Of a DNA stretch of 64,000 nucleotides, positions 1 through 64,000 are shown one piece after another; position 1 is the stretch's first letter, and each line of letters begins with the position of its first letter. Below the pieces are notes generated by a model. The model had not been told where the DNA came from. It was given only the letters and a program-made list of their open reading frames with translations, and did no database searches. The translations under genes and the position numbers were made by a program. The stretch is from Prochlorococcus marinus str. MIT 1013 (lineage in GTDB: Bacteria; Cyanobacteriota; Cyanobacteriia; PCC-6307; Cyanobiaceae): the NCBI RefSeq assembly GCF_027359395.1, contig NZ_CP114778.1, forward strand, positions 1,426,001-1,490,000. Direction: 5' to 3'.

Positions 1-80
1 CAACTTACATTAATACTTGAAGAAGAAATAAAGTAATCAATTGAATTTTTGAAGTACAACAAGTAAGGAAAATTTAAATA

Positions 81-2207
81 TTAATTACTTTTAAAAAGTC
101 GAAAATGCTTTAAACCATCAACAACTCCCTCTTGAGCATCAGAAAAGAAAACCCTTTGTTGGGATCTTAATCCATCTAATGATGAATCATGATCAAAAGG
201 AATAACACTATTAGTCAATCCCTTGATTAACTCTGCATCACCTTGTTTACTCGCAACAATAAAAACTTTTTCTAGAGATAAACCCCAACGTAAAGTCAAA
301 AATCTAATAGCTTCTGCTCTTGATGCTCGCAAAGGAACAATATCCAAGTACCAATGACATTTCAGATGTGGAGATGCCGCAAGTCCAGACTGCCTTAATC
401 TTTTACGAACTAAAGGTAAAATGGCATCACTAGGTTCTTTCAATAAATAGCTAATCTTAAAAATACCTTGCTGATCTGTTGATTGAAGCTCTAAATAATC
501 TTTTAAATCAAACAAAACTTTTTCTACCCCTGTTCGATTCCAATCAACGCTTATGGAATCTTGCCAAAAAATATCCGATTTATTTTCATCAGCATAATAA
601 ATTTCTGTACCAGCTTGGCATATCCAAACTGCTGGTGTAGGTAATTGTGTTTCTGGATATCTTTGCCGAGCAGCTTTAACTGATCTTCCAGTTAATATTC
701 CTAACTTAATATCAAGGTCAAATGAATGTTTTTTTAACTGATTTCTCAACTTTGATGAGGCTTGGGGTTGCTCAAGATAGTTATCTAAATCAAGAAGTAA
801 TAATTTCTTACCAATAGGGCTTGTGTCCTTAGCATTCCCCAATGTCCAGTGTCGAGGTGCAAGAAATTTCAAACGCTTCTGCATCAATGCAATGTAATTA
901 CAAATATGAGCGTCCCAACTGAAGTGCCTGCTTACTCCCTCAATTCCATTGTTACTCCACGTTTTCCATAAAGAAGGGTTTGAACCAGCAGTCTCTAAAC
1001 CATCTCGTAACGCTTCTAAGTCAGTTACATCAACGAGTAGTCCATTTTCACAACGAGACAGAATATCCCTTGGGCCACCATCATCAGTAGCTACCATAGG
1101 CAATCCACATGAAGCAGCTTCCAATAATGTTAAACCGAATGGCTCAGTTAAAGCAGGGTTAACAAATAGTCCCTTTTTATGGGCAACCCAACGATAAATT
1201 AAGGGGATTTGGTCTCTTTTATGTTGTTTGGGATAAGCAACTTTTCCGTATAAATTATATTTATCAACCAATTCAAAAACCTGCTGAAATACTTCTCTTT
1301 GTTGTTTATCAAGCTGACGTGAATCATCTCGACTACCTAAAATTAAAATAAGATTATGTCTTTGCTGCAAAATTGGCGAACGTCCATAAGTCTCAATCAA
1401 AGCAGGAATATTTTTTCTCCTTACTGCTCTTGATATAGCTAAGAGAGGAGGAAGATTTATATCTCTCAAAAAAGGTTTAAAAAGTTTGTGTAATTCTTTT
1501 TCTTCTTCCTTCAAATTAGAATCTATTGAATGAAAACGATTTAAATCAACACCAGGTGGAATTATTTCTACGTTCTTTGAACTAAATCGCCCATAACGCG
1601 CGTACTGTTCAACTGATTCCTGCTTAGTACTTGTTATAAGTAAGTTTGAATGCGCTAAAGCCAATTCTTCTGCATCTATTCTTTTACTAATTGAATAAGT
1701 TTGCTCTATTTGATCATGATCTATACCAGCAGCCAATAATCTTCTAAGTTTTTCCCGGCCTAGTGAGTGACCAGTAAAAACCAATGGCAATCCTAATCTT
1801 CTACTTACCAATGCGCCAACATATCCAGCATCTGCATAATGAGCATGAATCCAATCAGGAAAATTATTTTCTTTCTGTAATCTTTGAACTATTTGATCGG
1901 CTAAATCATCTAAATAAGGCCACAATAATTCTTTCCTAATATAACGCTTAGGACCAAAAGATAACCGAATAATTTCCGCACTATTTGATATCTTTTCAAC
2001 GGGATTTGAATAATCGGATGATACTCTCCTATCAATAATTAATCTAGTAATAAGTTCAACTTTCTCAACTTCTGGTCTTGCAGCAAGTCCTTTTACTAAT
2101 TCTAAAACATATAAAGTTTGCCCTCCAGTATCTGAATCTCTGCCCAATTCAAGATCATGTGAACGGATTAAACCATGCAAATTTAAATGTAAAAGTCTTA
2201 ATCCCAA
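81..2207 (-). CDS. sps: Sucrose-phosphate synthase (GT4 domain plus HAD-type C-terminal domain)
   Basis: This enzyme transfers glucose from a nucleotide sugar to fructose-6-phosphate, the committed step to sucrose, a compatible solute in marine cyanobacteria. The first ~460 residues are a GT4 glycosyltransferase with GRDSDTGGQ near residue 24, HAHYADAGYVG, TGHSLGREK, and the donor-site segment EPFGLTLLEAASCGLP. Residues ~465-700 form a sucrose-phosphatase-like HAD domain with LLLLDLDNYL and GILTGRS. HAD motif I reads DLDNY, with Tyr where Thr or Val is usual, so this domain may not be catalytic. The start is TTG; an in-frame stop lies four codons upstream, so no ATG start is available. The length of 708 residues fits bidomainal cyanobacterial SPS. 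Confidence 0.93.
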   Translation of the reverse strand: MGLRLLHLNLHGLIRSHDLELGRDSDTGGQTLYVLELVKGLAARPEVEKVELITRLIIDRRVSSDYSNPVEKISNSAEIIRLSFGPKRYIRKELLWPYLDDLADQIVQRLQKENNFPDWIHAHYADAGYVGALVSRRLGLPLVFTGHSLGREKLRRLLAAGIDHDQIEQTYSISKRIDAEELALAHSNLLITSTKQESVEQYARYGRFSSKNVEIIPPGVDLNRFHSIDSNLKEEEKELHKLFKPFLRDINLPPLLAISRAVRRKNIPALIETYGRSPILQQRHNLILILGSRDDSRQLDKQQREVFQQVFELVDKYNLYGKVAYPKQHKRDQIPLIYRWVAHKKGLFVNPALTEPFGLTLLEAASCGLPMVATDDGGPRDILSRCENGLLVDVTDLEALRDGLETAGSNPSLWKTWSNNGIEGVSRHFSWDAHICNYIALMQKRLKFLAPRHWTLGNAKDTSPIGKKLLLLDLDNYLEQPQASSKLRNQLKKHSFDLDIKLGILTGRSVKAARQRYPETQLPTPAVWICQAGTEIYYADENKSDIFWQDSISVDWNRTGVEKVLFDLKDYLELQSTDQQGIFKISYLLKEPSDAILPLVRKRLRQSGLAASPHLKCHWYLDIVPLRASRAEAIRFLTLRWGLSLEKVFIVASKQGDAELIKGLTNSVIPFDHDSSLDGLRSQQRVFFSDAQEGVVDGLKHFRLFKSN

Positions 2208-2411
2208 GCAAAATCAATGTAAGAGACAATGAATAGATAACTGATTTTATGTTTTTTAAATCTAAAGAAAGCATAATGTTTTTTTTTAAAATAAAAATTA
2301 ATCTTTAAAAACCCTTCTATAACTTGATTTTTAAGAGTTTTTAGAAATCAGAAACAATTATATTTACCGTATAAATTAAGAAATGTGTACAAAAATAAAA
2401 AATATTCAAAC

Positions 2412-5354
2412 TTATTTTGGAGGATGTAATTCCAAAACTTTTTTTAGATAATTACCTGTATGACTATTTGAATCTGTTGCCACTTCTTCAGGAGTTCCCA
2501 TAGCAATAATTTCGCCTCCTCGATTACCTCCTTCAGGACCCATATCAATAATCCAATCTGAGCATCTAATAACGTCCAGATTATGCTCAATAACAATAAT
2601 TGAGTTTCCTTTATCTACTAGTCTCTGTATTACATCCATTAATTTATGAACATCGTAAAAACTTAAACCAGTTGTAGGTTCATCAATTAAATAAAGAGTT
2701 TTACCAGTAGCTCTTCTAGATAACTCAGTCGCAAGTTTTACTCTTTGAGCTTCTCCGCCAGATAATGTTGGAGCAGGTTGACCAAGCTTTATGTACCCAA
2801 GACCAACATCTAAAAGTGTTCTTAATCGATCTGCAGCTTGAGGTATTGCAGAGAAAACATCCACTGCTTGCTCAACAGTCATTTCTAAGACATCAGAAAT
2901 AGAATAATTTTTATACTTAACTTGTAATGTCTCTCGATTAAATCGAGCTCCTTTACATACATCACATTGAACATAGACATCGGGTAGAAAATTCATCTCA
3001 ATTACGTTTACACCCTGGCCACGACAAGCTTCGCATCTCCCACCTTTTACATTAAAACTAAATTGTCCTGCTTGATACCCTCTCGCTTTTGCTTCGACAG
3101 AAGTAGCAAAAAGTTGGCGTATAGGATCAAATGCACCTGTATAAGTAGCCGTATTAGATCGTGGTGTTCTACCAATTGGAGATTGATCAATCACAATAAC
3201 TTTATCAATAGATTTGATACCTTTTAGCTCTTTCAATCCTTTTGGAAAAGGAACTTTCAAGCCTAAAGAATGATTTAAAGCAGGATGAAGTAGTTCGTTT
3301 ATTAAAGTACTTTTCCCACTTCCACTAACTCCAGTAACAGCGACTAATCTACCTAAAGGAAAATCAACTGAAACGTTTTTTAGATTATTTTTATCACAAC
3401 CAATCAAGCGTAACTTTCTTTGTACAGAGTCTCTCCTATTAGCAGGAGTAGGAATAGATGAGCGCCCACTAAGATAAGCACCAGTTAATGACTCTTTTGC
3501 AGTTAACAAGCTATCTAGAGATCCTTCAGCAATAATTTCTCCACCATGCACACCAGCACCAGGCCCTATATCAACTAAATGGTCAGCTGCTCTTATAGTA
3601 TCTTCATCATGTTCAACAACAACTAAAGTATTACCTAAATCACGTAGTTTTTTTAGTGTAGATAATAATCGATCATTATCTCTTTGATGCAGTCCAATAC
3701 TAGGTTCATCTAACACATAAAGAACTCCTGTTAAACCTGCACCTATTTGCGTAGCAAGTCGTATTCTTTGAGCTTCCCCACCGGATAGCGTCATTGCTGG
3801 TCTATCTAAAGTTAAGTAATCAAGTCCAACATCCAAAAGAAATTGAAGACGTAATCGAATTTCTTTTAAAACTAATTCCCCAATCTTTTTTTGTTTATTG
3901 GAAAGTAATGGCTTTGATTTTTTTGTTGTCTCAAGATCCATTAAATCCTCAACATTCTGAAGTGTGGTAGAAACACTTGATGCAGTGAGATCAGTTATTG
4001 AAAAAGGTCCAAGTTTTACTGCAAGAGCTTCAGGACGTAATCTTTTGCCATGACAACTTGCACAAGGAACTAATTCAAGATATTTTTCTAACTTTTGGCG
4101 AACCGCTTCACCATTAGCGTCCTGTAACTGTCTTTCCAAAATAGGTAAAATACCTTCAAAAGGTCTTTTAAATCCTGAATCTTGTTTATATCTGCTATCT
4201 ACCTTAATTAAAATAGGTTCTTTACTTCCATTTAATAAAATATTTTTTTGCTCTTCTTTTAAATCTTTCCAAGGAGTTTTTATCTCAAAGCCAAATGCCT
4301 CGCCAACTGAAAATAATAATGAAAAATAATATGAATTATCCTTATCACTCCATGGTGCAACTGCAGCATAAACAGGTAAAGATGGATCAGGTACAACTCT
4401 CTCACAAGTAAATTTTTTCAAGTGACCAAGACCATGACAATCTGGACAAGCACCATATGGACTATTGAAGGAAAATAATCTTGGAGATAATTCTTCAATC
4501 ACCGCACCATGAACTGGACAAGCAAAGTTTTCAGAAAATAATCTTTCTCTATCAATGCCTTGAGGAAGTTCCTCATTCTTTTTAGGTACTGCTTCGACTA
4601 TTGCTAAACCATCTCCCCTTTTCAAAGTAGTACTTAATGAATCAGTTAATCTCTCTTCGATGCCCTCTCTCGCAAGCAATCTATCAACTACTACCTCAAT
4701 AGAATGAACTTGATTTTTATCTAATTCAATATTATCTGCCAATTCTCTCACTTCTTTGTTAATTCTGACTCGAACAAAACCTTCTGCTGCAAGTCCAGAC
4801 AATAGCTTTGAATGTGTTCCTTTTTTTCCTCTAACAACTGGTGCAAGTAATTGATATCGCGTACCTTCTGGAAGAGTCTTAATTTGATCAACCATCTCAT
4901 CAATACTTTGAGGCTTAATTGGCCTAGAACACTCTGGGCAATGAGGTTCACCAGCCCTACCAAAAAGCAAACGAAAATAATCTTGTATTTCCGTAACCGT
5001 TCCGACAGTTGAGCGAGGATTATGACTTGTGGATTTTTGATCAATAGAAATGGCTGGGGATAAACCCTCAATTGAATCAACATCAGGTTTATCAACCTGT
5101 CCTAAAAATTGTCTTGCATAAGCAGACAAACTCTCTACATAGCGCCTTTGTCCTTCAGCAAAAATAGTGTCAAACGCTAAGGAACTTTTACCACTTCCAC
5201 TAACACCTGTAAAAACCACCAATTTATTTCTTGGAATTGATAAATCGACATTTTTTAAATTATGTTGTCTTGCACCGCGAATAGTTATGACTTCTTCACT
5301 AGAAGAACCAATATTTAATGTCTTTTTTTTAGAAGTAGATTTTGAACTTCCCAT
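2412..5354 (-). CDS. uvrA: Excinuclease ABC subunit A
   Basis: UvrA is the damage-recognising ATPase of nucleotide excision repair and acts with UvrB. Two ABC modules are visible: Walker A GVSGSGKSS at residues 50-58, a first LSGGEAQRI signature near residue 515, a second Walker A GVSGSGKST near 660 and a second LSGGEAQRV near 850. Zinc-finger cysteine pairs are present, including CPDC near residue 305 and CEAC/CDVC around 757-780. The length of 980 residues is normal. It lies 44 bases downstream of recN on the same strand, so the two repair genes are probably co-transcribed. Confidence 0.98.
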   Translation of the reverse strand: MGSSKSTSKKKTLNIGSSSEEVITIRGARQHNLKNVDLSIPRNKLVVFTGVSGSGKSSLAFDTIFAEGQRRYVESLSAYARQFLGQVDKPDVDSIEGLSPAISIDQKSTSHNPRSTVGTVTEIQDYFRLLFGRAGEPHCPECSRPIKPQSIDEMVDQIKTLPEGTRYQLLAPVVRGKKGTHSKLLSGLAAEGFVRVRINKEVRELADNIELDKNQVHSIEVVVDRLLAREGIEERLTDSLSTTLKRGDGLAIVEAVPKKNEELPQGIDRERLFSENFACPVHGAVIEELSPRLFSFNSPYGACPDCHGLGHLKKFTCERVVPDPSLPVYAAVAPWSDKDNSYYFSLLFSVGEAFGFEIKTPWKDLKEEQKNILLNGSKEPILIKVDSRYKQDSGFKRPFEGILPILERQLQDANGEAVRQKLEKYLELVPCASCHGKRLRPEALAVKLGPFSITDLTASSVSTTLQNVEDLMDLETTKKSKPLLSNKQKKIGELVLKEIRLRLQFLLDVGLDYLTLDRPAMTLSGGEAQRIRLATQIGAGLTGVLYVLDEPSIGLHQRDNDRLLSTLKKLRDLGNTLVVVEHDEDTIRAADHLVDIGPGAGVHGGEIIAEGSLDSLLTAKESLTGAYLSGRSSIPTPANRRDSVQRKLRLIGCDKNNLKNVSVDFPLGRLVAVTGVSGSGKSTLINELLHPALNHSLGLKVPFPKGLKELKGIKSIDKVIVIDQSPIGRTPRSNTATYTGAFDPIRQLFATSVEAKARGYQAGQFSFNVKGGRCEACRGQGVNVIEMNFLPDVYVQCDVCKGARFNRETLQVKYKNYSISDVLEMTVEQAVDVFSAIPQAADRLRTLLDVGLGYIKLGQPAPTLSGGEAQRVKLATELSRRATGKTLYLIDEPTTGLSFYDVHKLMDVIQRLVDKGNSIIVIEHNLDVIRCSDWIIDMGPEGGNRGGEIIAMGTPEEVATDSNSHTGNYLKKVLELHPPK

Positions 5355-5398
5355 TAGGGAAAAATATTAATAGTTAATTGTATAAAAAAATATGCTCA

Positions 5399-7084
5399 TC
5401 ACGCAGCTTTGTGTTCCAGCAAGCTCGCCGCATAAGCATTCGCTTCTACAATTTCACCTCCAGCCAAGAGAGCCAATTCCCTCTGCCTATCTACGATTTC
5501 CTTTAAATTAGTAACAATGGACTTAGTATCGCCATCGATAACACTCTTTTTTAAAGCAAAATGATTATCAGCAAATGCTGCAATTATAGGTTGATGTGTA
5601 ACGCAAAAAACTTGGCAATGATTTGACAATTCACGTAGCAAAGTAGCTACATAGCTACTAACTGATCCGCTCACTCCTGAATCTATTTCATCAAAAATCA
5701 ATAGGTTAGTTTGATCAAATGAAGAAAAAATTGCCTTTATTGCTAAAAGAATTCTAGATTTTTCTCCACCAGAGGCAATTTCTGCAAGTGGTGCTAAAGA
5801 AAGGCCTGGATTTGCTGAAAACATAAAATTAACTTTATCAATTCCATTAACTGTTGGTTCACATTCTTCAAAAACAACTTTAAAACGAACATTAGGAATA
5901 CCTAATTTTTTTAGACTAAGAATTAATTTATTTTCAAATTCTAAAGCTAAAGTTTTTCTTATAGTTGATAAATCTTTATTAGACTTATCTCGTATAATTC
6001 TTTTTTTATTTTCAGAAGAAGAAAGTTCGTTAATATTATTAGAACTGTCCTGAAAAGATAAACAATTAAATAACTCATTTTTATAACTGATAAGATCTGG
6101 TATATTTCTTTGATATTTTTTTTGATAGAATTTAAGGGTAGACAATCTGATTTGTAAATCATTTAAAAAGGATGGATCAATATCTAATGTTTTTTCGTAA
6201 TCATTAATCTGATAAGTTAACTCATTAAGATTATTAGTTAATGAATAAAAACTATCAAAAATTGGCTCCAAAGAAGAATCAATTTGAGATAAAGATTTTA
6301 ATTCATTAATACAAAAATTAGCATGATCCAAGATAGATGGGTATTCGTCTAAACTTTCATTTAATCTATTCAACAAAGATTTAACTCCCTCTTTTAATCT
6401 TAGAAGATTAGATAAACGATTCTGGTCAGTTTCTAACTTAGTTTGCTCGTTTGGATCTTCTAATTCTAGTTTTTCTAAATCTTGAAATATATATTTCATT
6501 TCTTCTAGCTCTTTTTTTGAATCTAAGATTCTATCTCTAGCTTCCTTTAATTTGGAATTAGATTCATACCATATCTTCCAATCTTGCTTGACTTTAAAAA
6601 TTGATCCTTGAATTTTTTTTAAATCCAAAGAATCTAATAAACTTAATTGATTTAATGAATCATTTAAAATATAAGTATCTCCTTGTAGCGTAAAATCAAA
6701 TAAAAGTGATCTTAATTCTGATATTTGATCTCTATTAACTAATACACCATTAATTCTAAATCTAGATTTATATTTATCTTCTTTTAAACGCCATTCCCTA
6801 GTCACAATTAATTCATCATCAATATCAAATTCCTGATCAATTAACCAATCTTTTGTAGTTTGCAAAACAGAAAAAACACCTTCAATTGATGAAAACGAAG
6901 AAGCTTTAGCTACCAATCGATTATCTAGAGAGGTTTTTTTATGGGCCAATAAAGCATTTAAGGTATCAATAAATATTGATTTACCCGAACCAGTCTGCCC
7001 AGTAAAAACAGTAAATCCCTTATCAAAATCGATCTCTAAGTTCCCAAATAGAGCTATATTTTGAAAGCGTAGGCTGTTTAGCAT
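5399..7084 (-). CDS. recN: DNA repair protein RecN
   Basis: RecN is an SMC-like ATPase used in repair of double-strand breaks. Walker A GQTGSGKS is at residues 29-36. A long charged helical middle (about residues 150-390) is consistent with the coiled-coil arm. The C-terminal half-site has ASGGEKSRI followed by LLIFDEIDSGVSG, the ABC signature and Walker B. The length of 561 residues is usual for the family. It is first in the recN-uvrA pair and is divergent from the UbiB-like gene across a 73-base gap. I saw no clear LexA-type box in that gap. Confidence 0.96.
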   Translation of the reverse strand: MLNSLRFQNIALFGNLEIDFDKGFTVFTGQTGSGKSIFIDTLNALLAHKKTSLDNRLVAKASSFSSIEGVFSVLQTTKDWLIDQEFDIDDELIVTREWRLKEDKYKSRFRINGVLVNRDQISELRSLLFDFTLQGDTYILNDSLNQLSLLDSLDLKKIQGSIFKVKQDWKIWYESNSKLKEARDRILDSKKELEEMKYIFQDLEKLELEDPNEQTKLETDQNRLSNLLRLKEGVKSLLNRLNESLDEYPSILDHANFCINELKSLSQIDSSLEPIFDSFYSLTNNLNELTYQINDYEKTLDIDPSFLNDLQIRLSTLKFYQKKYQRNIPDLISYKNELFNCLSFQDSSNNINELSSSENKKRIIRDKSNKDLSTIRKTLALEFENKLILSLKKLGIPNVRFKVVFEECEPTVNGIDKVNFMFSANPGLSLAPLAEIASGGEKSRILLAIKAIFSSFDQTNLLIFDEIDSGVSGSVSSYVATLLRELSNHCQVFCVTHQPIIAAFADNHFALKKSVIDGDTKSIVTNLKEIVDRQRELALLAGGEIVEANAYAASLLEHKAA

Positions 7085-7157
7085 AATTCAAAGAATCAAA
7101 AAGACACAAAGTAGGCCTAAAATGGATTAGAAGGGATGTAAACACTGCCATATTAAA

Positions 7158-9017
7158 ATGGCCGCAGAATTAAGCGATTTTATTGAAGCTTCAGGTCTGC
7201 TTGAGTATGACCCTGAAGCTATTGAATCAATCTACAAAAAAAATCCAATTCGTCTACTTCGTAGAATTTGGCAAACACTTTTACCAATAGGATTATTTTT
7301 ACTTGGTGTTGGTTGGGAAAAGTTAATTGGTTCTTTAGAAAAAAATGAAAGAAAAACTTTTAGAGCCAAAGAATTTACTAAACTTCTTGTAGATTTAGGA
7401 CCAGCATTCATAAAAGCTGGGCAAGCACTATCTACTAGACCCGATATAGTTCCACCAATAGTTCTAGAAGAATTAGCTCAGCTTCAAGACCAACTGCCAG
7501 GTTTTGAAAGCGAGCTTGCAATGGCATGTATTGAAGAAGATTTAGAAAATCAAATAAACAACATTTTTACGCAAATAGATAAAGAGCCAATTTCAGCAGC
7601 ATCTCTTGGTCAAGTTCATAAAGCAATACTAAAAGGGGGAGAGAAAGTTGCCGTAAAAATACAAAGACCAGGTTTAAGAGAACAAATCACTTTAGATTTA
7701 TATATAGTAAGAAATATCGCTATATGGCTTAAAAATAATATTGGAATTATTAGAAGTGATCTAGTGGCATTGATTGATGAGCTTGGTAAAAGAATTTTTG
7801 AAGAAATGGATTATATAAATGAAGCTAATAATGCAGAAAAATTTAAATTACTTCATAGTAAAAATAATAAAATAGCAGTTCCAAAAATCTACAGAGAAGT
7901 AACAAGTAGACGGGTGCTTACAATGGAATGGATAGATGGTATAAAATTAACGAACATAGAGGCTGTAAAAAAGTTAGGGATTGATCCAAATGAAATGATA
8001 GAAATTGGCGTAAGTTGCAGCCTTCAACAACTTATAGAACATGGTTTTTTTCATGCAGATCCTCATCCAGGAAATATTCTAGCCATGAAAGATGGTCGAT
8101 TATGTTATTTAGATTTTGGTATGATGAGTGACATTACACAACAATCAAGAATTGGATTAATCAGAGCAGTTGTTCATCTTGTAAATAGAAGATTTGATAA
8201 ACTTTCATATGATTTTGTTCAATTAGGATTTCTGTCCGAAGAAGTCGATTTAAAGCCAATAGCACCTGCATTTGAAAGCGTTTTTACAAGCGCTTTAGAA
8301 ATAGGCGTTAACAAAATGGACTTCAAAGCCGTTACAGATGATATGTCAGGAATTATGTATAAATTTCCTTTTAAATTGCCGCCCTATTACGCATTAATTA
8401 TCAGATCTTTAATTACTTTGGAAGGAATAGCTCTTAGCGTCGACCCAAATTTTAAAATACTTGGAGCGGCTTACCCGTATTTTGCAAGAAGATTAATGGA
8501 AGATGAAAATCCAGAACTAAGAAATAGCTTAAAAGAAATGCTTTTTGATGAAAACAATTTAAAATTAGAAAGGTTGGATGATCTACTTAAAAGCGCTACA
8601 AAAGAAAAGGAACTAGATAGCGGAAAAATATTAGATCAAACAATTGATTTTTTATTTTCAAAAAAAGGTATTATACTTAGGAATGAATTAGTGAATATTT
8701 TAGCTACAAAAATTGACTCAATTGGATGGAAAACATTAATCAAAATAAATAATAAGCTTCCATCAAAAATAAGGTCAAAAACTATAGAAAAATCATCAAA
8801 AATAAATACTAATATAAACTTGAATATGTCTACAATTCAAAAAATGTTTAATATGTCAAAAATGCAGCCTGGTTTTAAAAGAAAAATAATTTTTAAAAAA
8901 TTACCTAAAATTTTAATTACTAGAGATACTTACGAGATGGGATTTGGATTAATGAAGAAAACATCTGAAAAAGGTATAGTAAGATTGGTTAAAGTTGCTG
9001 CTGGTGTTCCGCAATAA
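7158..9017 (+). CDS. ABC1/AarF/UbiB-family atypical protein kinase
   Basis: This is a member of the ABC1/ADCK/UbiB family of atypical kinases, which in photosynthetic organisms are linked to quinone and prenyl-lipid metabolism. The KxGQ motif is seen as KAGQALSTRPD at residues 86-96. The A-rich loop is AASLGQVHKA (about 147-156), the ATP-binding lysine is in AVKIQRPG (Lys167), and the catalytic/metal motifs are HADPHPGN near 300 and DFGMM near 318. The hydrophobic segment LLPIGLFLLGVG at 41-52 may touch the membrane. The C-terminal ~120 residues are Lys/Asn-rich and poorly conserved. The next gene starts at the base after its stop codon, which suggests coupling. The exact substrate cannot be told from sequence. 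Confidence 0.93.
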   Translation: MAAELSDFIEASGLLEYDPEAIESIYKKNPIRLLRRIWQTLLPIGLFLLGVGWEKLIGSLEKNERKTFRAKEFTKLLVDLGPAFIKAGQALSTRPDIVPPIVLEELAQLQDQLPGFESELAMACIEEDLENQINNIFTQIDKEPISAASLGQVHKAILKGGEKVAVKIQRPGLREQITLDLYIVRNIAIWLKNNIGIIRSDLVALIDELGKRIFEEMDYINEANNAEKFKLLHSKNNKIAVPKIYREVTSRRVLTMEWIDGIKLTNIEAVKKLGIDPNEMIEIGVSCSLQQLIEHGFFHADPHPGNILAMKDGRLCYLDFGMMSDITQQSRIGLIRAVVHLVNRRFDKLSYDFVQLGFLSEEVDLKPIAPAFESVFTSALEIGVNKMDFKAVTDDMSGIMYKFPFKLPPYYALIIRSLITLEGIALSVDPNFKILGAAYPYFARRLMEDENPELRNSLKEMLFDENNLKLERLDDLLKSATKEKELDSGKILDQTIDFLFSKKGIILRNELVNILATKIDSIGWKTLIKINNKLPSKIRSKTIEKSSKINTNINLNMSTIQKMFNMSKMQPGFKRKIIFKKLPKILITRDTYEMGFGLMKKTSEKGIVRLVKVAAGVPQ

Positions 9018-9578
9018 ATGAATTTAAAACATAACATCTTAATATTTTTAATATTATTTTTAATTCCACCAACTAAAGCAGCAGAAACATTATTTCTTTA
9101 TAAAGGTACCTTTAATAGATCAATAAAAATAGAAGAGCTATATAACTTTAAGAAAACGAAAATAGCTAATACTAAACTAAAAAATCTAATAAAAATAACC
9201 AATCAAAATGAAAAAGAACTGCATGAAATTTTATCTTATAAAATAGAAATACCCCTATCGCCTAGCAGCAAGTTAATGAATAGTAAAATAGGTGAGGTTT
9301 TTTTAAGTAGACTCACTGAAATTATACATCCTCATAAAATATCTAATCAAAAAATCAGTACAAAAGCTATAAGATCAGGAATTATATTAGGTTCTTATAA
9401 AAATAATCAAAAAATTAATCTAATAGATTTTTTTAAAGCTTACCCAACTAAAAATATTGCTATTGATCTAAATGCATTGAATAAAACCTTAAAAAAAGTT
9501 GAATCATTAAAAGACTTAATCGAATTCTATTCAAATTCACCTTTAAAAAAACTGAAAGATGGAAGGTCTAGCACTTAG
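9018..9578 (+). CDS. Exported DUF1400-like protein
   Basis: This is a small predicted secreted protein of 186 residues. Residues 1-21 form a signal peptide: a Lys-containing N-terminus, a Leu/Ile/Phe-rich core and a TKAAE cleavage region. The mature part has repeated Leu/Ile-Lys-rich helices and a SxxxGxVFLxRLxxIIHP segment. It resembles the cyanobacterial DUF1400 family, often an N-terminal domain of predicted hydrolases. No catalytic hydrolase domain follows here. It begins immediately after the UbiB-like gene and lies 5 bases before threonine synthase, so it is probably the middle gene of a three-gene transcript. The function is unknown. Confidence 0.75.
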
Positions 9579-9583
9579 ATTAT

Positions 9584-10711
9584 TTGAAAATACTTGGTGA
9601 AAAAGTGTCATTTTCGGAAAAATTAAAAAAGATTTTTACCTCTAGTCCCAAAAAAAATAATTGGGATGGTCTTATAGAAGCCTACAAACCTTGGTTACCA
9701 ATAACAAAAAAAACGCCAATTATTACTCTAAAAGAAGGCGCAACTCCTCTCATAGAAGTAAAATCAATATCTGATCGAATAGGAAAAGGAGTAAAAGTAT
9801 ATGTCAAATATGATGGACTAAATCCAACAGGCTCGTTTAAAGATCGCGGAATGACAATGGCAATAAGTAAAGCCAAAGAATCTGGTTGTGAAGCTGTAAT
9901 TTGCGCAAGTACAGGAAACACCTCAGCATCTGCAGCTGCCTATGCAAGAAAAGGAGGTATGAGAGCCTTTGTGGTTATTCCAGACGGTTATGTTGCTCAA
10001 GGAAAACTAGCTCAAGCATTAGTTTACGGAGCAGAAATATTGGCAATCAAGGGAAATTTTGATAAAGCACTAGATATTGTTAGAGATTTATCAAATAAAT
10101 ACCCAATAACATTGGTTAATTCTGTAAATCCTTATAGATTACAAGGACAAAAAACGGCAGCTTTTGAAATAATAGAAAATCTTGGAAATGCACCTGATTG
10201 GTTGTGTATTCCAATGGGAAATGCAGGAAATATAAGTGCTTATTGGATGGGATTTAAAGAATTTTTTGAAGCTAACAAATCTAAACACTTACCAAGGATG
10301 ATGGGCTTTCAAGCAAGTGGTTCTGCACCTTTAGTTGAAGGGAAAACCATTACTAATCCAGAAACAATTGCTACGGCTATAAGAATTGGTAATCCTGTCA
10401 ATAAAGAAAAAGCTCTTCTAGTTAGAGAAGAAAGTAATGGTAAATTTTCATCTTTAACAGATTCTGAAATAATAGACGCATATAAAATTCTCGGTAAAGA
10501 AGAAGGTATCTTTTGCGAACCTGCCAGTGCAGCATCAGTTGCTGGTTTATTAAAACTAAAAAATGAAGTACCGAAAAATTCTACAATCGTTTGTGTATTG
10601 ACTGGTAACGGACTAAAAGATCCTGACTGTGCAATAAAAAATAATGACTCTATTTTTCACGCTGGTGTAGAAGCAGAAGTAAATTCAATATCAAAAAGAA
10701 TGGGCTTTTAA
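9584..10711 (+). CDS. thrC: Threonine synthase
   Basis: This PLP enzyme converts O-phosphohomoserine to threonine. The cofactor lysine is Lys86 in [10 protein letters not shown]. The phosphate-binding region [15 protein letters not shown] and the later [10 protein letters not shown] glycine motif are present. The length of 375 residues matches the short bacterial ThrC class. The likely start is TTG at 9584; GTG at 9605 (residue 8) is an alternative, and no ATG fits before the conserved region. It is the last gene before the probable replication origin and is followed by a hairpin terminator. Confidence 0.95.
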
Positions 10712-10731
10712 AGACATATAACTATCCAAAA

Positions 10732-10761
10732 AAAAAAGTGTCTGTGCATTTCACTTTTTAA
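10732..10761 (+). terminator. Intrinsic terminator after threonine synthase
   Basis: The stem AAAAAGTG (10733-10740) pairs with CACTTTTT (10752-10759) across an 11-base loop, about 20 bases after the thrC stop. The T-run supports termination of plus-strand transcription before it enters the origin region. The stem is A/T-rich, so strength is uncertain. Confidence 0.6.
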
Positions 10762-11086
10762 TATGTCTATTTCTTTGTGGAAAAACATTAAAAACTCTAA
10801 AGAATTTTCTATTTTTTTTCCACAGTTTAACAAACTTGTGAAAACGAAACTTTTTATCCCCTATAAAAGCATTTTTTCCACAGGTATTAATTAAAAAATT
10901 ACAGATGAGCACTACATTTTTTTTAATAACCACAAAAACCACAAGAACTACTACTACTAATTCAATTTCATATAAAGAATAAAGAATATAGTTGAAAGTA
11001 AAAAATTTTTGTTTTATTTAACGGTATTGCTTTTTTGAAATAGCTATGAAATTGTTATATCAGTGGATTTTATTTGAAATAACAGG
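10762..11086. other. Probable chromosomal replication origin (oriC) with DnaA-box-like sites
   Basis: This gene-free, very AT-rich stretch lies directly upstream of dnaN. It holds three exact TTTTCCACA sites: 10776-10784 (reverse orientation), 10816-10824 and 10874-10882. A near match, TTGTGAAAA, is at 10836-10844 (reverse). Weaker ACCACA-containing sites lie near 10931-10952. TTTTCCACA is the usual cyanobacterial DnaA box, and a position next to dnaN is typical for this group. The AT-rich part around 10990-11085 could be the unwinding region and also carries the dnaN promoter. The origin role is inferred from the box cluster and position. Confidence 0.8.
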
Positions 11087-12247
11087 ATGAAATTAAATTG
11101 CTCTCAATCAGAATTGAATTCTGCTTTACAGTTAGTAAGCAGAGCAGTTTCTACTCGACCGACACACCCTATATTGGCAAATGTTTTATTAGCCGCTGAT
11201 GAAGTAACGGGTAAACTTCGTTTAACTGGTTTTGATTTAAGTTTAGGAATACAAACTTCAATATCTGCTTCTATAGAAACTAGTGGTGCTATTACTTTAC
11301 CAGCCAAATTATTTGGTGAGATTGTCTCTAAATTATCTAATGATTCACCATTAATTCTTACTTCTGATGATACTAGTCAACAAGTAGAATTAACAAGTAA
11401 GAGTGGTACGTATCAAGTCAGAGGAATGCTTGCAGATGATTTTCCAGATTTACCTTTAGTAGAAACAGGGACATCACTTCAATTAAATCCATTATTATTA
11501 TCTAATGCTATTAGATCTACTTTATTTGCAAGTAGTACAGACGATGCTAAACAATTACTTACAGGTGTTAATCTTACTTTTGATGGGTATGGTATTGAAT
11601 CTGCTGCTACAGACGGACATAGATTAGCTGTTTTAAATTTAAATAATATTTTATCTGAATCAAAAGATATAAATAAATCTGATGATTTTGATAAATTTTC
11701 TATTACACTCCCTTCTAAATCTTTAAGAGAAGTAGATAAATTTTTAAGTACATGCGACATTAGTAAACCAATCAATTTCTTTATTGATAAAGGTCAAGTT
11801 GTTTTTATATCTGCTGACGAAATTATAACTATTAGATCTTTAGAAGGCTCTTATCCAAACTATTCACAATTATTACCAGATACATTTTCAAATATTTTAG
11901 AATTTGATAGAAAAGATTTTTTAGCTTCCTTAGAAAGAATAGCAGTCATAGCTGATCAACATAACAATGTTATTAAAATAACAATAGATGGTTCCTCAAA
12001 TTTAATTAAAATTACAACTGACGCTCAAGATATAGGAACTGGCTCTGAGTCTTTACCTGTTTCTTTTAAAGGCGAATCATTTCAAATAGCATTTAATGTA
12101 AGATATTTATTAGATGGATTAAAAGTTATAAATTCAAATTTAATTAAACTAAGTTGTAATGCACCTACGACACCTGCCGTTTTTTCACCAATTAACAGTG
12201 ACGTTAATTTTATATATTTAGTTATGCCAATACAAATAAGAAATTAA
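11087..12247 (+). CDS. dnaN: DNA polymerase III beta subunit (sliding clamp)
   Basis: DnaN is the ring-shaped processivity clamp of the replicative polymerase. The protein starts MKLNCSQSELNSALQLVSRAV, the usual first clamp domain, and has STRPTHPILANVLL near residues 22-36. It ends with a clamp-type motif, YLVMPIQIRN. Its 386 residues fit the three-domain architecture. The ATG at 11087 is preceded by ACAGG as a ribosome-binding site. It is the first gene downstream of the DnaA-box cluster and is followed 2 bases later by the PRC-barrel gene. Confidence 0.97.
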   Translation: MKLNCSQSELNSALQLVSRAVSTRPTHPILANVLLAADEVTGKLRLTGFDLSLGIQTSISASIETSGAITLPAKLFGEIVSKLSNDSPLILTSDDTSQQVELTSKSGTYQVRGMLADDFPDLPLVETGTSLQLNPLLLSNAIRSTLFASSTDDAKQLLTGVNLTFDGYGIESAATDGHRLAVLNLNNILSESKDINKSDDFDKFSITLPSKSLREVDKFLSTCDISKPINFFIDKGQVVFISADEIITIRSLEGSYPNYSQLLPDTFSNILEFDRKDFLASLERIAVIADQHNNVIKITIDGSSNLIKITTDAQDIGTGSESLPVSFKGESFQIAFNVRYLLDGLKVINSNLIKLSCNAPTTPAVFSPINSDVNFIYLVMPIQIRN

Positions 12248-12249
12248 TT

Positions 12250-13032
12250 TTGACCATACCATCTAAATTATTTCTAAGTGATTTATTAAAGCATAATGTT
12301 CGCTGTGATAAAGGGATTGATCATGGTCCAGGAGTTAGCCCATGGATGCATCCCCCTGTTCATAGAATATTAGGATGGGTAAGTCGCCCTTCTAGCTTGA
12401 GATTAAAAAGAGAGGTATGGAGGTTAGATCAATTAAAGGGAATCAATGACCAAGAAGTTTACGTAAAAGGAGCTTCTTCTAATTCAGACGAACAAACTTT
12501 GGAACGTTTTCCTACTTTAATGAATGCAAATGTTTATAATAGAAATGGCCAAAAATTGGGTTTAATTGCTGATTTTGTTTTTGATGTAAAAACTGGAAAG
12601 ATTCAGTATTATTTAGTTAGTCGATCAAATCCATTAATACCTGGAACAAGTCGATGGCGTTTACTCATATCTCAGATAAGTGATAAACAACCTGGGTCTA
12701 TTTCTTGTGAAATTGATTCATTTGAAGATCTAGTTATTCAGAAAGCAAGCTTAAAAGAAGAATTTCTTAATAAGAGTAGGAAATTGAAAGCACAATTTCA
12801 GGATTTTAGTTATGGAGCTTCTGATAGACTTGAGGGATGGATTGACGATCAAATTAGTGATAATCAGGTTAATTCTGATGATGATTTCAATCAATATGAG
12901 AGGAAACCTGACTTGCATGATGATTGGATAGATAATCTAGATATAGATAGTTCTGAAGAATTTAATACAATGAATAAAAGAAAGAGAAAAACAAGTTTGA
13001 ACAATGAAAGAGATCTTGATCCTTGGATTTAA
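12250..13032 (+). CDS. PRC-barrel domain protein
   Basis: This 260-residue protein has a central PRC-barrel: NANVYNRNGQKLGLIADFVF followed by GKIQYYLVSRSNP, around residues 95-135. A conserved N-terminal GVSPWMHPPVHRILGWVSRPS segment precedes it. The C-terminal third is acidic and low in complexity. PRC-barrel proteins occur in photosynthetic reaction centres and RNA metabolism; the role of this conserved cyanobacterial member next to dnaN is not known to me. The start is TTG at 12250, two bases after dnaN, and it precedes purL by 3 bases, so dnaN, this gene and purL look like one operon. Confidence 0.85.
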   Translation: MTIPSKLFLSDLLKHNVRCDKGIDHGPGVSPWMHPPVHRILGWVSRPSSLRLKREVWRLDQLKGINDQEVYVKGASSNSDEQTLERFPTLMNANVYNRNGQKLGLIADFVFDVKTGKIQYYLVSRSNPLIPGTSRWRLLISQISDKQPGSISCEIDSFEDLVIQKASLKEEFLNKSRKLKAQFQDFSYGASDRLEGWIDDQISDNQVNSDDDFNQYERKPDLHDDWIDNLDIDSSEEFNTMNKRKRKTSLNNERDLDPWI

Positions 13033-13035
13033 TTA

Positions 13036-15438
13036 ATGGAAAATTTTACTGAGAATAAAGACTTTAATAAATTAATTAACTCATCAGATTTTTTTGTTGA
13101 ATATGATGTTTTGTCTTCTCTTGTCCAAGAAGGTTTAAAAAAAACTGATTACTTAGAAATTTGTAGAAGACTTAATAGACCACCAAATAGGAACGAATTA
13201 GGAATGTTTGGTGTGATGTGGTCTGAGCATTGTTGTTATCGAAACTCTCGCCCTTTGCTTAAAAATTTTCCAACTTCAGGTTCACGCATTCTTGTTGGTC
13301 CTGGAGAAAATGCAGGAGTAGTCGACATTGGTTTAGGTCAAAAATTAGTTTTTAAAATTGAGAGTCATAATCACCCATCAGCTGTTGAGCCCTTTCAAGG
13401 AGCTGCAACTGGTGTTGGTGGAATATTGAGAGATATTTTTACTATGGGAGCTAGGCCAATAGCCTTATTAAATGCTTTAAGATTTGGACCCTTAGATGAT
13501 GAAAAAAACATCAGTTTATTGGAAGGTGTAGTCGCAGGGATTTCTCATTATGGTAACTGTGTAGGGGTTCCTACTGTTGGAGGAGAAGTTGGTTTTGATA
13601 GTAGTTATTCTGGTAACCCTTTAGTTAATGCAATGGCTTTAGGGTTAATGGAAACAGAGGAAATAGTTTGTTCAGGAGCTAGTGGGATAGATTTTCCAGT
13701 TCTATATGTAGGAAATACTACTGGCAGAGATGGAATGGGAGGAGCAAGTTTTGCTAGCTCTGAACTTTCAAAAACTTCAATAGATGATCGACCTGCTGTA
13801 CAGGTTGGTGATCCTTTTCTTGAAAAAGGATTAATAGAAGCATGTTTAGAGGCATTTAATACAGGATATGTAATTGCAGCTCAGGATATGGGCGCTGCAG
13901 GACTAACTTGTAGTTGTTCTGAAATGGCTTCAAAAGGTGAGGTTGGAATTGAATTAAATCTTGATCTTGTTCCAGCTAGAGAAAAGGGAATGACTGCATA
14001 TGAGTATTTGTTATCAGAATCACAAGAACGAATGTTATTTGTTGTGAAACCTGGTTCAGAAAAAGAATTGAGTGATCTGTTTACTAAATGGGGTTTATAT
14101 GTTTCAGTTGTAGGAAAAGTTTTAAAAGAAAAAGTTGTAAGAGTTATACATAAAGGGAAAATAGTAGCAAACTTACCAGCATCTTCACTCGCTGATGATA
14201 CACCCATAGAGGAGCATATATTAATTCATTCATTGCCTGAATATTTACAAGAACATTGGAAGTGGACAGAAGATTTATTACCTAAAAGTTTAAATAATGG
14301 AATTATTAATTTAAAAAATAATTTATTTGTTACTTGGAATAATATTTTATTAAATCTATTAAGTACTCCTTCAATAGCATCAAAAAATTGGATTTATACA
14401 CAATATGATTATCAAGTGCAATCAAATACGGTTGTTTCTCCAGGAGAAGCTGACGCAGCAGTTATTCGAATTCGCCCGCAAAATGATTTTAAAGGCCAAT
14501 CAAATCAAGATAGAGGAATAGCATCTGTAGTAGATTGTAATGATAGATGGGTTTACTTAGATCCTCAACGTGGAAGTATGGCTGCTGTTGCAGAAGCAGC
14601 TAGAAACTTAAGTTGTGTTGGAGCCGAACCTATAGCTATCACTAATAATTTAAATTTTTCTTCTCCAGAAAAAGCAATAGGTTTTTGGCAATTATCCATG
14701 TCATGCAAAGGTATAAGTAATGCTTGTAAAGTATTAAATACTCCTGTAACAGGAGGAAATGTATCTCTTTATAATGATACAAAATTATCAAATAATACTG
14801 TTATTCCAATTCATCCAACACCTGTAATTGGTATGGTTGGAATAATAGAAAATATCAATAATATTTGTACAAAATCTTGGCAGAATTCTGATGATCAAAT
14901 ATGGATGATAGGCTTACCATTGGAAATTAAAGATGATAGAATTTCACTATCTGCTTCATCTTATTTAGAATATATTCATGGATTAAAAACTGGAAGACCT
15001 CCAGAAATTGATTTAGATTTGGAAAAACAAGTTCAGTCTTTTTTAAGACAAATAATACAAAAACGCATTATTAATTCAGCTCATGATTTGGGTGACGGTG
15101 GATTAGCAATTGCAATAGCTGAGTGTTGTATTTCCTCAGGATTTGGAGCAAATATTATGCTTTCCGCAAGTGATTTAAGATTAGATCATCTTCTTTTTTC
15201 TGAAGGAGGAGCACGAGTTATAATTAGTTGTTCAGAGAATCAAAGTTTAGAATTAAAAAAAGATTACAAAAGATTATCTTTAGAAGAATCTATCAGTTTT
15301 TCTTTATGTCATTTAGGTACTGTAAATAATCAAAATAATTTATCAGTATATCAGTCTAATAATTTAATTATAGATGCTAATATTCTAGATTTAAAAGATG
15401 TATATAAAAATGCTATTTATAAAAAAATATCTAAATAA
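13036..15438 (+). CDS. purL: Phosphoribosylformylglycinamidine synthase subunit PurL
   Basis: PurL carries the ATP-dependent amidation step of de novo purine synthesis and works with PurS and PurQ. The small (non-fused) PurL form is indicated by 800 residues and no glutaminase domain. Visible motifs are [43 protein letters not shown], and the second-half ATP-binding TGGNVSLYN and [14 protein letters not shown]. It sits 3 bases after the PRC-barrel gene and 60 bases before purF, so the two purine genes are neighbours. Confidence 0.97.
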
Positions 15439-15498
15439 AATATCTATGATTTATAATTTTAAAAATAAAATTTGCTTATTTAAAAAAGGAATATAATT

Positions 15499-16956
15499 AT
15501 GTGTGGAATAGTAGGCGTTGTTTCAACTGATCAATGTAATCAACAAATTTACGACAGTTTGTTATTGCTGCAGCATAGAGGACAGGACTCTACTGGGATA
15601 GCAACAATGGATGGAAGTGTTTTTCATATCAATAAATCTAAAGGCCAAGTAAGAGAAGCTTATAGAACTAGAGACATGAGGGCTTTGATTGGAAAGACTG
15701 GATTAGGACATGTCAGATATGCGACCAAAGGAGCTGCTCATAGAGAAGAAGAAGCACAACCTTTTTATGTAAACGCTCCATATGGGATTATTCTTGTTCA
15801 CAATGGAAATTTAACTAATACAAGAGAGTTAGAAAAAGATCTTTTTAAAGTTGATAGAAGGCATACAAATACTTCAAGTGATACTGAAATGTTATTAAAC
15901 GTTTTGGCAACGGAATTAAATAGTTCAATACAAGGAAAAGATATAAATCCAGATGATCTTTTTAATGCTATTAAAAGACTTCATTCAAGAGTAGAGGGAT
16001 CTTATGCTTCTATTGCTTTAATTGCAGGTCATGGTCTTTTAGCTTTTAGAGATCCTTTTGGAATTCGTCCTTTGGTTATTGGTAAAAGGTTGAATGAAAA
16101 GAATAAACCTGAGTGGATAATTGCAAGTGAATCATTAGTTATTGAAAATAATGATTATAAAATTGTTAGAGATGTTGAACCTGGAGAAGCGATTTTTATT
16201 ACCTCAGATGGTGAGTTTTTCTCTAAACAATGCTCAGATAATCCTCGATTATTTCCATGTTCTTTTGAATATGTTTATTTAGCTAGACCTGACTCAATAA
16301 TGAATGGTATTTCAGTTTATGAGTCAAGATTACGAATGGGAGATTTATTAGCTGAAACCATAAAAAAACAAATTTCTCTTGGCGATATAGATGTAGTAAT
16401 GCCAATACCTGACTCTTCTAGACCTGCTGCAATGCAAGTAGCAAGACAGTTAGGAATAGAGTATAGGGAGGGCTTTTTTAAGAATCGTTATGTTGGAAGA
16501 ACATTTATAATGCCAGGCCAATCTTTAAGAAAACGTTCAGTTCGTCAGAAGTTAAATGCAATGAGTACTGAATTTAAAAATAAAAATGTTTTGATAGTTG
16601 ATGATTCAGTTGTTAGAGGAACAACATCTCAGCAAATTGTTCAAATGGCAAGAAGTGCTGGCGCTAATAAAGTTACTTTTACTTCTGCTGCGCCGCCAAT
16701 TAGGTTTCCACATGTTTATGGAATCAACATGCCAAGTAGAAATGAATTGATTGCTTTTAATAGAAATATAAACGAAATAGAGAATACTTTATTGATTGAT
16801 AAAATGATCTATCAAGAAGTAGAAGATCTTACAAAAGCAATTACTATTGGTTCTCAACTCAATGAATTAGATTTATCTTGTTTTACTGGAAAATATGTAA
16901 CTGGAACAGTTACAGATGAATATTTAAATTGGGTTGAAAAAACTTCTTTATCTTAA
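15499..16956 (+). CDS. purF: Amidophosphoribosyltransferase
   Basis: PurF makes phosphoribosylamine from PRPP and glutamine, the first committed step of purine synthesis. The N-terminal nucleophile is Cys2 in MCGIVGVVS, so Met1 must be removed. The glutaminase domain shows [13 protein letters not shown]. The phosphoribosyltransferase domain shows [17 protein letters not shown] and the PRPP loop [13 protein letters not shown]. The length of 485 residues is typical. Its last 4 bases overlap the 3' end of the convergent gyrA-like gene. Confidence 0.97.
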
Positions 16957-19436
16957 TCTTCTTCTGGTAAAATCATTGAAAAAATAGATTGAATAAATTC
17001 ATTATCATTTAATTTTATATTTAATTTTTTTTCTTTTTTATATAAACTATTATTAATTAGTTCTGTTTCTAATTTTTCATACCTCTCTTGATTCGTTTTA
17101 ATAAAAACGTATTTATTGTTTAAAAAACAATTAATTACTCTATCTTTCATTTCTTTATTATTTTTAAAATTTATTCCAATTGTTCCTAACTCTCCTTTTT
17201 TAGATATTTTGATTTCTTTCGTATTATGTTTTATAAAAGTACCTTTACTTGTTATTAAAATTAAGTCTTTAATTTGTTTTTCTCGAATATTTATTGCTTC
17301 AATTATATTTTCACTGGGGAATAATTTCATGATACTGGTTCCTTGAGCTAATTTTCCCATACAAGGGAACTCATTCTCTGTTATTTTGATTTTGATTATT
17401 CTTCCTATGTTACTTATTAAAAATAGATAGCTATTTTCTTCACAAAGAACACAAGACTGAAGTGTAATATTGTTTTTTAATTTTAAAATTGTTGTAGATC
17501 TATTAGAAATATCGCTAATTTCATTTATTGAAACTCTTTTGAATTTTCCATCACTACTTATTAATCCTAAACTTATATCTTTTTTTTCTTGTAATGGAAT
17601 TAAATTAATTATTTCATCATTTTCCAATCCCGCTGGTAAGAAATTTTCAAGAGGACCAGGCTTCTTTCCTGCAAATTCCCATTTAAGAAGACCTATTTTT
17701 CCAAGTTGACTTATCGCTAATATTTTTGGTTCATTTAATATTGGCCATATTAGTTTTGTAGGTAGAATATTTTTTCTTTCTTGATTACTTTCTTTTATCT
17801 TTAATTTTTTTATTGTGATTGAAGGGATTATTTTTACTTCATTATTTGCTTGAATAATAATTTCTGAATCTTTCGATAATTCTTTTAAAGCATTTATTCT
17901 TTGCAATTCCTTATTTGGTCTTTGATTTGCCATTCTTTCAGCAATGAGAGCATCTCCACCCTCTATTAATTTTGTTTTTCTAACACTTCCAAATCTTTTT
18001 TTTAGTTCTTTTAATTCTTTAATCATAACTTTCATTAATTTTTCTTTATCATTAATTATTGACTCGAGCTCAGCTCTTTTACCTTGCAGATCTTCTATTT
18101 CATTTTTTAATGAATTCTTTTCTAAACTTGTGATTTTTTTTAAAGGCATTCCTAAAATTCCATCTGCTTGTCTCTCATTTATCTTCAAGTTACTAATTAA
18201 ACTATTTTTTGCTTCAGCTGTATCTTTAGATTTTTCAATTAAATTGATTATTTCTCGCAGATTATTTATAGCTTGAATTAGAGCTTCAACTATTTCTTGT
18301 CTTTTTTTTATATTTTTTAATAAATAATTGCTTCTAAGTAAAATAGTATTTTCTCTAAATTCTAGAAAATTATCTAATAGCTTTCTTAACGTAAGTTGTA
18401 CTGGTTGACCATCAACTAATGCAAGTAAAATTGCACCAAAATTACTTTGGAGACTAGTTTTTTGATATAAAAAATTTAGAATTTTCTTTGGATCAGAATC
18501 TCTTTTTATCTCTACAAGAATTCTCATCCCATCTCGATCACTTTCATCTCGGATATCTGCTATTCCAGAAACTTTTCCATTATTTACTAGCTCAGCTAGT
18601 TTTTCAATCCAACTAGCTTTGTTTAATTGATATGGCAGTTCTGTAATTATAATACCACTTCTTTTATGTTTACCTTTGCCTGGATTAATTTCCTCAATAT
18701 GAGCTATTCCCCTCATGGTTATACTTCCTCTTCCTTTTGTGTAAGTGTCTTTTATTCCGTTGCTAATTAAAATTTCCCCTCCTGTTGGAAAGTCAGGTCC
18801 AGGTATTAGTTCTAATAATTTTTTTTCTTCTAAAGATGGTTTTTTAATTATTGCTATTAAAGCCTCTACCACTTCATTTAAATTATGAGGAGGAATACTT
18901 GTTGCCATTCCAACAGCAATCCCTGCACTTCCATTTAAAAGAAGGAATGGTAACTGAGCTGGTAAAACATCTGGTTCTTGTTGGGATCCATCAAAATTTG
19001 AGGAGAAATCAACAGTTTCTTTATCTATTTCCTTTAAAATTGCATCGTTGGAGATTGGAGATAGTCGTGTTTCTGTATATCTCATCGCAGCAGGAGGATC
19101 ATCATCAATAGATCCAAAGTTCCCATGCCCATCAAGAATTGGATATCTTGAACTAAATATTTGTACTTGTCTTACTAGCGCATCGTAAACAGCTTGATCT
19201 CCATGTGGGTGATATTTACCGAGAACATCTCCTACAACACGGGCACATTTTCTATAAGGTCTATCAGGTGTAAGTCCTAATTCGTACATCGCAAAAAGAA
19301 TTCTTCTTTGCACCGGTTTCAATCCATCCCTAGCGTCTGGCAAAGCTCTTCCAACGATTACGCTCATTGCGTACTCGAGATAAGAGCGCTGCATTTCTTG
19401 ATGCAACGATATTGGTTTCAGGCGTTCCTTGGCCAT
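16953..19436 (-). CDS. Type IIA DNA topoisomerase subunit A (GyrA/ParC family)
   Basis: This is the breakage-reunion subunit of DNA gyrase or topoisomerase IV. The catalytic tyrosine is Tyr120 in [10 protein letters not shown]. Upstream are the conserved [25 protein letters not shown] and [12 protein letters not shown] segments. The C-terminal ~330 residues form a repeated beta-propeller-like region but I do not find a QRRGGKG GyrA box, so it may be a ParC-like or divergent GyrA. The length is 827 residues. It is divergent from nothing close and convergent with purF, with a 4-base overlap of the ends. Confidence 0.9.
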
Positions 19437-19519
19437 CTTTGAGTTTGTAAGAGGCCTATATTTCTTTATTTAGGCTACTAACTAATCTGTTAAAAACCAG
19501 TTTTTTGTTAAACATTAAT

Positions 19520-20386
19520 TCATCGACTTTTTTCAATAGCTTCTCTAACTACTTTTTTCATTTCTTTGTCTTTAAATAAAAGTTCTGCCGATTTTTGTAG
19601 TTTCTTCCCCCACAATTGCTTTGCTTGATAGTTTTTTGAAACATATCGATGATTGGAATTTAAAGCATTTTTTGCTAAGTTCAACGACTCAATAGGTTTA
19701 TTTTTTGAAGAATATAGAACTACTGCTAAAGCTAACATTGGTTCAGCATCATTGCTAATTTTAAGTGCTGATTTAAACCTTGAAATGGCCTCATTAAAAT
19801 TATTTAATTCATATAAAACAAGACCTTCATTATTAATAGATTGCCAAAAATCTGGATTAATTTTTGATGATTTTTTGAATGCGATCAATGCTAACTTATA
19901 ATTATTTAGCATGATTTCAACATTACCTAATTGAAAATATCCTTTTTCATTATTTTTATTAATTGATAAGCCCTTCTTTATCGCAGCCTTCGCTTTTTTG
20001 GGATCATTCAAATCCATATAGATGGAACCTTGTATAAAATATATACTTTGATCTTTCGGTTTTAACTTTATTGCTTCATTTAATGATGATAATGCTTTAT
20101 GTTGTCTATTTGATCTAGTCTGAGCTTCTGCAAGACTTATCCAAAGATCTTTTTCTTTAGGATTTAATTGAACTGCAAGTTCTAAAAGTTTAATTGCTTC
20201 ATCATTTTGACCAAATTGAATTAGTTGTATTGCTGTCTTCCCAATTTGTATTGAAGTAGATTCTAATTCTTGTTGATTTGGTTCATTGATTCTAGGAAAA
20301 AATGCATTTGATGATTTTGTTGTAAGCAAAGATTCAAAGAGAGTTAGACAGAGAATAAATAGAGAAATCGTTGGAATTTTTTTCAT
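19520..20386 (-). CDS. Exported TPR-repeat protein
   Basis: This 288-residue protein has an N-terminal signal peptide (MKKIPTISLFILCLTLFESL, with a SSNAF cleavage region). It then has about five tetratricopeptide repeats, recognisable by NPKEKDLWISLAEAQ, KPKDQSIYFIQGSIYMDLND, NKNNEKGYFQLGN and NPDFWQSINNEGLVLYEL. Such proteins act as periplasmic or thylakoid protein-interaction scaffolds. It is 2 bases from queG on the same strand. It is unrelated in leader sequence to the TPR array after guaA. Confidence 0.85.
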   Translation of the reverse strand: MKKIPTISLFILCLTLFESLLTTKSSNAFFPRINEPNQQELESTSIQIGKTAIQLIQFGQNDEAIKLLELAVQLNPKEKDLWISLAEAQTRSNRQHKALSSLNEAIKLKPKDQSIYFIQGSIYMDLNDPKKAKAAIKKGLSINKNNEKGYFQLGNVEIMLNNYKLALIAFKKSSKINPDFWQSINNEGLVLYELNNFNEAISRFKSALKISNDAEPMLALAVVLYSSKNKPIESLNLAKNALNSNHRYVSKNYQAKQLWGKKLQKSAELLFKDKEMKKVVREAIEKSR

Positions 20387-20388
20387 TT

Positions 20389-21333
20389 TTACGGATTATT
20401 TGATATTGAATTTATATTTCTTCGCCACATCCAGGGTTTAATTCGTTTTAATGCTGAGTTGTTTAAATTGTCTTTCCATTTTGAATCACTCCAAGACAAC
20501 GCATCTTTTTTACTTATATTTAATATCCATTCAGAAGGTTGTAGATCCGGTTCTAAAGTGCTAGGAATATTTTTTTGATTCCACGGGCAAACATCTTGAC
20601 AAATATCACAACCTGCTACCCAATTACCCATTTTATTAATAATATTTTTAGGTAATTCTTTTTCTCTGTTTTCTAAGGTGTGATATGCCAAACATTTATT
20701 TGAGTTGACAATAAATGGTTCTTCAATTGCATTAGTTGGGCAGGCTTCAATACATTTTTCACATTCACCACATATGGGTTTTGAGGGTTTATCAGCTGTT
20801 AAATCTTCAGTTGACAAAAGATGACCTAAAAACATCCAAGACCCAATTTCAGAATTAATTATATTGCTGTGTTTTCCAATCCATCCAATACCAGCTTCCT
20901 CTGCCCATGCTTTATCTAAAAATGCGCTCGTATCTACACATATTTTCCATTTAGAGTTTGGCCTTTCTTTTTCAAGAAATCGGGCAACTTTCTTTAATTT
21001 TTTTTCAATAACTTTGTGATAATCTTGCCCCCATCCGTATCTGGCAATGGATATGTCTTTAGGATTGTTTTCTGTATCTACATAGTAATTAAGACCAACT
21101 GCGAGAACACTTTGCACGCCTTCAAGCATGTTTTCTATATTTTTTCTTCTTGGACTTTTCATCCATTCCATTTTTGCTTGATGGCCAGCTTGCAACCATC
21201 TTTCTAAGGAAGCAGATCGAAGTTTGATTCTCGAAGATCCTGGAACTTTTGCAATCCCTACTGCATCAAAACCTTCTTTAAACGCTTTTTCTTTGATTTT
21301 TTTTGTTAAAAGAAGAGATTTTTTTAAGTTCAC
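20389..21333 (-). CDS. queG: Epoxyqueuosine reductase
   Basis: QueG reduces epoxyqueuosine to queuosine in the tRNA anticodon wobble position, using cobalamin and two [4Fe-4S] clusters. Both cluster motifs are visible: CGECEKCIEACPTNAI (about residues 187-202) and CDICQDVCPWN near 242-252. The family segment VDTSAFLDKAWAEEAGIGWIGKHSNII precedes them. The length of 314 residues is typical. The TPR gene follows after 2 bases. Confidence 0.96.
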   Translation of the reverse strand: MNLKKSLLLTKKIKEKAFKEGFDAVGIAKVPGSSRIKLRSASLERWLQAGHQAKMEWMKSPRRKNIENMLEGVQSVLAVGLNYYVDTENNPKDISIARYGWGQDYHKVIEKKLKKVARFLEKERPNSKWKICVDTSAFLDKAWAEEAGIGWIGKHSNIINSEIGSWMFLGHLLSTEDLTADKPSKPICGECEKCIEACPTNAIEEPFIVNSNKCLAYHTLENREKELPKNIINKMGNWVAGCDICQDVCPWNQKNIPSTLEPDLQPSEWILNISKKDALSWSDSKWKDNLNNSALKRIKPWMWRRNINSISNNP

Positions 21334-21514
21334 AGTAAGTTTTTCATGAATAATTTTTTTGCCTTAATAAAAAGGTTTTCAAGTTAATTGCGATTTTATT
21401 TGGGCTTCAAATGCTTTCTTTTAATGTTTTATTTTTATTAATAGCTTAAATTATTTAATTAATGCACTTAATTTGGTTAGATTATAGATATGTAAATTTT
21501 CGGACTCTCTTTAT

Positions 21515-22237
21515 TTGGTGCAGTCCTCTCCCAAGGAAGACCTGACTCTTGGCTCAAGGCTTCAGCAGGATCTTAAAAATGACCTGATAGCTGGTCTGTT
21601 GGTGGTTATTCCTTTAGCTACCACTATTTGGTTGTCTACAATTGTCAGTCGCTTTGTTCTGGCAATATTAACTTCAATACCAAAACAATTAAATCCCTTT
21701 ATTACTCTAAATCCTTTATTGCAAGACTTGATAAATCTTGCTTTAGGTTTAACGGTTCCATTACTAGGAATTTTATTGATAGGTCTTATGGCTAGGAATT
21801 TTGTAGGGAGATGGTTGCTTGAGTTTGGAGAAGGAACTCTTTCACGAATACCTCTTGCGGGATCAGTGTATAAAACCCTTAAGCAACTTTTAGAAACTTT
21901 TCTGAGAGACAATTCAACGAGATTTCGTAGAGTTGTTTTAGTTGAATATCCTCGTGAAGGTTTGTTCAGTGTTGGTTTTGTGACTGGTATTGTTGGACCA
22001 TCTCTTCAAACCGAACCAGACAAACCTCTGTTAAGTGTTTTTATACCTACAGCACCAAATCCTACTACTGGTTGGTATACCTTAGTTCCAGAAGGTTCTG
22101 TTAAAGATTTAGATATATCTGTTGAGGATGCGTTTAGGACAATTATTTCTGCTGGAATTGTAAATCCTGATGATAGAAATAACTCTACAAATACTTCTTT
22201 TTCTAGTTTGTTTTCTCAGCTAAGAGCTTCATCATAG
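21515..22237 (+). CDS. DUF502 integral membrane protein
   Basis: This is a conserved membrane protein of the DUF502 family. Residues ~25-50 (DLIAGLLVVIPLATTIWLST) and ~68-92 (LINLALGLTVPLLGILLIGLMA) are two transmembrane segments. They are followed by the family motif SRIPLAGSVYKTLKQ and a soluble C-terminal domain with VEYPREGLFSVGFVTG and FIPTAPNPTTGWY. The start is TTG at 21515 or, more likely, GTG at 21518, which gives MQSSPKED. nusB follows after 21 bases. The molecular function of the family is not established. Confidence 0.88.
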   Translation: MVQSSPKEDLTLGSRLQQDLKNDLIAGLLVVIPLATTIWLSTIVSRFVLAILTSIPKQLNPFITLNPLLQDLINLALGLTVPLLGILLIGLMARNFVGRWLLEFGEGTLSRIPLAGSVYKTLKQLLETFLRDNSTRFRRVVLVEYPREGLFSVGFVTGIVGPSLQTEPDKPLLSVFIPTAPNPTTGWYTLVPEGSVKDLDISVEDAFRTIISAGIVNPDDRNNSTNTSFSSLFSQLRASS

Positions 22238-22258
22238 TAAAGTATCTGACTTATACTT

Positions 22259-22879
22259 ATGCAATTAAAATCAATTTCTAGAGAATTAGCTCTCTTACTT
22301 TTAGGACAAATTAAAACAAAAGATATTAATAATATTAATTTTGAAAGTATACTTAGTAAAGCGATAGAATCTTTAACTCAACATTGGAGAGAGCAATTAG
22401 ACTTTTGTGCCTCAAAATTAGAAAAGGCAAATCAAGAATTATTGGATAGTGAATTGCAAGAAGAAGCAGGGTTGTTAAAAAATTCTCGTAATTATTTGAA
22501 AACCTGCTTAATTGAGTCAGAGAATATACTTAATAGTTTGTCTGAAAGTATTGAATTACCAAGAATATTAGCACTAGTCGATCAAAAGGAAATACGTGAG
22601 CTAGCTTTAAAACGGGTTCATTTAGTCATTGAAAAACAAGATGAGATTGATAATAATATTGATAGTGTTATGGAAGGTTGGCGATTAAAAAGATTACCTA
22701 GAATTGATAGAGATATTTTAAGATTAGCTTTGGTTGATTTGATTGATTTTAATACTCCTACAGCTGTTACTTGCAATGAAGCTGTAAATTTGGCTAATCG
22801 TTATAGCGATGAACAAGGACGGAGAATGATTAATGGAGTTTTAAGGAAACTTCAAAACTCTACTTTAAAACTAAATTAG
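22259..22879 (+). CDS. nusB: Transcription antitermination factor NusB
   Basis: NusB binds boxA RNA with NusE and supports rRNA transcription. The start MQLKSISRELALLLLGQ is the family N-terminus, and the C-terminal part has RLPRIDRDILRLALVDLIDF and ANRYSDEQGRRMINGVLRKL. A cyanobacterial-type insertion of ~70 helical residues separates them, giving 206 residues. It is 2 bases from ftsY, so the DUF502 gene, nusB and ftsY probably form an operon. Confidence 0.95.
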   Translation: MQLKSISRELALLLLGQIKTKDINNINFESILSKAIESLTQHWREQLDFCASKLEKANQELLDSELQEEAGLLKNSRNYLKTCLIESENILNSLSESIELPRILALVDQKEIRELALKRVHLVIEKQDEIDNNIDSVMEGWRLKRLPRIDRDILRLALVDLIDFNTPTAVTCNEAVNLANRYSDEQGRRMINGVLRKLQNSTLKLN

Positions 22880-22881
22880 AA

Positions 22882-24177
22882 ATGAAAGATAAATTTTCTC
22901 AGGAGGAACAAAGTCCTACTAATTCAAATCAAATTGATGATTTTTCATCTGTTAAGGATGAATCTATAGATTGGGCAAAACAAGTGTATTTGCAACTTAA
23001 GCAAAAGCAAAAAGAGGAGAAAGAATTACTTAATAAAGAAAAGAACGAAGAGGAAAAAGATAATAAAGACAATAATATAAGTAAGGATCTTAAACCAAAT
23101 ATTGCGGATGAAAATATACTTAAAGCTCATCCAGATTCAAAAGAAGAAGATGAGCTTCAACTGGGAGATTTTGATGATACTTTTACATGGTCAGCTGAAG
23201 TTTTAGCTGCACAAGGTAAAAAAATCGGTCAGTTTTCATTAGATGAAATTGATTGGCTTAGTACGTTAAAGAAAGGATTAGAAAAAACTCGTAAAGGTTT
23301 TGTTACTGATTTACTAGATAAATTAGGTGACGATCCATTGACGCCTGAAGTTCTTGATGATTTAGAAACTCTTTTACTTAGAGCAGATGCAGGAGTTTCA
23401 GCTACAGATCAAATTTTAGACTTATTAAGAAGAAAGTTAAATGAGGAAGTTGTTGAAGCATCTGAGGGTTTGCGTTTTTTAAAAGAGCAATTGGTTAACG
23501 TTTTAGAAAAGCCAATAAAAGATAGTGGTGTTGATTTGTTGTCTCCAAAAAAAGGTAATTTAAATATTTGGATGTTAGTTGGTGTTAACGGGGTTGGTAA
23601 GACCACGACTCTGGGTAAATTGGCAAGTGTTGCAAAACGAAGTGGATTTTCAGCAATGATTGCTGCTGCAGATACTTTTAGAGCTGCAGCAGTACAACAA
23701 GTAAAGGTTTGGGGCCAAAGAACAGGCGTTGAAGTTATTGCCAACGAATCTAAGAACGCTGATCCAGCATCAATCGTGTTTGATGCTATTGGTGCAAGTA
23801 AATCAAAAAATATAGATTTATTGTTGGTTGATACTGCAGGTAGATTACAAACTAAAAATAATTTAATGGAGGAATTAAAAAAAATTCGAAAAATTATTGA
23901 TAAACTTGCTCCAAATGCAAGTGTTGAATCTCTATTAGTGCTTGACTCTAGTCAAGGTCAAAATGGACTTAAACAGGCATTAGCTTTTGCTGATTCAGCA
24001 GAATTAACAGGAGTAATACTTACAAAACTTGATGGATCATCTAGAGGAGGTGTTGCAATGGCTGTTGCATCAGAAGTGAAACTTCCAGTTAGATTTATCG
24101 GAGCTGGAGAAAAAATTAGAGACTTACGACCATTTAATAGTTTTGAATTTATTGAAGCACTTTTATCTACTCGATAA
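22882..24177 (+). CDS. ftsY: Signal recognition particle receptor FtsY
   Basis: FtsY is the SRP receptor GTPase that docks ribosome-nascent chain complexes at the membrane. The first ~110 residues are a very acidic and Lys-rich A-domain. The NG domain has P-loop GVNGVGKTTTLGKL (about residues 234-247), AADTFRAAAVQQ, LLVDTAGRLQTK and TKLDGSSRGG. The C-terminus IGAGEKIRDLRPFNSFEFIEALL is typical. The length is 431 residues. Confidence 0.97.
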   Translation: MKDKFSQEEQSPTNSNQIDDFSSVKDESIDWAKQVYLQLKQKQKEEKELLNKEKNEEEKDNKDNNISKDLKPNIADENILKAHPDSKEEDELQLGDFDDTFTWSAEVLAAQGKKIGQFSLDEIDWLSTLKKGLEKTRKGFVTDLLDKLGDDPLTPEVLDDLETLLLRADAGVSATDQILDLLRRKLNEEVVEASEGLRFLKEQLVNVLEKPIKDSGVDLLSPKKGNLNIWMLVGVNGVGKTTTLGKLASVAKRSGFSAMIAAADTFRAAAVQQVKVWGQRTGVEVIANESKNADPASIVFDAIGASKSKNIDLLLVDTAGRLQTKNNLMEELKKIRKIIDKLAPNASVESLLVLDSSQGQNGLKQALAFADSAELTGVILTKLDGSSRGGVAMAVASEVKLPVRFIGAGEKIRDLRPFNSFEFIEALLSTR

Positions 24178-24236
24178 TATTTTAGAAATTCTCTGTATCT
24201 TTTGCTAAATTTTAATTTCTTTATTGCTGGAGAATA

Positions 24237-25613
24237 GTGAAAGAAAATTCTCCAATTTCTGAACAACAATATTTAGATTCAACTCACTCATTTTCAAGTG
24301 CTGCATCTAAGTCCCTAACAGATTTAATTCATAGCCTTTCTCAAGAACAAATTATTAATCAAGATTTATTGCTGTCTTTAAGCTTTGCATTACGTAGCTT
24401 TACAAATCTACAGCGTTTTCTTGAACTGATTCCACTTCTTGTCGCTCAATTAGTTGGTGTTAAAGGTGCATTGATAATTCCTTTTCATGATGATGGAACT
24501 ATTTGGCGTGAGCAATTACAAATGGTTCCTAATGGTGAAGACCAGGAATTATTTACGAAATTATTTCTTTTAGAGGAGGGAAAAAAAACGGGTTTTGGCA
24601 TGCAGGAAAGGAATATTGCATTGTTAGATCATTTAGTTAAAAGACATTTTGACTCATTTAATGTAATTGCTACATCAATAGTTTCTCGAGGTAGACAGCG
24701 AGGTCGATTGTATGCGTTTGATAAAAAAGAGATTGTGTTTGGAAGCAATGTTCATCGAAAACATATTCAAATAGTTGCTGATCTCACTGGTGTAGCAATA
24801 GAAAATGATGTCATATTTCAGGTAATTCGGAATCATGAAAAAGTTGATAGACAAATAAGTATTGGTGCTGAAATTCAATCACAATTATTACCTGATCAAT
24901 GTCCAATCATTGAAGGAATTGAATTAGCTGCTTGCTGTAGGCCTGCTTTTCAAGTAGGTGGTGATTATTACGATTTCATGCCAACTCGTCCAGATTTCAC
25001 TGAAAAAGGAAAATCTTCTGGTCGTTGGGCTTTTGTGATTGGTGATGTTATGGGTAAAGGTGTTCCTGCTGGATTGTTGATGACTATGTTGCGAGGGATG
25101 CTCAGAGCTGAGGTTTTAACAGGATTGGCTCCTGATTCTATTTTGCATGACTTGAATCAATTAGCTCTTGAAGATCTGACTCAATCACATCGGTTTGTAA
25201 CTTTGTTTTATTCGGACTTTGACGCGCAATCAAGAAAATTACGTTTTGCTAATGCAGCACATAATCCTCCTTTGCTTTGGAGCGCTAAGTCAAAATCAAT
25301 ACATAGATTAGATGCTCCTGGTTTATTGATCGGTCTTCAACCTGAAGCAGAATATGGATGTGGCGAGATATTTCTTCAGCCAGGTGATGTTCTTCTCTAC
25401 TACACCGATGGAGTTACTGAGGCCCCTGGTATATCAGGTGAACGTTTTGACGAAAATCGTTTAATAACTTTTTTAGATAAATTTGCCAGGGAAGGTTTAG
25501 GAGCCAAACAAATATTAAATAAACTTTTTGAAAGATTAGATGGTTTTGTTGGTGTGAGTGACCATCAACTTGAAGATGATGCATCAATGGTCGTTTTAAA
25601 AGTTAATGAATAA
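24237..25613 (+). CDS. RsbU-type PP2C serine/threonine phosphatase
   Basis: This is a SpoIIE/RsbU-family protein phosphatase, probably a regulator in a partner-switching pathway. Residues ~40-205 look like a GAF-type sensor region (FTNLQRFLELIPLLVAQLVGVKGALIIP). The C-terminal phosphatase domain has metal-binding AFQVGGDYYDF and VIGDVMGKGVPAGLLM, then LYYTDGVTEA and the final DDASMVVLKV. The start is GTG at 24237. It is 458 residues long and lies 73 bases before argH. Confidence 0.9.
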   Translation: MKENSPISEQQYLDSTHSFSSAASKSLTDLIHSLSQEQIINQDLLLSLSFALRSFTNLQRFLELIPLLVAQLVGVKGALIIPFHDDGTIWREQLQMVPNGEDQELFTKLFLLEEGKKTGFGMQERNIALLDHLVKRHFDSFNVIATSIVSRGRQRGRLYAFDKKEIVFGSNVHRKHIQIVADLTGVAIENDVIFQVIRNHEKVDRQISIGAEIQSQLLPDQCPIIEGIELAACCRPAFQVGGDYYDFMPTRPDFTEKGKSSGRWAFVIGDVMGKGVPAGLLMTMLRGMLRAEVLTGLAPDSILHDLNQLALEDLTQSHRFVTLFYSDFDAQSRKLRFANAAHNPPLLWSAKSKSIHRLDAPGLLIGLQPEAEYGCGEIFLQPGDVLLYYTDGVTEAPGISGERFDENRLITFLDKFAREGLGAKQILNKLFERLDGFVGVSDHQLEDDASMVVLKVNE

Positions 25614-25686
25614 TCAACGCTTCCTAAATTAACTTAGTAAATCTCCTGACAATCTCCAAGACTCTTGCTTTATTTGTATTAGTAAT

Positions 25687-27078
25687 TTGGAAAATGCATT
25701 GAGCAAAACTTGGAGCGATAGATTTGAAAAAGGACTTAATCCTTTTATAGAAAAATTTAATGCTTCAATTGAGTTTGATGTTTGTTTATTAGAAGAAGAT
25801 TTGGATGGATCAATCGCTCATGCACGCATGCTTGGAATTCAAGGAATTATTACTAAGGAAGAGGCTTTTAAATTAGAACATGGTCTTGAACAGATTAGGA
25901 AAGAGGCTTCTGATGGATTATTTCAACCTGATATTTCAGATGAAGATGTTCATTTTGCAGTAGAAAAAAAATTAATAGATTTAATAGGCCCTGTTGGAAA
26001 GAAACTTCATACTGGTCGTAGTCGAAATGATCAAGTTGGAACAGATTTAAGATTATGGCTTAGAAAGCGTATTGATGAAATTGATATAGATTTGGAACGT
26101 TTTCAGAGATCTCTTTTTTTATTAGCAGAAAAAAACCTTTATACGCTTATTCCTGGTTATACGCATTTACAAAGAGCACAACCTGTCTCTTTAGCTCATC
26201 ATTTATTGGCATATGTTGAGATGGCACAAAGAGATAGAAATAGATTAACAGATGTAAGAAAAAGAGTTAATATCTCTCCTTTAGGAGCAGCTGCTTTAGC
26301 TGGGACTTCTATCACTATAAATAGAAAGATTACTTCTTCAGAATTAAATTTTCAAGATATTTATTCTAATAGTTTAGATGCTGTAAGTGATAGAGATTTT
26401 GTCGTAGAATTTTTAGGAGCCTCAGCGTTAATTATGGCTCATCTAAGTAGATTATCGGAAGAAGTTATTTTGTGGGCATCTGAAGAATTTTCATTTATTC
26501 AATTAACTGATCGATGTGCTACGGGAAGTAGTCTTATGCCTCAAAAAAAGAACCCTGATGTTCCTGAACTGGTTCGAGGTAAGTCAGGGAGAGTATTTGG
26601 ACATTTACAAGCTATGCTTACTATGATCAAAGGATTACCTTTAGCCTATAATAAAGATTTTCAAGAAGATAAAGAAGCAATTTTTGATAGTGTTACTACA
26701 GTAAAAAATTCGTTAATTGCCACATCAATTTTGTTTGAAGAAGGTTTGATTTTTCGCACAGAAAGACTCAATCATGCTGTTTCATCGGACTTTTCAAATG
26801 CAACTGATGTTGCTGATTATTTAGTGGCCAAGGACATACCATTTCGAGAGGCTTATCAATTAGTTGGACGAATTGTGAAGACTTCTTTGGAGGATGGGAT
26901 TTTATTAAAAGATATTCCTTTGGAAAGATGGAAAACATTTCATAAATTCTTTGAAAAAGATATTTATGAAAAGCTTTTGCCCTCAACTGTGGTTGAGTCT
27001 AGATTAAGTGCTGGTGGAACTGGATTTGAGAGAGTACAAGAACAGCTAGTTTTTTGGCGGGAGAAATTATTTAAGTAA
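25687..27078 (+). CDS. argH: Argininosuccinate lyase
   Basis: ArgH splits argininosuccinate into arginine and fumarate, the last step of arginine synthesis. The signature [20 protein letters not shown] is at about residues 278-297, with catalytic Ser in the flexible loop. [17 protein letters not shown] and [12 protein letters not shown] are also present. The length of 463 residues is normal. The start is TTG at 25687; TTG at 25699 is an alternative, since W-S-D-R-F follows shortly. Confidence 0.97.
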
Positions 27079-27205
27079 AAAAATTGTTTTCAATCTATTT
27101 GAGGGCTTTCGGTATTAAAGTGTTGAATGATGACTCGTTTTAGAGTTATTAATTTTGGCTATTCATAGCCTCTTAGTTACATTTTATTTTCAGTCCAATT
27201 TTCAA

Positions 27206-27946
27206 GTGAGTATTTTTGTCGGCAACTTACCCTTCCGCGCTGAGCAGGAAGATGTCATTGAATTGTTTTCTCCCTTTGGGGAGGTGGCAAACTGTTCTTT
27301 ACCTTTAGAACGAGATACAGGACGCAAAAGAGGTTTTGCTTTTGTTGAGATGGCTGATGAAGCAGTTGAAGCTTCAGCAATTGAATCTCTCCAAGGTGCT
27401 GAGCTTATGGGTCGTCCCTTAAGAATTAACAAAGCTGAACCTAGAGGTAGTGCACCTAGAAGAGGCGGCGGCGGTTACGGCGGTGGCGGCCAAGGCGGTT
27501 ACGGCGGTGGCGGCCAAGGCGGTTACGGCGGTGGCGGCCAAGGCGGTTACGGCGGTGGCGGTTACGGCGGCGGCCAAGGCGGTTACGGCGGTGGCGGCCA
27601 AGGCGGTTACGGCGGTGGTGGCCAAGGCGGTTATGGCGGTGGCGGCCAAGGCGGTTATGGCGGTGGCGGCCAAGGCGGTTACGGCGGTGGCGGCCAAGGC
27701 GGTTACGGCGGTGGCGGCCAAGGCGGTTACGGCGGTGGTGGCCAAGGCGGTTATGGCGGTGGCGGCCAAGTTGATCAATCAGCTCAAGACAGACCTTCTG
27801 GAGCCAAAGGCTGGGAAGATCGTAGTCATGGCAATACTTCTCAAGATCCCAATGGCTTTGACCAAGGTCGTAGTAGAAGAAGAAGAGGTGCTTCGCCTGA
27901 AGGGGGAGACGACTCTACTGCAGATTATGGTGGCGCAGAATCTTAA
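27206..27946 (+). CDS. RRM RNA-binding protein with long glycine-rich repeat tail
   Basis: This is a cyanobacterial Rbp-type RNA-binding protein. The single RRM covers residues ~1-80, with RNP2 IFVGNL and RNP1 KRGFAFVEM. After residue ~85 comes a Gly/Tyr/Gln tail of about 12 GGYGGGGQ-type units, then a short Arg-rich segment. I chose GTG at 27206 because the conserved start of the family is MSIFVGNLPF; an upstream TTG at 27155 would only add residues that do not look like an RRM. These proteins are often cold-responsive RNA chaperones. The tail DNA is strikingly GC-rich compared with the rest of the window. Confidence 0.93.
   Translation: MSIFVGNLPFRAEQEDVIELFSPFGEVANCSLPLERDTGRKRGFAFVEMADEAVEASAIESLQGAELMGRPLRINKAEPRGSAPRRGGGGYGGGGQGGYGGGGQGGYGGGGQGGYGGGGYGGGQGGYGGGGQGGYGGGGQGGYGGGGQGGYGGGGQGGYGGGGQGGYGGGGQGGYGGGGQGGYGGGGQVDQSAQDRPSGAKGWEDRSHGNTSQDPNGFDQGRSRRRRGASPEGGDDSTADYGGAES
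27466..27770 (+). repeat. 24-base tandem repeat encoding GGYGGGGQ units
   Basis: There are about 12 head-to-tail units inside the RRM gene. Unit 4 is enlarged by 12 bases (GGYGGGGYGGGQ). Units differ only at a few synonymous positions (TAC/TAT, GGC/GGT), and the pattern of these variants repeats every few units. This suggests unequal exchange or slippage of multi-unit blocks. Confidence 0.9.
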
Positions 27947-27965
27947 AGATTTTGTTCCTTATAAG

Positions 27966-28973
27966 TTAATGCCCAGCATCTTCTAGTTGTTGGGCAATTT
28001 TTTTTAAAATTGAAATATCAGCTTTCTGATTTTGACATTTTTCACTTAATTCTTGTCTCAAAATTCTTGCATTAGGTATATTTTTAATAAGATTTAAAAT
28101 ATGTTTTGAAATTTGCCAAAGACGCCCATCATTTTCTAAATGTTTTTGAGCAAAAGGAATAACTTTTTTAATTATTTTTGATCTAGAGAGATATTCTTCC
28201 TTATCTCCAAAAATCATTGAATCTATTTTTGTCCAAAGAAAGGGATGTGAGTATGCAGCTCTACCAACCATTGCTCCATCAAATATTTTTAGAGTTTTAA
28301 TACAATCATTTATTGTATTTATGCCACCATTAAGTTCGATAATTAATTCAGGTCTGTTGTTTTTTAATTTTTCAACTCTTTCATATTGAAGAGGTGGAAT
28401 TGTTCGATTTTCTTTTGGATTTAGTCCATTTAGCCAAGCTTTTCTTGCATGAATGATAAATCTGTCTGCTCCTGCAATTGAGCATTGATCAACAAATTGC
28501 ATAAGGTAATTATCATCGTCGAGATTATCAATACCAAGTCGATGTTTGACTGTTATTGGGATATTGCATGATTTTTTCATTTTCTCAATGCAGTTGGAAA
28601 CTATTTTCGGTTTTCCCATAAGACAAGCTCCAAAGTTGCCAGATTTAACTTTTGAACTAGGGCACCCAATATTTAAATTAATTTCGTCATAACCCCAGTC
28701 TTCAGCCATTTGTGCTGCTTCAGCTAAAAGATTTGGATTGTCTCCTCCAAGTTGTATGGAAATTGGATGTTCAATCTCATCAAAATCTAATAGTGCATTT
28801 CTATTTTTACTATAATGAAGTGCTTGGGCGACAATCATTTCCGTGTATAGAAGAGATTTTTTTGTGATTTGACGCATAAGCACACGAAAATGCCTATCTG
28901 TACAATCCATCATTGGAGCAATGCTTAATCGGTAGTTAGCTAATTCATTTCTTTTCAAAGAGTTTGAAATCAT
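27966..28973 (-). CDS. dusA: tRNA-dihydrouridine synthase (DusA type)
   Basis: This flavoenzyme reduces uridines in tRNA D-loops. The FMN/substrate motif APMMDCTDRHFRVLMRQ is at residues 19-35. The catalytic cysteine is in NLNIGCPSSKVKSGNFGACLM, and the later motif MVGRAAYSHPFLW matches DusA rather than DusB or DusC. The length is 335 residues. Its 3' end contains the terminator hairpin of the convergent RRM gene. Confidence 0.92.
   Translation of the reverse strand: MISNSLKRNELANYRLSIAPMMDCTDRHFRVLMRQITKKSLLYTEMIVAQALHYSKNRNALLDFDEIEHPISIQLGGDNPNLLAEAAQMAEDWGYDEINLNIGCPSSKVKSGNFGACLMGKPKIVSNCIEKMKKSCNIPITVKHRLGIDNLDDDNYLMQFVDQCSIAGADRFIIHARKAWLNGLNPKENRTIPPLQYERVEKLKNNRPELIIELNGGINTINDCIKTLKIFDGAMVGRAAYSHPFLWTKIDSMIFGDKEEYLSRSKIIKKVIPFAQKHLENDGRLWQISKHILNLIKNIPNARILRQELSEKCQNQKADISILKKIAQQLEDAGH
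27970..28005 (+). terminator. Intrinsic terminator of the RRM gene, inside the convergent dus 3' end
   Basis: TGCCCA (27970-27975) pairs with TGGGCA (27991-27996) with further pairing inside, followed by a run of eight T at 27998-28005. It begins 24 bases after the RRM stop. The hairpin is part of the last codons of the dus gene on the other strand, so the same bases both code for its C-terminus and terminate the opposite transcript. Confidence 0.75.
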
Positions 28974-29046
28974 TTTTTTATCAATTAATTTTTTTCACCT
29001 TTTAAAGGGTAAATTTTATTAATATTGAATAAGTTGAAAAACTTTT

Positions 29047-29532
29047 TTGAACCGTCGATTTTTAATGATTGGATTTTTTAATACTCTTTTGGACTTTATT
29101 ATCAAACCAAAGAGTGCTTTTGCTGCAACTAAATCTATGGATAACTATAAAACTTTAACGGACGCAGAATGGGAAAAACGGTTACCCAAAGACGCTTTTT
29201 ACGTTTTGCGCAAGGAAGGAACAGAGAGGCCGTTTTCAAGTTCCTTGAATGATGAAAAAAGGAAAGGAATTTTTTCTTGTGCAGGATGTGGGCTTGCTTT
29301 ATTTTCTTCCAAAACAAAATTCGACAGTGGAACAGGTTGGCCAAGCTTTTTTGATCATTTACCTGATGCAATCGAAACAAAAACAGATTTCAAATTAATT
29401 GTTCCTAGAACTGAATATCATTGTCGTCGTTGTGGTGGGCATCAGGGGCATGTATTTAATGATGGCCCAAGACCAACTGGCAAACGGTATTGCAATAATG
29501 GGGTTGCTCTAAAATTTGAAGTGGATTCTTAA
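29047..29532 (+). CDS. msrB: Peptide-methionine (R)-S-oxide reductase MsrB
   Basis: MsrB repairs oxidised methionine. The zinc cysteines are Cys78/Cys81 (FSCAGCG) and Cys126/Cys129 (HCRRCGGHQGHVF). The catalytic cysteine is Cys149 in KRYCNNGVAL. The FDSGTGWPSF motif is at residues 92-101. The first ~27 residues (NRRFLMIGFF ... KSAFAA) look like an export signal with a twin arginine. The start is TTG at 29047. An export signal would place repair outside the cytoplasm, but that is an inference. Confidence 0.93.
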   Translation: MNRRFLMIGFFNTLLDFIIKPKSAFAATKSMDNYKTLTDAEWEKRLPKDAFYVLRKEGTERPFSSSLNDEKRKGIFSCAGCGLALFSSKTKFDSGTGWPSFFDHLPDAIETKTDFKLIVPRTEYHCRRCGGHQGHVFNDGPRPTGKRYCNNGVALKFEVDS

Positions 29533-29625
29533 ATGACTTTCATATTGTCTAAATAGGTGTGGGCTTCCGTAGCTTGTACAAAAAACTCTTTCCTATCAAC
29601 ATGTATTAATAGCTAATTAAACAAT

Positions 29626-30408
29626 ATGAATTCAGATGTTGTTCCCTCCTCAGAACATGAATTATCTAAGGATGGCTCATTAGAAAATGATTCCAATGAA
29701 AATTCTGTCAGTTCTCATACAAGTAATGCAGTACCCAATCAGGCGGACCTCTCTGACAATCACGAACAAGAGTCTCAATTGAATAATGATTCTCCAGATA
29801 AAGACAACGATCAACCCTCACCTACATCAGATCCAAATATTCAAGTTGCAGATACTGAATCAAGATTACAGCAATTGGAAAAAGAGCATGAAACGCTTAA
29901 CAGCCAATATATGAGAATAGCTGCTGATTTTGATAATTTCCGAAAGAGACAGTCGCGTGATCAAGATGATCTAAAAATTCAGCTTACTTGCACCACGCTT
30001 AGCGAAATTCTTCCTGTTGTGGATAACTTTGAAAGAGCAAGACAGCAATTAAATCCTGAGGGTGAAGAAGCTCAAGCTCTACATAGAAGTTACCAAGGAC
30101 TTTATAAGCAATTGGTTGAAGTGCTTAAGCAATTAGGTGTTGCTCCAATGCGTGTTGTAGATCAACCTTTTGACCCCTCTCTGCATGAAGCTGTGATGAG
30201 AGAACCAAGTGAAGAAAAATCTGAGGATATTGTCACAGAAGAATTACAGAGAGGCTATCACTTGAATGGACGCGTTTTAAGGCATGCTTTAGTCAAAGTT
30301 TCTATGGGCCCAGGACCTAAAGCTGCTAATGAAGAAATTTCTGACAAGAGTGCTTCTAATCAAGAACCCAATGAACCTTCAGTTGCTTCAACTAAAGATG
30401 AAAATTAA
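29626..30408 (+). CDS. grpE: Nucleotide exchange factor GrpE
   Basis: GrpE releases ADP from DnaK. The first ~80 residues are an acidic, Ser/Asn-rich tail. A coiled-coil dimerisation helix follows ([29 protein letters not shown], about residues 82-110). The C-terminal beta domain ends with the conserved [19 protein letters not shown]. The length is 260 residues. dnaJ follows 44 bases downstream. I saw no CIRCE-type inverted repeat upstream. Confidence 0.96.
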
Positions 30409-30452
30409 ATATACATTTATCGAAAAGGAAATGAATTTGTTTAAATATACTA

Positions 30453-31586
30453 ATGGCTGATTTTTACGAACTATTGGGTGTCAGTAGAGATGCTGATGCT
30501 GACACTTTAAAACGAGCTTATAGACAACAAGCTCGAAAATATCATCCTGACGTGAATAAGGAAGCTGGAGCTGAGGAAAAGTTTAAAGAGATAGGGAAAG
30601 CATATGAAGTTTTAAGCGATTCTCAAAAACGATCTCGTTATGACCAATTTGGAGAAGCTGGACTAGGTGGAGCAGCTGGCATGCCTGACATGGGAGACAT
30701 GGGTGGCTTTGCAGATTTGTTTGAGACCTTTTTTAATGGATTTGGTGGCTCTGGATCTCCAGGAGGTTCTCGACCTCAAAGACGAGGACCTCAGCAGGGA
30801 GACGATTTACGATATGACCTCACTATTGACTTTGATAAAGCTATTTTTGGACAAGAAAAAGAAATTAAGGTTCCGCATTTAGAAACTTGTGATGTTTGTG
30901 GTGGTGCTGGGGCAAAAAAAGGAAGTGGTCCTGTTACATGTTCTACCTGTGGTGGCGCTGGTCAAGTAAGAAGAGCTACTCGTACTCCTTTTGGCAGTTT
31001 TACCCAAGTTGCTGAATGTCCAACTTGTGGAGCGAGTGGACAAGTTATTAAGGACCCATGCAATGCCTGTGGTGGAAAAGGGGTTAAACAAGTAAGAAAA
31101 CAATTAAGGATTAATATTCCTGCTGGAGTTGATAGTGGAACACGTTTAAGAGTTTCAGGTGAAGGTAATGCTGGATTGAAAGGTGGTCCATCTGGTGATT
31201 TATATGTATTTTTAAAAGTTAAAAATCATCCCAATCTTAAGAGAGATGGTTTGACTATTTTATCAGAAGTGAACATAAGTTATCTCCAGGCGATTTTAGG
31301 AGATACTATAGAGATAGATACTGTAGATGGCCCTACTAAGTTACAAATTCCAGTAGGAACACAACCTAATTCTATCTTGAATTTAGAAAACAAAGGAGTT
31401 CCAAAACTAGGAAATCCTGTGGCGAGAGGAAATCATCAAGTTACAGTAAAGATTAAATTACCTACAAAACTATCTGATTCTGAAAGAAATTTATTAGAAG
31501 AATTAGCTGGACATTATTCTGCACGTGGACCTCAAAATCACCATCATAAAAGTGGTTTATTTAGTAAGTTATTTGGCAAAATATAG
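30453..31586 (+). CDS. dnaJ: Chaperone protein DnaJ
   Basis: DnaJ is the Hsp40 partner of DnaK. The J-domain has HPD at residues 31-33. A Gly/Phe-rich linker follows. The four CxxCxGxG-type zinc modules are [24 protein letters not shown] and [10 protein letters not shown]-terminal substrate domain completes 377 residues (type I DnaJ). Its stop codon overlaps the GTG start of the TusA-like gene by one base. Confidence 0.96.
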
Positions 31587-31831
31587 TGAAAAAAAACATC
31601 TTAACAGATCATTATTTAAACTTATGTGGACTTGTTTGCCCAGTCAATTTTGTTAAATGCTGCTTGGCTTTGGAAAACTTATCTTACAATGAAGTTTTAA
31701 AAGTAGATTTGGATGTAGGTGAATCTGAAATTAGTGTTATAGATGGATTAGAACAGAAGGGTTACGAGGTAAAAATAACGTATAAAGACGCTAAAAAAGT
31801 AACTTTGATAATATCGAGTGAATACAAATAA
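31586..31831 (+). CDS. TusA/SirA-like sulfurtransferase family protein
   Basis: This 81-residue protein has the TusA-type fold pattern: LNLCGLVCPVNFVKCCLALE near residues 9-28, then VDLDVGESEISVIDGLEQKGYEV. The family Cys-Pro-x-Pro motif is CPVN here, so the second Pro is lost while the Cys is kept. TusA proteins carry sulfur for tRNA thiolation and other uses. The start is GTG, translationally coupled to dnaJ, and its 3' end overlaps the next gene by 14 bases. The exact role is unknown. Confidence 0.78.
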   Translation: MKKNILTDHYLNLCGLVCPVNFVKCCLALENLSYNEVLKVDLDVGESEISVIDGLEQKGYEVKITYKDAKKVTLIISSEYK

Positions 31832-32756
31832 ATCTAAGAATTTAAAAGGTATCGTTGTTGCACTTAAGGCAAATTTTTTAATTGTAGAAGTTGATTATAT
31901 AGATTTTAAAGAAGATTCATTGGAGCAATTTTCAGAAAAAACTAGATTGCTTTGCACACGACGAAGTAAGTTAGATTATCAAGGCTTATTTATAGATGTA
32001 GGTGATATCGTTTTTGTTGAGTCTATAGATTATAAAAATAAACGAGCTGTAATTTTTGAAGTAGAGCCGCGAAAAAGTTTTTTAAAACGTCCATCAGTGG
32101 CAAACGTTACATTAGTTGCTATTTGCATCTCAGTTGATGAGCCTTTATTTGATATTGAGCAAGCAAGCCGTTTTTTATTAACGGCTGAATGTGCAAACAT
32201 AAAACCTTTGATAATTTTAACTAAAATAGATTTAATTACAAAAAATAATTTGATCTTATATGTAAATAAATTAAAATGCTGGGGTTATGATTGTATTGCA
32301 ATATCTATCGAGAATTCTAAAGGCATTGATTTGTTAATTAAACGATTTAGAAATACAAAATTAACTGTACTTGCTGGTCCCTCTGGAGTGGGAAAGACAA
32401 GTTTGATTAATCATTTAATTCCAACTCTTTCACTACCTACTTCATCTGTTTCAAAAAAATTAAAGAGAGGTACTCACACGACTAGACACGTCGAATTGTT
32501 TGCTATTGGAAATGGATCTCTTCTTGCTGATACCCCCGGTTTTAATCGTCCAGAAATTTTATGCGAGCCTTCTGGTTTTGCTTATTTGTTTCCTGAGTTT
32601 CGAACTCAATTAACTAAGTCTAAATGTAAGTTTCGCAATTGTTTGCATAGAGATGAACCTGGGTGCGTAATTAATAAAGATCTCGAAAGATATTCTTTTT
32701 ATCGTGAAAACCTTGAGGAGATGATTAATTCTCATCTCCCATACCAGGGAGGTTAA
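31818..32756 (+). CDS. rsgA: Small ribosomal subunit biogenesis GTPase RsgA
   Basis: RsgA is a circularly permuted GTPase that assists late 30S maturation. The N-terminal OB domain is followed by G-motifs in permuted order: TKIDL (G4), then P-loop [14 protein letters not shown] (about residues 187-200) and DTPGF (G3). The C-terminal zinc knuckle is [14 protein letters not shown]. The length is 312 residues. The start is GTG at 31818, inside the preceding gene. The last 32 bases overlap the convergent YbaB gene. Confidence 0.94.
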
Positions 32757-33072
32757 GCTTGAACCCACCTGTTAAATCTTCCATCTTCTCTTTCATCGTT
32801 GAAGTTGAGACTTCGTGAGCGGATTTCATAGCATCCAATATGGCTTCTTCGACTATCGCTTTTTCTTCAGAAAGAAGTGAAGAATCAATTTCTATTCGTA
32901 AAGGCTTTTGATTGCCTGACATCCATATTTTTGCCCTATTGTCATTATTCGCTCCTTCTATTTCCATAACCTCAAGCTCTTCTTGAAGTTTTTGAGCATT
33001 CTGCTGAATTTGTTGTGCTTTTTTAAAAGCTTCAGTGAGTTGTCCAAAATTTGGTAGTCCGAATCCAGCCAT
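32725..33072 (-). CDS. YbaB/EbfC nucleoid-associated protein
   Basis: This 115-residue DNA-binding protein belongs to the YbaB/EbfC family. It starts [24 protein letters not shown], with the Gln-rich helix and the later [22 protein letters not shown] segment. The family forms a tweezer-like dimer that binds DNA without strict sequence specificity. It is the first-read neighbour upstream of murB on the same strand (37-base gap). Its 3' end overlaps rsgA by 32 bases. Confidence 0.92.
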
Positions 33073-33109
33073 GAGAATTTCCTATTGGTATTGATCTTAG
33101 GGTTTAAAT

Positions 33110-33985
33110 TTAAAAGCCACATAGTTTGACTTCTGTTTCTAACAAGATCCCATAAGCATTAAAAACTCTGTTTTGGATATATTTAATTAATTCTCTTACG
33201 TCATAAGAGGAAGCTTTGTTTGCGTTAATTATAAAATTTGAATGTATTTTAGATATTTCAGCTCCACCAAAACGAAATCCCTTTAAACCAAGTTCTTCAA
33301 TTAATCTTGCAGCTTTCAAAGGTTCAGGATTACGAAAAACACTACCGCAGGTTTGGGCTTTATAAGGTTGAGTTCTTAATCGATGATTTAGGTTTTCATT
33401 TGTGACTTGTTTAATTTTTTCTGCTTGACCTGACACCAGCTTCAGTCGAGCAGATACGACAATTAATTTTTCATCTTGAAGAAGACTGTACCGGTATCCA
33501 AAATTGAGATCTTTTCCTTTGATAACTTTGTATTCACCTCTCAAAGATAGCGTTGTAACACTCTCGAGATAGTTGGATATGCAATGTTCTTGTGCTCCTG
33601 CATTCATAACTACTGCTCCCCCAATAGTTCCTGGTATTCCTATAGCCCATTCGAATCCATGAAGTCCGTTTGCAGCAGCTTTTCTGGCCACAGTTGGAAG
33701 CATCTCTCCGCTAAGGACTTCGATAATCCCATTACTTTTATCAATTTGAATTCCTTTAAAATTACGCATACATAAGCTCAAGCCTTGAATTCCCTTGTCA
33801 TTGATTAAAAGATTTGATCCAGCACCAAAAATATTGCAGGGAATATTTTTCTTATTAATCCAATTAATTAAATATTTAATTTCTTCATTATTTTTTGGTT
33901 GAGCAATCCATTCTGCAGGACCTCCTATTCTCCAAGTTGTAAAATTTGATAAGGAAATATTTTTTTCTAATTGAATTAATTTCAT
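33110..33985 (-). CDS. murB: UDP-N-acetylenolpyruvoylglucosamine reductase
   Basis: MurB is the FAD enzyme that makes UDP-N-acetylmuramic acid in peptidoglycan synthesis. Motifs seen are NFTTWRIGGPAEWIAQP, IFGAGSNLLINDKGIQGL, GIPGTIGGAVVMNAGAQ and the later TCGSVFRNPEPLKAARLIEELGLKG. The length of 291 residues fits a type II MurB. It is 3 bases from murC, so murC and murB form one cell-wall operon. Confidence 0.96.
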   Translation of the reverse strand: MKLIQLEKNISLSNFTTWRIGGPAEWIAQPKNNEEIKYLINWINKKNIPCNIFGAGSNLLINDKGIQGLSLCMRNFKGIQIDKSNGIIEVLSGEMLPTVARKAAANGLHGFEWAIGIPGTIGGAVVMNAGAQEHCISNYLESVTTLSLRGEYKVIKGKDLNFGYRYSLLQDEKLIVVSARLKLVSGQAEKIKQVTNENLNHRLRTQPYKAQTCGSVFRNPEPLKAARLIEELGLKGFRFGGAEISKIHSNFIINANKASSYDVRELIKYIQNRVFNAYGILLETEVKLCGF

Positions 33986-33988
33986 ATA

Positions 33989-35473
33989 TTAAGCGGCTAA
34001 ATTACTGCTAATTGAATTATTATTCATTACCTCTAAAAGTAGATTAGTAGATATTAAATTAATATCTCCTGCACCCATAATTAAAAGTAAATCTTTTTCA
34101 ATTGTTTTTTCTTTTATTAGCTGTATCAACTTTTGATTGTTATCTGGAGTATATATTTCTAGATTTGGTTTTAATCTTTTCAACTCATATCCAATAGTCT
34201 TATTATTTATTCCTTCAATTTCATCTTCTCCAGCCGAGTAAATTGGAGTTATGAATACTAAATCAGATTTGCTGAGACTTTTTGCAAATTCCTTTTGAAA
34301 TTGTTTAGTTCTACTATATCTATGCGGCTGAAATATAGTCACTAATCGATTAGCGGCTATTTTTGAAAAGTTATTTTTTGTTTTAATTATAGTAGATGCT
34401 ATTGATATTGAAGCATCAATTTCACTAGGATGATGAGCATAATCTTCAACTATTAATCTTTTTTTCCATAATCCTTTAAAGTCAAATCTTCTTGCAGGTA
34501 GCTGTAAATGATCAATTCCTTTTTTTATCTCTTTAAAAGAAATACCAGCTATTCTACATGCAGCTATTGCAGCTACTGCATTACTTAAATTGTGAATTCC
34601 TGGAACAGGTATTTTTAGGAAATCAATAAATTTTTCTTTTTCATAATACTCTGCAAAAACTTCACATCCATTAGATTTTTTTGGAATTAGTGCAAAATCT
34701 ATATTTTTAATTTTTTGTGTTGAAAACCATTTAGAAACTTGTATATTATTTCTAATATTTTTACAGTCAAAATTACTAATTAAGCATTTACAATTTTTAG
34801 CAAATTGATTCATTGTTGTTATTAAATCTTCTAGATTTAAATAATGATCAACATGTTCAAGTTCAATATTAGTTATTATACCAATATTTGGATAAAATCT
34901 GACTAGTGATCCATCTGATTCATCAGCTTCTGCTATTATTAATTCATTATCACTAAAATTATAGTTTTTTTTGTAAAGAGGAACAATTCCTCCAATTATA
35001 GCTGTTGGATTTCTCTTTGCGTAAGAACATAATGTTGCAATAAAAGTACTTGTTGTTGTTTTTCCATGAGATCCTGAGATGATTATTGATCTTTTTTGTT
35101 CAATTAAAAAGGCTAGAATTTCAGAGCGGTGTTTGATTTTTAAATTATATTCTCTTGCTTTACATAATTCTAAATTATCTTCATCAATGGCTGAACTTCT
35201 AACAACTAATGTATTTTTCCCATGAACTTTAAAAATTTTGTCAATATTAGATTTTTTTTGAGTTTGAAAGATATGTAATTGATTTCCAGCTAGTTCTTTT
35301 AAAATAGAACTTGTTTTTTGGTCAGAACCAGATATTGAATATCCATTTTTGGCCAGAATCATTGCTAGAGCAGACATACCAATACCTCCAATTCCAATAA
35401 AATGGATATGAAATGGTAATTGTTGTGATTTCTTCAATTTTGATTCAGTGTCGAGTGAAAGATAACTCTTCAT
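33989..35473 (-). CDS. murC: UDP-N-acetylmuramate--L-alanine ligase
   Basis: MurC adds L-alanine to UDP-MurNAc. The N-terminal [21 protein letters not shown] is the Rossmann motif (about residues 23-43). ATP binding is by [13 protein letters not shown] (about 132-144). The Mur ligase motifs [21 protein letters not shown] and the C-terminal [11 protein letters not shown] are present. The length is 494 residues. It is divergent from gap2 across 149 bases. Confidence 0.96.
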
Positions 35474-35622
35474 TCATCTAAAGGCACATTTTTTAAAGAA
35501 TTAGAGATTTTTTATACTTTTTATGTCCTTAACGCTTCAATTATTTTTCAAAATGCACAGAAAATGATCATCGTTCTGTATGATCAGCGGCCAGTAGCTT
35601 ATGCGGTTTTACCGTTTTTGAA

Positions 35623-36645
35623 ATGACTTTGCGTGTTGCGATTAATGGATTCGGAAGAATTGGACGCAATTTTATGCGTTGTTGGCTGAGCAGGGGCGCT
35701 AATACCAATATTGAAGTGGTTGGTATTAACGTCACTTCTGATCCAAAGACATGTGCCCACTTGCTCAAATATGACTCTATTCTGGGTGCGATAAACAATG
35801 CTGAAATTTCACATACAGACGATACATTTCAAATTAATGGTAAAACCATCAAATGTTATTCAGATAGAAATCCGTTAAATCTTCCTTGGAAAGATTGGGG
35901 AATTGACTTAGTAATCGAGTCCACAGGTGTGTTTAATACAGACGTTGGCGCTAGTAAGCATTTACAGGTTGGGGCTAAAAAGGTCATCCTTACAGCACCT
36001 GGTAAAGGTGATGGTGTAGGTACTTATGTAGTTGGTGTTAATGCTGATAAGTACTCTCATGAAGATTTTGATATTTTGAGCAATGCAAGTTGCACCACCA
36101 ATTGTTTAGCTCCGATAGTAAAAGTTTTAGATCAAAAGTTGGGAATTAATAAAGGTCTAATGACCACAATTCATAGTTATACGGGAGACCAAAGAATCTT
36201 GGATAATGCTCATCGTGATTTACGACGTGCAAGAGCTGCCGCAATGAATTTAGTCCCTACTTCAACTGGAGCGGCAAAAGCTGTTGCTCTTGTTTATCCA
36301 GAAATGAAAGGGAAACTAACTGGTATTGCTATGAGAGTTCCCACTCCTAATGTTTCTGCAGTTGATCTGGTTTTTGAATCAAGTCGTAAAACTAGTGCTG
36401 AAGAGGTAAATTCATTATTAAAAACTGCTTCACAGGGCGAAATGAAAGGAATCATCAAATATGGTGATTTGCCTCTTGTTTCTACTGATTATGCTGGAAC
36501 AAATGAATCAACCATTGTTGATGAAGCTTTAACAATGTGTATAGATGACAATTTGGTGAAAGTTTTAGCTTGGTATGACAATGAGTGGGGTTATAGCCAA
36601 AGGGTTGTCGATTTGGCAGAAATTGTTGCTCAAAAGTGGAAATAA
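35623..36645 (+). CDS. gap2: Glyceraldehyde-3-phosphate dehydrogenase (Calvin-cycle type)
   Basis: This is the photosynthetic GAPDH that reduces 1,3-bisphosphoglycerate with NAD(P)H. The NAD-binding start is [18 protein letters not shown]. The catalytic cysteine is Cys157 in [12 protein letters not shown]. The later [16 protein letters not shown] is conserved. The length of 340 residues and the [16 protein letters not shown] start match cyanobacterial Gap2. The 149 bases upstream must contain the gap2 and murC promoters. Confidence 0.96.
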
Positions 36646-36661
36646 ATTATAAATTTAATAC

Positions 36662-37654
36662 TTAAAAATGTTGAAATATATTAGAGTTTTCAACATTAAT
36701 TTCTTCTAAGTTATCCCAGAAAACATTGGGTTTACCTTCTTTTATAAACCCAATAATTTGGGCAGATTCTAATTTATTTGATAAAGCTTCAGCCCACTTT
36801 TTAGGAAGACTCAAAATCAATTCATAGTCTTCTCCCCCATAAAGCACCCACTCATCCCAAATAGAACCTTCTGGCCAGTCAGGATCTTTAAGAATAGAGT
36901 TTTTAGTTAAAACAGCTTGGCAATTACTGCTTTGGCAAATGCCTCTAATTGATTCAATAAGACCATCGCTGCTATCAGTTCCTGCGGCTCTCCAACTCGA
37001 AGATTCAGGTTTGCACTCTATTAATGCTTGTAGTGACTTCACGGCTGGATAGGGACGTTTGTGTGAGTTGATAGCTCGATTAATAAGCTCAGGACTTATT
37101 TGGACTTCACTTGGAAGTTTTTCGGATGACAAAAGGGCTAAACCTAACCTGCTTAATCCATGGAATCCAGTGCTAACAATATAATCTCCTGGTAAAGCAT
37201 TTCCTCTATGCAGCCTGGGCGGGTTCATTTCTCCAATTGCAGTAATTGAAATCATTTTTATTTCTCCACAAGAACAATCGCCACCAATTATTTCTCCTCC
37301 AAATTCTTGCATCGCTTCCCCCATTCCTTCATATAGGTTTTCTACCCATTTCCAATGTGTGCTTGGCGGTAAAACAAGCCCAACATTAAATGAGATTATA
37401 TTTTTTGAGCCGCTGCAAATAAGATCAGAAATATTTGTGGTAATACATTTCCAGCCAATATCTTTAGCATTAGATATTTTTTCAGAAAAATGAATTTTCT
37501 CAACAAGTAAATCAGTATTAATCAATAAATTTTTGTTGATCATATTTATTTCTGCTATATCATCTTCTATTTGTCCACATCGCATAAATCTTTTTAAACG
37601 ATTTAGCAATTCTCTTTCACCTAAATCTTTAATAGTAGTTGTCACTTTATTCAA
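36662..37654 (-). CDS. thiL: Thiamine-monophosphate kinase
   Basis: ThiL phosphorylates thiamine monophosphate to the active cofactor. The family motifs GERELLNRLKRFM, LINTDLLVEKIHF, ISDLICSGS and EIIGGDCSCG are in the expected order, and WVLYGGEDYELILSLP lies near residue 270. The length is 330 residues. The cyclophilin gene lies 3 bases upstream on the same strand, so the two are co-transcribed. Confidence 0.94.
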   Translation of the reverse strand: MNKVTTTIKDLGERELLNRLKRFMRCGQIEDDIAEINMINKNLLINTDLLVEKIHFSEKISNAKDIGWKCITTNISDLICSGSKNIISFNVGLVLPPSTHWKWVENLYEGMGEAMQEFGGEIIGGDCSCGEIKMISITAIGEMNPPRLHRGNALPGDYIVSTGFHGLSRLGLALLSSEKLPSEVQISPELINRAINSHKRPYPAVKSLQALIECKPESSSWRAAGTDSSDGLIESIRGICQSSNCQAVLTKNSILKDPDWPEGSIWDEWVLYGGEDYELILSLPKKWAEALSNKLESAQIIGFIKEGKPNVFWDNLEEINVENSNIFQHF

Positions 37655-37657
37655 AAT

Positions 37658-38734
37658 TTAGGCTTGAGATTTTAGATTTTCTGAACCATTTAACACTTTG
37701 ATTGCAATAATTTTATCATCTACTCCAAGTTTATTTAATATTTCAGAACCTTCTATTACATAGCCAAAAGCTGCGTTTCTTCCATCAATAAGATTACGTC
37801 CGGCCGGATTTAACTCAGCTTCATATAAGAAGAAGAAAAACTGAGATGAACCATCATTTAAATCCGTATCAGAGTGTGCCCAGCCAAGTGTTCCTAAAGT
37901 TGCGAATGGAAGAACTGGCGTTTCAGTGTAAAGACCAACGTCTTCAAAAGTTTGTCCATAAAGTGTATCTTGAAGATTAGGTGTTCTTATTTCTAGTGGA
38001 ACTTTTCTTAACTCATTATTATCAGGGTTTACATATCCAATCTCTTCTCCTTTTGGATCACCAGTTTGAAGAATAAAAAATTCTTCAGCTCTATTAATTG
38101 GCAACCCATCGTAAAAACCCTTTAATGAAAGATCTATAAATGCACCAGCCGTTAAAGGAGCATTATAACCATCAATAATTGCACTCATATCTCCTTTTGA
38201 TGTTTTTATCTCTACATTTGCTCTGCCTAAAAGCCGTGGTAAATTGTCATATTCAATTGGTATTTTATATGGAAAGTTATTAGTTATTAAAAGAGATTCT
38301 AAATCATCAATTGTTTTTAAACTTTTACGTCTGACGTCAAGAAATGAGACTTTATTCTTTTCGTTCGCTATTTGCCCTAATTCATCAAGTTCTTCTTTCA
38401 GATTGGATAGCAGATTAGATGCTTGGTTCTTATTTTCATCTGGTATGGAGTCAAGAATTTGATTTTTTCTGTTACTAACTAAGAATTGACTTCTTGAGGT
38501 GGCTTTGCTGATTGCTGACCATCTGCTTCCTCGAAGATCATCGCTGGTATCTTCCAGTTTGTTTTGTAATTCACGTAATTCCTTTTGGTCAATCGGTAAA
38601 GAATTTCTTAAGATTGCATATGGATCCTTTAGCCGATTACCCTTAGGAAGGCTTGCAACAGCAGGTTCAATCCATGGAGAGCTCAAAGAAAATAGGATTG
38701 TTATCAGGGCAAGAATGCAAATCTTTTTTGCCAT
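37658..38734 (-). CDS. Exported cyclophilin-type peptidyl-prolyl isomerase (TLP40/CYP38-like)
   Basis: A signal peptide is visible at residues 1-27 (MAKKICILALITILFSL ... AVA). Residues ~40-150 are a helical region as in thylakoid-lumen TLP40/CYP38. A cyclophilin domain follows from about residue 172 (VEIKTSKGDMSAIIDGYNAPLTAG, then FFILQTGDPKGEE). The family is tied to photosystem II assembly and repair in the thylakoid lumen. The length is 358 residues. It is divergent from efp across 63 bases. Confidence 0.9.
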   Translation of the reverse strand: MAKKICILALITILFSLSSPWIEPAVASLPKGNRLKDPYAILRNSLPIDQKELRELQNKLEDTSDDLRGSRWSAISKATSRSQFLVSNRKNQILDSIPDENKNQASNLLSNLKEELDELGQIANEKNKVSFLDVRRKSLKTIDDLESLLITNNFPYKIPIEYDNLPRLLGRANVEIKTSKGDMSAIIDGYNAPLTAGAFIDLSLKGFYDGLPINRAEEFFILQTGDPKGEEIGYVNPDNNELRKVPLEIRTPNLQDTLYGQTFEDVGLYTETPVLPFATLGTLGWAHSDTDLNDGSSQFFFFLYEAELNPAGRNLIDGRNAAFGYVIEGSEILNKLGVDDKIIAIKVLNGSENLKSQA

Positions 38735-38797
38735 GTTAATTCTATGTTTTGCATGACTTTCGCACAGACTTATGATCGATTGGTATCTTTTGTGTGA

Positions 38798-39361
38798 ATG
38801 ATTTCAACTAACGACTTTCGCACTGGCACTACGATCGAGTTAGACGGTGCGGTTTGGCGTGTTATTGAATTTCTACATGTCAAGCCTGGTAAGGGTTCTG
38901 CATTCGTCAGGACTAAATTAAAAGCTGTTGTGAGCGGTAGTGTTGTAGATAAGACCTTTAGAGCAGGGGAAATGGTTCCACAAGCTCTTCTGGAGAAATC
39001 AAAGTTGCAACATACATACATGGACGGAGATGATTTTGTATTTATGGATATGACTTCTTATGAAGAAACAAGCTTAACAGCTAAACAAATTGGTGAAAGC
39101 AGGAAATATCTAAAGGAAGGTATGGAGGTTAATGTAGTGTCTTGGAATGAAAAACCTCTTGAAGTTGAATTACCCAATTCAGTTGTTTTAGAAATAAAAG
39201 AAACTGACCCTGGTGTTAAAGGTGATACTGCTTCGGGAGGTACAAAGCCTGCAATCTTGGAAACAGGAGCTCAAGTAATGGTCCCATTATTTATTTCAAT
39301 TGGTGAGAAAATTCGAGTAGATACTCGAAATGACACTTATCTAGGCCGAGAAACACAATGA
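38798..39361 (+). CDS. efp: Elongation factor P
   Basis: EF-P relieves ribosome stalling at polyproline stretches. The protein starts [20 protein letters not shown], with the modification loop [15 protein letters not shown] at about residues 29-43; the tip residue is Lys33. The C-terminal [17 protein letters not shown] is the EF-P signature. The length is 187 residues. Its stop overlaps the accB start by 4 bases (ATGA), a sign of translational coupling. Confidence 0.97.
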
Positions 39362-39855
39362 CTATGAATCTTGATCACGAAGAGCTTCATCGCTTGTTGG
39401 CAACTTTAGCTGAGAGCGATATTCAAGAGTTTCGACTTGAGGGAGAAGACTTTTTTTTGGAGGTTAAACGCAATCTTGGCGGTTCTTTTGATTCAATCTC
39501 CTCTCAAAAGAGAATTACATCAGAAGAGATTGATACACCAATGCCTCAACGCAAAATCGAGGCTTCCTCAGTACAAAGCACGCCTCCGCCTTCGGTCCCT
39601 GGATCACGCTCTGATTTGGTCGAAGTAACTGCTCCTATGGTTGGCACCTTTTATCGTGCACCAGGCCCAGAAGAGCCACCTTTCGTAGACATTGGGTCGA
39701 AAATTAGTGTTGGCCAAGCTGTTTGTATTCTTGAGGCAATGAAATTAATGAATGAGCTCGAGTCAGAGGTTAGTGGAGAAGTAATTGAAATTCTTGTTGA
39801 AAATGGAACACCAGTTGAGTTTGGACAGGTTTTAATGCGATTAAAACCTTTATAA
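39358..39855 (+). CDS. accB: Acetyl-CoA carboxylase biotin carboxyl carrier protein
   Basis: AccB carries biotin between the two half reactions of acetyl-CoA carboxylase in fatty acid synthesis. The biotinylated lysine is Lys129 in [12 protein letters not shown]. The N-terminal helix region and a Pro/Ser-rich linker (about 55-85) precede the domain. The length is 165 residues. The start overlaps the efp stop; ATG two codons later is an alternative. Confidence 0.97.
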
Positions 39856-39864
39856 AGTTTTTTC

Positions 39865-40890
39865 TTATTGAGAAAGAAGCCAAGCATTATTTATTGCAGC
39901 AATCATGCTTGTTTCTCTAGCTTTGAACTTACCTGCAATATCAAGAGCAGTGCCATGATCAGGTGATGTCCTTACAAAAGGTAGTCCTAGTGTTGTATTA
40001 ATAGCTTCATCAAAGGCAATTAACTTGACGGGTATTAGACCTTGATCGTGATACAAAGCAAGAATTCCATCAGGAGCATTATTTTTAATTGATTTGCCAT
40101 TCCATGCATCTGCTGATGAAATCCAGCAGGTATCTGGAGGTATAGGACCACTGATTTTGATTCTTGGATGATCTAGTTTCCATTCATTTAAAATAGGAAT
40201 AATTATGTTTTGTTCTTCTATTCCAATTTTTCCTTCTTCTCCTGCATGTGGATTTAAGCCCGCTATATGTATTAATGGATTCTCCTTGAACTGAAGACAG
40301 AAATTTAATAAGCTATCTAACTTGTATCTAATTAACTCTTTTGTTAAATTATTTTTTATTTTATTAAGAGGTATATGTGTTGTGGCTAATAAAGTATTAA
40401 ATCTCCATCCATTGTTTGGTGATACTGCGGTAAAAAGCATAGATGTTGTTTTATTAGTTAATTTACCTAATAATTCAGTTTGCCCTGCAAATTTATGACC
40501 AGCTTTGTGCCATGCAATTTTTGAAATTGGTGCTGTTACCAGGGCATTAGCTTTTCCTTCTAAAAGTATATTAACTGCATTAAAAAGCCATTCAAAGCTA
40601 GCATTACCACTATGAGTATCTACTATTCCTGGAATTATTTTTCTTTCTAAAGGGATATCAATAATATTAAGACTTTTTGGATTGACGATATTACTTATTC
40701 CATGCTCAATTAACTTTGAATAAGTTTGATAAATATTCTTTTTGCATCCTACAAGTAAAGGCTGAATATTTTTATTTAAGTATTTAGAACTAAGAGCTTT
40801 TAAAGTTATTTCAGTTCCTATTCCTGCAGGATCACCTAATGAAATGATAATGGTATTTTTTTTATCTTTTGATGTTTTAAATTTTGCCAT
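39865..40890 (-). CDS. pdxA: 4-hydroxythreonine-4-phosphate dehydrogenase
   Basis: PdxA catalyses an oxidation step of pyridoxal phosphate synthesis. Conserved segments are ISLGDPAGIGTEITLKAL at the start, LVTAPISKIAWHKAGH, HIAGLNPHAGEEGKIG and ALYHDQGLIPVKLIAF, and the end has FVRTSPDHGTALDIAGK. Histidines in these segments are the metal ligands of the family. The length is 341 residues. It is convergent with accB with 9 bases between. Confidence 0.95.
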   Translation of the reverse strand: MAKFKTSKDKKNTIIISLGDPAGIGTEITLKALSSKYLNKNIQPLLVGCKKNIYQTYSKLIEHGISNIVNPKSLNIIDIPLERKIIPGIVDTHSGNASFEWLFNAVNILLEGKANALVTAPISKIAWHKAGHKFAGQTELLGKLTNKTTSMLFTAVSPNNGWRFNTLLATTHIPLNKIKNNLTKELIRYKLDSLLNFCLQFKENPLIHIAGLNPHAGEEGKIGIEEQNIIIPILNEWKLDHPRIKISGPIPPDTCWISSADAWNGKSIKNNAPDGILALYHDQGLIPVKLIAFDEAINTTLGLPFVRTSPDHGTALDIAGKFKARETSMIAAINNAWLLSQ

Positions 40891-41068
40891 GTTGCAATCC
40901 TTTTTGTGATTTTAATTTGCTTAGCTTAAGTAATGAGTGGTCTGTAATTAATTGGAATAAGTTTTCAAATGATATTAAATTAATTTCATTTGATTCTAAT
41001 TATTAATTAAATCTATATCAATTTTTTAACAAAATAGCGATTAAAAACAAGATGGAAAATAAGGATTA

Positions 41069-41965
41069 TTAATTTATTTTTAATTTTGAGAAACAATTTT
41101 TTAAACCAGATTTAAAATCAGGATAAATTAGAGAATAACCAAGTTTTTTACACAATAACTTATTATCAACTTTTCTATTCTCTTGCCAAAAAGAAAGCGC
41201 CATAGGGCTCATTGTTTTTTTTGCAATTTCAAAAGGCACTGTTGATGGTAGAGATTTTTTAGCTATTTTCGCTGCTAAAGCAATCACTTCAATATTATTT
41301 GTTGGTAAGTTATCGGCTACATTTACTACACATGGATTTTTACCTTTAGCAAAAAGATTTATTAAAAATAAAACAGATCCAGCAATATCGTCGACATGAA
41401 TCCTTGAAAACACTTGCCCTGGCTTGTCGACCATTTTTGTTGTTCCATTTAAAAGGCTTTCAAATGCAGATCTGCCAGGTCCATAAATTCCTGGCAATCT
41501 GAGTATTTGAATAGGCAGCTTTGTCTCTAACCATTGTTTTTCACAAGAAAACCTACGAATGCTTCTTTCTTGTTTAGGATTAGGAGAAGAGTTTTCATTG
41601 ACCCACTCCCCTTTTGTATCTCCATATACACCGGTAGTTGATAAGTAGCCAACCCATTTTAAATTTCTTGAATTTAGTAATTGAGTCTTGAGTTTAAGTA
41701 GAACAGGGTCTTCTCCACTGGATAGAGGAGGAATACAACTTAAAACATGAGTTGCTCCCTCGAAAACTTCATTCGAAAATTCTTTATCAGAGTTAAATAT
41801 GAAATCAGCTCCTTCGCTATTTTCTTGTCTTCTGCTGCACAATACTTTTACTCCTAGATGTCTTCCTACACTTGCGATCCTTTGACCACTGAATCCACCT
41901 CCAAATATAATTAATTTTGATTTGGGTGGCAGAGGATCTAATCGCTTGACAATATCTTCAATCAT
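41069..41965 (-). CDS. NAD(P)-binding epimerase/dehydratase-like protein (extended SDR)
   Basis: The protein has a Rossmann start KLIIFGGGFSGQRIASVGRH and the segment WVGYLSTTGVYGDTKGEWV, then RLPGIYGPGRSAFESL, as in atypical sugar-nucleotide epimerases of the extended SDR family. I chose ATG at 41965 over TTG at 41998, because the TTG would overlap the start of the small divergent gene. It is about 298 residues from this start. The substrate cannot be told. The 178 bases to pdxA hold no obvious gene. Confidence 0.8.
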   Translation of the reverse strand: MIEDIVKRLDPLPPKSKLIIFGGGFSGQRIASVGRHLGVKVLCSRRQENSEGADFIFNSDKEFSNEVFEGATHVLSCIPPLSSGEDPVLLKLKTQLLNSRNLKWVGYLSTTGVYGDTKGEWVNENSSPNPKQERSIRRFSCEKQWLETKLPIQILRLPGIYGPGRSAFESLLNGTTKMVDKPGQVFSRIHVDDIAGSVLFLINLFAKGKNPCVVNVADNLPTNNIEVIALAAKIAKKSLPSTVPFEIAKKTMSPMALSFWQENRKVDNKLLCKKLGYSLIYPDFKSGLKNCFSKLKIN

Positions 41966-41997
41966 TAGTACAAATGTATTATGTTGATTTTTTAGCA

Positions 41998-42222
41998 ATG
42001 ATTGCTTCTTATTTAAAGCCTAGTCTGAATTCCATTAATGGTCATACCAAATTCACGAACGATAAAAGATTATTGGTTCGAAAGAATAATAAAAGCTTGA
42101 TAAAGCCTTTTCTTGCTTCAATTTTCTTTCTTTATTGTATTCTTTTAATCCCTGAAAGGCCTTCTCATATAGCGTCTATATGTGAAAAATATAATTCTTC
42201 TGCCGCTTGTCAAGTTTGGTAG
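41998..42222 (+). CDS. Small conserved protein with hydrophobic segment and C-terminal cysteines
   Basis: From ATG at 41998 the product has 74 residues. A transmembrane or signal-like segment (KPFLASIFFLYCILLIP) is followed by a short tail ending ICEKYNSSAACQVW with two cysteines. I believe similar tails occur in a conserved picocyanobacterial protein at this position, but I could not check. An upstream in-frame start at 41974 is possible. It ends 4 bases before the convergent HNH gene. Function unknown. Confidence 0.65.
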   Translation: MIASYLKPSLNSINGHTKFTNDKRLLVRKNNKSLIKPFLASIFFLYCILLIPERPSHIASICEKYNSSAACQVW

Positions 42223-42226
42223 AAAT

Positions 42227-42637
42227 TTAAGCTGCTTGCCAAGAAAAATCTTCATTCAATCCGGATTTTGTTTTCTCAATACTTCTGTTTTGTTTAGGTT
42301 GAGCCCATTTAAGAAGTCTCAGAGCTAAACGTATGTCCCCTTCCGTCCATGCTTTGATAGCCATAGAACGTCTTGGGTCGTAAAAACGTTGTTTTCTATA
42401 CCATTCAAACGCATCATTATCTGTTTTGCTGCCGTTACATGAGAGGCAGGCAGGTACACAATTTTCAGTAATGCTTAATCCACCTTTACTTCGTGGTAAA
42501 ACATGATCAATTGATTCTGATTTTTTTCCACAATATATACAGCTTTTATTAGTGAATTCATGCAATGATTTGCGCCATCTTCTGTCTCTTAGCTTAGGGC
42601 AGAGATCTTCTAAGAAAACCGCATCCCTTTTGTGCAT
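42227..42637 (-). CDS. HNH endonuclease family protein
   Basis: This 136-residue protein contains a compact HNH domain: CIYCGKKSESIDHVLPRSKGG (about residues 34-54) and CVPACLSCNGSKTDND. The two CxxC pairs bind zinc and the DH/N residues form the nuclease site. Such small HNH proteins are conserved in marine picocyanobacteria outside clear mobile elements. The biological target is unknown. Confidence 0.88.
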   Translation of the reverse strand: MHKRDAVFLEDLCPKLRDRRWRKSLHEFTNKSCIYCGKKSESIDHVLPRSKGGLSITENCVPACLSCNGSKTDNDAFEWYRKQRFYDPRRSMAIKAWTEGDIRLALRLLKWAQPKQNRSIEKTKSGLNEDFSWQAA

Positions 42638-42780
42638 AAGTATTTGTTAACTAAAAGAATTTTGCCTCTATTGACCAATAAGTCAATGTATCGAAAATTG
42701 CATTTTTAGAATTTATAAGAATTTTTTTATTTAGCAAGATTGAGTACGAAGCTTTTTTTACTTTTATAACTTAAATTTAA

Positions 42781-43203
42781 TTAATAATTATAACGATCTA
42801 TATTTTTACCTTTAGGAATTTTTTCTGTATTTTCGATAGATGATTTTACTTCATTTTCTAATTCATTATCATCACTAAACTCTATTGAGCTTGATTCACC
42901 TGTATATAAATCGCCTAAATAATTAATGCAATCTTCATATTTTATAGGATCTTGCACTACTTCTTCAACAATGAATGAGGCAGCTTGTTTAGGCGAAGTT
43001 TTGAATAAACCTTGTTTTTTATTTTTAATAAATTCATAGGCTGCTTGCCAGCTTGGTTCATGAGGGTTACCTCCATTCCTCATAAAGCAATATATGTCTG
43101 CTCCGTTTGTTACTGCTGCGTTAGTTTTTAATCCTAAAGTAGTACCGCAGACCAAACACATTATTGAAATAGGTAAGAAGTTTCGCTTTATCTCAAATGG
43201 CAT
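42781..43203 (-). CDS. Conserved hypothetical protein, probably exported
   Basis: The 140-residue product starts MPFEIKRNFLPISIMCLVCGTTLGLKTNAAVTNG as a signal peptide. The mature part has two cysteines (DIYCFMRNGGNPHEPSWQAAYEFIK and YEDCINYLGDLY) and then an acidic tail. This resembles a conserved picocyanobacterial family of unknown function. Nothing in the sequence suggests an enzyme. The 143 bases on the 5' side of the HNH gene start and the 220 bases on its own 5' side hold no gene. Confidence 0.7.
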   Translation of the reverse strand: MPFEIKRNFLPISIMCLVCGTTLGLKTNAAVTNGADIYCFMRNGGNPHEPSWQAAYEFIKNKKQGLFKTSPKQAASFIVEEVVQDPIKYEDCINYLGDLYTGESSSIEFSDDNELENEVKSSIENTEKIPKGKNIDRYNY

Positions 43204-43447
43204 GATTTTAAGAGAATTATCAATATTAAATTATCTATTTTTCTTTCTTCTGTCTAGCTGAGGTTCGTATTAGTAGTTCTGTTTTATTGCTTAATTTTCT
43301 TAGTTTTTGATTTGATAAAAAATCGTATTTATAAATCGATGAATGAAATGTTTTATTTGTGATCTTGTTTATTTTTTTAAATTACTAAAATATCTATCTT
43401 TTGATATAGTGATTTGATAAAAATTGTTTGTACTTAAAAACTTAATA

Positions 43448-43636
43448 ATGGATCAAGTACAAGTTAAAAAACAAGCATTTTTAAAAGAAGCTGGCTATTT
43501 TTTTCAGAATGCATCTGAGCATGCTGATGAAGGAGATTTGCAATCATGTGCTTGCTTTATCTTGAAAGCACTTAATAAAGAGAGAAAGGCTGGCCGAATA
43601 GGGCCTCAAGTGCTTCAAATAATTAAAACTAGATGA
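43448..43636 (+). CDS. Small conserved hypothetical protein
   Basis: The likely start is ATG at 43448, giving 62 residues (MDQVQVKKQAFLKEAGYFFQ onwards). A TTG at 43424 would add eight residues without conserved character. The product is mainly helical and charged, with DEGDLQSCACFILKALNKERK in the middle. I recognise it as a conserved small picocyanobacterial protein without known function. It faces the aminotransferase gene 23 bases away. Confidence 0.65.
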   Translation: MDQVQVKKQAFLKEAGYFFQNASEHADEGDLQSCACFILKALNKERKAGRIGPQVLQIIKTR

Positions 43637-43659
43637 TAATTGTATAAATTCTGAAAATA

Positions 43660-44814
43660 TTATTCTTTATTGAGGACTGAAATTGTTTTTGCAATTCCTT
43701 GTCCAGTTGGCGATTTGAGCTTTCCCATTTTATCTAGAGTGCACTCCAAAGCAGATATAACGCTAACAATATCTCTATCATTTACAAATCCTAAATGACC
43801 AATTCTAAAGATTTTGCCTTTTAAATGATCTTGACCGCCAGCTAGAAGTATATCAAAATCATTTTTTATTGATTTTCTGATATTCTCAGCATCTATATTT
43901 TCAGGTTCAACAGCTGTTATGGCTGGGCTTCCAAAACCTGCTTTTGTAAATAATTTTAGACCCATGGCTTTTATTCCTTCTTCTGTAGCTTTTTGATGAC
44001 GAGCATGACGACTGAAAATATTATTTAACCCTTCTTTTTGCATCATATTTAGTGAAGCTTCTAAAGCGAAATATAAATTTATTGCAGGAGTAAAGGGATT
44101 ACTATTCTTATTTACTGTTTTTAAATATTGTTTTAAGTCTAGATAAAATTTAGGTAAATCAGATAAAGCATTTGCTTCCCATGCTCTTTTGCTCATGGCA
44201 ACAAAACTGAGACCTGGTGGAATCATATAACCTTTTTGAGAACCTGATGCTATTACATCAATTCCCCATTCATCCATTGGGATATTGCATGCACCAAGGC
44301 TTGTTACGCAATCTGCAATGGTAATAGCCTTGCTATGAATTTTTACTTCATTATTAATTGCTTTAAGATCGTTAATTACTCCTGTTGATGTTTCTGAGTG
44401 AGTCAGAATTACCGCTTTAATTTTGTTATCAGTATCTTCTTCAAGAATCCTCTTAAATTGATTTGGATCTAGAGGTTGGCCCCATTCAGCCTTTACTACT
44501 TTTACATTTAATCCATATGCTTTTGCAACTTTTATCCATCTTTCTCCAAATTTGCCATTCTCACCACAGATGACTTCATCACCTTTGCTTAATGTATTGA
44601 TTATTCCTGCTTCCATTGCCGCTGTCCCACTTCCTGTAATTGTTAGGACGTCTGCTGTTGTTTGGTGAAGCCATTTGAGTTGCTCTGTTGTCTTTTGAAC
44701 AATTTCTTGAAAATCCCCACTCCTATGACCGATTGGGTGTTTACTCATACAACTCAAAACATTTTCCGGAACCGGTGTTGGTCCAGGAATCATTAGATTC
44801 AGTTTGTCCTGCAT
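43660..44814 (-). CDS. Class V aminotransferase (alanine/serine--glyoxylate type)
   Basis: This PLP enzyme matches the alanine/serine:glyoxylate aminotransferase group (sometimes annotated as soluble hydrogenase small subunit). The protein starts MIPGPTPVPENVLSCMSKHPIGHRS and the PLP lysine is Lys194 in SGSQKGYMIPPG. ETSTGVINDL and the C-terminal GHLGFVNDRDIV are present. In cyanobacteria it fits photorespiratory glyoxylate use. The length is 384 residues. It is divergent from cbiD. Confidence 0.9.
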   Translation of the reverse strand: MQDKLNLMIPGPTPVPENVLSCMSKHPIGHRSGDFQEIVQKTTEQLKWLHQTTADVLTITGSGTAAMEAGIINTLSKGDEVICGENGKFGERWIKVAKAYGLNVKVVKAEWGQPLDPNQFKRILEEDTDNKIKAVILTHSETSTGVINDLKAINNEVKIHSKAITIADCVTSLGACNIPMDEWGIDVIASGSQKGYMIPPGLSFVAMSKRAWEANALSDLPKFYLDLKQYLKTVNKNSNPFTPAINLYFALEASLNMMQKEGLNNIFSRHARHQKATEEGIKAMGLKLFTKAGFGSPAITAVEPENIDAENIRKSIKNDFDILLAGGQDHLKGKIFRIGHLGFVNDRDIVSVISALECTLDKMGKLKSPTGQGIAKTISVLNKE

Positions 44815-44893
44815 TTACTTATTTAAATCTAGATTATTATTATTTTAAAAAATTATTTAAGGAATTTCCTCTATCGTCAGCTCTTCGAATGAT

Positions 44894-46039
44894 TTGAATG
44901 AATTTACTCTTCCAGTTTGGGTAGTAGCGGCTGCAAAGTCTGCAACGAATATCCTCATTGGGAATAAATTCAAAGAAACTGAGACAATTGATTTACCCAA
45001 TAATCAAGATTCAATAACGGTTCCTATTTCTTCTTCTGCATTACTTGATAATGGTGAGCGATCATTAGGAGTTAGTCATTGTCAATCTGGATTATCTCTT
45101 GATGTAACAAGAGGATTAGAAGTATGGGCTTATATTCAATTAAACAAAGCAAGTTCTCATTCGCGAAAGATAGTTAAAAAGGACTTTCCTGATTGGCTCG
45201 ATTTTCATGCTGGTTATGGAGTCGGTAAATTCGAATCATCTGGTCAGCCATGCATTTCTAAGTTTACGCGTGACTTGTTATGTATCAATCTTTATCCCTT
45301 ATTGCCCAAAGGTTATGAATTTAAAGTAGAAATTGTTTTACCTGAAGGCAAAGATCGTGCTTTAAAGACAAGTAATAAAGCATTTGGCGTTGTAGATGGA
45401 TTATCACTTATTGGGACACAGGCTGAGGTGCAAATTAGTGCTTCTCCAGAGCAATTACAAAATTGCAAAGAAATTTTGCGACATAGGTCTTCTGAATCAG
45501 CATTTGATGGATGTTTGACTTTTGTGATTGGTGAAAATGGAATGGATTTAGCTTTAAAATTTGGACTTCCAGCAAAGCAAATTATTAAAACAGGTAATTG
45601 GTTAGGTCCTCTCCTTGTTGCAGCTGCGGAAAGTGGTGTAAAAAATCTTTTAATCTTTGGCTATCACGGCAAATTAGTAAAACTGGCTGGAGGTATTTTT
45701 CATACTCATCATCATCTTGCAGATGGAAGACTTGAAATACTCACTTCACTAGCTGTTAGAGAAGGTATTTCTATTGACTTAATTCAAGTTATAAGTAAAT
45801 CAACTTCTGTGGAAAATGCTTTATTAGCACTTGAGACACATAATCCAGACGAAGTTGCTTTGATTTGGAGCCGAATGGCAAAAGAAATCGAAATTAAAAG
45901 TCGGAGCTATATGAATCGATATTTGTCTTCCTCAATGAAAATTGGTTCTGTTTTGTTTGATCGTAAAAGACAAATTCGTTGGGCTGGTTTTCAGGGGTTA
46001 AAACACATTAATTCTTTAGGGTTATTTCTTAAGTCATAG
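44894..46039 (+). CDS. cbiD: Cobalt-precorrin-5B (C1)-methyltransferase
   Basis: CbiD methylates C1 of the corrin ring in the anaerobic cobalamin pathway. Family segments are FTLPVWVVAAAKSA at the start, HAGYGVGKFESSGQPCISKF, and IFGYHGKLVKLAGGIFHTHHHLADGR near residue 255-280. The length is 381 residues. The start TTG at 44894 fits the known family start (FTLPVWV). The 66 bases between it and guaA contain no gene. Confidence 0.93.
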   Translation: MNEFTLPVWVVAAAKSATNILIGNKFKETETIDLPNNQDSITVPISSSALLDNGERSLGVSHCQSGLSLDVTRGLEVWAYIQLNKASSHSRKIVKKDFPDWLDFHAGYGVGKFESSGQPCISKFTRDLLCINLYPLLPKGYEFKVEIVLPEGKDRALKTSNKAFGVVDGLSLIGTQAEVQISASPEQLQNCKEILRHRSSESAFDGCLTFVIGENGMDLALKFGLPAKQIIKTGNWLGPLLVAAAESGVKNLLIFGYHGKLVKLAGGIFHTHHHLADGRLEILTSLAVREGISIDLIQVISKSTSVENALLALETHNPDEVALIWSRMAKEIEIKSRSYMNRYLSSSMKIGSVLFDRKRQIRWAGFQGLKHINSLGLFLKS

Positions 46040-46105
46040 GCATATTCCTATGCTCTTAATTAGTCTGTTTGATAAGAATGTTTCATAAGGATTCATCAAG
46101 TTAAT

Positions 46106-47692
46106 ATGGCATCAATGATTTCAGAGGAAAAACGTAATCCAGCAATCGTCATTCTCGATTTTGGGTCTCAATATTCAGAACTAATTGCCAGAAGGATTAG
46201 AGAAACAGAGGTTTACTCATTAGTAATGAGTTACACAACCTCTGCTGAGCAATTACGATCTCTTAAGCCTAATGGAATTATCTTAAGCGGAGGCCCTGGA
46301 TCTGTTTATGAAGAAGGTGCTCCATATTGTGATCCAGAGATTTTCAATTTAGGAATTCCTGTTCTTGGTGTTTGTTATGGAATGCAATTAATGGTTCATC
46401 AGTTAGGAGGCTCTGTTAAACCTGCTACTGGTAAAGCTGAATATGGTAAAGCTCCTTTAGAAGTTGATGATCCTACAGCTTTATTAACTAATGTGATAAG
46501 TGGTTCTACTATGTGGATGAGCCATGGAGACTCAGTTGAAAAATTACCTAAGGGATTTGTCAGATTAGCTCGTACTTCTAATACGTCAGAAGCAGCTATC
46601 GCTCATCATGATAAGAGCTTTTATGGAGTTCAATTTCATCCTGAAGTTGTTCATTCAACTCATGGAATGGTTTTAATTAGAAATTTTGTATTTCATATTT
46701 GTTCGTGTGAATCAGATTGGACAACAAATCTATTTATAGATGAAGCTGTGAGCCAAGTACAGCAACAGGTAGGAGATAAAAAAGTTTTATTGGCTCTATC
46801 GGGTGGAGTTGATTCATCAACTCTTGCATTTTTATTAAACAAAGCAATAGGGTCTCAATTGACATGTATGTTTATTGATCAAGGTTTTATGAGAAAAGGT
46901 GAGCCGGAATTTCTTATGTCTTTTTTCGACGAGAAGTTTAATATTAATGTTCAGTATATCAATGCTAGAGAAAGATTTATTTCACAATTAAGAGGAGTCA
47001 CAGATCCTGAGCAAAAGCGAAAAATTATAGGTAGAGAGTTTATTAGGGTTTTTGAAGAGGAGAGTCTTCGTCTAGGCCCCTTTGATTACTTAGCTCAAGG
47101 GACCCTCTATCCAGATGTGATTGAAAGTGCAGGAACAAACATTGACCCGAAAACAGGGGAACGCATAGCTGTAAAAATTAAAAGTCATCATAATGTCGGT
47201 GGTTTGCCAAAAGATTTACAATTTAAATTGGTAGAACCTTTGAGACGTTTATTCAAAGACGAAGTTAGAAAAGTTGGTAAATCACTTGGATTACCTAATG
47301 AGATAGTTCGTCGACATCCATTCCCAGGACCAGGATTGGCTATAAGAATTTTAGGGGAAGTTACTCATGAAAAACTCAATTGCTTAAGAGATGCTGATTT
47401 AATAGTGAGAGAAGAAATAAATAAAGCTGGCTTATATAATGATATTTGGCAAGCTTTCGCTGTCTTGCTACCTGTGTATTCTGTTGGGGTGATGGGAGAT
47501 CAAAGAACCTATGCATGGCCTATTGTTCTTCGTTGCGTATCAAGTGAAGATGGAATGACGGCTGATTGGTCTCGCTTACCTTATGAAGTCTTAGAAAAAA
47601 TTTCTAACCGCATAGTTAATGAAGTCGAGGGAGTAAATAGAGTTGTTTTGGATATAACAAGCAAACCTCCAGGAACTATTGAGTGGGAGTAA
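46106..47692 (+). CDS. guaA: GMP synthase (glutamine-hydrolysing)
   Basis: GuaA converts XMP to GMP. The class I glutaminase nucleophile is Cys90 in LGVCYGMQL, with the histidine in FHPEV. The ATP-pyrophosphatase P-loop is [12 protein letters not shown] near residue 230. The C-terminal dimerisation domain ends [12 protein letters not shown]. The length is 528 residues. The DNA of the last six codons plus stop reappears several times downstream, which marks the 3' end as a probable recombination site (see findings). Confidence 0.98.
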
Positions 47693-47726
47693 CGGAAACG
47701 TCTACTCTCTAGTGATAACTTGATTC
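47672..47726 (+). repeat. guaA 3'-end repeat, copy 1 (genuine guaA end)
   Basis: The core GGAACTATTGAGTGGGAG encodes the final GTIEWE of guaA. It is followed by TAACGGAAACGTCTACT, which recurs almost unchanged at copy 5 near 56.9 kb. Further downstream (47727-47929) the 240-base gap before the first TPR gene holds direct TTTCAC-type repeats and a CTCTACAGAA element but no gene. Confidence 0.85.
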
Positions 47727-47929
47727 TTATCGTTTCACACGGCATTTACTCGCCAATCAATCCTAGTGATGGCAAGGGTTTTCAGGAGTGCGTTTCACAT
47801 AGGCTTCACAAAAAATCTTTTTACTGTCTCTACAGAAATATGGTAGAAAGTCAGAGTTCTCTACAAATCAAAATTTTTTCTCTTCTATGAAGAGTTAGAT
47901 TAATTTTCTTTGAAAGCAAAGTAAATAAA

Positions 47930-49513
47930 CTAACTATCCTCTCTACGTCCAAATAACAAAGTTACATTGATTCGGCGATTTTCATATCCGTCTTTGAATT
48001 CATAACTATCAGTTTCATGAAATAAATTAGAATTGAAGATAACAGCGCGATTTTGGTTATGTGGAATAACTTGTGTATTGCCTTTGCTTTTTTTTAGTTC
48101 TTCTCGGATTTTTGTTTTGTCATTAGGATTATTGTAAATTTTAAAATCCCAATCATGTGGAGCTTCTACGTCGTAAACGATTAAACCACCAGATTTGGGA
48201 TTTAAGTTGGCTTCTTTAGGAGTAATCCAAAAATTTACATTTATTGCTGCCTGATCTGCGTGAACTTTGATGCCTCTGAGTAATGAATTTTCATTTTTTG
48301 CGCGACTATCATACTTGTAAGCCCAGATCCCCTTTATTGGATGATTTTTGAAAATTTTTGGGAACTTTTTTCTAAGCTCTTCCGCTATTTGAATAATTAA
48401 TGGACTAGCTAAACCTTCTTTCAAATAAGCCCCAAGATATCCACCACTTTTAACATCGAACCAAATTGTACTTCCCAGTAAAAATTTGCGAAGAGATTTC
48501 AGAGCAGTAGGATTTAAGAAATTATCAATGTAAGTCAACCCGAATTCATGATCGAAATAGTTCTTTGTAATTTCTTCAATATTTAAGGAATTGTTTACTG
48601 CTTCTTTTTGTAATCTAGGTGCTTCTATTACATTAATTAAACGATTATAGCTATCTTTCAGAAGGCTTTGATGTTTATTATTTAGAGTAATTAATTGGGT
48701 TTCAGATGGCCAGTTAATCTCAGTAGCAATTTTTTTATAAAGAATGGCAAGCTTAGTAAATTTTTGGGTCTCGTAATCTTGGGAGACTAAATATTCAAAT
48801 TGTTCAATATCATGTTCGATTTTAGCTTTACTGATATCTTTGAATATTGAGGTATTAGGGTCTTGATTATTCTCTCCTCTAAGTAACTCAGCACTGTTTG
48901 AAAAATATTTAAGGGATAATTCGTGCGAACCTTTTTCAAGGAGTATTAATCCCAGATTGGAATGATTATTTGCCAAATCAGGTTTTAATTCAATTGCTCT
49001 GCGAGTAGATAATTCTGCTTCTTCTAATTTGCCTAGATCTTTCAATATGACTCCCAGATTGGAATAAGTATCTGCGAAATCAGGTTTAATTTCAATTGCT
49101 TTGCGAGTGGATAATTCTGCGTCTTGTAATTTGCCAAGATCTTTCAATATGCCTCCCAGATTGGAATGTGCTTCTGCGAAATCAGATTTGATTTCAATTG
49201 CTTTTCGATATAACAATTCTGCGTCTTCTAATTTGCCAAGATTTTTTAATATGACTCCATAATTATAAAAAACTCTGTGATCTCTACCTCCTTGATTAAT
49301 AAAAAGTTGATAATATTTTGTCGCTTGTGGAATATTTCCTTGTGAATGAAACTTAAATGCTTGATTGATTATTTGTTCTTTAGAAAGTTTGGAAAGAGTG
49401 TTCGTACTAATAGTTATATTTTCTTTTTTTTCTCCTAAAGCAAATGGAACTGGGAATGTAGTTACTTTAGTGCCTGATGTATTTACTTTCTTTGTTTGCC
49501 TATGTTTCTCCAT
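47930..49513 (-). CDS. TPR array member A: leader + TPR + 2OG/Fe(II) oxygenase-like domain
   Basis: The 527-residue protein starts with the array leader (PVPFALGE at residues 21-28, then SKEQIINQAFKFHSQGN). About five TPR units follow (residues ~45-200; e.g. FAEAHSNLGGILKDLGKL). After a linker, the C-terminal ~200 residues look like a 2-oxoglutarate/Fe(II) oxygenase: VHADQAAINVNFWIT supplies HxD, NSNLFHETD the distal His, and NRRINVTLLFG the Arg. It might hydroxylate a protein or other substrate bound by the TPR part, but that is inference. It is convergent with guaA. The start ATG is at 49513. Confidence 0.85.
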   Translation of the reverse strand: MEKHRQTKKVNTSGTKVTTFPVPFALGEKKENITISTNTLSKLSKEQIINQAFKFHSQGNIPQATKYYQLFINQGGRDHRVFYNYGVILKNLGKLEDAELLYRKAIEIKSDFAEAHSNLGGILKDLGKLQDAELSTRKAIEIKPDFADTYSNLGVILKDLGKLEEAELSTRRAIELKPDLANNHSNLGLILLEKGSHELSLKYFSNSAELLRGENNQDPNTSIFKDISKAKIEHDIEQFEYLVSQDYETQKFTKLAILYKKIATEINWPSETQLITLNNKHQSLLKDSYNRLINVIEAPRLQKEAVNNSLNIEEITKNYFDHEFGLTYIDNFLNPTALKSLRKFLLGSTIWFDVKSGGYLGAYLKEGLASPLIIQIAEELRKKFPKIFKNHPIKGIWAYKYDSRAKNENSLLRGIKVHADQAAINVNFWITPKEANLNPKSGGLIVYDVEAPHDWDFKIYNNPNDKTKIREELKKSKGNTQVIPHNQNRAVIFNSNLFHETDSYEFKDGYENRRINVTLLFGRREDS

Positions 49514-49840
49514 CTCTGCCGTTTCTTTTCTCTGAATCCTTTTATGTTACTACTTATCTTGAATCCTGTTTTATTCTTTCGAAAACCATTTTTTGCCTTT
49601 TTGAGTGAAACTAAAACGTAGGTTTGTATTATATTTCTACGTAGAGAACATAGGACAAGGGGACAAAATCACCAAACGGAAACAGGATGTAATATGATTT
49701 ACGTAATCTCTATATGAATGTCTAAAACGGAAATATAAAAGGGCAAAAATGTCTCCTACACGTTTCCCATACGTTTCCCACCAGAATTGAGAGAAAATTA
49801 GTTGAGTGAAGCACTGGGATTCCAAGGAATATTTGGGGTT

Positions 49841-49861
49841 GAAACTATTGAGTGGGAATAG
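49841..49861 (+). repeat. guaA 3'-end repeat, copy 2
   Basis: GAAACTATTGAGTGGGAA followed by TAG encodes ETIEWE-stop, matching the end of guaA at all but a few bases. The upstream flank is the 180-base block shared with 62.1 kb. Confidence 0.8.
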
Positions 49862-49979
49862 TCCACAGGGCAAAAACGTAGTCCACCACTCAAATTCGTT
49901 GTCCCCCGTAAGTTCCCCGTGCTATATTGCATTTAAGAAACCCTGTCACTCACTGCGTTTTTACACCCCATATATAGTA

Positions 49980-50000
49980 GGAACTATTGAGTGGGAGTGA
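49980..50000 (+). repeat. guaA 3'-end repeat, copy 3
   Basis: GGAACTATTGAGTGGGAG followed by TGA encodes GTIEWE-stop. The 18-base core is identical to the guaA end. The ~90 downstream bases, including a TATAACTAC/GTAGTTATA hairpin and TTCCACGTGAG, are shared with copy 4. Confidence 0.88.
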
Positions 50001-50087
50001 ATATAACTACAAAAGGTAGTTATAGATTAAAAGATGTAGTTCCACGTGAGTTCAAAGTAAAAAGTTATGAACCTAGTTCTAATGATT

Positions 50088-51749
50088 TTAGGAGGTTATG
50101 TAGTGATATTTATCCGTTTGAGTAAGGATTTCAATAGCAGGTTTCAGCATATCTTTGTAGTTCTTCCATCCATTAATTGATTTTGAATTGATAGGTGAAC
50201 GAACTTCAACATTACTTCTTGTGAAGATTGAGCGAGGGTTGAGATGCGGTGTTAGATATGATTCATTCCACTTCCAACCTAACCAAGAGATCAAAGATTT
50301 AATTTCTATATTAGGATTGCTTACTAACAAATCGTAATTCAAGTCGTATATTTTTGATCTAAATCTATTCTTATACCCTGTCATTAAGTCTTCTTGATTT
50401 AAATAAACTCTTGCACAATCAACCAAGGAAGAGGAATATTCATTCCCTATAGCAAAATTTGCTCGGTAAATTGAAAGAATATTATCTAAAGGATTCCTAC
50501 AGCAGTGTATGATTTTGGCATTCGGTATTTGATTACAGATAATACCTGCATATTGATAATTATATAAGTTTTTATTAGTTGTAATATTAATTGCACCCTT
50601 TAAACTATTAGCCTTCTTCCAATATAATTGAGCAATAGTTAGTTTTTGATCAACTTCTTTTTGCTCTAGGAATGATTCCTCGAGGATATCACTCTCTCCT
50701 AAATCATTAACACAAGTATTCATAGTGAGAATTGATTCCAATAATGTAGAACCACTTCTTGGCATTCCTACAATGAAAATACTTTTTGGAGATTGCATTT
50801 GTTCTTTTTTAGTAATCTCGTTTTTATATGATTGAATTAGTAATGCTCTAGATTTATTGATAATAATTTCAGGTTTAGATGGTTTGAGATAAAGTTTTAA
50901 TGTATTTGCTAAGTTAAGCCATTTGTAACTTTCTTCGTAATTTTTCTCCTTATGAAGAATATTTGCTCTAGCGAAGTAAATATGAATTTCATCTTCTTTT
51001 GATTTGTTTTTTAAGATAGTTTCAGAAAATAGGTTATCCTTCCATATTGTATTTTTATTGGAATATTTAAGAGTCGATAGAGAAAAATATGCCCTTGCGA
51101 AATCTGGTTGCAGTTCAATTGCTTTGCGTAATGAGATTTCTGCTTCTTCGAAGTTTCCAAGATTACTCAATATTCCTCCCAAATTGTAATGCGCCTCTGC
51201 CAAATCAGGTTTGATTTCAACTGCTTTGCGTAATGAGATTTCTGCTTCTTGTGATTTGCCAAGATCATTCAATATGTTTCCCAGATTGGAATGCGCCTTT
51301 GCGTAATCAGGATTGAGTTCAATTGCTTTACGTAATGAGATTTCTGCTTCTTGTAATTTGCCGAGATCTCTCAATATGTTTCCCAGATTTAAATGCGCCT
51401 TTGCGTAATCAGGATTGAGTTCAATTGCTTTGCGTAATGAGATTTCTGCTTCTTGTAATTTGCCGAGATCTCTCAATATGACTCCATAATTAGAAAAAAC
51501 TCTGTGATCTTTAAAATCTTGATTTATAAAATGCTGATAATATTTTGCTGCTTCTGAAATGTTGCCTTCCGACTGAAATTCAAATGCTTGATTGATTATT
51601 TGGTCTTTAGAAGGTTTAGAAAGAGTATTGGTATAAATAGTAAGATTTTCTTGATTTTCCCCTACAGGGAATGGAACTGGGTATGTTTTGATCTCAGGAA
51701 TTTTCTTCTTTCCTTCTTCTTCTTCTTCTTGACTACGATTATCCATCAT
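50088..51749 (-). CDS. TPR array member B: leader + TPR + sulfotransferase
   Basis: The 553-residue protein starts MMDNRSQEEE and has the array leader with PVPFPVGE at residues 24-31. About five near-identical TPR units follow (e.g. YAKAHLNLGNILRDLGKLQE, residues ~75-240). The C-terminal half is a sulfotransferase: IFIVGMPRSGSTLLESIL is the PAPS 5'-phosphosulfate loop, and IIHCCRNPLDNILSIYR lies where the 3'-phosphate-binding Arg/Ser segment is expected. The TPR domain could select a protein or peptide to be sulfated; the substrate is unknown. A putative -10 element lies 31 bases upstream of the ATG at 51749. Confidence 0.9.
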   Translation of the reverse strand: MMDNRSQEEEEEGKKKIPEIKTYPVPFPVGENQENLTIYTNTLSKPSKDQIINQAFEFQSEGNISEAAKYYQHFINQDFKDHRVFSNYGVILRDLGKLQEAEISLRKAIELNPDYAKAHLNLGNILRDLGKLQEAEISLRKAIELNPDYAKAHSNLGNILNDLGKSQEAEISLRKAVEIKPDLAEAHYNLGGILSNLGNFEEAEISLRKAIELQPDFARAYFSLSTLKYSNKNTIWKDNLFSETILKNKSKEDEIHIYFARANILHKEKNYEESYKWLNLANTLKLYLKPSKPEIIINKSRALLIQSYKNEITKKEQMQSPKSIFIVGMPRSGSTLLESILTMNTCVNDLGESDILEESFLEQKEVDQKLTIAQLYWKKANSLKGAINITTNKNLYNYQYAGIICNQIPNAKIIHCCRNPLDNILSIYRANFAIGNEYSSSLVDCARVYLNQEDLMTGYKNRFRSKIYDLNYDLLVSNPNIEIKSLISWLGWKWNESYLTPHLNPRSIFTRSNVEVRSPINSKSINGWKNYKDMLKPAIEILTQTDKYHYITS

Positions 51750-52154
51750 CTCTTATCTTTGCTCTCTTTTGGTTCTTCGGATTTTACTACTAATTTCAAT
51801 CTTTATTAATTCTTTCTGAAATTATTTTGAACTGATAGAGAGAGAATAAAAAAAGGTCTGTATATTTTTTTCTACGTAGAAGAGCAGGTGACAAGGTGAC
51901 AGAAACATAGTTATTGCCATGAAATTGAATGAAACACTCTACTACTTCCCTACAAAAGCATCACTGAGTGTATTTTCCCTTGTGATCCATTGGTATAAAT
52001 GGGTTTTGTGTGGCAAACTTTTACCGTCTCCATGGAGAAATCGTAGAAAGATGCTTTTCTATACAAAACCAAATTATTTTTATACTTGTTAAGTAGTCAG
52101 ATTTACGGTTTTCAAACTCAGAACTGATATATATCCGCGAAAATTTTTGGATAT
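51750..52154. other. Intergenic region before TPR member C 3' end
   Basis: No gene is seen. It holds the member B promoter-like block (51781-51800), a CTACGTAG palindrome at 51872-51879, and the CTCCATGGAG palindrome at 52028-52037 followed by ATCGTAGAAAGATG. That last element recurs at 56992 and, with changes, at 47828, 54141 and 59118. Confidence 0.7.
51781..51800 (-). promoter_or_regulatory. Conserved element upstream of TPR member B
   Basis: ATTTTACTACTAATTTCAAT on the plus strand gives a TAAAAT hexamer on the minus strand about 31 bases before the start codon. The same 20-base block stands before members C and the SGNH remnant and, shortened, before member D. A promoter role (-10 box) is inferred. 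Confidence 0.5.
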
Positions 52155-53738
52155 TTATCTTGAAATTTTCTTCAGTTTTCTAAGTTGGTTTTGTGAGGTT
52201 ATGTCTTGATATTTATCAGTTTGAGTAAGGATTTCAATAGCAGGTTTCAGCATCTCTTTGTAGTTATTCCATCCACCAATTGATTTTGAATTAATTGGTG
52301 AACGCACTTGAATGCTACTTGCCGTGGATACTGTGCGTGGATTTTGATGCGGCGATAGATATGAGTCATTCCATTCCCAACCTAACCAAGAGATCAAAGA
52401 TTTAATTCCTTTATTAGGATTGCTTACTAAGAAATCATAATTTAAGTCGTATATCTTTGCTCTAAATCTATCCTTATATTGAGTCATGATTTCTTCTTGA
52501 TCTAAATATACTTTTGTGCAATCAACTAAGGAAGAGGAATATTTATTTCCTCTAGCAAAATGTGCTCGGTAAATTGAAAGAATATTATCTAAAGGATGTC
52601 TATAGCAGTGGATAATTTTTGCGTTTGGTATATGCCGAGCAATAATACCTGCGTATTGGTAGTTGTATAACCATTTATTAGTTGTGATATTAAGTTCAGT
52701 CTTATTATTTACTTTTTCCTCATATAATTTAGCAAGATTTATCTCTTGTTTAAACTTCTTATATTCAAGGAATGATTCCTCTAGAATATTAACTTCACCT
52801 AGATCATATACATCATTACTCATACTTAGAATTGATTCCAATAATGTTGAACCACTTCTAGGCATTCCTACTATAAAAATACTCTCAGAAAAATTTCTGT
52901 GTTCTTTTTTATTAATCTCCTTTTTATTAGATTCAATAAGTAATACTTTAGATTTATTGATTAAACTATCTGCTGTAGATTTTTGAAGAATTAGTTTTAA
53001 TTCATTCGCCAACTCAAGGTATCTAGAACTTTCATTGTATTTCTTTTCCTTATGAAAAATATTTGCTCTTGCGAAGTAAATATCAACTTGATTTTTTTTT
53101 GATTTGTTAATTAAGATATTTTCAGAAAAGAGTTGATTCTGCCATATCTTATTTTGATCAGAATATTGAATTAATGATAGTGAATAATATGCTTCTGCGA
53201 GATTAGGATCAAGTTCAATTGCTTTACGAGTTGATTTTTCTGCTTCTTTTAAGTTGCCAAGATTTTTCAATATATTTCCCCGATTGGAATATGCTTCTGC
53301 GAGATTAGGATCAAGTTCAATTGCTTTACGAGTTGATATTTCTGCTTCTTTTAAGTTGCCAAGATTTCTCAATATAATTCCCAGATTGGAATGCGCCTTT
53401 GCGTAATCAGGATTAAGTTCAATTGCTTTGCGGATTGATAATTCTGCTTCTTGTAACTTGCCAAGATCTTTTAATATGACTCCATAATTAGAAAAAATCC
53501 TGTGATCATTACACCCTTGATTTATTAACTGTTGATAAGATTTTGTTGCTTCTGAAATATTCCCTTCTAAATGAAACTTAAATGCTTGCTTGATAATTTG
53601 CTCTTTAGAAAGATTAAAATGAGAATTAGTATTAATAGTGATGCTTTTTTGATTTTCTCTTAAAGGAAATGGAACTGAAAATGTTTTTACTTCAGTAATT
53701 TTATTCTTTCGTTCTCCTTCTTGACTAGAATTATCCAT
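52155..53738 (-). CDS. TPR array member C: leader + TPR + sulfotransferase
   Basis: The 527-residue protein has leader SVPFPLRE at residues 21-28, then SKEQIIKQAFKFHLEGN and three to four TPR units (e.g. YAKAHSNLGIILRNLGNLKE). The sulfotransferase part has IFIVGMPRSGSTLLESIL and IIHCYRHPLDNILSIYRAHFARG. It is closely similar to members B and D over the catalytic domain. Compared with D it carries an extra 12-residue tail (after DITS), where D has a TAG stop. The start is ATG at 53738. Confidence 0.9.
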   Translation of the reverse strand: MDNSSQEGERKNKITEVKTFSVPFPLRENQKSITINTNSHFNLSKEQIIKQAFKFHLEGNISEATKSYQQLINQGCNDHRIFSNYGVILKDLGKLQEAELSIRKAIELNPDYAKAHSNLGIILRNLGNLKEAEISTRKAIELDPNLAEAYSNRGNILKNLGNLKEAEKSTRKAIELDPNLAEAYYSLSLIQYSDQNKIWQNQLFSENILINKSKKNQVDIYFARANIFHKEKKYNESSRYLELANELKLILQKSTADSLINKSKVLLIESNKKEINKKEHRNFSESIFIVGMPRSGSTLLESILSMSNDVYDLGEVNILEESFLEYKKFKQEINLAKLYEEKVNNKTELNITTNKWLYNYQYAGIIARHIPNAKIIHCYRHPLDNILSIYRAHFARGNKYSSSLVDCTKVYLDQEEIMTQYKDRFRAKIYDLNYDFLVSNPNKGIKSLISWLGWEWNDSYLSPHQNPRTVSTASSIQVRSPINSKSIGGWNNYKEMLKPAIEILTQTDKYQDITSQNQLRKLKKISR

Positions 53739-53760
53739 TTTCTCTTTTTTGGTTCTTCCG

Positions 53761-53780
53761 ATTTTACTACTAATTTCAAT
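53761..53780 (-). promoter_or_regulatory. Conserved element upstream of TPR member C
   Basis: The block ATTTTACTACTAATTTCAAT is identical to that of member B and stands 22 bases before the ATG. The further upstream ~25 bases are also similar. The putative minus-strand -10 hexamer is TAAAAT. Confidence 0.5.
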
Positions 53781-53987
53781 CCTTATTCATTCGTTCTGAA
53801 ATCATTTACCACTTATAGAGCGAGAGTAAAAAGTAGATCTTTATATTATTTCTCTACAAAATGATCATTGAGTATAATTCTCCTTATAATCTATTGGCCC
53901 GATTGGTTTTACGTGGGTTTCAAGTGCTATATGTAAAGATGAAATTCGTTGGTATGACTGGGGTTTAGGAGTGCTCTTTTGTGATTG

Positions 53988-54005
53988 ACTATTGAGTGGG
54001 AGTAA
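53988..54005 (+). repeat. guaA 3'-end repeat, copy 4
   Basis: ACTATTGAGTGGGAGTAA encodes TIEWE-stop exactly as in guaA. The downstream ~90 bases match those after copy 3. Confidence 0.85.
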
Positions 54006-54262
54006 ATATAACTACTAAAAGATAGCTATAGATTAAAAATTGTAGTTCCACGTGAGTCTAAAGTAAAAATTGATGAACCTAGTTCCAATGGTTTTTGGAG
54101 ACGCGTTCCACGTGAGTTCCACGTGGCCCCTTGTCACCTTCTCTGTAAAGACATCGTAGAATGTTTGATTTCTCTAAACTTGTGATTTTTCAATGCATCA
54201 TTTACAAGGAATCTATTGACGACTTCTCTACATATTCTTTTGTCCTTAGGATTTAAAAAGGC

Positions 54263-54332
54263 ACAAAAAAACCTTTTCTAAAGCAGGTTTTCTTGAAGAT
54301 CAGTCGCAAGTGTTTCCCTGCTCTGATTTTTT
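54263..54332 (-). ncRNA. Yfr2-like small RNA (element 1)
   Basis: On the minus strand an ATCAG/CTGAT hairpin presents GGGAAACACTTGCG in its loop, containing the GGAAACA motif known from Yfr2-family RNAs. A second hairpin (AAAACCT/AGGTTTT, 54268-54291) ends in a run of T and is a terminator. The region from the terminator to the loop is homologous to element 4. It lies directly after the ppnP stop, so it could also be a 3'-UTR RNA. Confidence 0.62.
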
Positions 54333-54648
54333 AATCATCAAAATAAGAGCATGTGTAGTTTACTAATTCTGAAACCTCTAAACAAAATGAAGAATTTGGG
54401 GGGACAATAAAATCCATACCCTCTGTTATTAATGTCCAATCTTTATCACCTGCGATTTTTACATTTAGTTTTCCAGAATGGATTTCCATGAGTTCTCTTG
54501 ACGCAGTTTTAAATTCATATCCACCCTCCAACATCACTCCTAATGTTTTTTTTGAACCATCTTTTAAAAAGATATTCCGACTAATAACTTTACCTTCAAA
54601 ATAAATATTTGCTAATTTATCAACATCTACATTTTGATAGTTATTCAT
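54331..54648 (-). CDS. ppnP: Pyrimidine/purine nucleoside phosphorylase PpnP (DUF1255)
   Basis: This 105-residue cupin-like protein matches the PpnP/DUF1255 family, which cleaves nucleosides phosphorolytically. Characteristic are YFEGKVISRNIFLKDGSKKTLGVM, TASRELMEIHSGKLNVK and the GMDFIVPPNSSFCLEV segment. The length is near the usual ~94 residues. It is unrelated to the TPR genes on either side and is divergent from a small membrane-protein gene. A Yfr2-like element follows its stop. Confidence 0.88.
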   Translation of the reverse strand: MNNYQNVDVDKLANIYFEGKVISRNIFLKDGSKKTLGVMLEGGYEFKTASRELMEIHSGKLNVKIAGDKDWTLITEGMDFIVPPNSSFCLEVSELVNYTCSYFDD

Positions 54649-54696
54649 TTAGAAATACCCCAATCTAATTTTCTAATCACTAATCATAATATATAG

Positions 54697-54882
54697 ATGT
54701 TGAGTTTCATTTATGCACTTGTTATCCCAGTACTGATTTTGGGATTGCTTTATCTATTCATCATTGAGAATAATGGTCTTCCAGATTGGATGGAACGTGT
54801 CTCAAGAAATAGTGGCTCCGTCTGGACTTATGGAATTATTGCTATCGCCCTCGTTGGTATTCTTAGATATCTGATTCGATAA
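54697..54882 (+). CDS. Small two-helix membrane protein
   Basis: The 61-residue product has hydrophobic helices at residues ~2-24 (LSFIYALVIPVLILGLLYLFI) and ~44-58 (YGIIAIALVGILRYL), joined by a charged turn (NNGLPDWMERVSRNSG). The start is ATG at 54697 with a TATATAG sequence just before it. It ends exactly next to the convergent DUF1651-like gene. Function unknown. Confidence 0.65.
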   Translation: MLSFIYALVIPVLILGLLYLFIIENNGLPDWMERVSRNSGSVWTYGIIAIALVGILRYLIR

Positions 54883-55158
54883 TTAAGCAGCAGCATCATT
54901 GATTTGAGGCTCTATTAATTCCCAATCATTAGATAGCAGTTCATTCCACGTTTCATGGGCAGATTTATAATCAAGTCTTCTTGTATTTTTTAATTTGGTT
55001 GGAATGCCTTCTTCAGTGCAATACCAAAGTTGAGTAAAGACAGTGGGTGCAACCATGACCGACTTTGGATCACGAATAAAGAACAAACAAAAATCTCTTG
55101 TTGGTCCAACTAGCCAACCTGTTGGTGTTGGCAATGCTTCTCTGATTGGTTGATTCAT
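54883..55158 (-). CDS. DUF1651-like protein
   Basis: The 91-residue protein resembles DUF1651, a family typical of Prochlorococcus and marine Synechococcus: TGWLVGPTRDFCLFFIRD near residue 13, then TQLWYCTEEGIPTKLKNTRRLDYKSAHETWNELLSNDWELIEP with the conserved Arg-Arg/W pattern. Function unknown. It starts 26 bases after the terminator of small RNA element 2, so it probably has its own short leader. Confidence 0.75.
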   Translation of the reverse strand: MNQPIREALPTPTGWLVGPTRDFCLFFIRDPKSVMVAPTVFTQLWYCTEEGIPTKLKNTRRLDYKSAHETWNELLSNDWELIEPQINDAAA

Positions 55159-55183
55159 ACTTCTCTCCTTTAATTCAAGGCAT

Positions 55184-55262
55184 CAAAAAAGCACCTTGCT
55201 CACTGGTATTACGCAGGTGCTTTATGAGTGAGGACTGCTTGCGTGAGGAATGTCCTAGTACA
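55184..55262 (-). ncRNA. Yfr1/Yfr10-like small RNA (element 2, diverged)
   Basis: On the minus strand a first hairpin AGGAC/GTCCT has ATTCCTCACGC in its loop. The second hairpin AAAGCACCT/AGGTGCTTT (about 55188-55223) ends in a T-run as a terminator. It is the same two-hairpin design as elements 3 and 5, but its CTCCTCAC motif is altered (TTCCTCAC). Confidence 0.5.
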
Positions 55263-55337
55263 GATATACTATTAAATATTTAGTGGTTCGTCAAGCATCT
55301 GAATCTTTTTTTGGGTGCATTGAAATACTCTATAAAA

Positions 55338-55508
55338 ATGATATTCGAATCAAACAAAGGAAAATCCTTTATCAAAGAGCAAGCAATAGACCTAATGGTG
55401 TCATTTAGTGCAACTGACGCAAATTCAGAAAAGAAATGGAGAGGTTTCTATAACTCTTTATCGCAGAGTGAATTAAAGAATGAATGGGATGAATATTGGC
55501 AAACTTAA
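55338..55508 (+). CDS. Small hypothetical protein
   Basis: From ATG at 55338 the product has 56 residues (MIFESNKGKSFIKEQAIDLM onwards) and is charged and helical, ending SELKNEWDEYWQT. A TTG at 55311 would add nine residues. It is followed after 10 bases by a strong terminator, which supports it being a transcribed unit. I do not recognise the family. Confidence 0.5.
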   Translation: MIFESNKGKSFIKEQAIDLMVSFSATDANSEKKWRGFYNSLSQSELKNEWDEYWQT

Positions 55509-55518
55509 ACGCATGAAG

Positions 55519-55547
55519 AAGGGGGCAAGATTTTGGTTGCCCCCTTT
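55519..55547 (+). terminator. Intrinsic terminator after the 56-residue gene
   Basis: AAGGGGGCAA (55519-55528) pairs perfectly with TTGCCCCCTT (55537-55546) around an 8-base loop, with flanking A and T bases. It could work in either direction. Confidence 0.75.
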
Positions 55548-55695
55548 AAGTTCAGCACTTTTGTATCCATTTGAACAATCCATTTCCCGTACTAACCCTT
55601 CGCCGACCTACGACAACTCAAGTGCTAGTACTCCAACCCATTTCTAATCAAACCTAGAGATCGGAACATGAGAGTAAACACCTGTTTATTGCCCA

Positions 55696-55780
55696 AAAAG
55701 AAAAACCCCTTGCCTAATAGTGGCACTAAGGGTCTTTGTCTACCGCAGAACTTATTTTGTTGAGGAGTGTTCTGCTATTT
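55696..55780 (-). ncRNA. Yfr1/Yfr10-like small RNA (element 3)
   Basis: On the minus strand GCAGAAC/GTTCTGC (55745-55751 and 55769-55775) form a 7-base-pair stem whose loop carries ACTCCTCAACA, close to the Yfr1 motif ACTCCTCACAC. The terminator hairpin (CCCTT/AAGGG core) ends in TTTTTCTTTTT. Stem changes relative to element 5 are compensated (GC pair for AT), which supports the structure. The 55560-55695 stretch beside it holds no gene I can support. Confidence 0.6.
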
Positions 55781-55828
55781 CTTTTTTAATCAATTTCAAA
55801 AGAGGTCAACATTAGAATTTATTCCTAA

Positions 55829-55942
55829 TCAAAGATCGTCTTCATGATTTCCAAAGGGCTTATATCTGATATCGAAAATCAAAACTACTGCTGTGCTTAA
55901 AAGCAGTAATCCAAAAACAACTTGGGGAGGTGGAAATATCAT
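55829..55942 (-). CDS. Possible 37-residue membrane protein
   Basis: The frame reads MIFPPPQVVFGLLLLSTAVV, then LIFDIRYKPFGNHEDDL and stop. One hydrophobic helix (residues ~8-24) with a charged C-terminal tail is typical of small cyanobacterial membrane proteins. It is too short for usual gene finders. It lies between the terminator of element 4 (20 bases upstream) and element 3 (49 bases downstream). No convincing ribosome-binding site is seen. Confidence 0.45.
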   Translation of the reverse strand: MIFPPPQVVFGLLLLSTAVVLIFDIRYKPFGNHEDDL

Positions 55943-55961
55943 TAGAACATTCTAGAAAAGG

Positions 55962-56062
55962 CACAAAAAAACCGCCCAGTTCTCTTAGGGCGGTTTCTTT
56001 GTGAGATCAGGCGCAAGTGTTTCCTTGTTTCCACTGCGGAGGATCTCAACTCCTCACAAATT
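55962..56062 (-). ncRNA. yfr2: Yfr2-like small RNA (element 4)
   Basis: On the minus strand the loop contains GGAAACAAGGAAACACTTGC, with the Yfr2 motif GGAAACA twice, as known for this abundant cyanobacterial RNA family. The stem is TTTGTGAG/CTCACAAA with an alternative inner GAGATC/GATCTC. The 3' hairpin AACCGCCC/GGGCGGTT is followed by a T-run (terminator). Its 5' arm TGTGAGGAGTTG is the exact complement of the loop motif of element 5. Confidence 0.75.
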
Positions 56063-56150
56063 AAACTTAATCAACGTCACGAAAAGAGAAATACTGAGTA
56101 TTAGAGTTCTTTAACTGTCACATGTGCCAATTCTTTAAAATCAACCATTA

Positions 56151-56228
56151 AAAAAGCACCCTACTTACGCGAATTCGAGTGCCTTTTTACAACAGAACTA
56201 TTGTGTGAGGAGTTGTTCTGTTATTTCT
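56151..56228 (-). ncRNA. Yfr1/Yfr10-like small RNA (element 5)
   Basis: The minus strand has ACAGAAC/GTTCTGT (56192-56198 and 56215-56221) enclosing a loop with ACTCCTCACAC, identical to the ultraconserved Yfr1 sequence. A terminator hairpin with GGCAC/GTGC stem and TTTTTT tail follows. In classical Yfr1 the motif is between hairpins; here it is in a loop, so this may be a Yfr10-type relative rather than Yfr1 itself. Confidence 0.68.
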
Positions 56229-56408
56229 TTTCTACTCCTGTCTGCACCTTTTGTCACTACTAAAAAGACAAACTGATGAGAACCTACAAAATAGGAATAA
56301 GAACAAAGGATCCAAGAATAAAAAGTGGGGACTTTTAACGAGTTCTATCAATCATTAGATCCTGAATCAAATAAACTCTCTTAGTGTATTGAAGAAAAAT
56401 AGAAGATT

Positions 56409-56771
56409 ATGGATGAAACTTGGTTAAAAGAACTCAATCAAAGAAATCTTGAGTTGGAAGGAGAAGATAGTTCGAAATGGGATTGTGTAACCGTTTCTGT
56501 TTCGTCCTCAGTTTTAAACAAATTAAGTCAGGCAGAACAAGGGAAATTTGAAATTACTGAATTCAAAAGAGCAACGAATGAAATTGAGCATTGGGCAAGA
56601 GTAGAAGAAATATGTGATTTCTTTGGAGTTGAAGATCCCGATCTAGCAGGAGATGTCTATGTCAGAAAGTTCAAAAACTTGACTGTAGATGAGGAGAGTA
56701 GATGGATGGATTTAAAAGATATCAATGACGAGATACCTGAGGGTTTTGGCGTAAAAATCGATCGTAGTTAA
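56409..56771 (+). CDS. Hypothetical acidic protein
   Basis: The 120-residue protein is acidic and soluble with no signal or membrane segment. It starts MDETWLKELNQRNLELEGED; the middle has WARVEEICDFFGVEDPDLAGDVYVRKF. I do not recognise a family. The codon use looks like that of real genes here. The ~180 bases upstream hold no other supported gene. It stands alone between small RNA element 5 and guaA-end copy 5. Confidence 0.6.
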   Translation: MDETWLKELNQRNLELEGEDSSKWDCVTVSVSSSVLNKLSQAEQGKFEITEFKRATNEIEHWARVEEICDFFGVEDPDLAGDVYVRKFKNLTVDEESRWMDLKDINDEIPEGFGVKIDRS

Positions 56772-57152
56772 GGAAAGTTAAATAATTGTTTGCTCCCTTG
56801 CTAATGGAAATATTTGCTAATTCAATGTTGCCACGTGAGTTCCACGTGGAAAAATAGGGGAGAAAATCCCTATCCACCACTCAATAATTTGAGCAGGTGC
56901 TATTGATTGGGAGCAACGGAAACGTCTACTTTCCAGTGATAACTTGATTTATACGGTTTTACGTAGGTTTGAAGTGGCACATTTTTACCGTCTCCATGGA
57001 GAAATCGTAGAAAGATGCTTTTCTCTACAAATTAAATATTTTTATTCTGTGGAAGTTGTCAATTCCCCCTTTTATAAACCCAGAACTGATACATCTCTTT
57101 GAAGGTATTTGGATGTTTTTCGTCAAATTTTGGCCAGTTTTGTAAGTTGTTT
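56772..57152. other. Intergenic region with guaA-end repeat copy 5
   Basis: No gene is seen. It carries a CCACGTGAG/TTCCACGTGG double site near 56832-56850, the repeat at 56899, and the CTCCATGGAG palindrome at 56992-57001 with ATCGTAGAAAGATG after it. The last ~100 bases are homologous to the region downstream of member C (52038-52150). Confidence 0.65.
56899..56950 (+). repeat. guaA 3'-end repeat, copy 5 (with guaA downstream flank)
   Basis: GCTATTGATTGGGAGCAA is a changed copy of the guaA end without a stop. The following CAACGGAAACGTCTACTT and CAGTGATAACTTGATT nearly match the bases after the genuine guaA stop (47690-47725). This is the only other copy with that flank. Confidence 0.8.
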
Positions 57153-58802
57153 CTATGAGGTTATGTCTTGATACTTATTAGTTTGAGTAAGTATTTCAAT
57201 AGCAGGTTTCAGCATATCTTTGTAGTTCTTCCATCCACCAATTGATTTTGAATTGATTGGGGAACGAACTTCAACATTGCTCCTCGTTTTAACTGATCGA
57301 GTATTTAGATGTGGTGATAGATATGACTCTTGCCAATCCCAACCTATCCAATTGATTAAAGATTTGATTTCTTTATCAGGATTCTTAACTAATGAGTCAT
57401 AATTTAAGTCATATATTTTTGATCGAAACCTATTCTTATACTTACTCATTACTTCCTTTTGGTTTAAATAAACATTTGCGCAATCAACTAAGGAAGAAGA
57501 ATATTCATTTCCTTGCTCAAAATGTGCTCGATAAATTGATAAAATATTATCTAGCGGATTTCTATAGCAGTGAATAATTTTTGCGTTTGGTATATTCCCC
57601 GCAATAATACCTGCATATTGGTAGTTGTATAACCATTTATTAGTTGTGATATTCAATTCAGTCTTATGATTTACTTTTTCCCAATATAATTCAGCAAGAT
57701 TTATCTCTTGTTTAGGTTTCTTACACTCAAGCAATGATTCCTCTAGAATATTAATCTCACCTAGATCATGTACATCATTACGCAGACTAAGTATTGATTC
57801 CAATAAGGTAGAACCACTTCTAGGCATCCCTACAATAAATATACTTTCAGGATATTTTCTAAGTTCTTTTCTATTTATTTCTTCTTTATCAGATTGAATG
57901 AGTAATACTTTAGATTTATTGATTAAAAGATTCGCATTCGATGGTTGAAGATAAAGCTTTAATTTATTCGCCAATTTAAGGCATTTAGAACTATCTTCGT
58001 ATTTTTTTTCCTTATGAAGAATATTTGCTCTTGCGAAGTAAATATTAACTTGATCTTTTTGTGATTTTTTATTTAAAAAACTTTCTGAAAAGAGTTTATC
58101 TTTCCATATCTTATTTTCATCGGAAAATTTTAGTAATGATAGTGAATAGTATGCTTTTGCTAAATCTGGATTCAGTTCAATCGCTTTGATTACTGATAGT
58201 TCTGCTTCTTGTAATTTCCCAATATATCTCAATATTTTCCCCAGATTTAGATAAGCATCTGCGAAATTAGGATTGATTTCAATTGCTTTGCGAGTGTATA
58301 ATTCTGCTTCTTGTAATTTACTAATATATCTCATTATTTCTCCTAGATTTAGATAAGCATCTGCGAAATTAGGATTGATTTTAATTGCTTTTAGTAGTGA
58401 TATTTCTGCTTCTTTGACTTTCCCAATATCTATCAATATGTATGCAAGATCGTAATATGCTTTTGCGTAGTTAGGATTCAGTTTAATTGCTTTGCGAGTA
58501 TATAATTCAGCTTCTTTTAATTTCCCAAGATTTTTTAAAATTACACCATAATTAGAAAAAACTCTATTGTCATTAAAACCGCGATCAATAAAATATTGAT
58601 AATATTTTTCTGCTTGTTGAATATTTCCTTCTGAATGGAACTTAAATGCTTGATTAATTATTTGTTCTTTAGAGGGATTAGAAGGAGTTTTGGTATTAAT
58701 AGTAATGTTTTCTTTAATCTCACCTAAAGGAAATGGAACTGGAAATGTAGATACTTCATAGACTTTCTTTTCCCCTTGATCTTGCTCAGCAGATGGTTCC
58801 AT
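57153..58802 (-). CDS. TPR array member D: leader + TPR + sulfotransferase
   Basis: The 549-residue protein has leader PVPFPLGE at residues 21-28 and SKEQIINQAFKFHSEGN, then about five TPR units that are more diverged than those of B (e.g. FADAYLNLGEIMRYISKLQE). The sulfotransferase domain has IFIVGMPRSGSTLLESIL and IIHCYRNPLDNILSIYRAHFEQG. It ends at TAG directly after DITS, while homologous DNA continues past the stop as coding in member C. A shortened promoter-like block lies 30 bases before the ATG at 58802. Confidence 0.9.
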   Translation of the reverse strand: MEPSAEQDQGEKKVYEVSTFPVPFPLGEIKENITINTKTPSNPSKEQIINQAFKFHSEGNIQQAEKYYQYFIDRGFNDNRVFSNYGVILKNLGKLKEAELYTRKAIKLNPNYAKAYYDLAYILIDIGKVKEAEISLLKAIKINPNFADAYLNLGEIMRYISKLQEAELYTRKAIEINPNFADAYLNLGKILRYIGKLQEAELSVIKAIELNPDLAKAYYSLSLLKFSDENKIWKDKLFSESFLNKKSQKDQVNIYFARANILHKEKKYEDSSKCLKLANKLKLYLQPSNANLLINKSKVLLIQSDKEEINRKELRKYPESIFIVGMPRSGSTLLESILSLRNDVHDLGEINILEESLLECKKPKQEINLAELYWEKVNHKTELNITTNKWLYNYQYAGIIAGNIPNAKIIHCYRNPLDNILSIYRAHFEQGNEYSSSLVDCANVYLNQKEVMSKYKNRFRSKIYDLNYDSLVKNPDKEIKSLINWIGWDWQESYLSPHLNTRSVKTRSNVEVRSPINSKSIGGWKNYKDMLKPAIEILTQTNKYQDITS

Positions 58803-58831
58803 CTATATCTTTCTATCATTTGATGCAAGGT

Positions 58832-58844
58832 ATTTTACTACTAA
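58832..58844 (-). promoter_or_regulatory. Shortened conserved element upstream of TPR member D
   Basis: ATTTTACTACTAA matches the first 13 bases of the block seen before members B and C, at a similar distance (30 bases) from the start codon. The rest of the block has diverged. Confidence 0.4.
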
Positions 58845-59022
58845 CTCTGCAATAATTATTATTTTATTGTGAGCGCCATCAATTAGCAGTCTCTTTGAAT
58901 AGTTGCCTACGATATTTCTAAGGCAATGTCATCATTAAGAAGTTTCACTCAGAAACTATTGAGTATCAAATACTATGATTTCTTCAGTTATAAGAATAGA
59001 TCCTGAACTGTATATTTTTAGA

Positions 59023-59043
59023 GGAACTATTTAGTGGGAATAG
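59023..59043 (+). repeat. guaA 3'-end repeat, copy 6
   Basis: GGAACTATTTAGTGGGAA followed by TAG differs from the guaA end by a G-to-T change that creates an early TAG. The downstream bases with AGCTATAGATTGAAAG resemble those of copies 3 and 4. Confidence 0.72.
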
Positions 59044-59233
59044 TTATAGGTGTAAATCCCAGCTATAGATTGAAAGTAGTGATTTGTTACGGGTTTGTTT
59101 CGTAACCTTGTCATATTCTCTATAGAGAAGTCGTAGAAGAATTGATTTTTCTGCTTTATTAAATCCATCTTTTTGAAGAAATCAATGCTCTTAGCAACTA
59201 TGTCTATAAAGATGAGACTTATTTGGTAAAACT

Positions 59234-59460
59234 TTAAGTTCTATATAGGTGATTTTCAAATAATATAGAAAGGGATTTCGGAGACAGGTGAAATTGGTCG
59301 CACATATGAAGGTTGTTATTTTCTCCATTTCTAGTTGATGTCAATGTATAAATATCTAAAAAATAGGAACCCCTAGATAAAACTTCTTTCTTTAAGCATT
59401 CATTGTATCGTTTGATCATTTTAATTCTCTTTATATCTAACTCATCAAGAGAATCCTTTT
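59234..59460 (-). pseudogene. Remnant of an SGNH-hydrolase-type array member
   Basis: The frame from the ATG at 59419 encodes 61 residues ending with FLDIYTLTSTRNG and DQFHLSPKSL, which match the C-terminal end of SGNH/GDSL hydrolases including the Asp-x-x-His active-site block. The frame stays open upstream to about 59485 with no ATG, and homologous-looking coding reads KDSLDELDIKRIKMIKRYNE. Just upstream stands the promoter-like block of the TPR genes. The leader, TPR part and N-terminal hydrolase part are missing, so it looks like a deletion product. Confidence 0.6.
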
Positions 59461-59469
59461 CTTTTTCCG

Positions 59470-59489
59470 ATTTTACTACTAATTTTGAT
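59470..59489 (-). promoter_or_regulatory. Conserved element upstream of the SGNH remnant
   Basis: ATTTTACTACTAATTTTGAT differs from the B and C blocks at two positions, and flanking bases (CTATTAATTCTTTT, AAATCATTTTT) also match. It marks the remnant as a former member of the same gene family. Confidence 0.5.
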
Positions 59490-59649
59490 CCCTATTAATT
59501 CTTTTTTCAAATCATTTTTGTTTAATTTTTTATTACTATAAAACACGAGTCTGTTTGAATTTTTCTCTTTAAATTTTGACCAGTTTTGTATGAATATGCC
59601 TTATCTTCTGGAAATATTTTATTCTTAAAATATTTAGAATTGATGATTA

Positions 59650-61140
59650 TCAGAAGCCATAGAAATTAGCACTTAAAACTATTCTATCTTTTCTACCATG
59701 ATAGGAAACGGAATGATATCTTTCTGCACCAATGATTACCAACATATTGTTAGTTGGTAATATTTCTTCGTCAGGCTCATATAATTTTAGTATTCCAGGA
59801 TCTTCGCCATTTTGATCTCCTATATCTAGATAATAGATTAAGCTGTATTTATAAAATTTTAATCCAAAGAAAGAATCTCTTTTGCCTATATGCCAATGAG
59901 ACTTGGCACCAGCACTAGATCCGGATTTGAAAATATTAAAAAATGATTCGCAAATTATTATTTCCTTTAATCCAAGCTCGGCCTTACAAATGTTCTTTAA
60001 ATCATCTGAAAGGTTTGATATGGTAGGTGATTGATCATCAAAGAAATGAAGATCTTGGGAACAATACCCTTTTCCATATCGAGCATCTACTGTGTTATTT
60101 AGCTCTCGATTCTTGACACCATATAGATAAGTTAATAATTCATCTTCTCTTTTCCGATTTAAAATTAATTTATTTTTACTTTTATTAATTAATGATTTTG
60201 ACCTTTTTTTAATATCTAAGTTTTTTGAATATATTAAATTATTTCTTGCTAGGCCTGTTGCGTTTAGTGCGGCATTTATATAAGCTTTTTGATGGTTCTC
60301 TAGCTCTAGTGACTTTGCTTTCAATAGGTTATTTGTCACAACTTCAAATGCTTTTCTCTTAAAAATACAACCAGCATATAAAAAATATGCTTGCCAATCA
60401 GGTTTAAGTTCAATTGCTTTCTTTAGTGATAATTCTGCTTCTTTGAATTTCCCAAGATCACTCAATATGAACCCCAGATTGGAATGCGCCTCTGCGTAAT
60501 CAGGACTGATTTCAATTGCTTTTCGAGTGGATAATTCTGCTTCTTTGAATTTGCCAAGATCTTTTAATGTGTCTCCCAGATTGAAATGAGCATTTGCAAA
60601 ATCAGGTTTGATTTCAATTGCTTTTCGAGTGGATAATTCTGCTTCTTTGAATTTCCCCAGATTTTTTAATATGACTCCCAGATTGGAATGCGCCTCTGCG
60701 TAATCAGGACTGATTTCAATTGCTTTTCGAGTGGATAATTCTGCTTCTTTGAATTTCCCAAGATCACTCAATATTAGTCCCAGATTGGAATGCGCCTCTG
60801 CGAAATCAGGACTGATTTCAATTGCTTTTCGAGTAGATAATTCTGCTTCTTTGAATTTCCCAAGATTTTTTAAGATGACTCCATAATTAAAAAAGACTCT
60901 GTGATCATTAAAACCTTGGTTTATGAAATCTTGATAATATTTTATTGCTTCTAATATATTTCCTTGTGAATGAAACTTAAATGCTTTATTGATTATTTGT
61001 TCTTTAGAAGATTTAGAAAGAGTATTGGTATTAAAAGTAATTTTTTCTTTTATTTCTTCTAAATTATATGGAACTGAGAATGTTTTCACTCCAGTAATTT
61101 TCTTCGTTCCTTCTTTTTCTTGACTAGAACTATCCATCAT
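59650..61140 (-). CDS. TPR array member F: leader + TPR + oxygenase-like C-terminal domain
   Basis: The 496-residue protein has leader SVPYNLEE at residues 22-29 and SKEQIINKAFKFHSQGN, then six TPR units of nearly identical sequence (e.g. YAEAHSNLGVILKNLGKFKE). The C-terminal ~150 residues resemble 2OG/Fe(II) oxygenases: SHWHIGKRDSFFG, YYLDIGDQNGEDPGIL, and ERYHSVSYHGRKDRIVLSANF with the distal His and Arg. Assignment of the domain is less certain than for member A. The usual promoter-like block is eroded, so it may be read from the exported-protein gene upstream. Confidence 0.8.
   Translation of the reverse strand: MMDSSSQEKEGTKKITGVKTFSVPYNLEEIKEKITFNTNTLSKSSKEQIINKAFKFHSQGNILEAIKYYQDFINQGFNDHRVFFNYGVILKNLGKFKEAELSTRKAIEISPDFAEAHSNLGLILSDLGKFKEAELSTRKAIEISPDYAEAHSNLGVILKNLGKFKEAELSTRKAIEIKPDFANAHFNLGDTLKDLGKFKEAELSTRKAIEISPDYAEAHSNLGFILSDLGKFKEAELSLKKAIELKPDWQAYFLYAGCIFKRKAFEVVTNNLLKAKSLELENHQKAYINAALNATGLARNNLIYSKNLDIKKRSKSLINKSKNKLILNRKREDELLTYLYGVKNRELNNTVDARYGKGYCSQDLHFFDDQSPTISNLSDDLKNICKAELGLKEIIICESFFNIFKSGSSAGAKSHWHIGKRDSFFGLKFYKYSLIYYLDIGDQNGEDPGILKLYEPDEEILPTNNMLVIIGAERYHSVSYHGRKDRIVLSANFYGF
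60400..60890 (-). repeat. 102-base TPR-coding tandem repeats in member F
   Basis: Five to six units of 34 codons follow each other with few differences. Many of the differences are shared by non-adjacent units, which points to recent duplication or gene conversion. Confidence 0.8.
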
Positions 61141-61215
61141 CTCTTATCCTATTTGGTTCTTCTACTTTTCCTTTTCTAATCAAATTCATAAGGGTCAGTA
61201 TCGGAACATTATTAA

Positions 61216-61698
61216 TCAACAGTCAGCGTTAGCAATGCCCATACCAAGAACAGCACCTAGAGGAATAGACCATGCATAAGCATCTTTCTTGGAGATTGCA
61301 GCAGCAAGTCCACCTCCAAGAAGTCCTCCTGTGGTTGTATTACTTGAATTACAAGTACTTCCACTAGTTCTATAACTGTGAGAAACTAATACTTTTTGGT
61401 GAGTTGGCTTGTAATACCTGCGATGAGTGTGAGGGAAATAATGAACGTGATTATTGTGATAACGATATTTGGGAACCGGTGGAATCCAACTCAATGAAGA
61501 ACAAGGCACTTCAACCTTATCCAAATAGGACTTCACATAACCCATTAATTTTCTAGTTCCAGCAACATATTCCTCTTTGTAGATTTCCTTGTAGCAAGTT
61601 CGTTGAGTTGTATAACCCCTCTGGTGATGATATCCATCTGCCATTGCTGCCATTGGAGAGAGAAGTATTGCAGTTAGGAGTAATAGTCGCATTCTCAT
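61216..61698 (-). CDS. Exported protein with C-terminal glycine-zipper segment
   Basis: The 160-residue protein has a signal peptide (MRMRLLLLTAILLSPMAAMA). It continues with a Tyr/His-rich region, including CYKEIYKEEYVAGTRK, and ends TGGLLGGGLAAAISKKD ... WSIPLGAVLGMGIANADC, a glycine-zipper-like membrane-interacting segment. I believe such proteins are common in marine picocyanobacteria and their phages, but the function is unknown. It lies 75 bases upstream of member F on the same strand. Confidence 0.7.
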   Translation of the reverse strand: MRMRLLLLTAILLSPMAAMADGYHHQRGYTTQRTCYKEIYKEEYVAGTRKLMGYVKSYLDKVEVPCSSLSWIPPVPKYRYHNNHVHYFPHTHRRYYKPTHQKVLVSHSYRTSGSTCNSSNTTTGGLLGGGLAAAISKKDAYAWSIPLGAVLGMGIANADC

Positions 61699-62203
61699 TG
61701 TTTATTTCCATCTTTAATATAAACATAGGATTCTTCTAATCCAATAACAAGCAATTCAGACACTATGTGAATTGATTGGTGTATTAAGAAACAAGTTTTT
61801 TTAATTCAGTTATTATCTTTTTCCTTTGCTTTTTTTTCACCAATTGCTTGATTTTTGCCAGTGCTACATCATTGATTTAAATTGTAAGCTAGATTAAGTA
61901 TGAAAACCATAGGACTTATAAGAGCTATATATTGATATCGATTGGCTGTGGATCCGAATTTCTTATGATTTTTCGACTTAGAGATGTAAAATAAGAGGAT
62001 ACCATTGCCAGACCGAAACAGCATATAATTCGATTTACGTAATCACTAGATCAATATCTAAAACTACAAGATCATTTCATAGATGTTTCCTATGCCTTTC
62101 ACATGGGTTTCAAAAAAGAATTGACGAGAAATAGGTTGAGTAAGGGATTTGGATAACCATGAATGTTTAGGGTAAAGACTATTGATTAGAGTAGTGGAAA
62201 CGG
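61699..62203. other. Intergenic region with a block shared with 49.7 kb and guaA-end copy 7
   Basis: No gene is seen in these 505 bases. The part 62015-62196 is homologous to 49679-49860: GAAACAG, GATTTACGTAATC, TCTAAAAC, GAATTGA and GGTTGAGTAAG correspond in order. The first ~300 bases are AT-rich with no structure I can name. Confidence 0.65.
62177..62194 (+). repeat. guaA 3'-end repeat, copy 7 (diverged)
   Basis: GACTATTGATTAGAGTAG is followed by TGGAAACGGCTACT, which corresponds to the ACGGAAACGTCTACT after guaA. It lies directly before the 3' end of member G. Confidence 0.65.
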
Positions 62204-64000
62204 CTACTTCCTCGTGGCTATTCCATTTCTGAGTTCATTTGATACTCTTTCCATCACTTCTTCCCAGTTATATATCTCTTTTTGTCTGAATAATCGCATT
62301 GATGGATACCAAAATGTACTTTCTCCCTCAATTCCCCATCTCCATTCTGGAATATGTTTAAGAAGTAACCAAGTCGATTTGCCCATCCCTCCAGCCAGAT
62401 GAACAATTGAAGTATCAGAAGTAATAATTAAATCACAGTTTTCTATAATGGCAGCATTTTCAAGAAAATCCCAAGTCTTATCGACTTGTGGTTGACATTC
62501 AACAAACTGATTTTTAAATGAGCAATTGTTTAATTGCTCGGAACCAAAACCTTTTTGTAGTGATAAAAAATTGTAATTATTTTTCTTAGCAAGTGTAGAG
62601 AAAGTTTCTAAAGGTAGTGAACGGCCTTTTAAATCTTTCTTTTCGACATTTGGATTCCCTTGCCAATTTATACCAATAATTGGTCTTTTCTCCCTAGAGA
62701 GTAGATGTTTCCATTTTTTTTTATGTTCACTTGTTGGATAGATATAAGGTTCGGAAATGATTGGATTTTTTGGATTTATTTGTAGATATCTAGGTAAGGA
62801 TAATAGTGGGATCCATTGATCTGCAGAAAGGGTATTTGCTTGTTCTGGAGTTAATGGATCTGAATCAATAAATGATGCCTTGATTAATGAATGGAGTTTT
62901 GTTTGAGCACAAAAAGATATATCAAAACCTTGCTTTTGAAGATATGGGATATACCGCATATATTGAAGCGTATCTCCTAAACCTTGCTCGCTAACGATTA
63001 AGAGTTTTTCTCCTTTTTGTAATTTTTGATTTTTGAATTGCTTTAGCTTTGTATTTGCGTGAGTAATAGCTGGTTTTTTTGTTTTAAATCTAAACTCATA
63101 ATTCTCAAGACCAGACTGATATTCTCCTCTTAAAAGTTGAATCCACGACAGATTGAAATAAGCTTCAGAGTAATCAGGCTTGAGTTCAATTGTTTTGCGA
63201 GTGAATAATTCCGCTTCTTGTAAATTGCCAAGATCTCTCAGAATTAACCCTAGATTGAAATAAGCTTCAGGGTAATCAGGCTTGAGTTCAATTGCTTTGC
63301 GAGTGAATAATTCCGCTTCTTGTAAATTGCCAAGATCTCTCAAAATGCCTCCTAGATTGGAATGTGCCTCTGCTAGATTAGGTTTTAGTTCAATTGCTTT
63401 GCGAGTGAATAATTCCGCTTCTTGTAAATTGTCAAGATCTCTCAAAATGCCTCCTAGATTGGAATGCGCCTCTGCGAGATCAGGTTTTAGTTCAATTGTT
63501 TTGCGAGTGAATAATTCCGCTTCTTGTAAATTGCCAAGATCTCTCAAAATGTCTCCTAGATTGGAATGTGCCTCTGCGAGATCAGGTTTTAGTTCAATTG
63601 CTTTGCGAGTGAATAATTCCGCTTCTTGTAAATTGCCCAGAGCTGTCAATATGGATCCTAGATTTAAATGAGCTTCAGGGTAATTAGGCTTAGATTCAAT
63701 TGCTTTTCTATAGCATTTTTCTGCTTGTTGTAATTTACCAAGACTTTGTAAAATTGATCCATAATTAGAAAAGACTCTATGATCAGTAAACCCTTGATTG
63801 ATGAAATTTTGATAATATTTTGATGCTTCTGAAAAATTTCCTTGTGCATGAAAATTAAATGCTTGATTAATGACTTGTTCTTTTGAAGGTTTAGTAATTG
63901 TAATGTTTTTTTGATTTTCTCCCAAAGCAAAGGGAACTGGGAAAGTTCTTATTTCAGTCACTTTTTTTTTTCTTCGCTCTTTTGGATTAGATCTATCCAC
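62204..64000 (-). CDS. TPR array member G: leader + TPR + glycosyltransferase (start at window edge)
   Basis: The 598 visible residues begin at the window edge with GTG in the position of the family's ATG; the true start may be this GTG or just outside. The leader has PVPFALGE at residues 21-28. About eight TPR units follow (residues ~45-310), several almost identical. The C-terminal domain is of the glycosyltransferase type often fused to TPRs: LLIVSEQGLGDTLQYMRYIP, IIGINWQGNP and LIITSDTSIVHLAGGMGKSTW. It is probably a protein- or glycan-modifying transferase; donor and acceptor are unknown. Confidence 0.85.
   Translation of the reverse strand: MDRSNPKERRKKKVTEIRTFPVPFALGENQKNITITKPSKEQVINQAFNFHAQGNFSEASKYYQNFINQGFTDHRVFSNYGSILQSLGKLQQAEKCYRKAIESKPNYPEAHLNLGSILTALGNLQEAELFTRKAIELKPDLAEAHSNLGDILRDLGNLQEAELFTRKTIELKPDLAEAHSNLGGILRDLDNLQEAELFTRKAIELKPNLAEAHSNLGGILRDLGNLQEAELFTRKAIELKPDYPEAYFNLGLILRDLGNLQEAELFTRKTIELKPDYSEAYFNLSWIQLLRGEYQSGLENYEFRFKTKKPAITHANTKLKQFKNQKLQKGEKLLIVSEQGLGDTLQYMRYIPYLQKQGFDISFCAQTKLHSLIKASFIDSDPLTPEQANTLSADQWIPLLSLPRYLQINPKNPIISEPYIYPTSEHKKKWKHLLSREKRPIIGINWQGNPNVEKKDLKGRSLPLETFSTLAKKNNYNFLSLQKGFGSEQLNNCSFKNQFVECQPQVDKTWDFLENAAIIENCDLIITSDTSIVHLAGGMGKSTWLLLKHIPEWRWGIEGESTFWYPSMRLFRQKEIYNWEEVMERVSNELRNGIATRK
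63130..63720 (-). repeat. 102-base TPR-coding tandem repeats in member G
   Basis: About six 34-codon units follow each other with very high identity, each containing GCTTTGCGAGTGAATAATTC (plus strand). The uniformity implies very recent expansion or homogenisation. Confidence 0.85.

Follow-up and report, generated by a model that had tools for sequence, protein, structure and literature searches.

Yfr1, Yfr2 and Yfr10 make up a well-studied network of Prochlorococcus and are described, in the literature considered here, as separate small RNA (sRNA) genes acting in trans. In strain MED4, Yfr2 was reported to counteract Yfr1 and to bind Yfr10 (PMC6778093), and a precursor of 270 nt containing Yfr10 and Yfr2 has also been reported (PMC2518516). 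For cyanobacterial LexA boxes, a consensus AGTACWNWTGTACT was described, the box of the Nostoc recA gene being AGTATATCTGTTCT (PMC3091678). DUF1651 genes have been reported as host-response genes, with PMM0684 and PMM0819 in MED4 and SYNW1658, and were placed in genomic islands (PMC5490813).

Here, a minus-strand stretch of about 2 kb, within the 64-kb stretch of DNA that was analysed as a whole (the window) and is most likely part of a Prochlorococcus chromosome, contains five copies of two known sRNA designs that can pair with each other. Each of the five elements, E1 to E5, combines a 5' hairpin with a terminator-like hairpin ending in T, as an earlier note on this DNA had described, and a TPR-sulfotransferase tandem array flanks the cluster. 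E5 and E4 look like free small RNAs and E3 comes after a tiny new gene; E2 lies in the start region and E1 in the end region of neighbouring genes. Yfr10-type elements were scored with the covariance model R2, built from 39 of the 43 matches scoring at least 53 bits with model R1, with E5 inside and E3 and E2 outside this set. Alignment A3 likewise holds 39 of the 43 matches of at least 53 bits, and alignment A2 23 of the 28 sense-strand matches of 27-48 bits. The features are as follows, with z standing for the fold z-score.

56150 to 56225, minus strand: E5, Yfr10-type sRNA (RF02362 29.9 bits; R2 96.9 bits as a model member; z -4.5)
55958 to 56063, minus strand: E4, Yfr2 sRNA (RF01701 64.7 bits; z -5.0)
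55829 to 55942, minus strand: 37-codon ORF, MIFPPPQVVFGLLLLSTAVVLIFDIRYKPFGNHEDDL, starting ca. 20 nt past the terminator of E4
55699 to 55779, minus strand: E3, a diverged element of Yfr10 type behind the 37-codon ORF (R2 40.9 bits, outside the model; z -3.7)
55266 to 55294, minus strand: putative promoter of E2 and DUF1651, TTGACG - 17 nt - TAGTAT (promoter scan; TTGAC kept exactly in 27 of 29 box-bearing leaders)
55257 to 55270, minus strand: putative LexA-type box AGTATATCTGTACT overlapping the -10 element (two mismatches to AGTACWNWTGTACT, PMC3091678)
55184 to 55262, minus strand: E2, Yfr10-type hairpin and terminator in the DUF1651 5' leader (R2 29.6 bits, outside the model; z -1.3)
54883 to 55158, minus strand: DUF1651 gene (PF07864; Pfam E 6.9e-28)
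54331 to 54648, minus strand: ppnP, pyrimidine/purine nucleoside phosphorylase (PF06865; Pfam E 2.1e-32), downstream of DUF1651
54255 to 54330, minus strand: E1, 3' half and terminator of a Yfr2 in the ppnP 3' UTR (exact GGAAACACTTGCG; alignment to other Yfr2 copies; z -3.1)

The GGAAACA counts given earlier (one in E1, two in E4) were confirmed, and the stem changes named with them are real (AGGAC/GUCCU in E2, GCAGAAC/GUUCUGC in E3, ACAGAAC/GUUCUGU in E5). The description as five tandem sRNAs is not supported, since E2 is the leader of the DUF1651 gene, E1 follows the ppnP stop codon and the 37-codon ORF separates E4 from E3. The proposed families were right in kind, E4 being a Yfr2, E5 of Yfr10 type, E3 and E2 diverged members of the same type and E1 a Yfr2 derivative. 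Among the Rfam models, E4 passes RF01701 (gathering threshold 41 bits) over the full model, positions 1-69. E5 stays under the gathering threshold of RF02362 (43 bits), which no element of the whole genome passes, and is therefore named Yfr10-type. E1, which has only the 3' half of Yfr2, had no match up to E 5; for Yfr1, RF01116 gave none in the window at gathering and none in 53700-57200 up to E 5. Yfr1 itself lies elsewhere in the genome, as a gene of its own with a strong RF01116 match at 696041. A simple terminator scan detected none of the five elements because their loops exceed the 3-8 nt that it admits. As a bare motif with up to two mismatches, CTCCTCACAC was not enriched in the window (22 found, 22.7 expected), and we therefore relied on covariance models, the signal lying in motif and structure together. 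The best three R2 matches in the window are E5, E3 and E2, the next one scoring 22.0 bits. Across 39 Yfr10-type elements, seven pairs showed double changes vs 3.3 in shuffles, six of the seven in the terminator.

E5 and E4 are the known Yfr10-Yfr2 pair. In E5, which lies 87 nt upstream of E4, the loop ACUCCUCACAC is held by a AACAGAAC/GUUCUGUU stem and followed by the terminator; the motif is exact, with an unpaired probability of 0.97-1 in the predicted fold. E4 contains the GGAAACAAGGAAACA loop and a terminator, and its 5' end UGUGAGGAGUUG is complementary to the loop of E5. This arrangement was surveyed through 128 Yfr2 matches in 41 genomes, the counts being lower bounds as 150 of the 178 R1 matches were listed. 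A Yfr10-type element on the same strand precedes Yfr2 in at least 94 of the 128 matches, with a gap of 66-90 nt in at least 85 of these, and another position, 213-325 nt downstream, is occupied in at least 28; on the opposite strand, none was found within 450 nt of Yfr2 among the matches listed. Also among the matches listed, four elements fall within 2.5 kb in at least four other genomes and five within 5 kb in at least three, in lists that do not reach down to the weak E1, E2 and E3 of the window. The cluster is dense, as had been pointed out before, and its rarity was overstated, a Yfr10-type element upstream of Yfr2 being usual in the genus. Many Yfr2 copies have, ca. 50 nt upstream, a conserved TGTGACAGT stretch that might be the CGRE1/GntR site of Lambrecht et al., an identity that we do not claim.

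A phage origin of the elements was also considered and rejected: the exact Yfr2 core and the Yfr10-type core were both absent from viral contigs, in a search for exact patterns that diverged copies could escape. A literature search confined to titles and abstracts, hence no proof of absence and with supplementary tables outside its scope, returned none on the features of E2, E1 or the 37-codon ORF.

Pairing of the E4 5' end was predicted with the loop of E5 (12 contiguous bp, -21.1 kcal/mol, reached by 0.25% of shuffled loops), with that of E3 (12 bp around a bulge, -15.9 kcal/mol, 5% of shuffled loops) and with the loop core of E2 (10 bp, -13.6 kcal/mol, 2.5% of shuffles). When a longer stretch of E2 is taken, the best Yfr2 duplex uses a different CCUCAC stretch (-16.7, a value that 8.6% of shuffles reach). 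Structure prediction leaves the motif unpaired in E5 and E3, and in E2 for the most part. In the predicted ensemble of E4, the GAGG of the 5' motif mostly pairs with the CCUU that follows the T run (0.10-0.41 unpaired) and its flanks are open, so the 5' motif is not clearly exposed.

The explanation that we favour, and hold to be probable, is a Yfr10-Yfr2 unit (E5-E4) accompanied by further copies of both modules built into neighbouring genes, with Yfr2 pairing with their loops. E3 would be a module copy behind the 37-codon ORF, E2 a terminator-containing leader at the 5' end of a DUF1651 gene with a LexA box, and E1 the 3' terminator of ppnP. Once transcribed, the Yfr2 of E4 would use UGUGAGGAGU at its 5' end to pair with loops of CUCCUCAC type and, as in MED4, neutralise Yfr10-type seeds by titration, namely those of E5, probably of E3, and of Yfr1 elsewhere in the genome. 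The loop of E2 is of this kind too, so Yfr2 could also contact the DUF1651 mRNA.

The 37-codon ORF, whose product resembles a single-pass membrane peptide by eye, had no match in NCBIfam; 25 loci yielded 14 copies of it, of which 11 are distinct. Pairwise differences summed by codon position amount to 200/97/552, and codon differences to 478 synonymous and 242 non-synonymous; judged by these counts, the ORF is under purifying selection. In 5 of 17 loci where E3 lies at +275 to +285, the ORF is altered or absent. The arrangement of E3 recurs in relatives; its loop is ACUCCUCAACAAAA and its motif CUCCUCAACA, without the exact 11-mer. The six pairs of the E3-type first hairpin show no variation and thus give no covariation support. 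Just upstream of E3 lies a TTAGAAAAG-like stretch, as at E5, so that E3 may have a promoter of its own. A stretch common to E3 and E5 is also what one would expect if all five elements were separate trans-acting sRNA genes forming a dense regulatory cluster, a view with which the hairpin and terminator of every element and the match of E5 and E4 to known sRNAs agree. Terminator-bearing leaders and 3' UTRs can release sRNAs too. We nevertheless regard this view as unlikely, for E2 sits between the DUF1651 promoter and start codon, with E1 right after the ppnP stop codon, and both positions are kept in relatives.

E2 is the only one of the five whose fold barely improves on shuffled sequences. 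Its loop is AUUCCUCACGC and its motif UUCCUCACGC, again without the exact 11-mer, and its place ca. 26 nt upstream of the DUF1651 start codon and directly downstream of the promoter makes it a leader. The scan found fewer promoter-like sites than in shuffles (6 vs 10.7), so the promoter call is weak alone, and conservation across leaders carries the claim. Of 78 DUF1651 rows, 18 were weak or fragmentary and were omitted from the distance counts, which used the other 60; the leader comparison used the 30 with DNA. A putative LexA-type box with up to three mismatches overlaps the promoter -10 in 29 of these 30 leaders, and lexA of the same genome has two boxes of LexA type. Genome-wide, AGTAYNNNTGTACT matches at only five places, three of which precede DUF1651 genes. 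The second DUF1651 copy of the genome has the same leader in front; the DUF1651 gene at 1025693 has none, as its box lies 17 nt before the ORF start. R2 also matches DUF1651 leaders in genomes G003, G005 and G014, and the canonical CUCCUCACACA occurs in three (G013, G039 and G014); [CT]TCCTC[AG] is found in only 9 of the 30. The gene with the E2 leader appears to respond to DNA damage and to infection by phage.

Among leaders picked by eye, 16 of E2 type and 7 others, 12 of the former keep 9-10 uninterrupted pairs to Yfr2 and four do not keep the pairing; two of the seven others come close to the weakest E2-type leaders in pairing with Yfr2. A bolder proposal, which we consider doubtful, is that DUF1651 genes under LexA control and responsive to phage took up Yfr10-type elements as their leaders. 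Yfr2, which in MED4 increases under high light and under nitrogen starvation, would then base-pair with the loop of the leader and determine whether transcription continues beyond the terminator. If true, the global Yfr1/Yfr2/Yfr10 network would be tied to the phage and SOS response, sRNA and leader target being next to each other. E2 might instead be an autonomous attenuator with an internal switch, CUCAC pairing with AGUGAG of the terminator loop, and not with Yfr2. AGUGAGC is present in the terminator loop of E2 and several relatives, and CUCACU upstream in the window leader. In relatives such as those at loci L181 and L186, by eye, CUCACUC is replaced by CUAACUC/CUAGCUC and the loop is still AGUGAG; the internal pairing is therefore not conserved, and such a switch is highly improbable.

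The ppnP comparison comprised 12 rows in 11 loci, with locus L217 cut at its contig end. A DUF1651 match, broken in places, lies 236-418 nt upstream of ppnP in all 11 loci. E1 comes directly after the ppnP stop codon and is kept there in 8 of the 10 assessable loci. With no mismatch, GGAAACACTTGCG occurs five times in the 2.05-Mb genome, always in Yfr2-like elements including E1, and the reversed-pattern control gave no occurrence. At two ppnP loci, L212 and L219, E1 has decayed further. This decay, together with the loss of the Yfr2 5' half in E1, would fit E1, E2 and E3 being decayed Yfr2/Yfr10 duplicates that now serve as ordinary terminators only, the seed having no role. The E3 motif, which is TCCUUACC in 15 of 23 aligned rows, points the same way, as do the changes in the E2 loop, mainly transitions, which are common anyway. 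We hold this to be a real, if tentative, possibility; against it, Yfr2 pairing mostly survives the E2 loop changes, three DUF1651 leaders have the canonical motif, and an uncontrolled terminator ahead of a start codon would be strange.

Should modules of this network, as we favour, also serve as leaders and tails for genes of the island, it would have targets right beside it, identifiable by name and open to testing. DUF1651, of unknown function and phage-induced, would gain a concrete regulatory hypothesis, built on a LexA box to which some family members add a Yfr10-type leader.

Compared with the systems described to date, the DUF1651 gene of the window shares its Pfam domain with the host-response genes, for which the part of PMC5490813 considered here mentions neither an RNA leader nor a LexA box. 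The predicted box resembles cyanobacterial LexA boxes in that it overlaps the DUF1651 -10, with two mismatches to the consensus. Yfr1 (RF01116) has an 11-mer in common with E5; in Yfr1 this motif lies between two stems, whereas here it is in a hairpin loop. E5 is like the Yfr10 family (RF02362; Yfr10, Yfr12 and Yfr18 of MED4) in its loop, its hairpin and terminator and its position directly upstream of Yfr2; unlike that family, it scores below the Rfam cut-off, and diverged copies also follow Yfr2, as E3 does, or lie within an mRNA leader, as E2 does. As for the Yfr2 family (RF01701 Cyano-1; Yfr2-5 of MED4), E4 agrees with it in the full model match, the GGAAACA loops and the GUGAGGAG 5' end; the locus departs from it in the 37-codon ORF after the terminator and in E1, a truncated copy in a 3' UTR.

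All five minus-strand elements reported in an earlier note were found at 54255-56225, and its description of their design held throughout, a first hairpin being followed in 5/5 by a terminator-like hairpin with a T run. Listed with a short ORF, they are:

56225-56150, minus: E5, Yfr10-type element, first in order of transcription
56063-55958, minus: E4, Yfr2, second
55942-55829, minus: 37-codon ORF with one hydrophobic stretch, between E4 and E3
55779-55699, minus: E3, diverged Yfr10-type element, third
55262-55184, minus: E2, diverged Yfr10-type element in the 5' leader of a DUF1651 gene, fourth
54330-54255, minus: E1, 3' half of Yfr2 in the 3' UTR of ppnP, fifth

Compared with dinucleotide shuffles, predicted folds were clearly better for four of them (z-scores of -3.1 for E1, -3.7 for E3, -5.0 for E4, and -4.5 for E5), with no clear gain for E2 (z -1.3). 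The Rfam covariance models suggested as a check identified E4 as Yfr2 (RF01701, 64.7 bits), the only element in the whole window above a gathering threshold; E5 scored 29.9 bits against the 43 needed for Yfr10 (RF02362). Two further models of Yfr10-type elements were built here: R1, built from five elements of this genome carrying the exact motif, and R2, built from 39 of the 43 elements of this genome and its relatives with R1 scores of at least 53 bits. E3 and E2 were absent from both building sets, and the top three R2 matches in the 64 kb were E5, itself part of the model, at 96.9 bits, E3 at 40.9, and E2 at 29.6, followed by a fourth at 22.0 bits. E1 matched none of the models; it shares with Yfr2 copies the exact 13-mer GGAAACACTTGCG, together with the stem and terminator after it, and lacks the 5' half of Yfr2.

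The genome, a single contig of 2,046,712 bases, contains one strong Yfr1 match (at 696041), six Yfr2 matches, one of them weak (33.2 bits), and, besides Yfr1, five elements with the exact motif CTCCTCACAC plus diverged elements. Among the matches listed for 41 genomes, in a census using 150 of 178 R1 matches, a same-strand Yfr10-type element was found upstream of at least 94 of 128 Yfr2 matches, with a gap of 66-90 nt in 85 of these 94 pairs, and 213-325 nt downstream of at least 28; none of the 128 had an opposite-strand one within 450 nt. A Yfr10-Yfr2 pair, with a 270-nt precursor of both, is described in MED4 (PMC2518516), and Yfr10 homologs are reported upstream of Yfr2 homologs in HL strains (PMC6778093). 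Because this order is usual in the genus and known from these strains, the cluster is a dense case of a widespread Yfr10-Yfr2 arrangement; the clustering singled out as notable is less unusual than first supposed. Four elements per 2.5 kb also occur in four other genomes, among the matches listed. Outside the genus, 26 of 185 family genomes had R2 matches, never more than three in one genome. In the named collection, 50 of the 60 stretches with the Yfr10-type 19-mer were from Prochlorococcus; the remaining 10 were scattered singly over unrelated bacteria and a Trichodesmium bin. At 1502035-1502258 of this genome, a Yfr10-type element adjoins a degenerate copy of Yfr2 that scores 33.2 bits; the two may be a pair in decay. 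Some 50 nt ahead of the start of many Yfr2 copies there is also a conserved stretch, TGTGACAGT/TGTGCCAAT (for example at window ~56110-56130, minus), a candidate GntR (CGRE1) site.

Copies of a TPR-sulfotransferase array are spaced by 2103 and then by 4962, and the cluster fills the additional 2.86 kb that separates two of them. This tandem array of TPR genes with similar 5' regions, into which the cluster is inserted, covers 47930-64000, with sulfotransferase domains in the two genes tested. An exact palindromic repeat, CCACGTGAGTTCCACGTGG, flanks the cluster (54108-54126 and 56831-56849; 0 in 100 shuffles). At its downstream end, E1 immediately follows the ppnP stop codon and was recognisable at 8 of 10 assessable ppnP loci, with a decayed terminator in two (L212, L219), and was absent from L215 and L220. 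Between DUF1651 and ppnP, on the opposite strand, lies a 61-codon ORF (54697-54882, plus), hydrophobic by eye and with no match in Pfam or NCBIfam.

The 37-codon ORF starts 113-117 nt past the Yfr2 5' motif in intact copies, about 20 nt past the Yfr2 terminator, and is followed by E3. From 25 loci, 14 copies were obtained, 11 of them distinct; when all pairs of the distinct copies are added up, differences by codon position were 200/97/552, and 478 of 720 codon differences were synonymous, a pattern typical of purifying selection on a gene. Where E3 lies at +275 to +285 (17 loci), the ORF was intact in 12, frame-changed to 36 codons in L166 and L167, and not found in L160, L170, and L173.

E2 lies between a promoter (TTGACG-17 nt-TAGTAT) and the DUF1651 start codon, about 26 nt ahead of the ATG. 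A LexA-type palindrome with 1-3 mismatches to AGTACWNWTGTACT overlaps the -10 at 29 of 30 DUF1651 loci of the genus (all except L209), 27 of these 29 leaders having an exact TTGAC in the -35 place; for 28 of the boxes no more than 3.5% of shuffled leaders gave as good a match, and for that of L186 16% did. Within this genome, AGTAYNNNTGTACT occurs at five sites (one match per strand for the reversed pattern), three immediately ahead of DUF1651 genes (in the window, at 1863016, and at 1025693) and two adjoining small ORFs without Pfam match. The gene at 1025693 has no E2-like leader, since its box lies only 17 nt ahead of the ORF. A second full DUF1651 copy is 97% identical, with the same box and E2 leader, and an E3-type element ahead. 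Two boxes of the same class also lie just upstream of the probable ATG of lexA. At 435080 and 1538070, LexA-type boxes AGTACACTTGTACT and AGTACACATGTACT were seen beside mutually similar small ORFs, both ending in HVQLAFA and without Pfam match. Across leaders, [CT]TCCTC[AG] was seen by eye in the E2 place in 9 of 30, many others having a different hairpin with a terminator; R2 alone also picks out DUF1651 leaders in three other genomes (G003, G005, G014), and in L191 and L209 Yfr2 itself lies 167-210 nt before the start. In six complete genomes, weak rows left out, 8 of 13 DUF1651 genes had a listed Yfr element no more than 5 kb away, although places so near to one cover 1.7-3% of each genome. 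Cyanophage infection is reported to induce DUF1651 genes in MED4 and Synechococcus, their effect on infection not being separated there from that of a neighbouring gene (PMC5490813); the LexA-type box fits such induction.

The 39 distinct sequences aligned for the Yfr10-type element kept 97.1% of pairs, with double changes in seven pairs (3.3 in shuffles, at most 6 in slid controls), six in the terminator and one in the first hairpin; in the first E3-type hairpin none of the six core pairs varies, so that they are uninformative on covariation either way. The 5' end of E4 is predicted to form 12 contiguous base pairs with the E5 loop (-21.1 kcal/mol; shuffled loops averaged -10.4, 0.25% being as strong), 12 around one bulge plus four more with the E3 loop (-15.9 kcal/mol, 5% of shuffles), and 10, including G-U pairs, with the E2 loop core (-13.6 kcal/mol, 2.5% of shuffles), a second CCUCAC stretch being favoured in a longer E2 piece (-16.7 kcal/mol, 8.6% of shuffles). 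Of 16 E2-type leaders picked by eye, 12 kept 9-10 uninterrupted predicted pairs with Yfr2 and four did not; loop changes in the 12 (C-to-U, A-to-G) were tolerated via G-U pairs, and their duplexes (-12.4 to -15.8 kcal/mol) compare with -6.2 to -12.5 for seven control leaders of the other type. Against pairing, GAGG of the E4 5' motif is mostly paired, in the predicted ensemble, with bases behind the T run. We infer that E3 takes part in the Yfr2 pairing mechanism, the firmest of three proposals; LexA may control E2-DUF1651, and, least firmly, Yfr2 might act on the E2 leader. Yfr2 is reported to bind Yfr1 and Yfr10 in MED4 and, in E. coli, to restore expression of a Yfr1-repressed reporter (PMC6778093); by analogy, E4 and E5 would act as do Yfr2 and Yfr10 of MED4.
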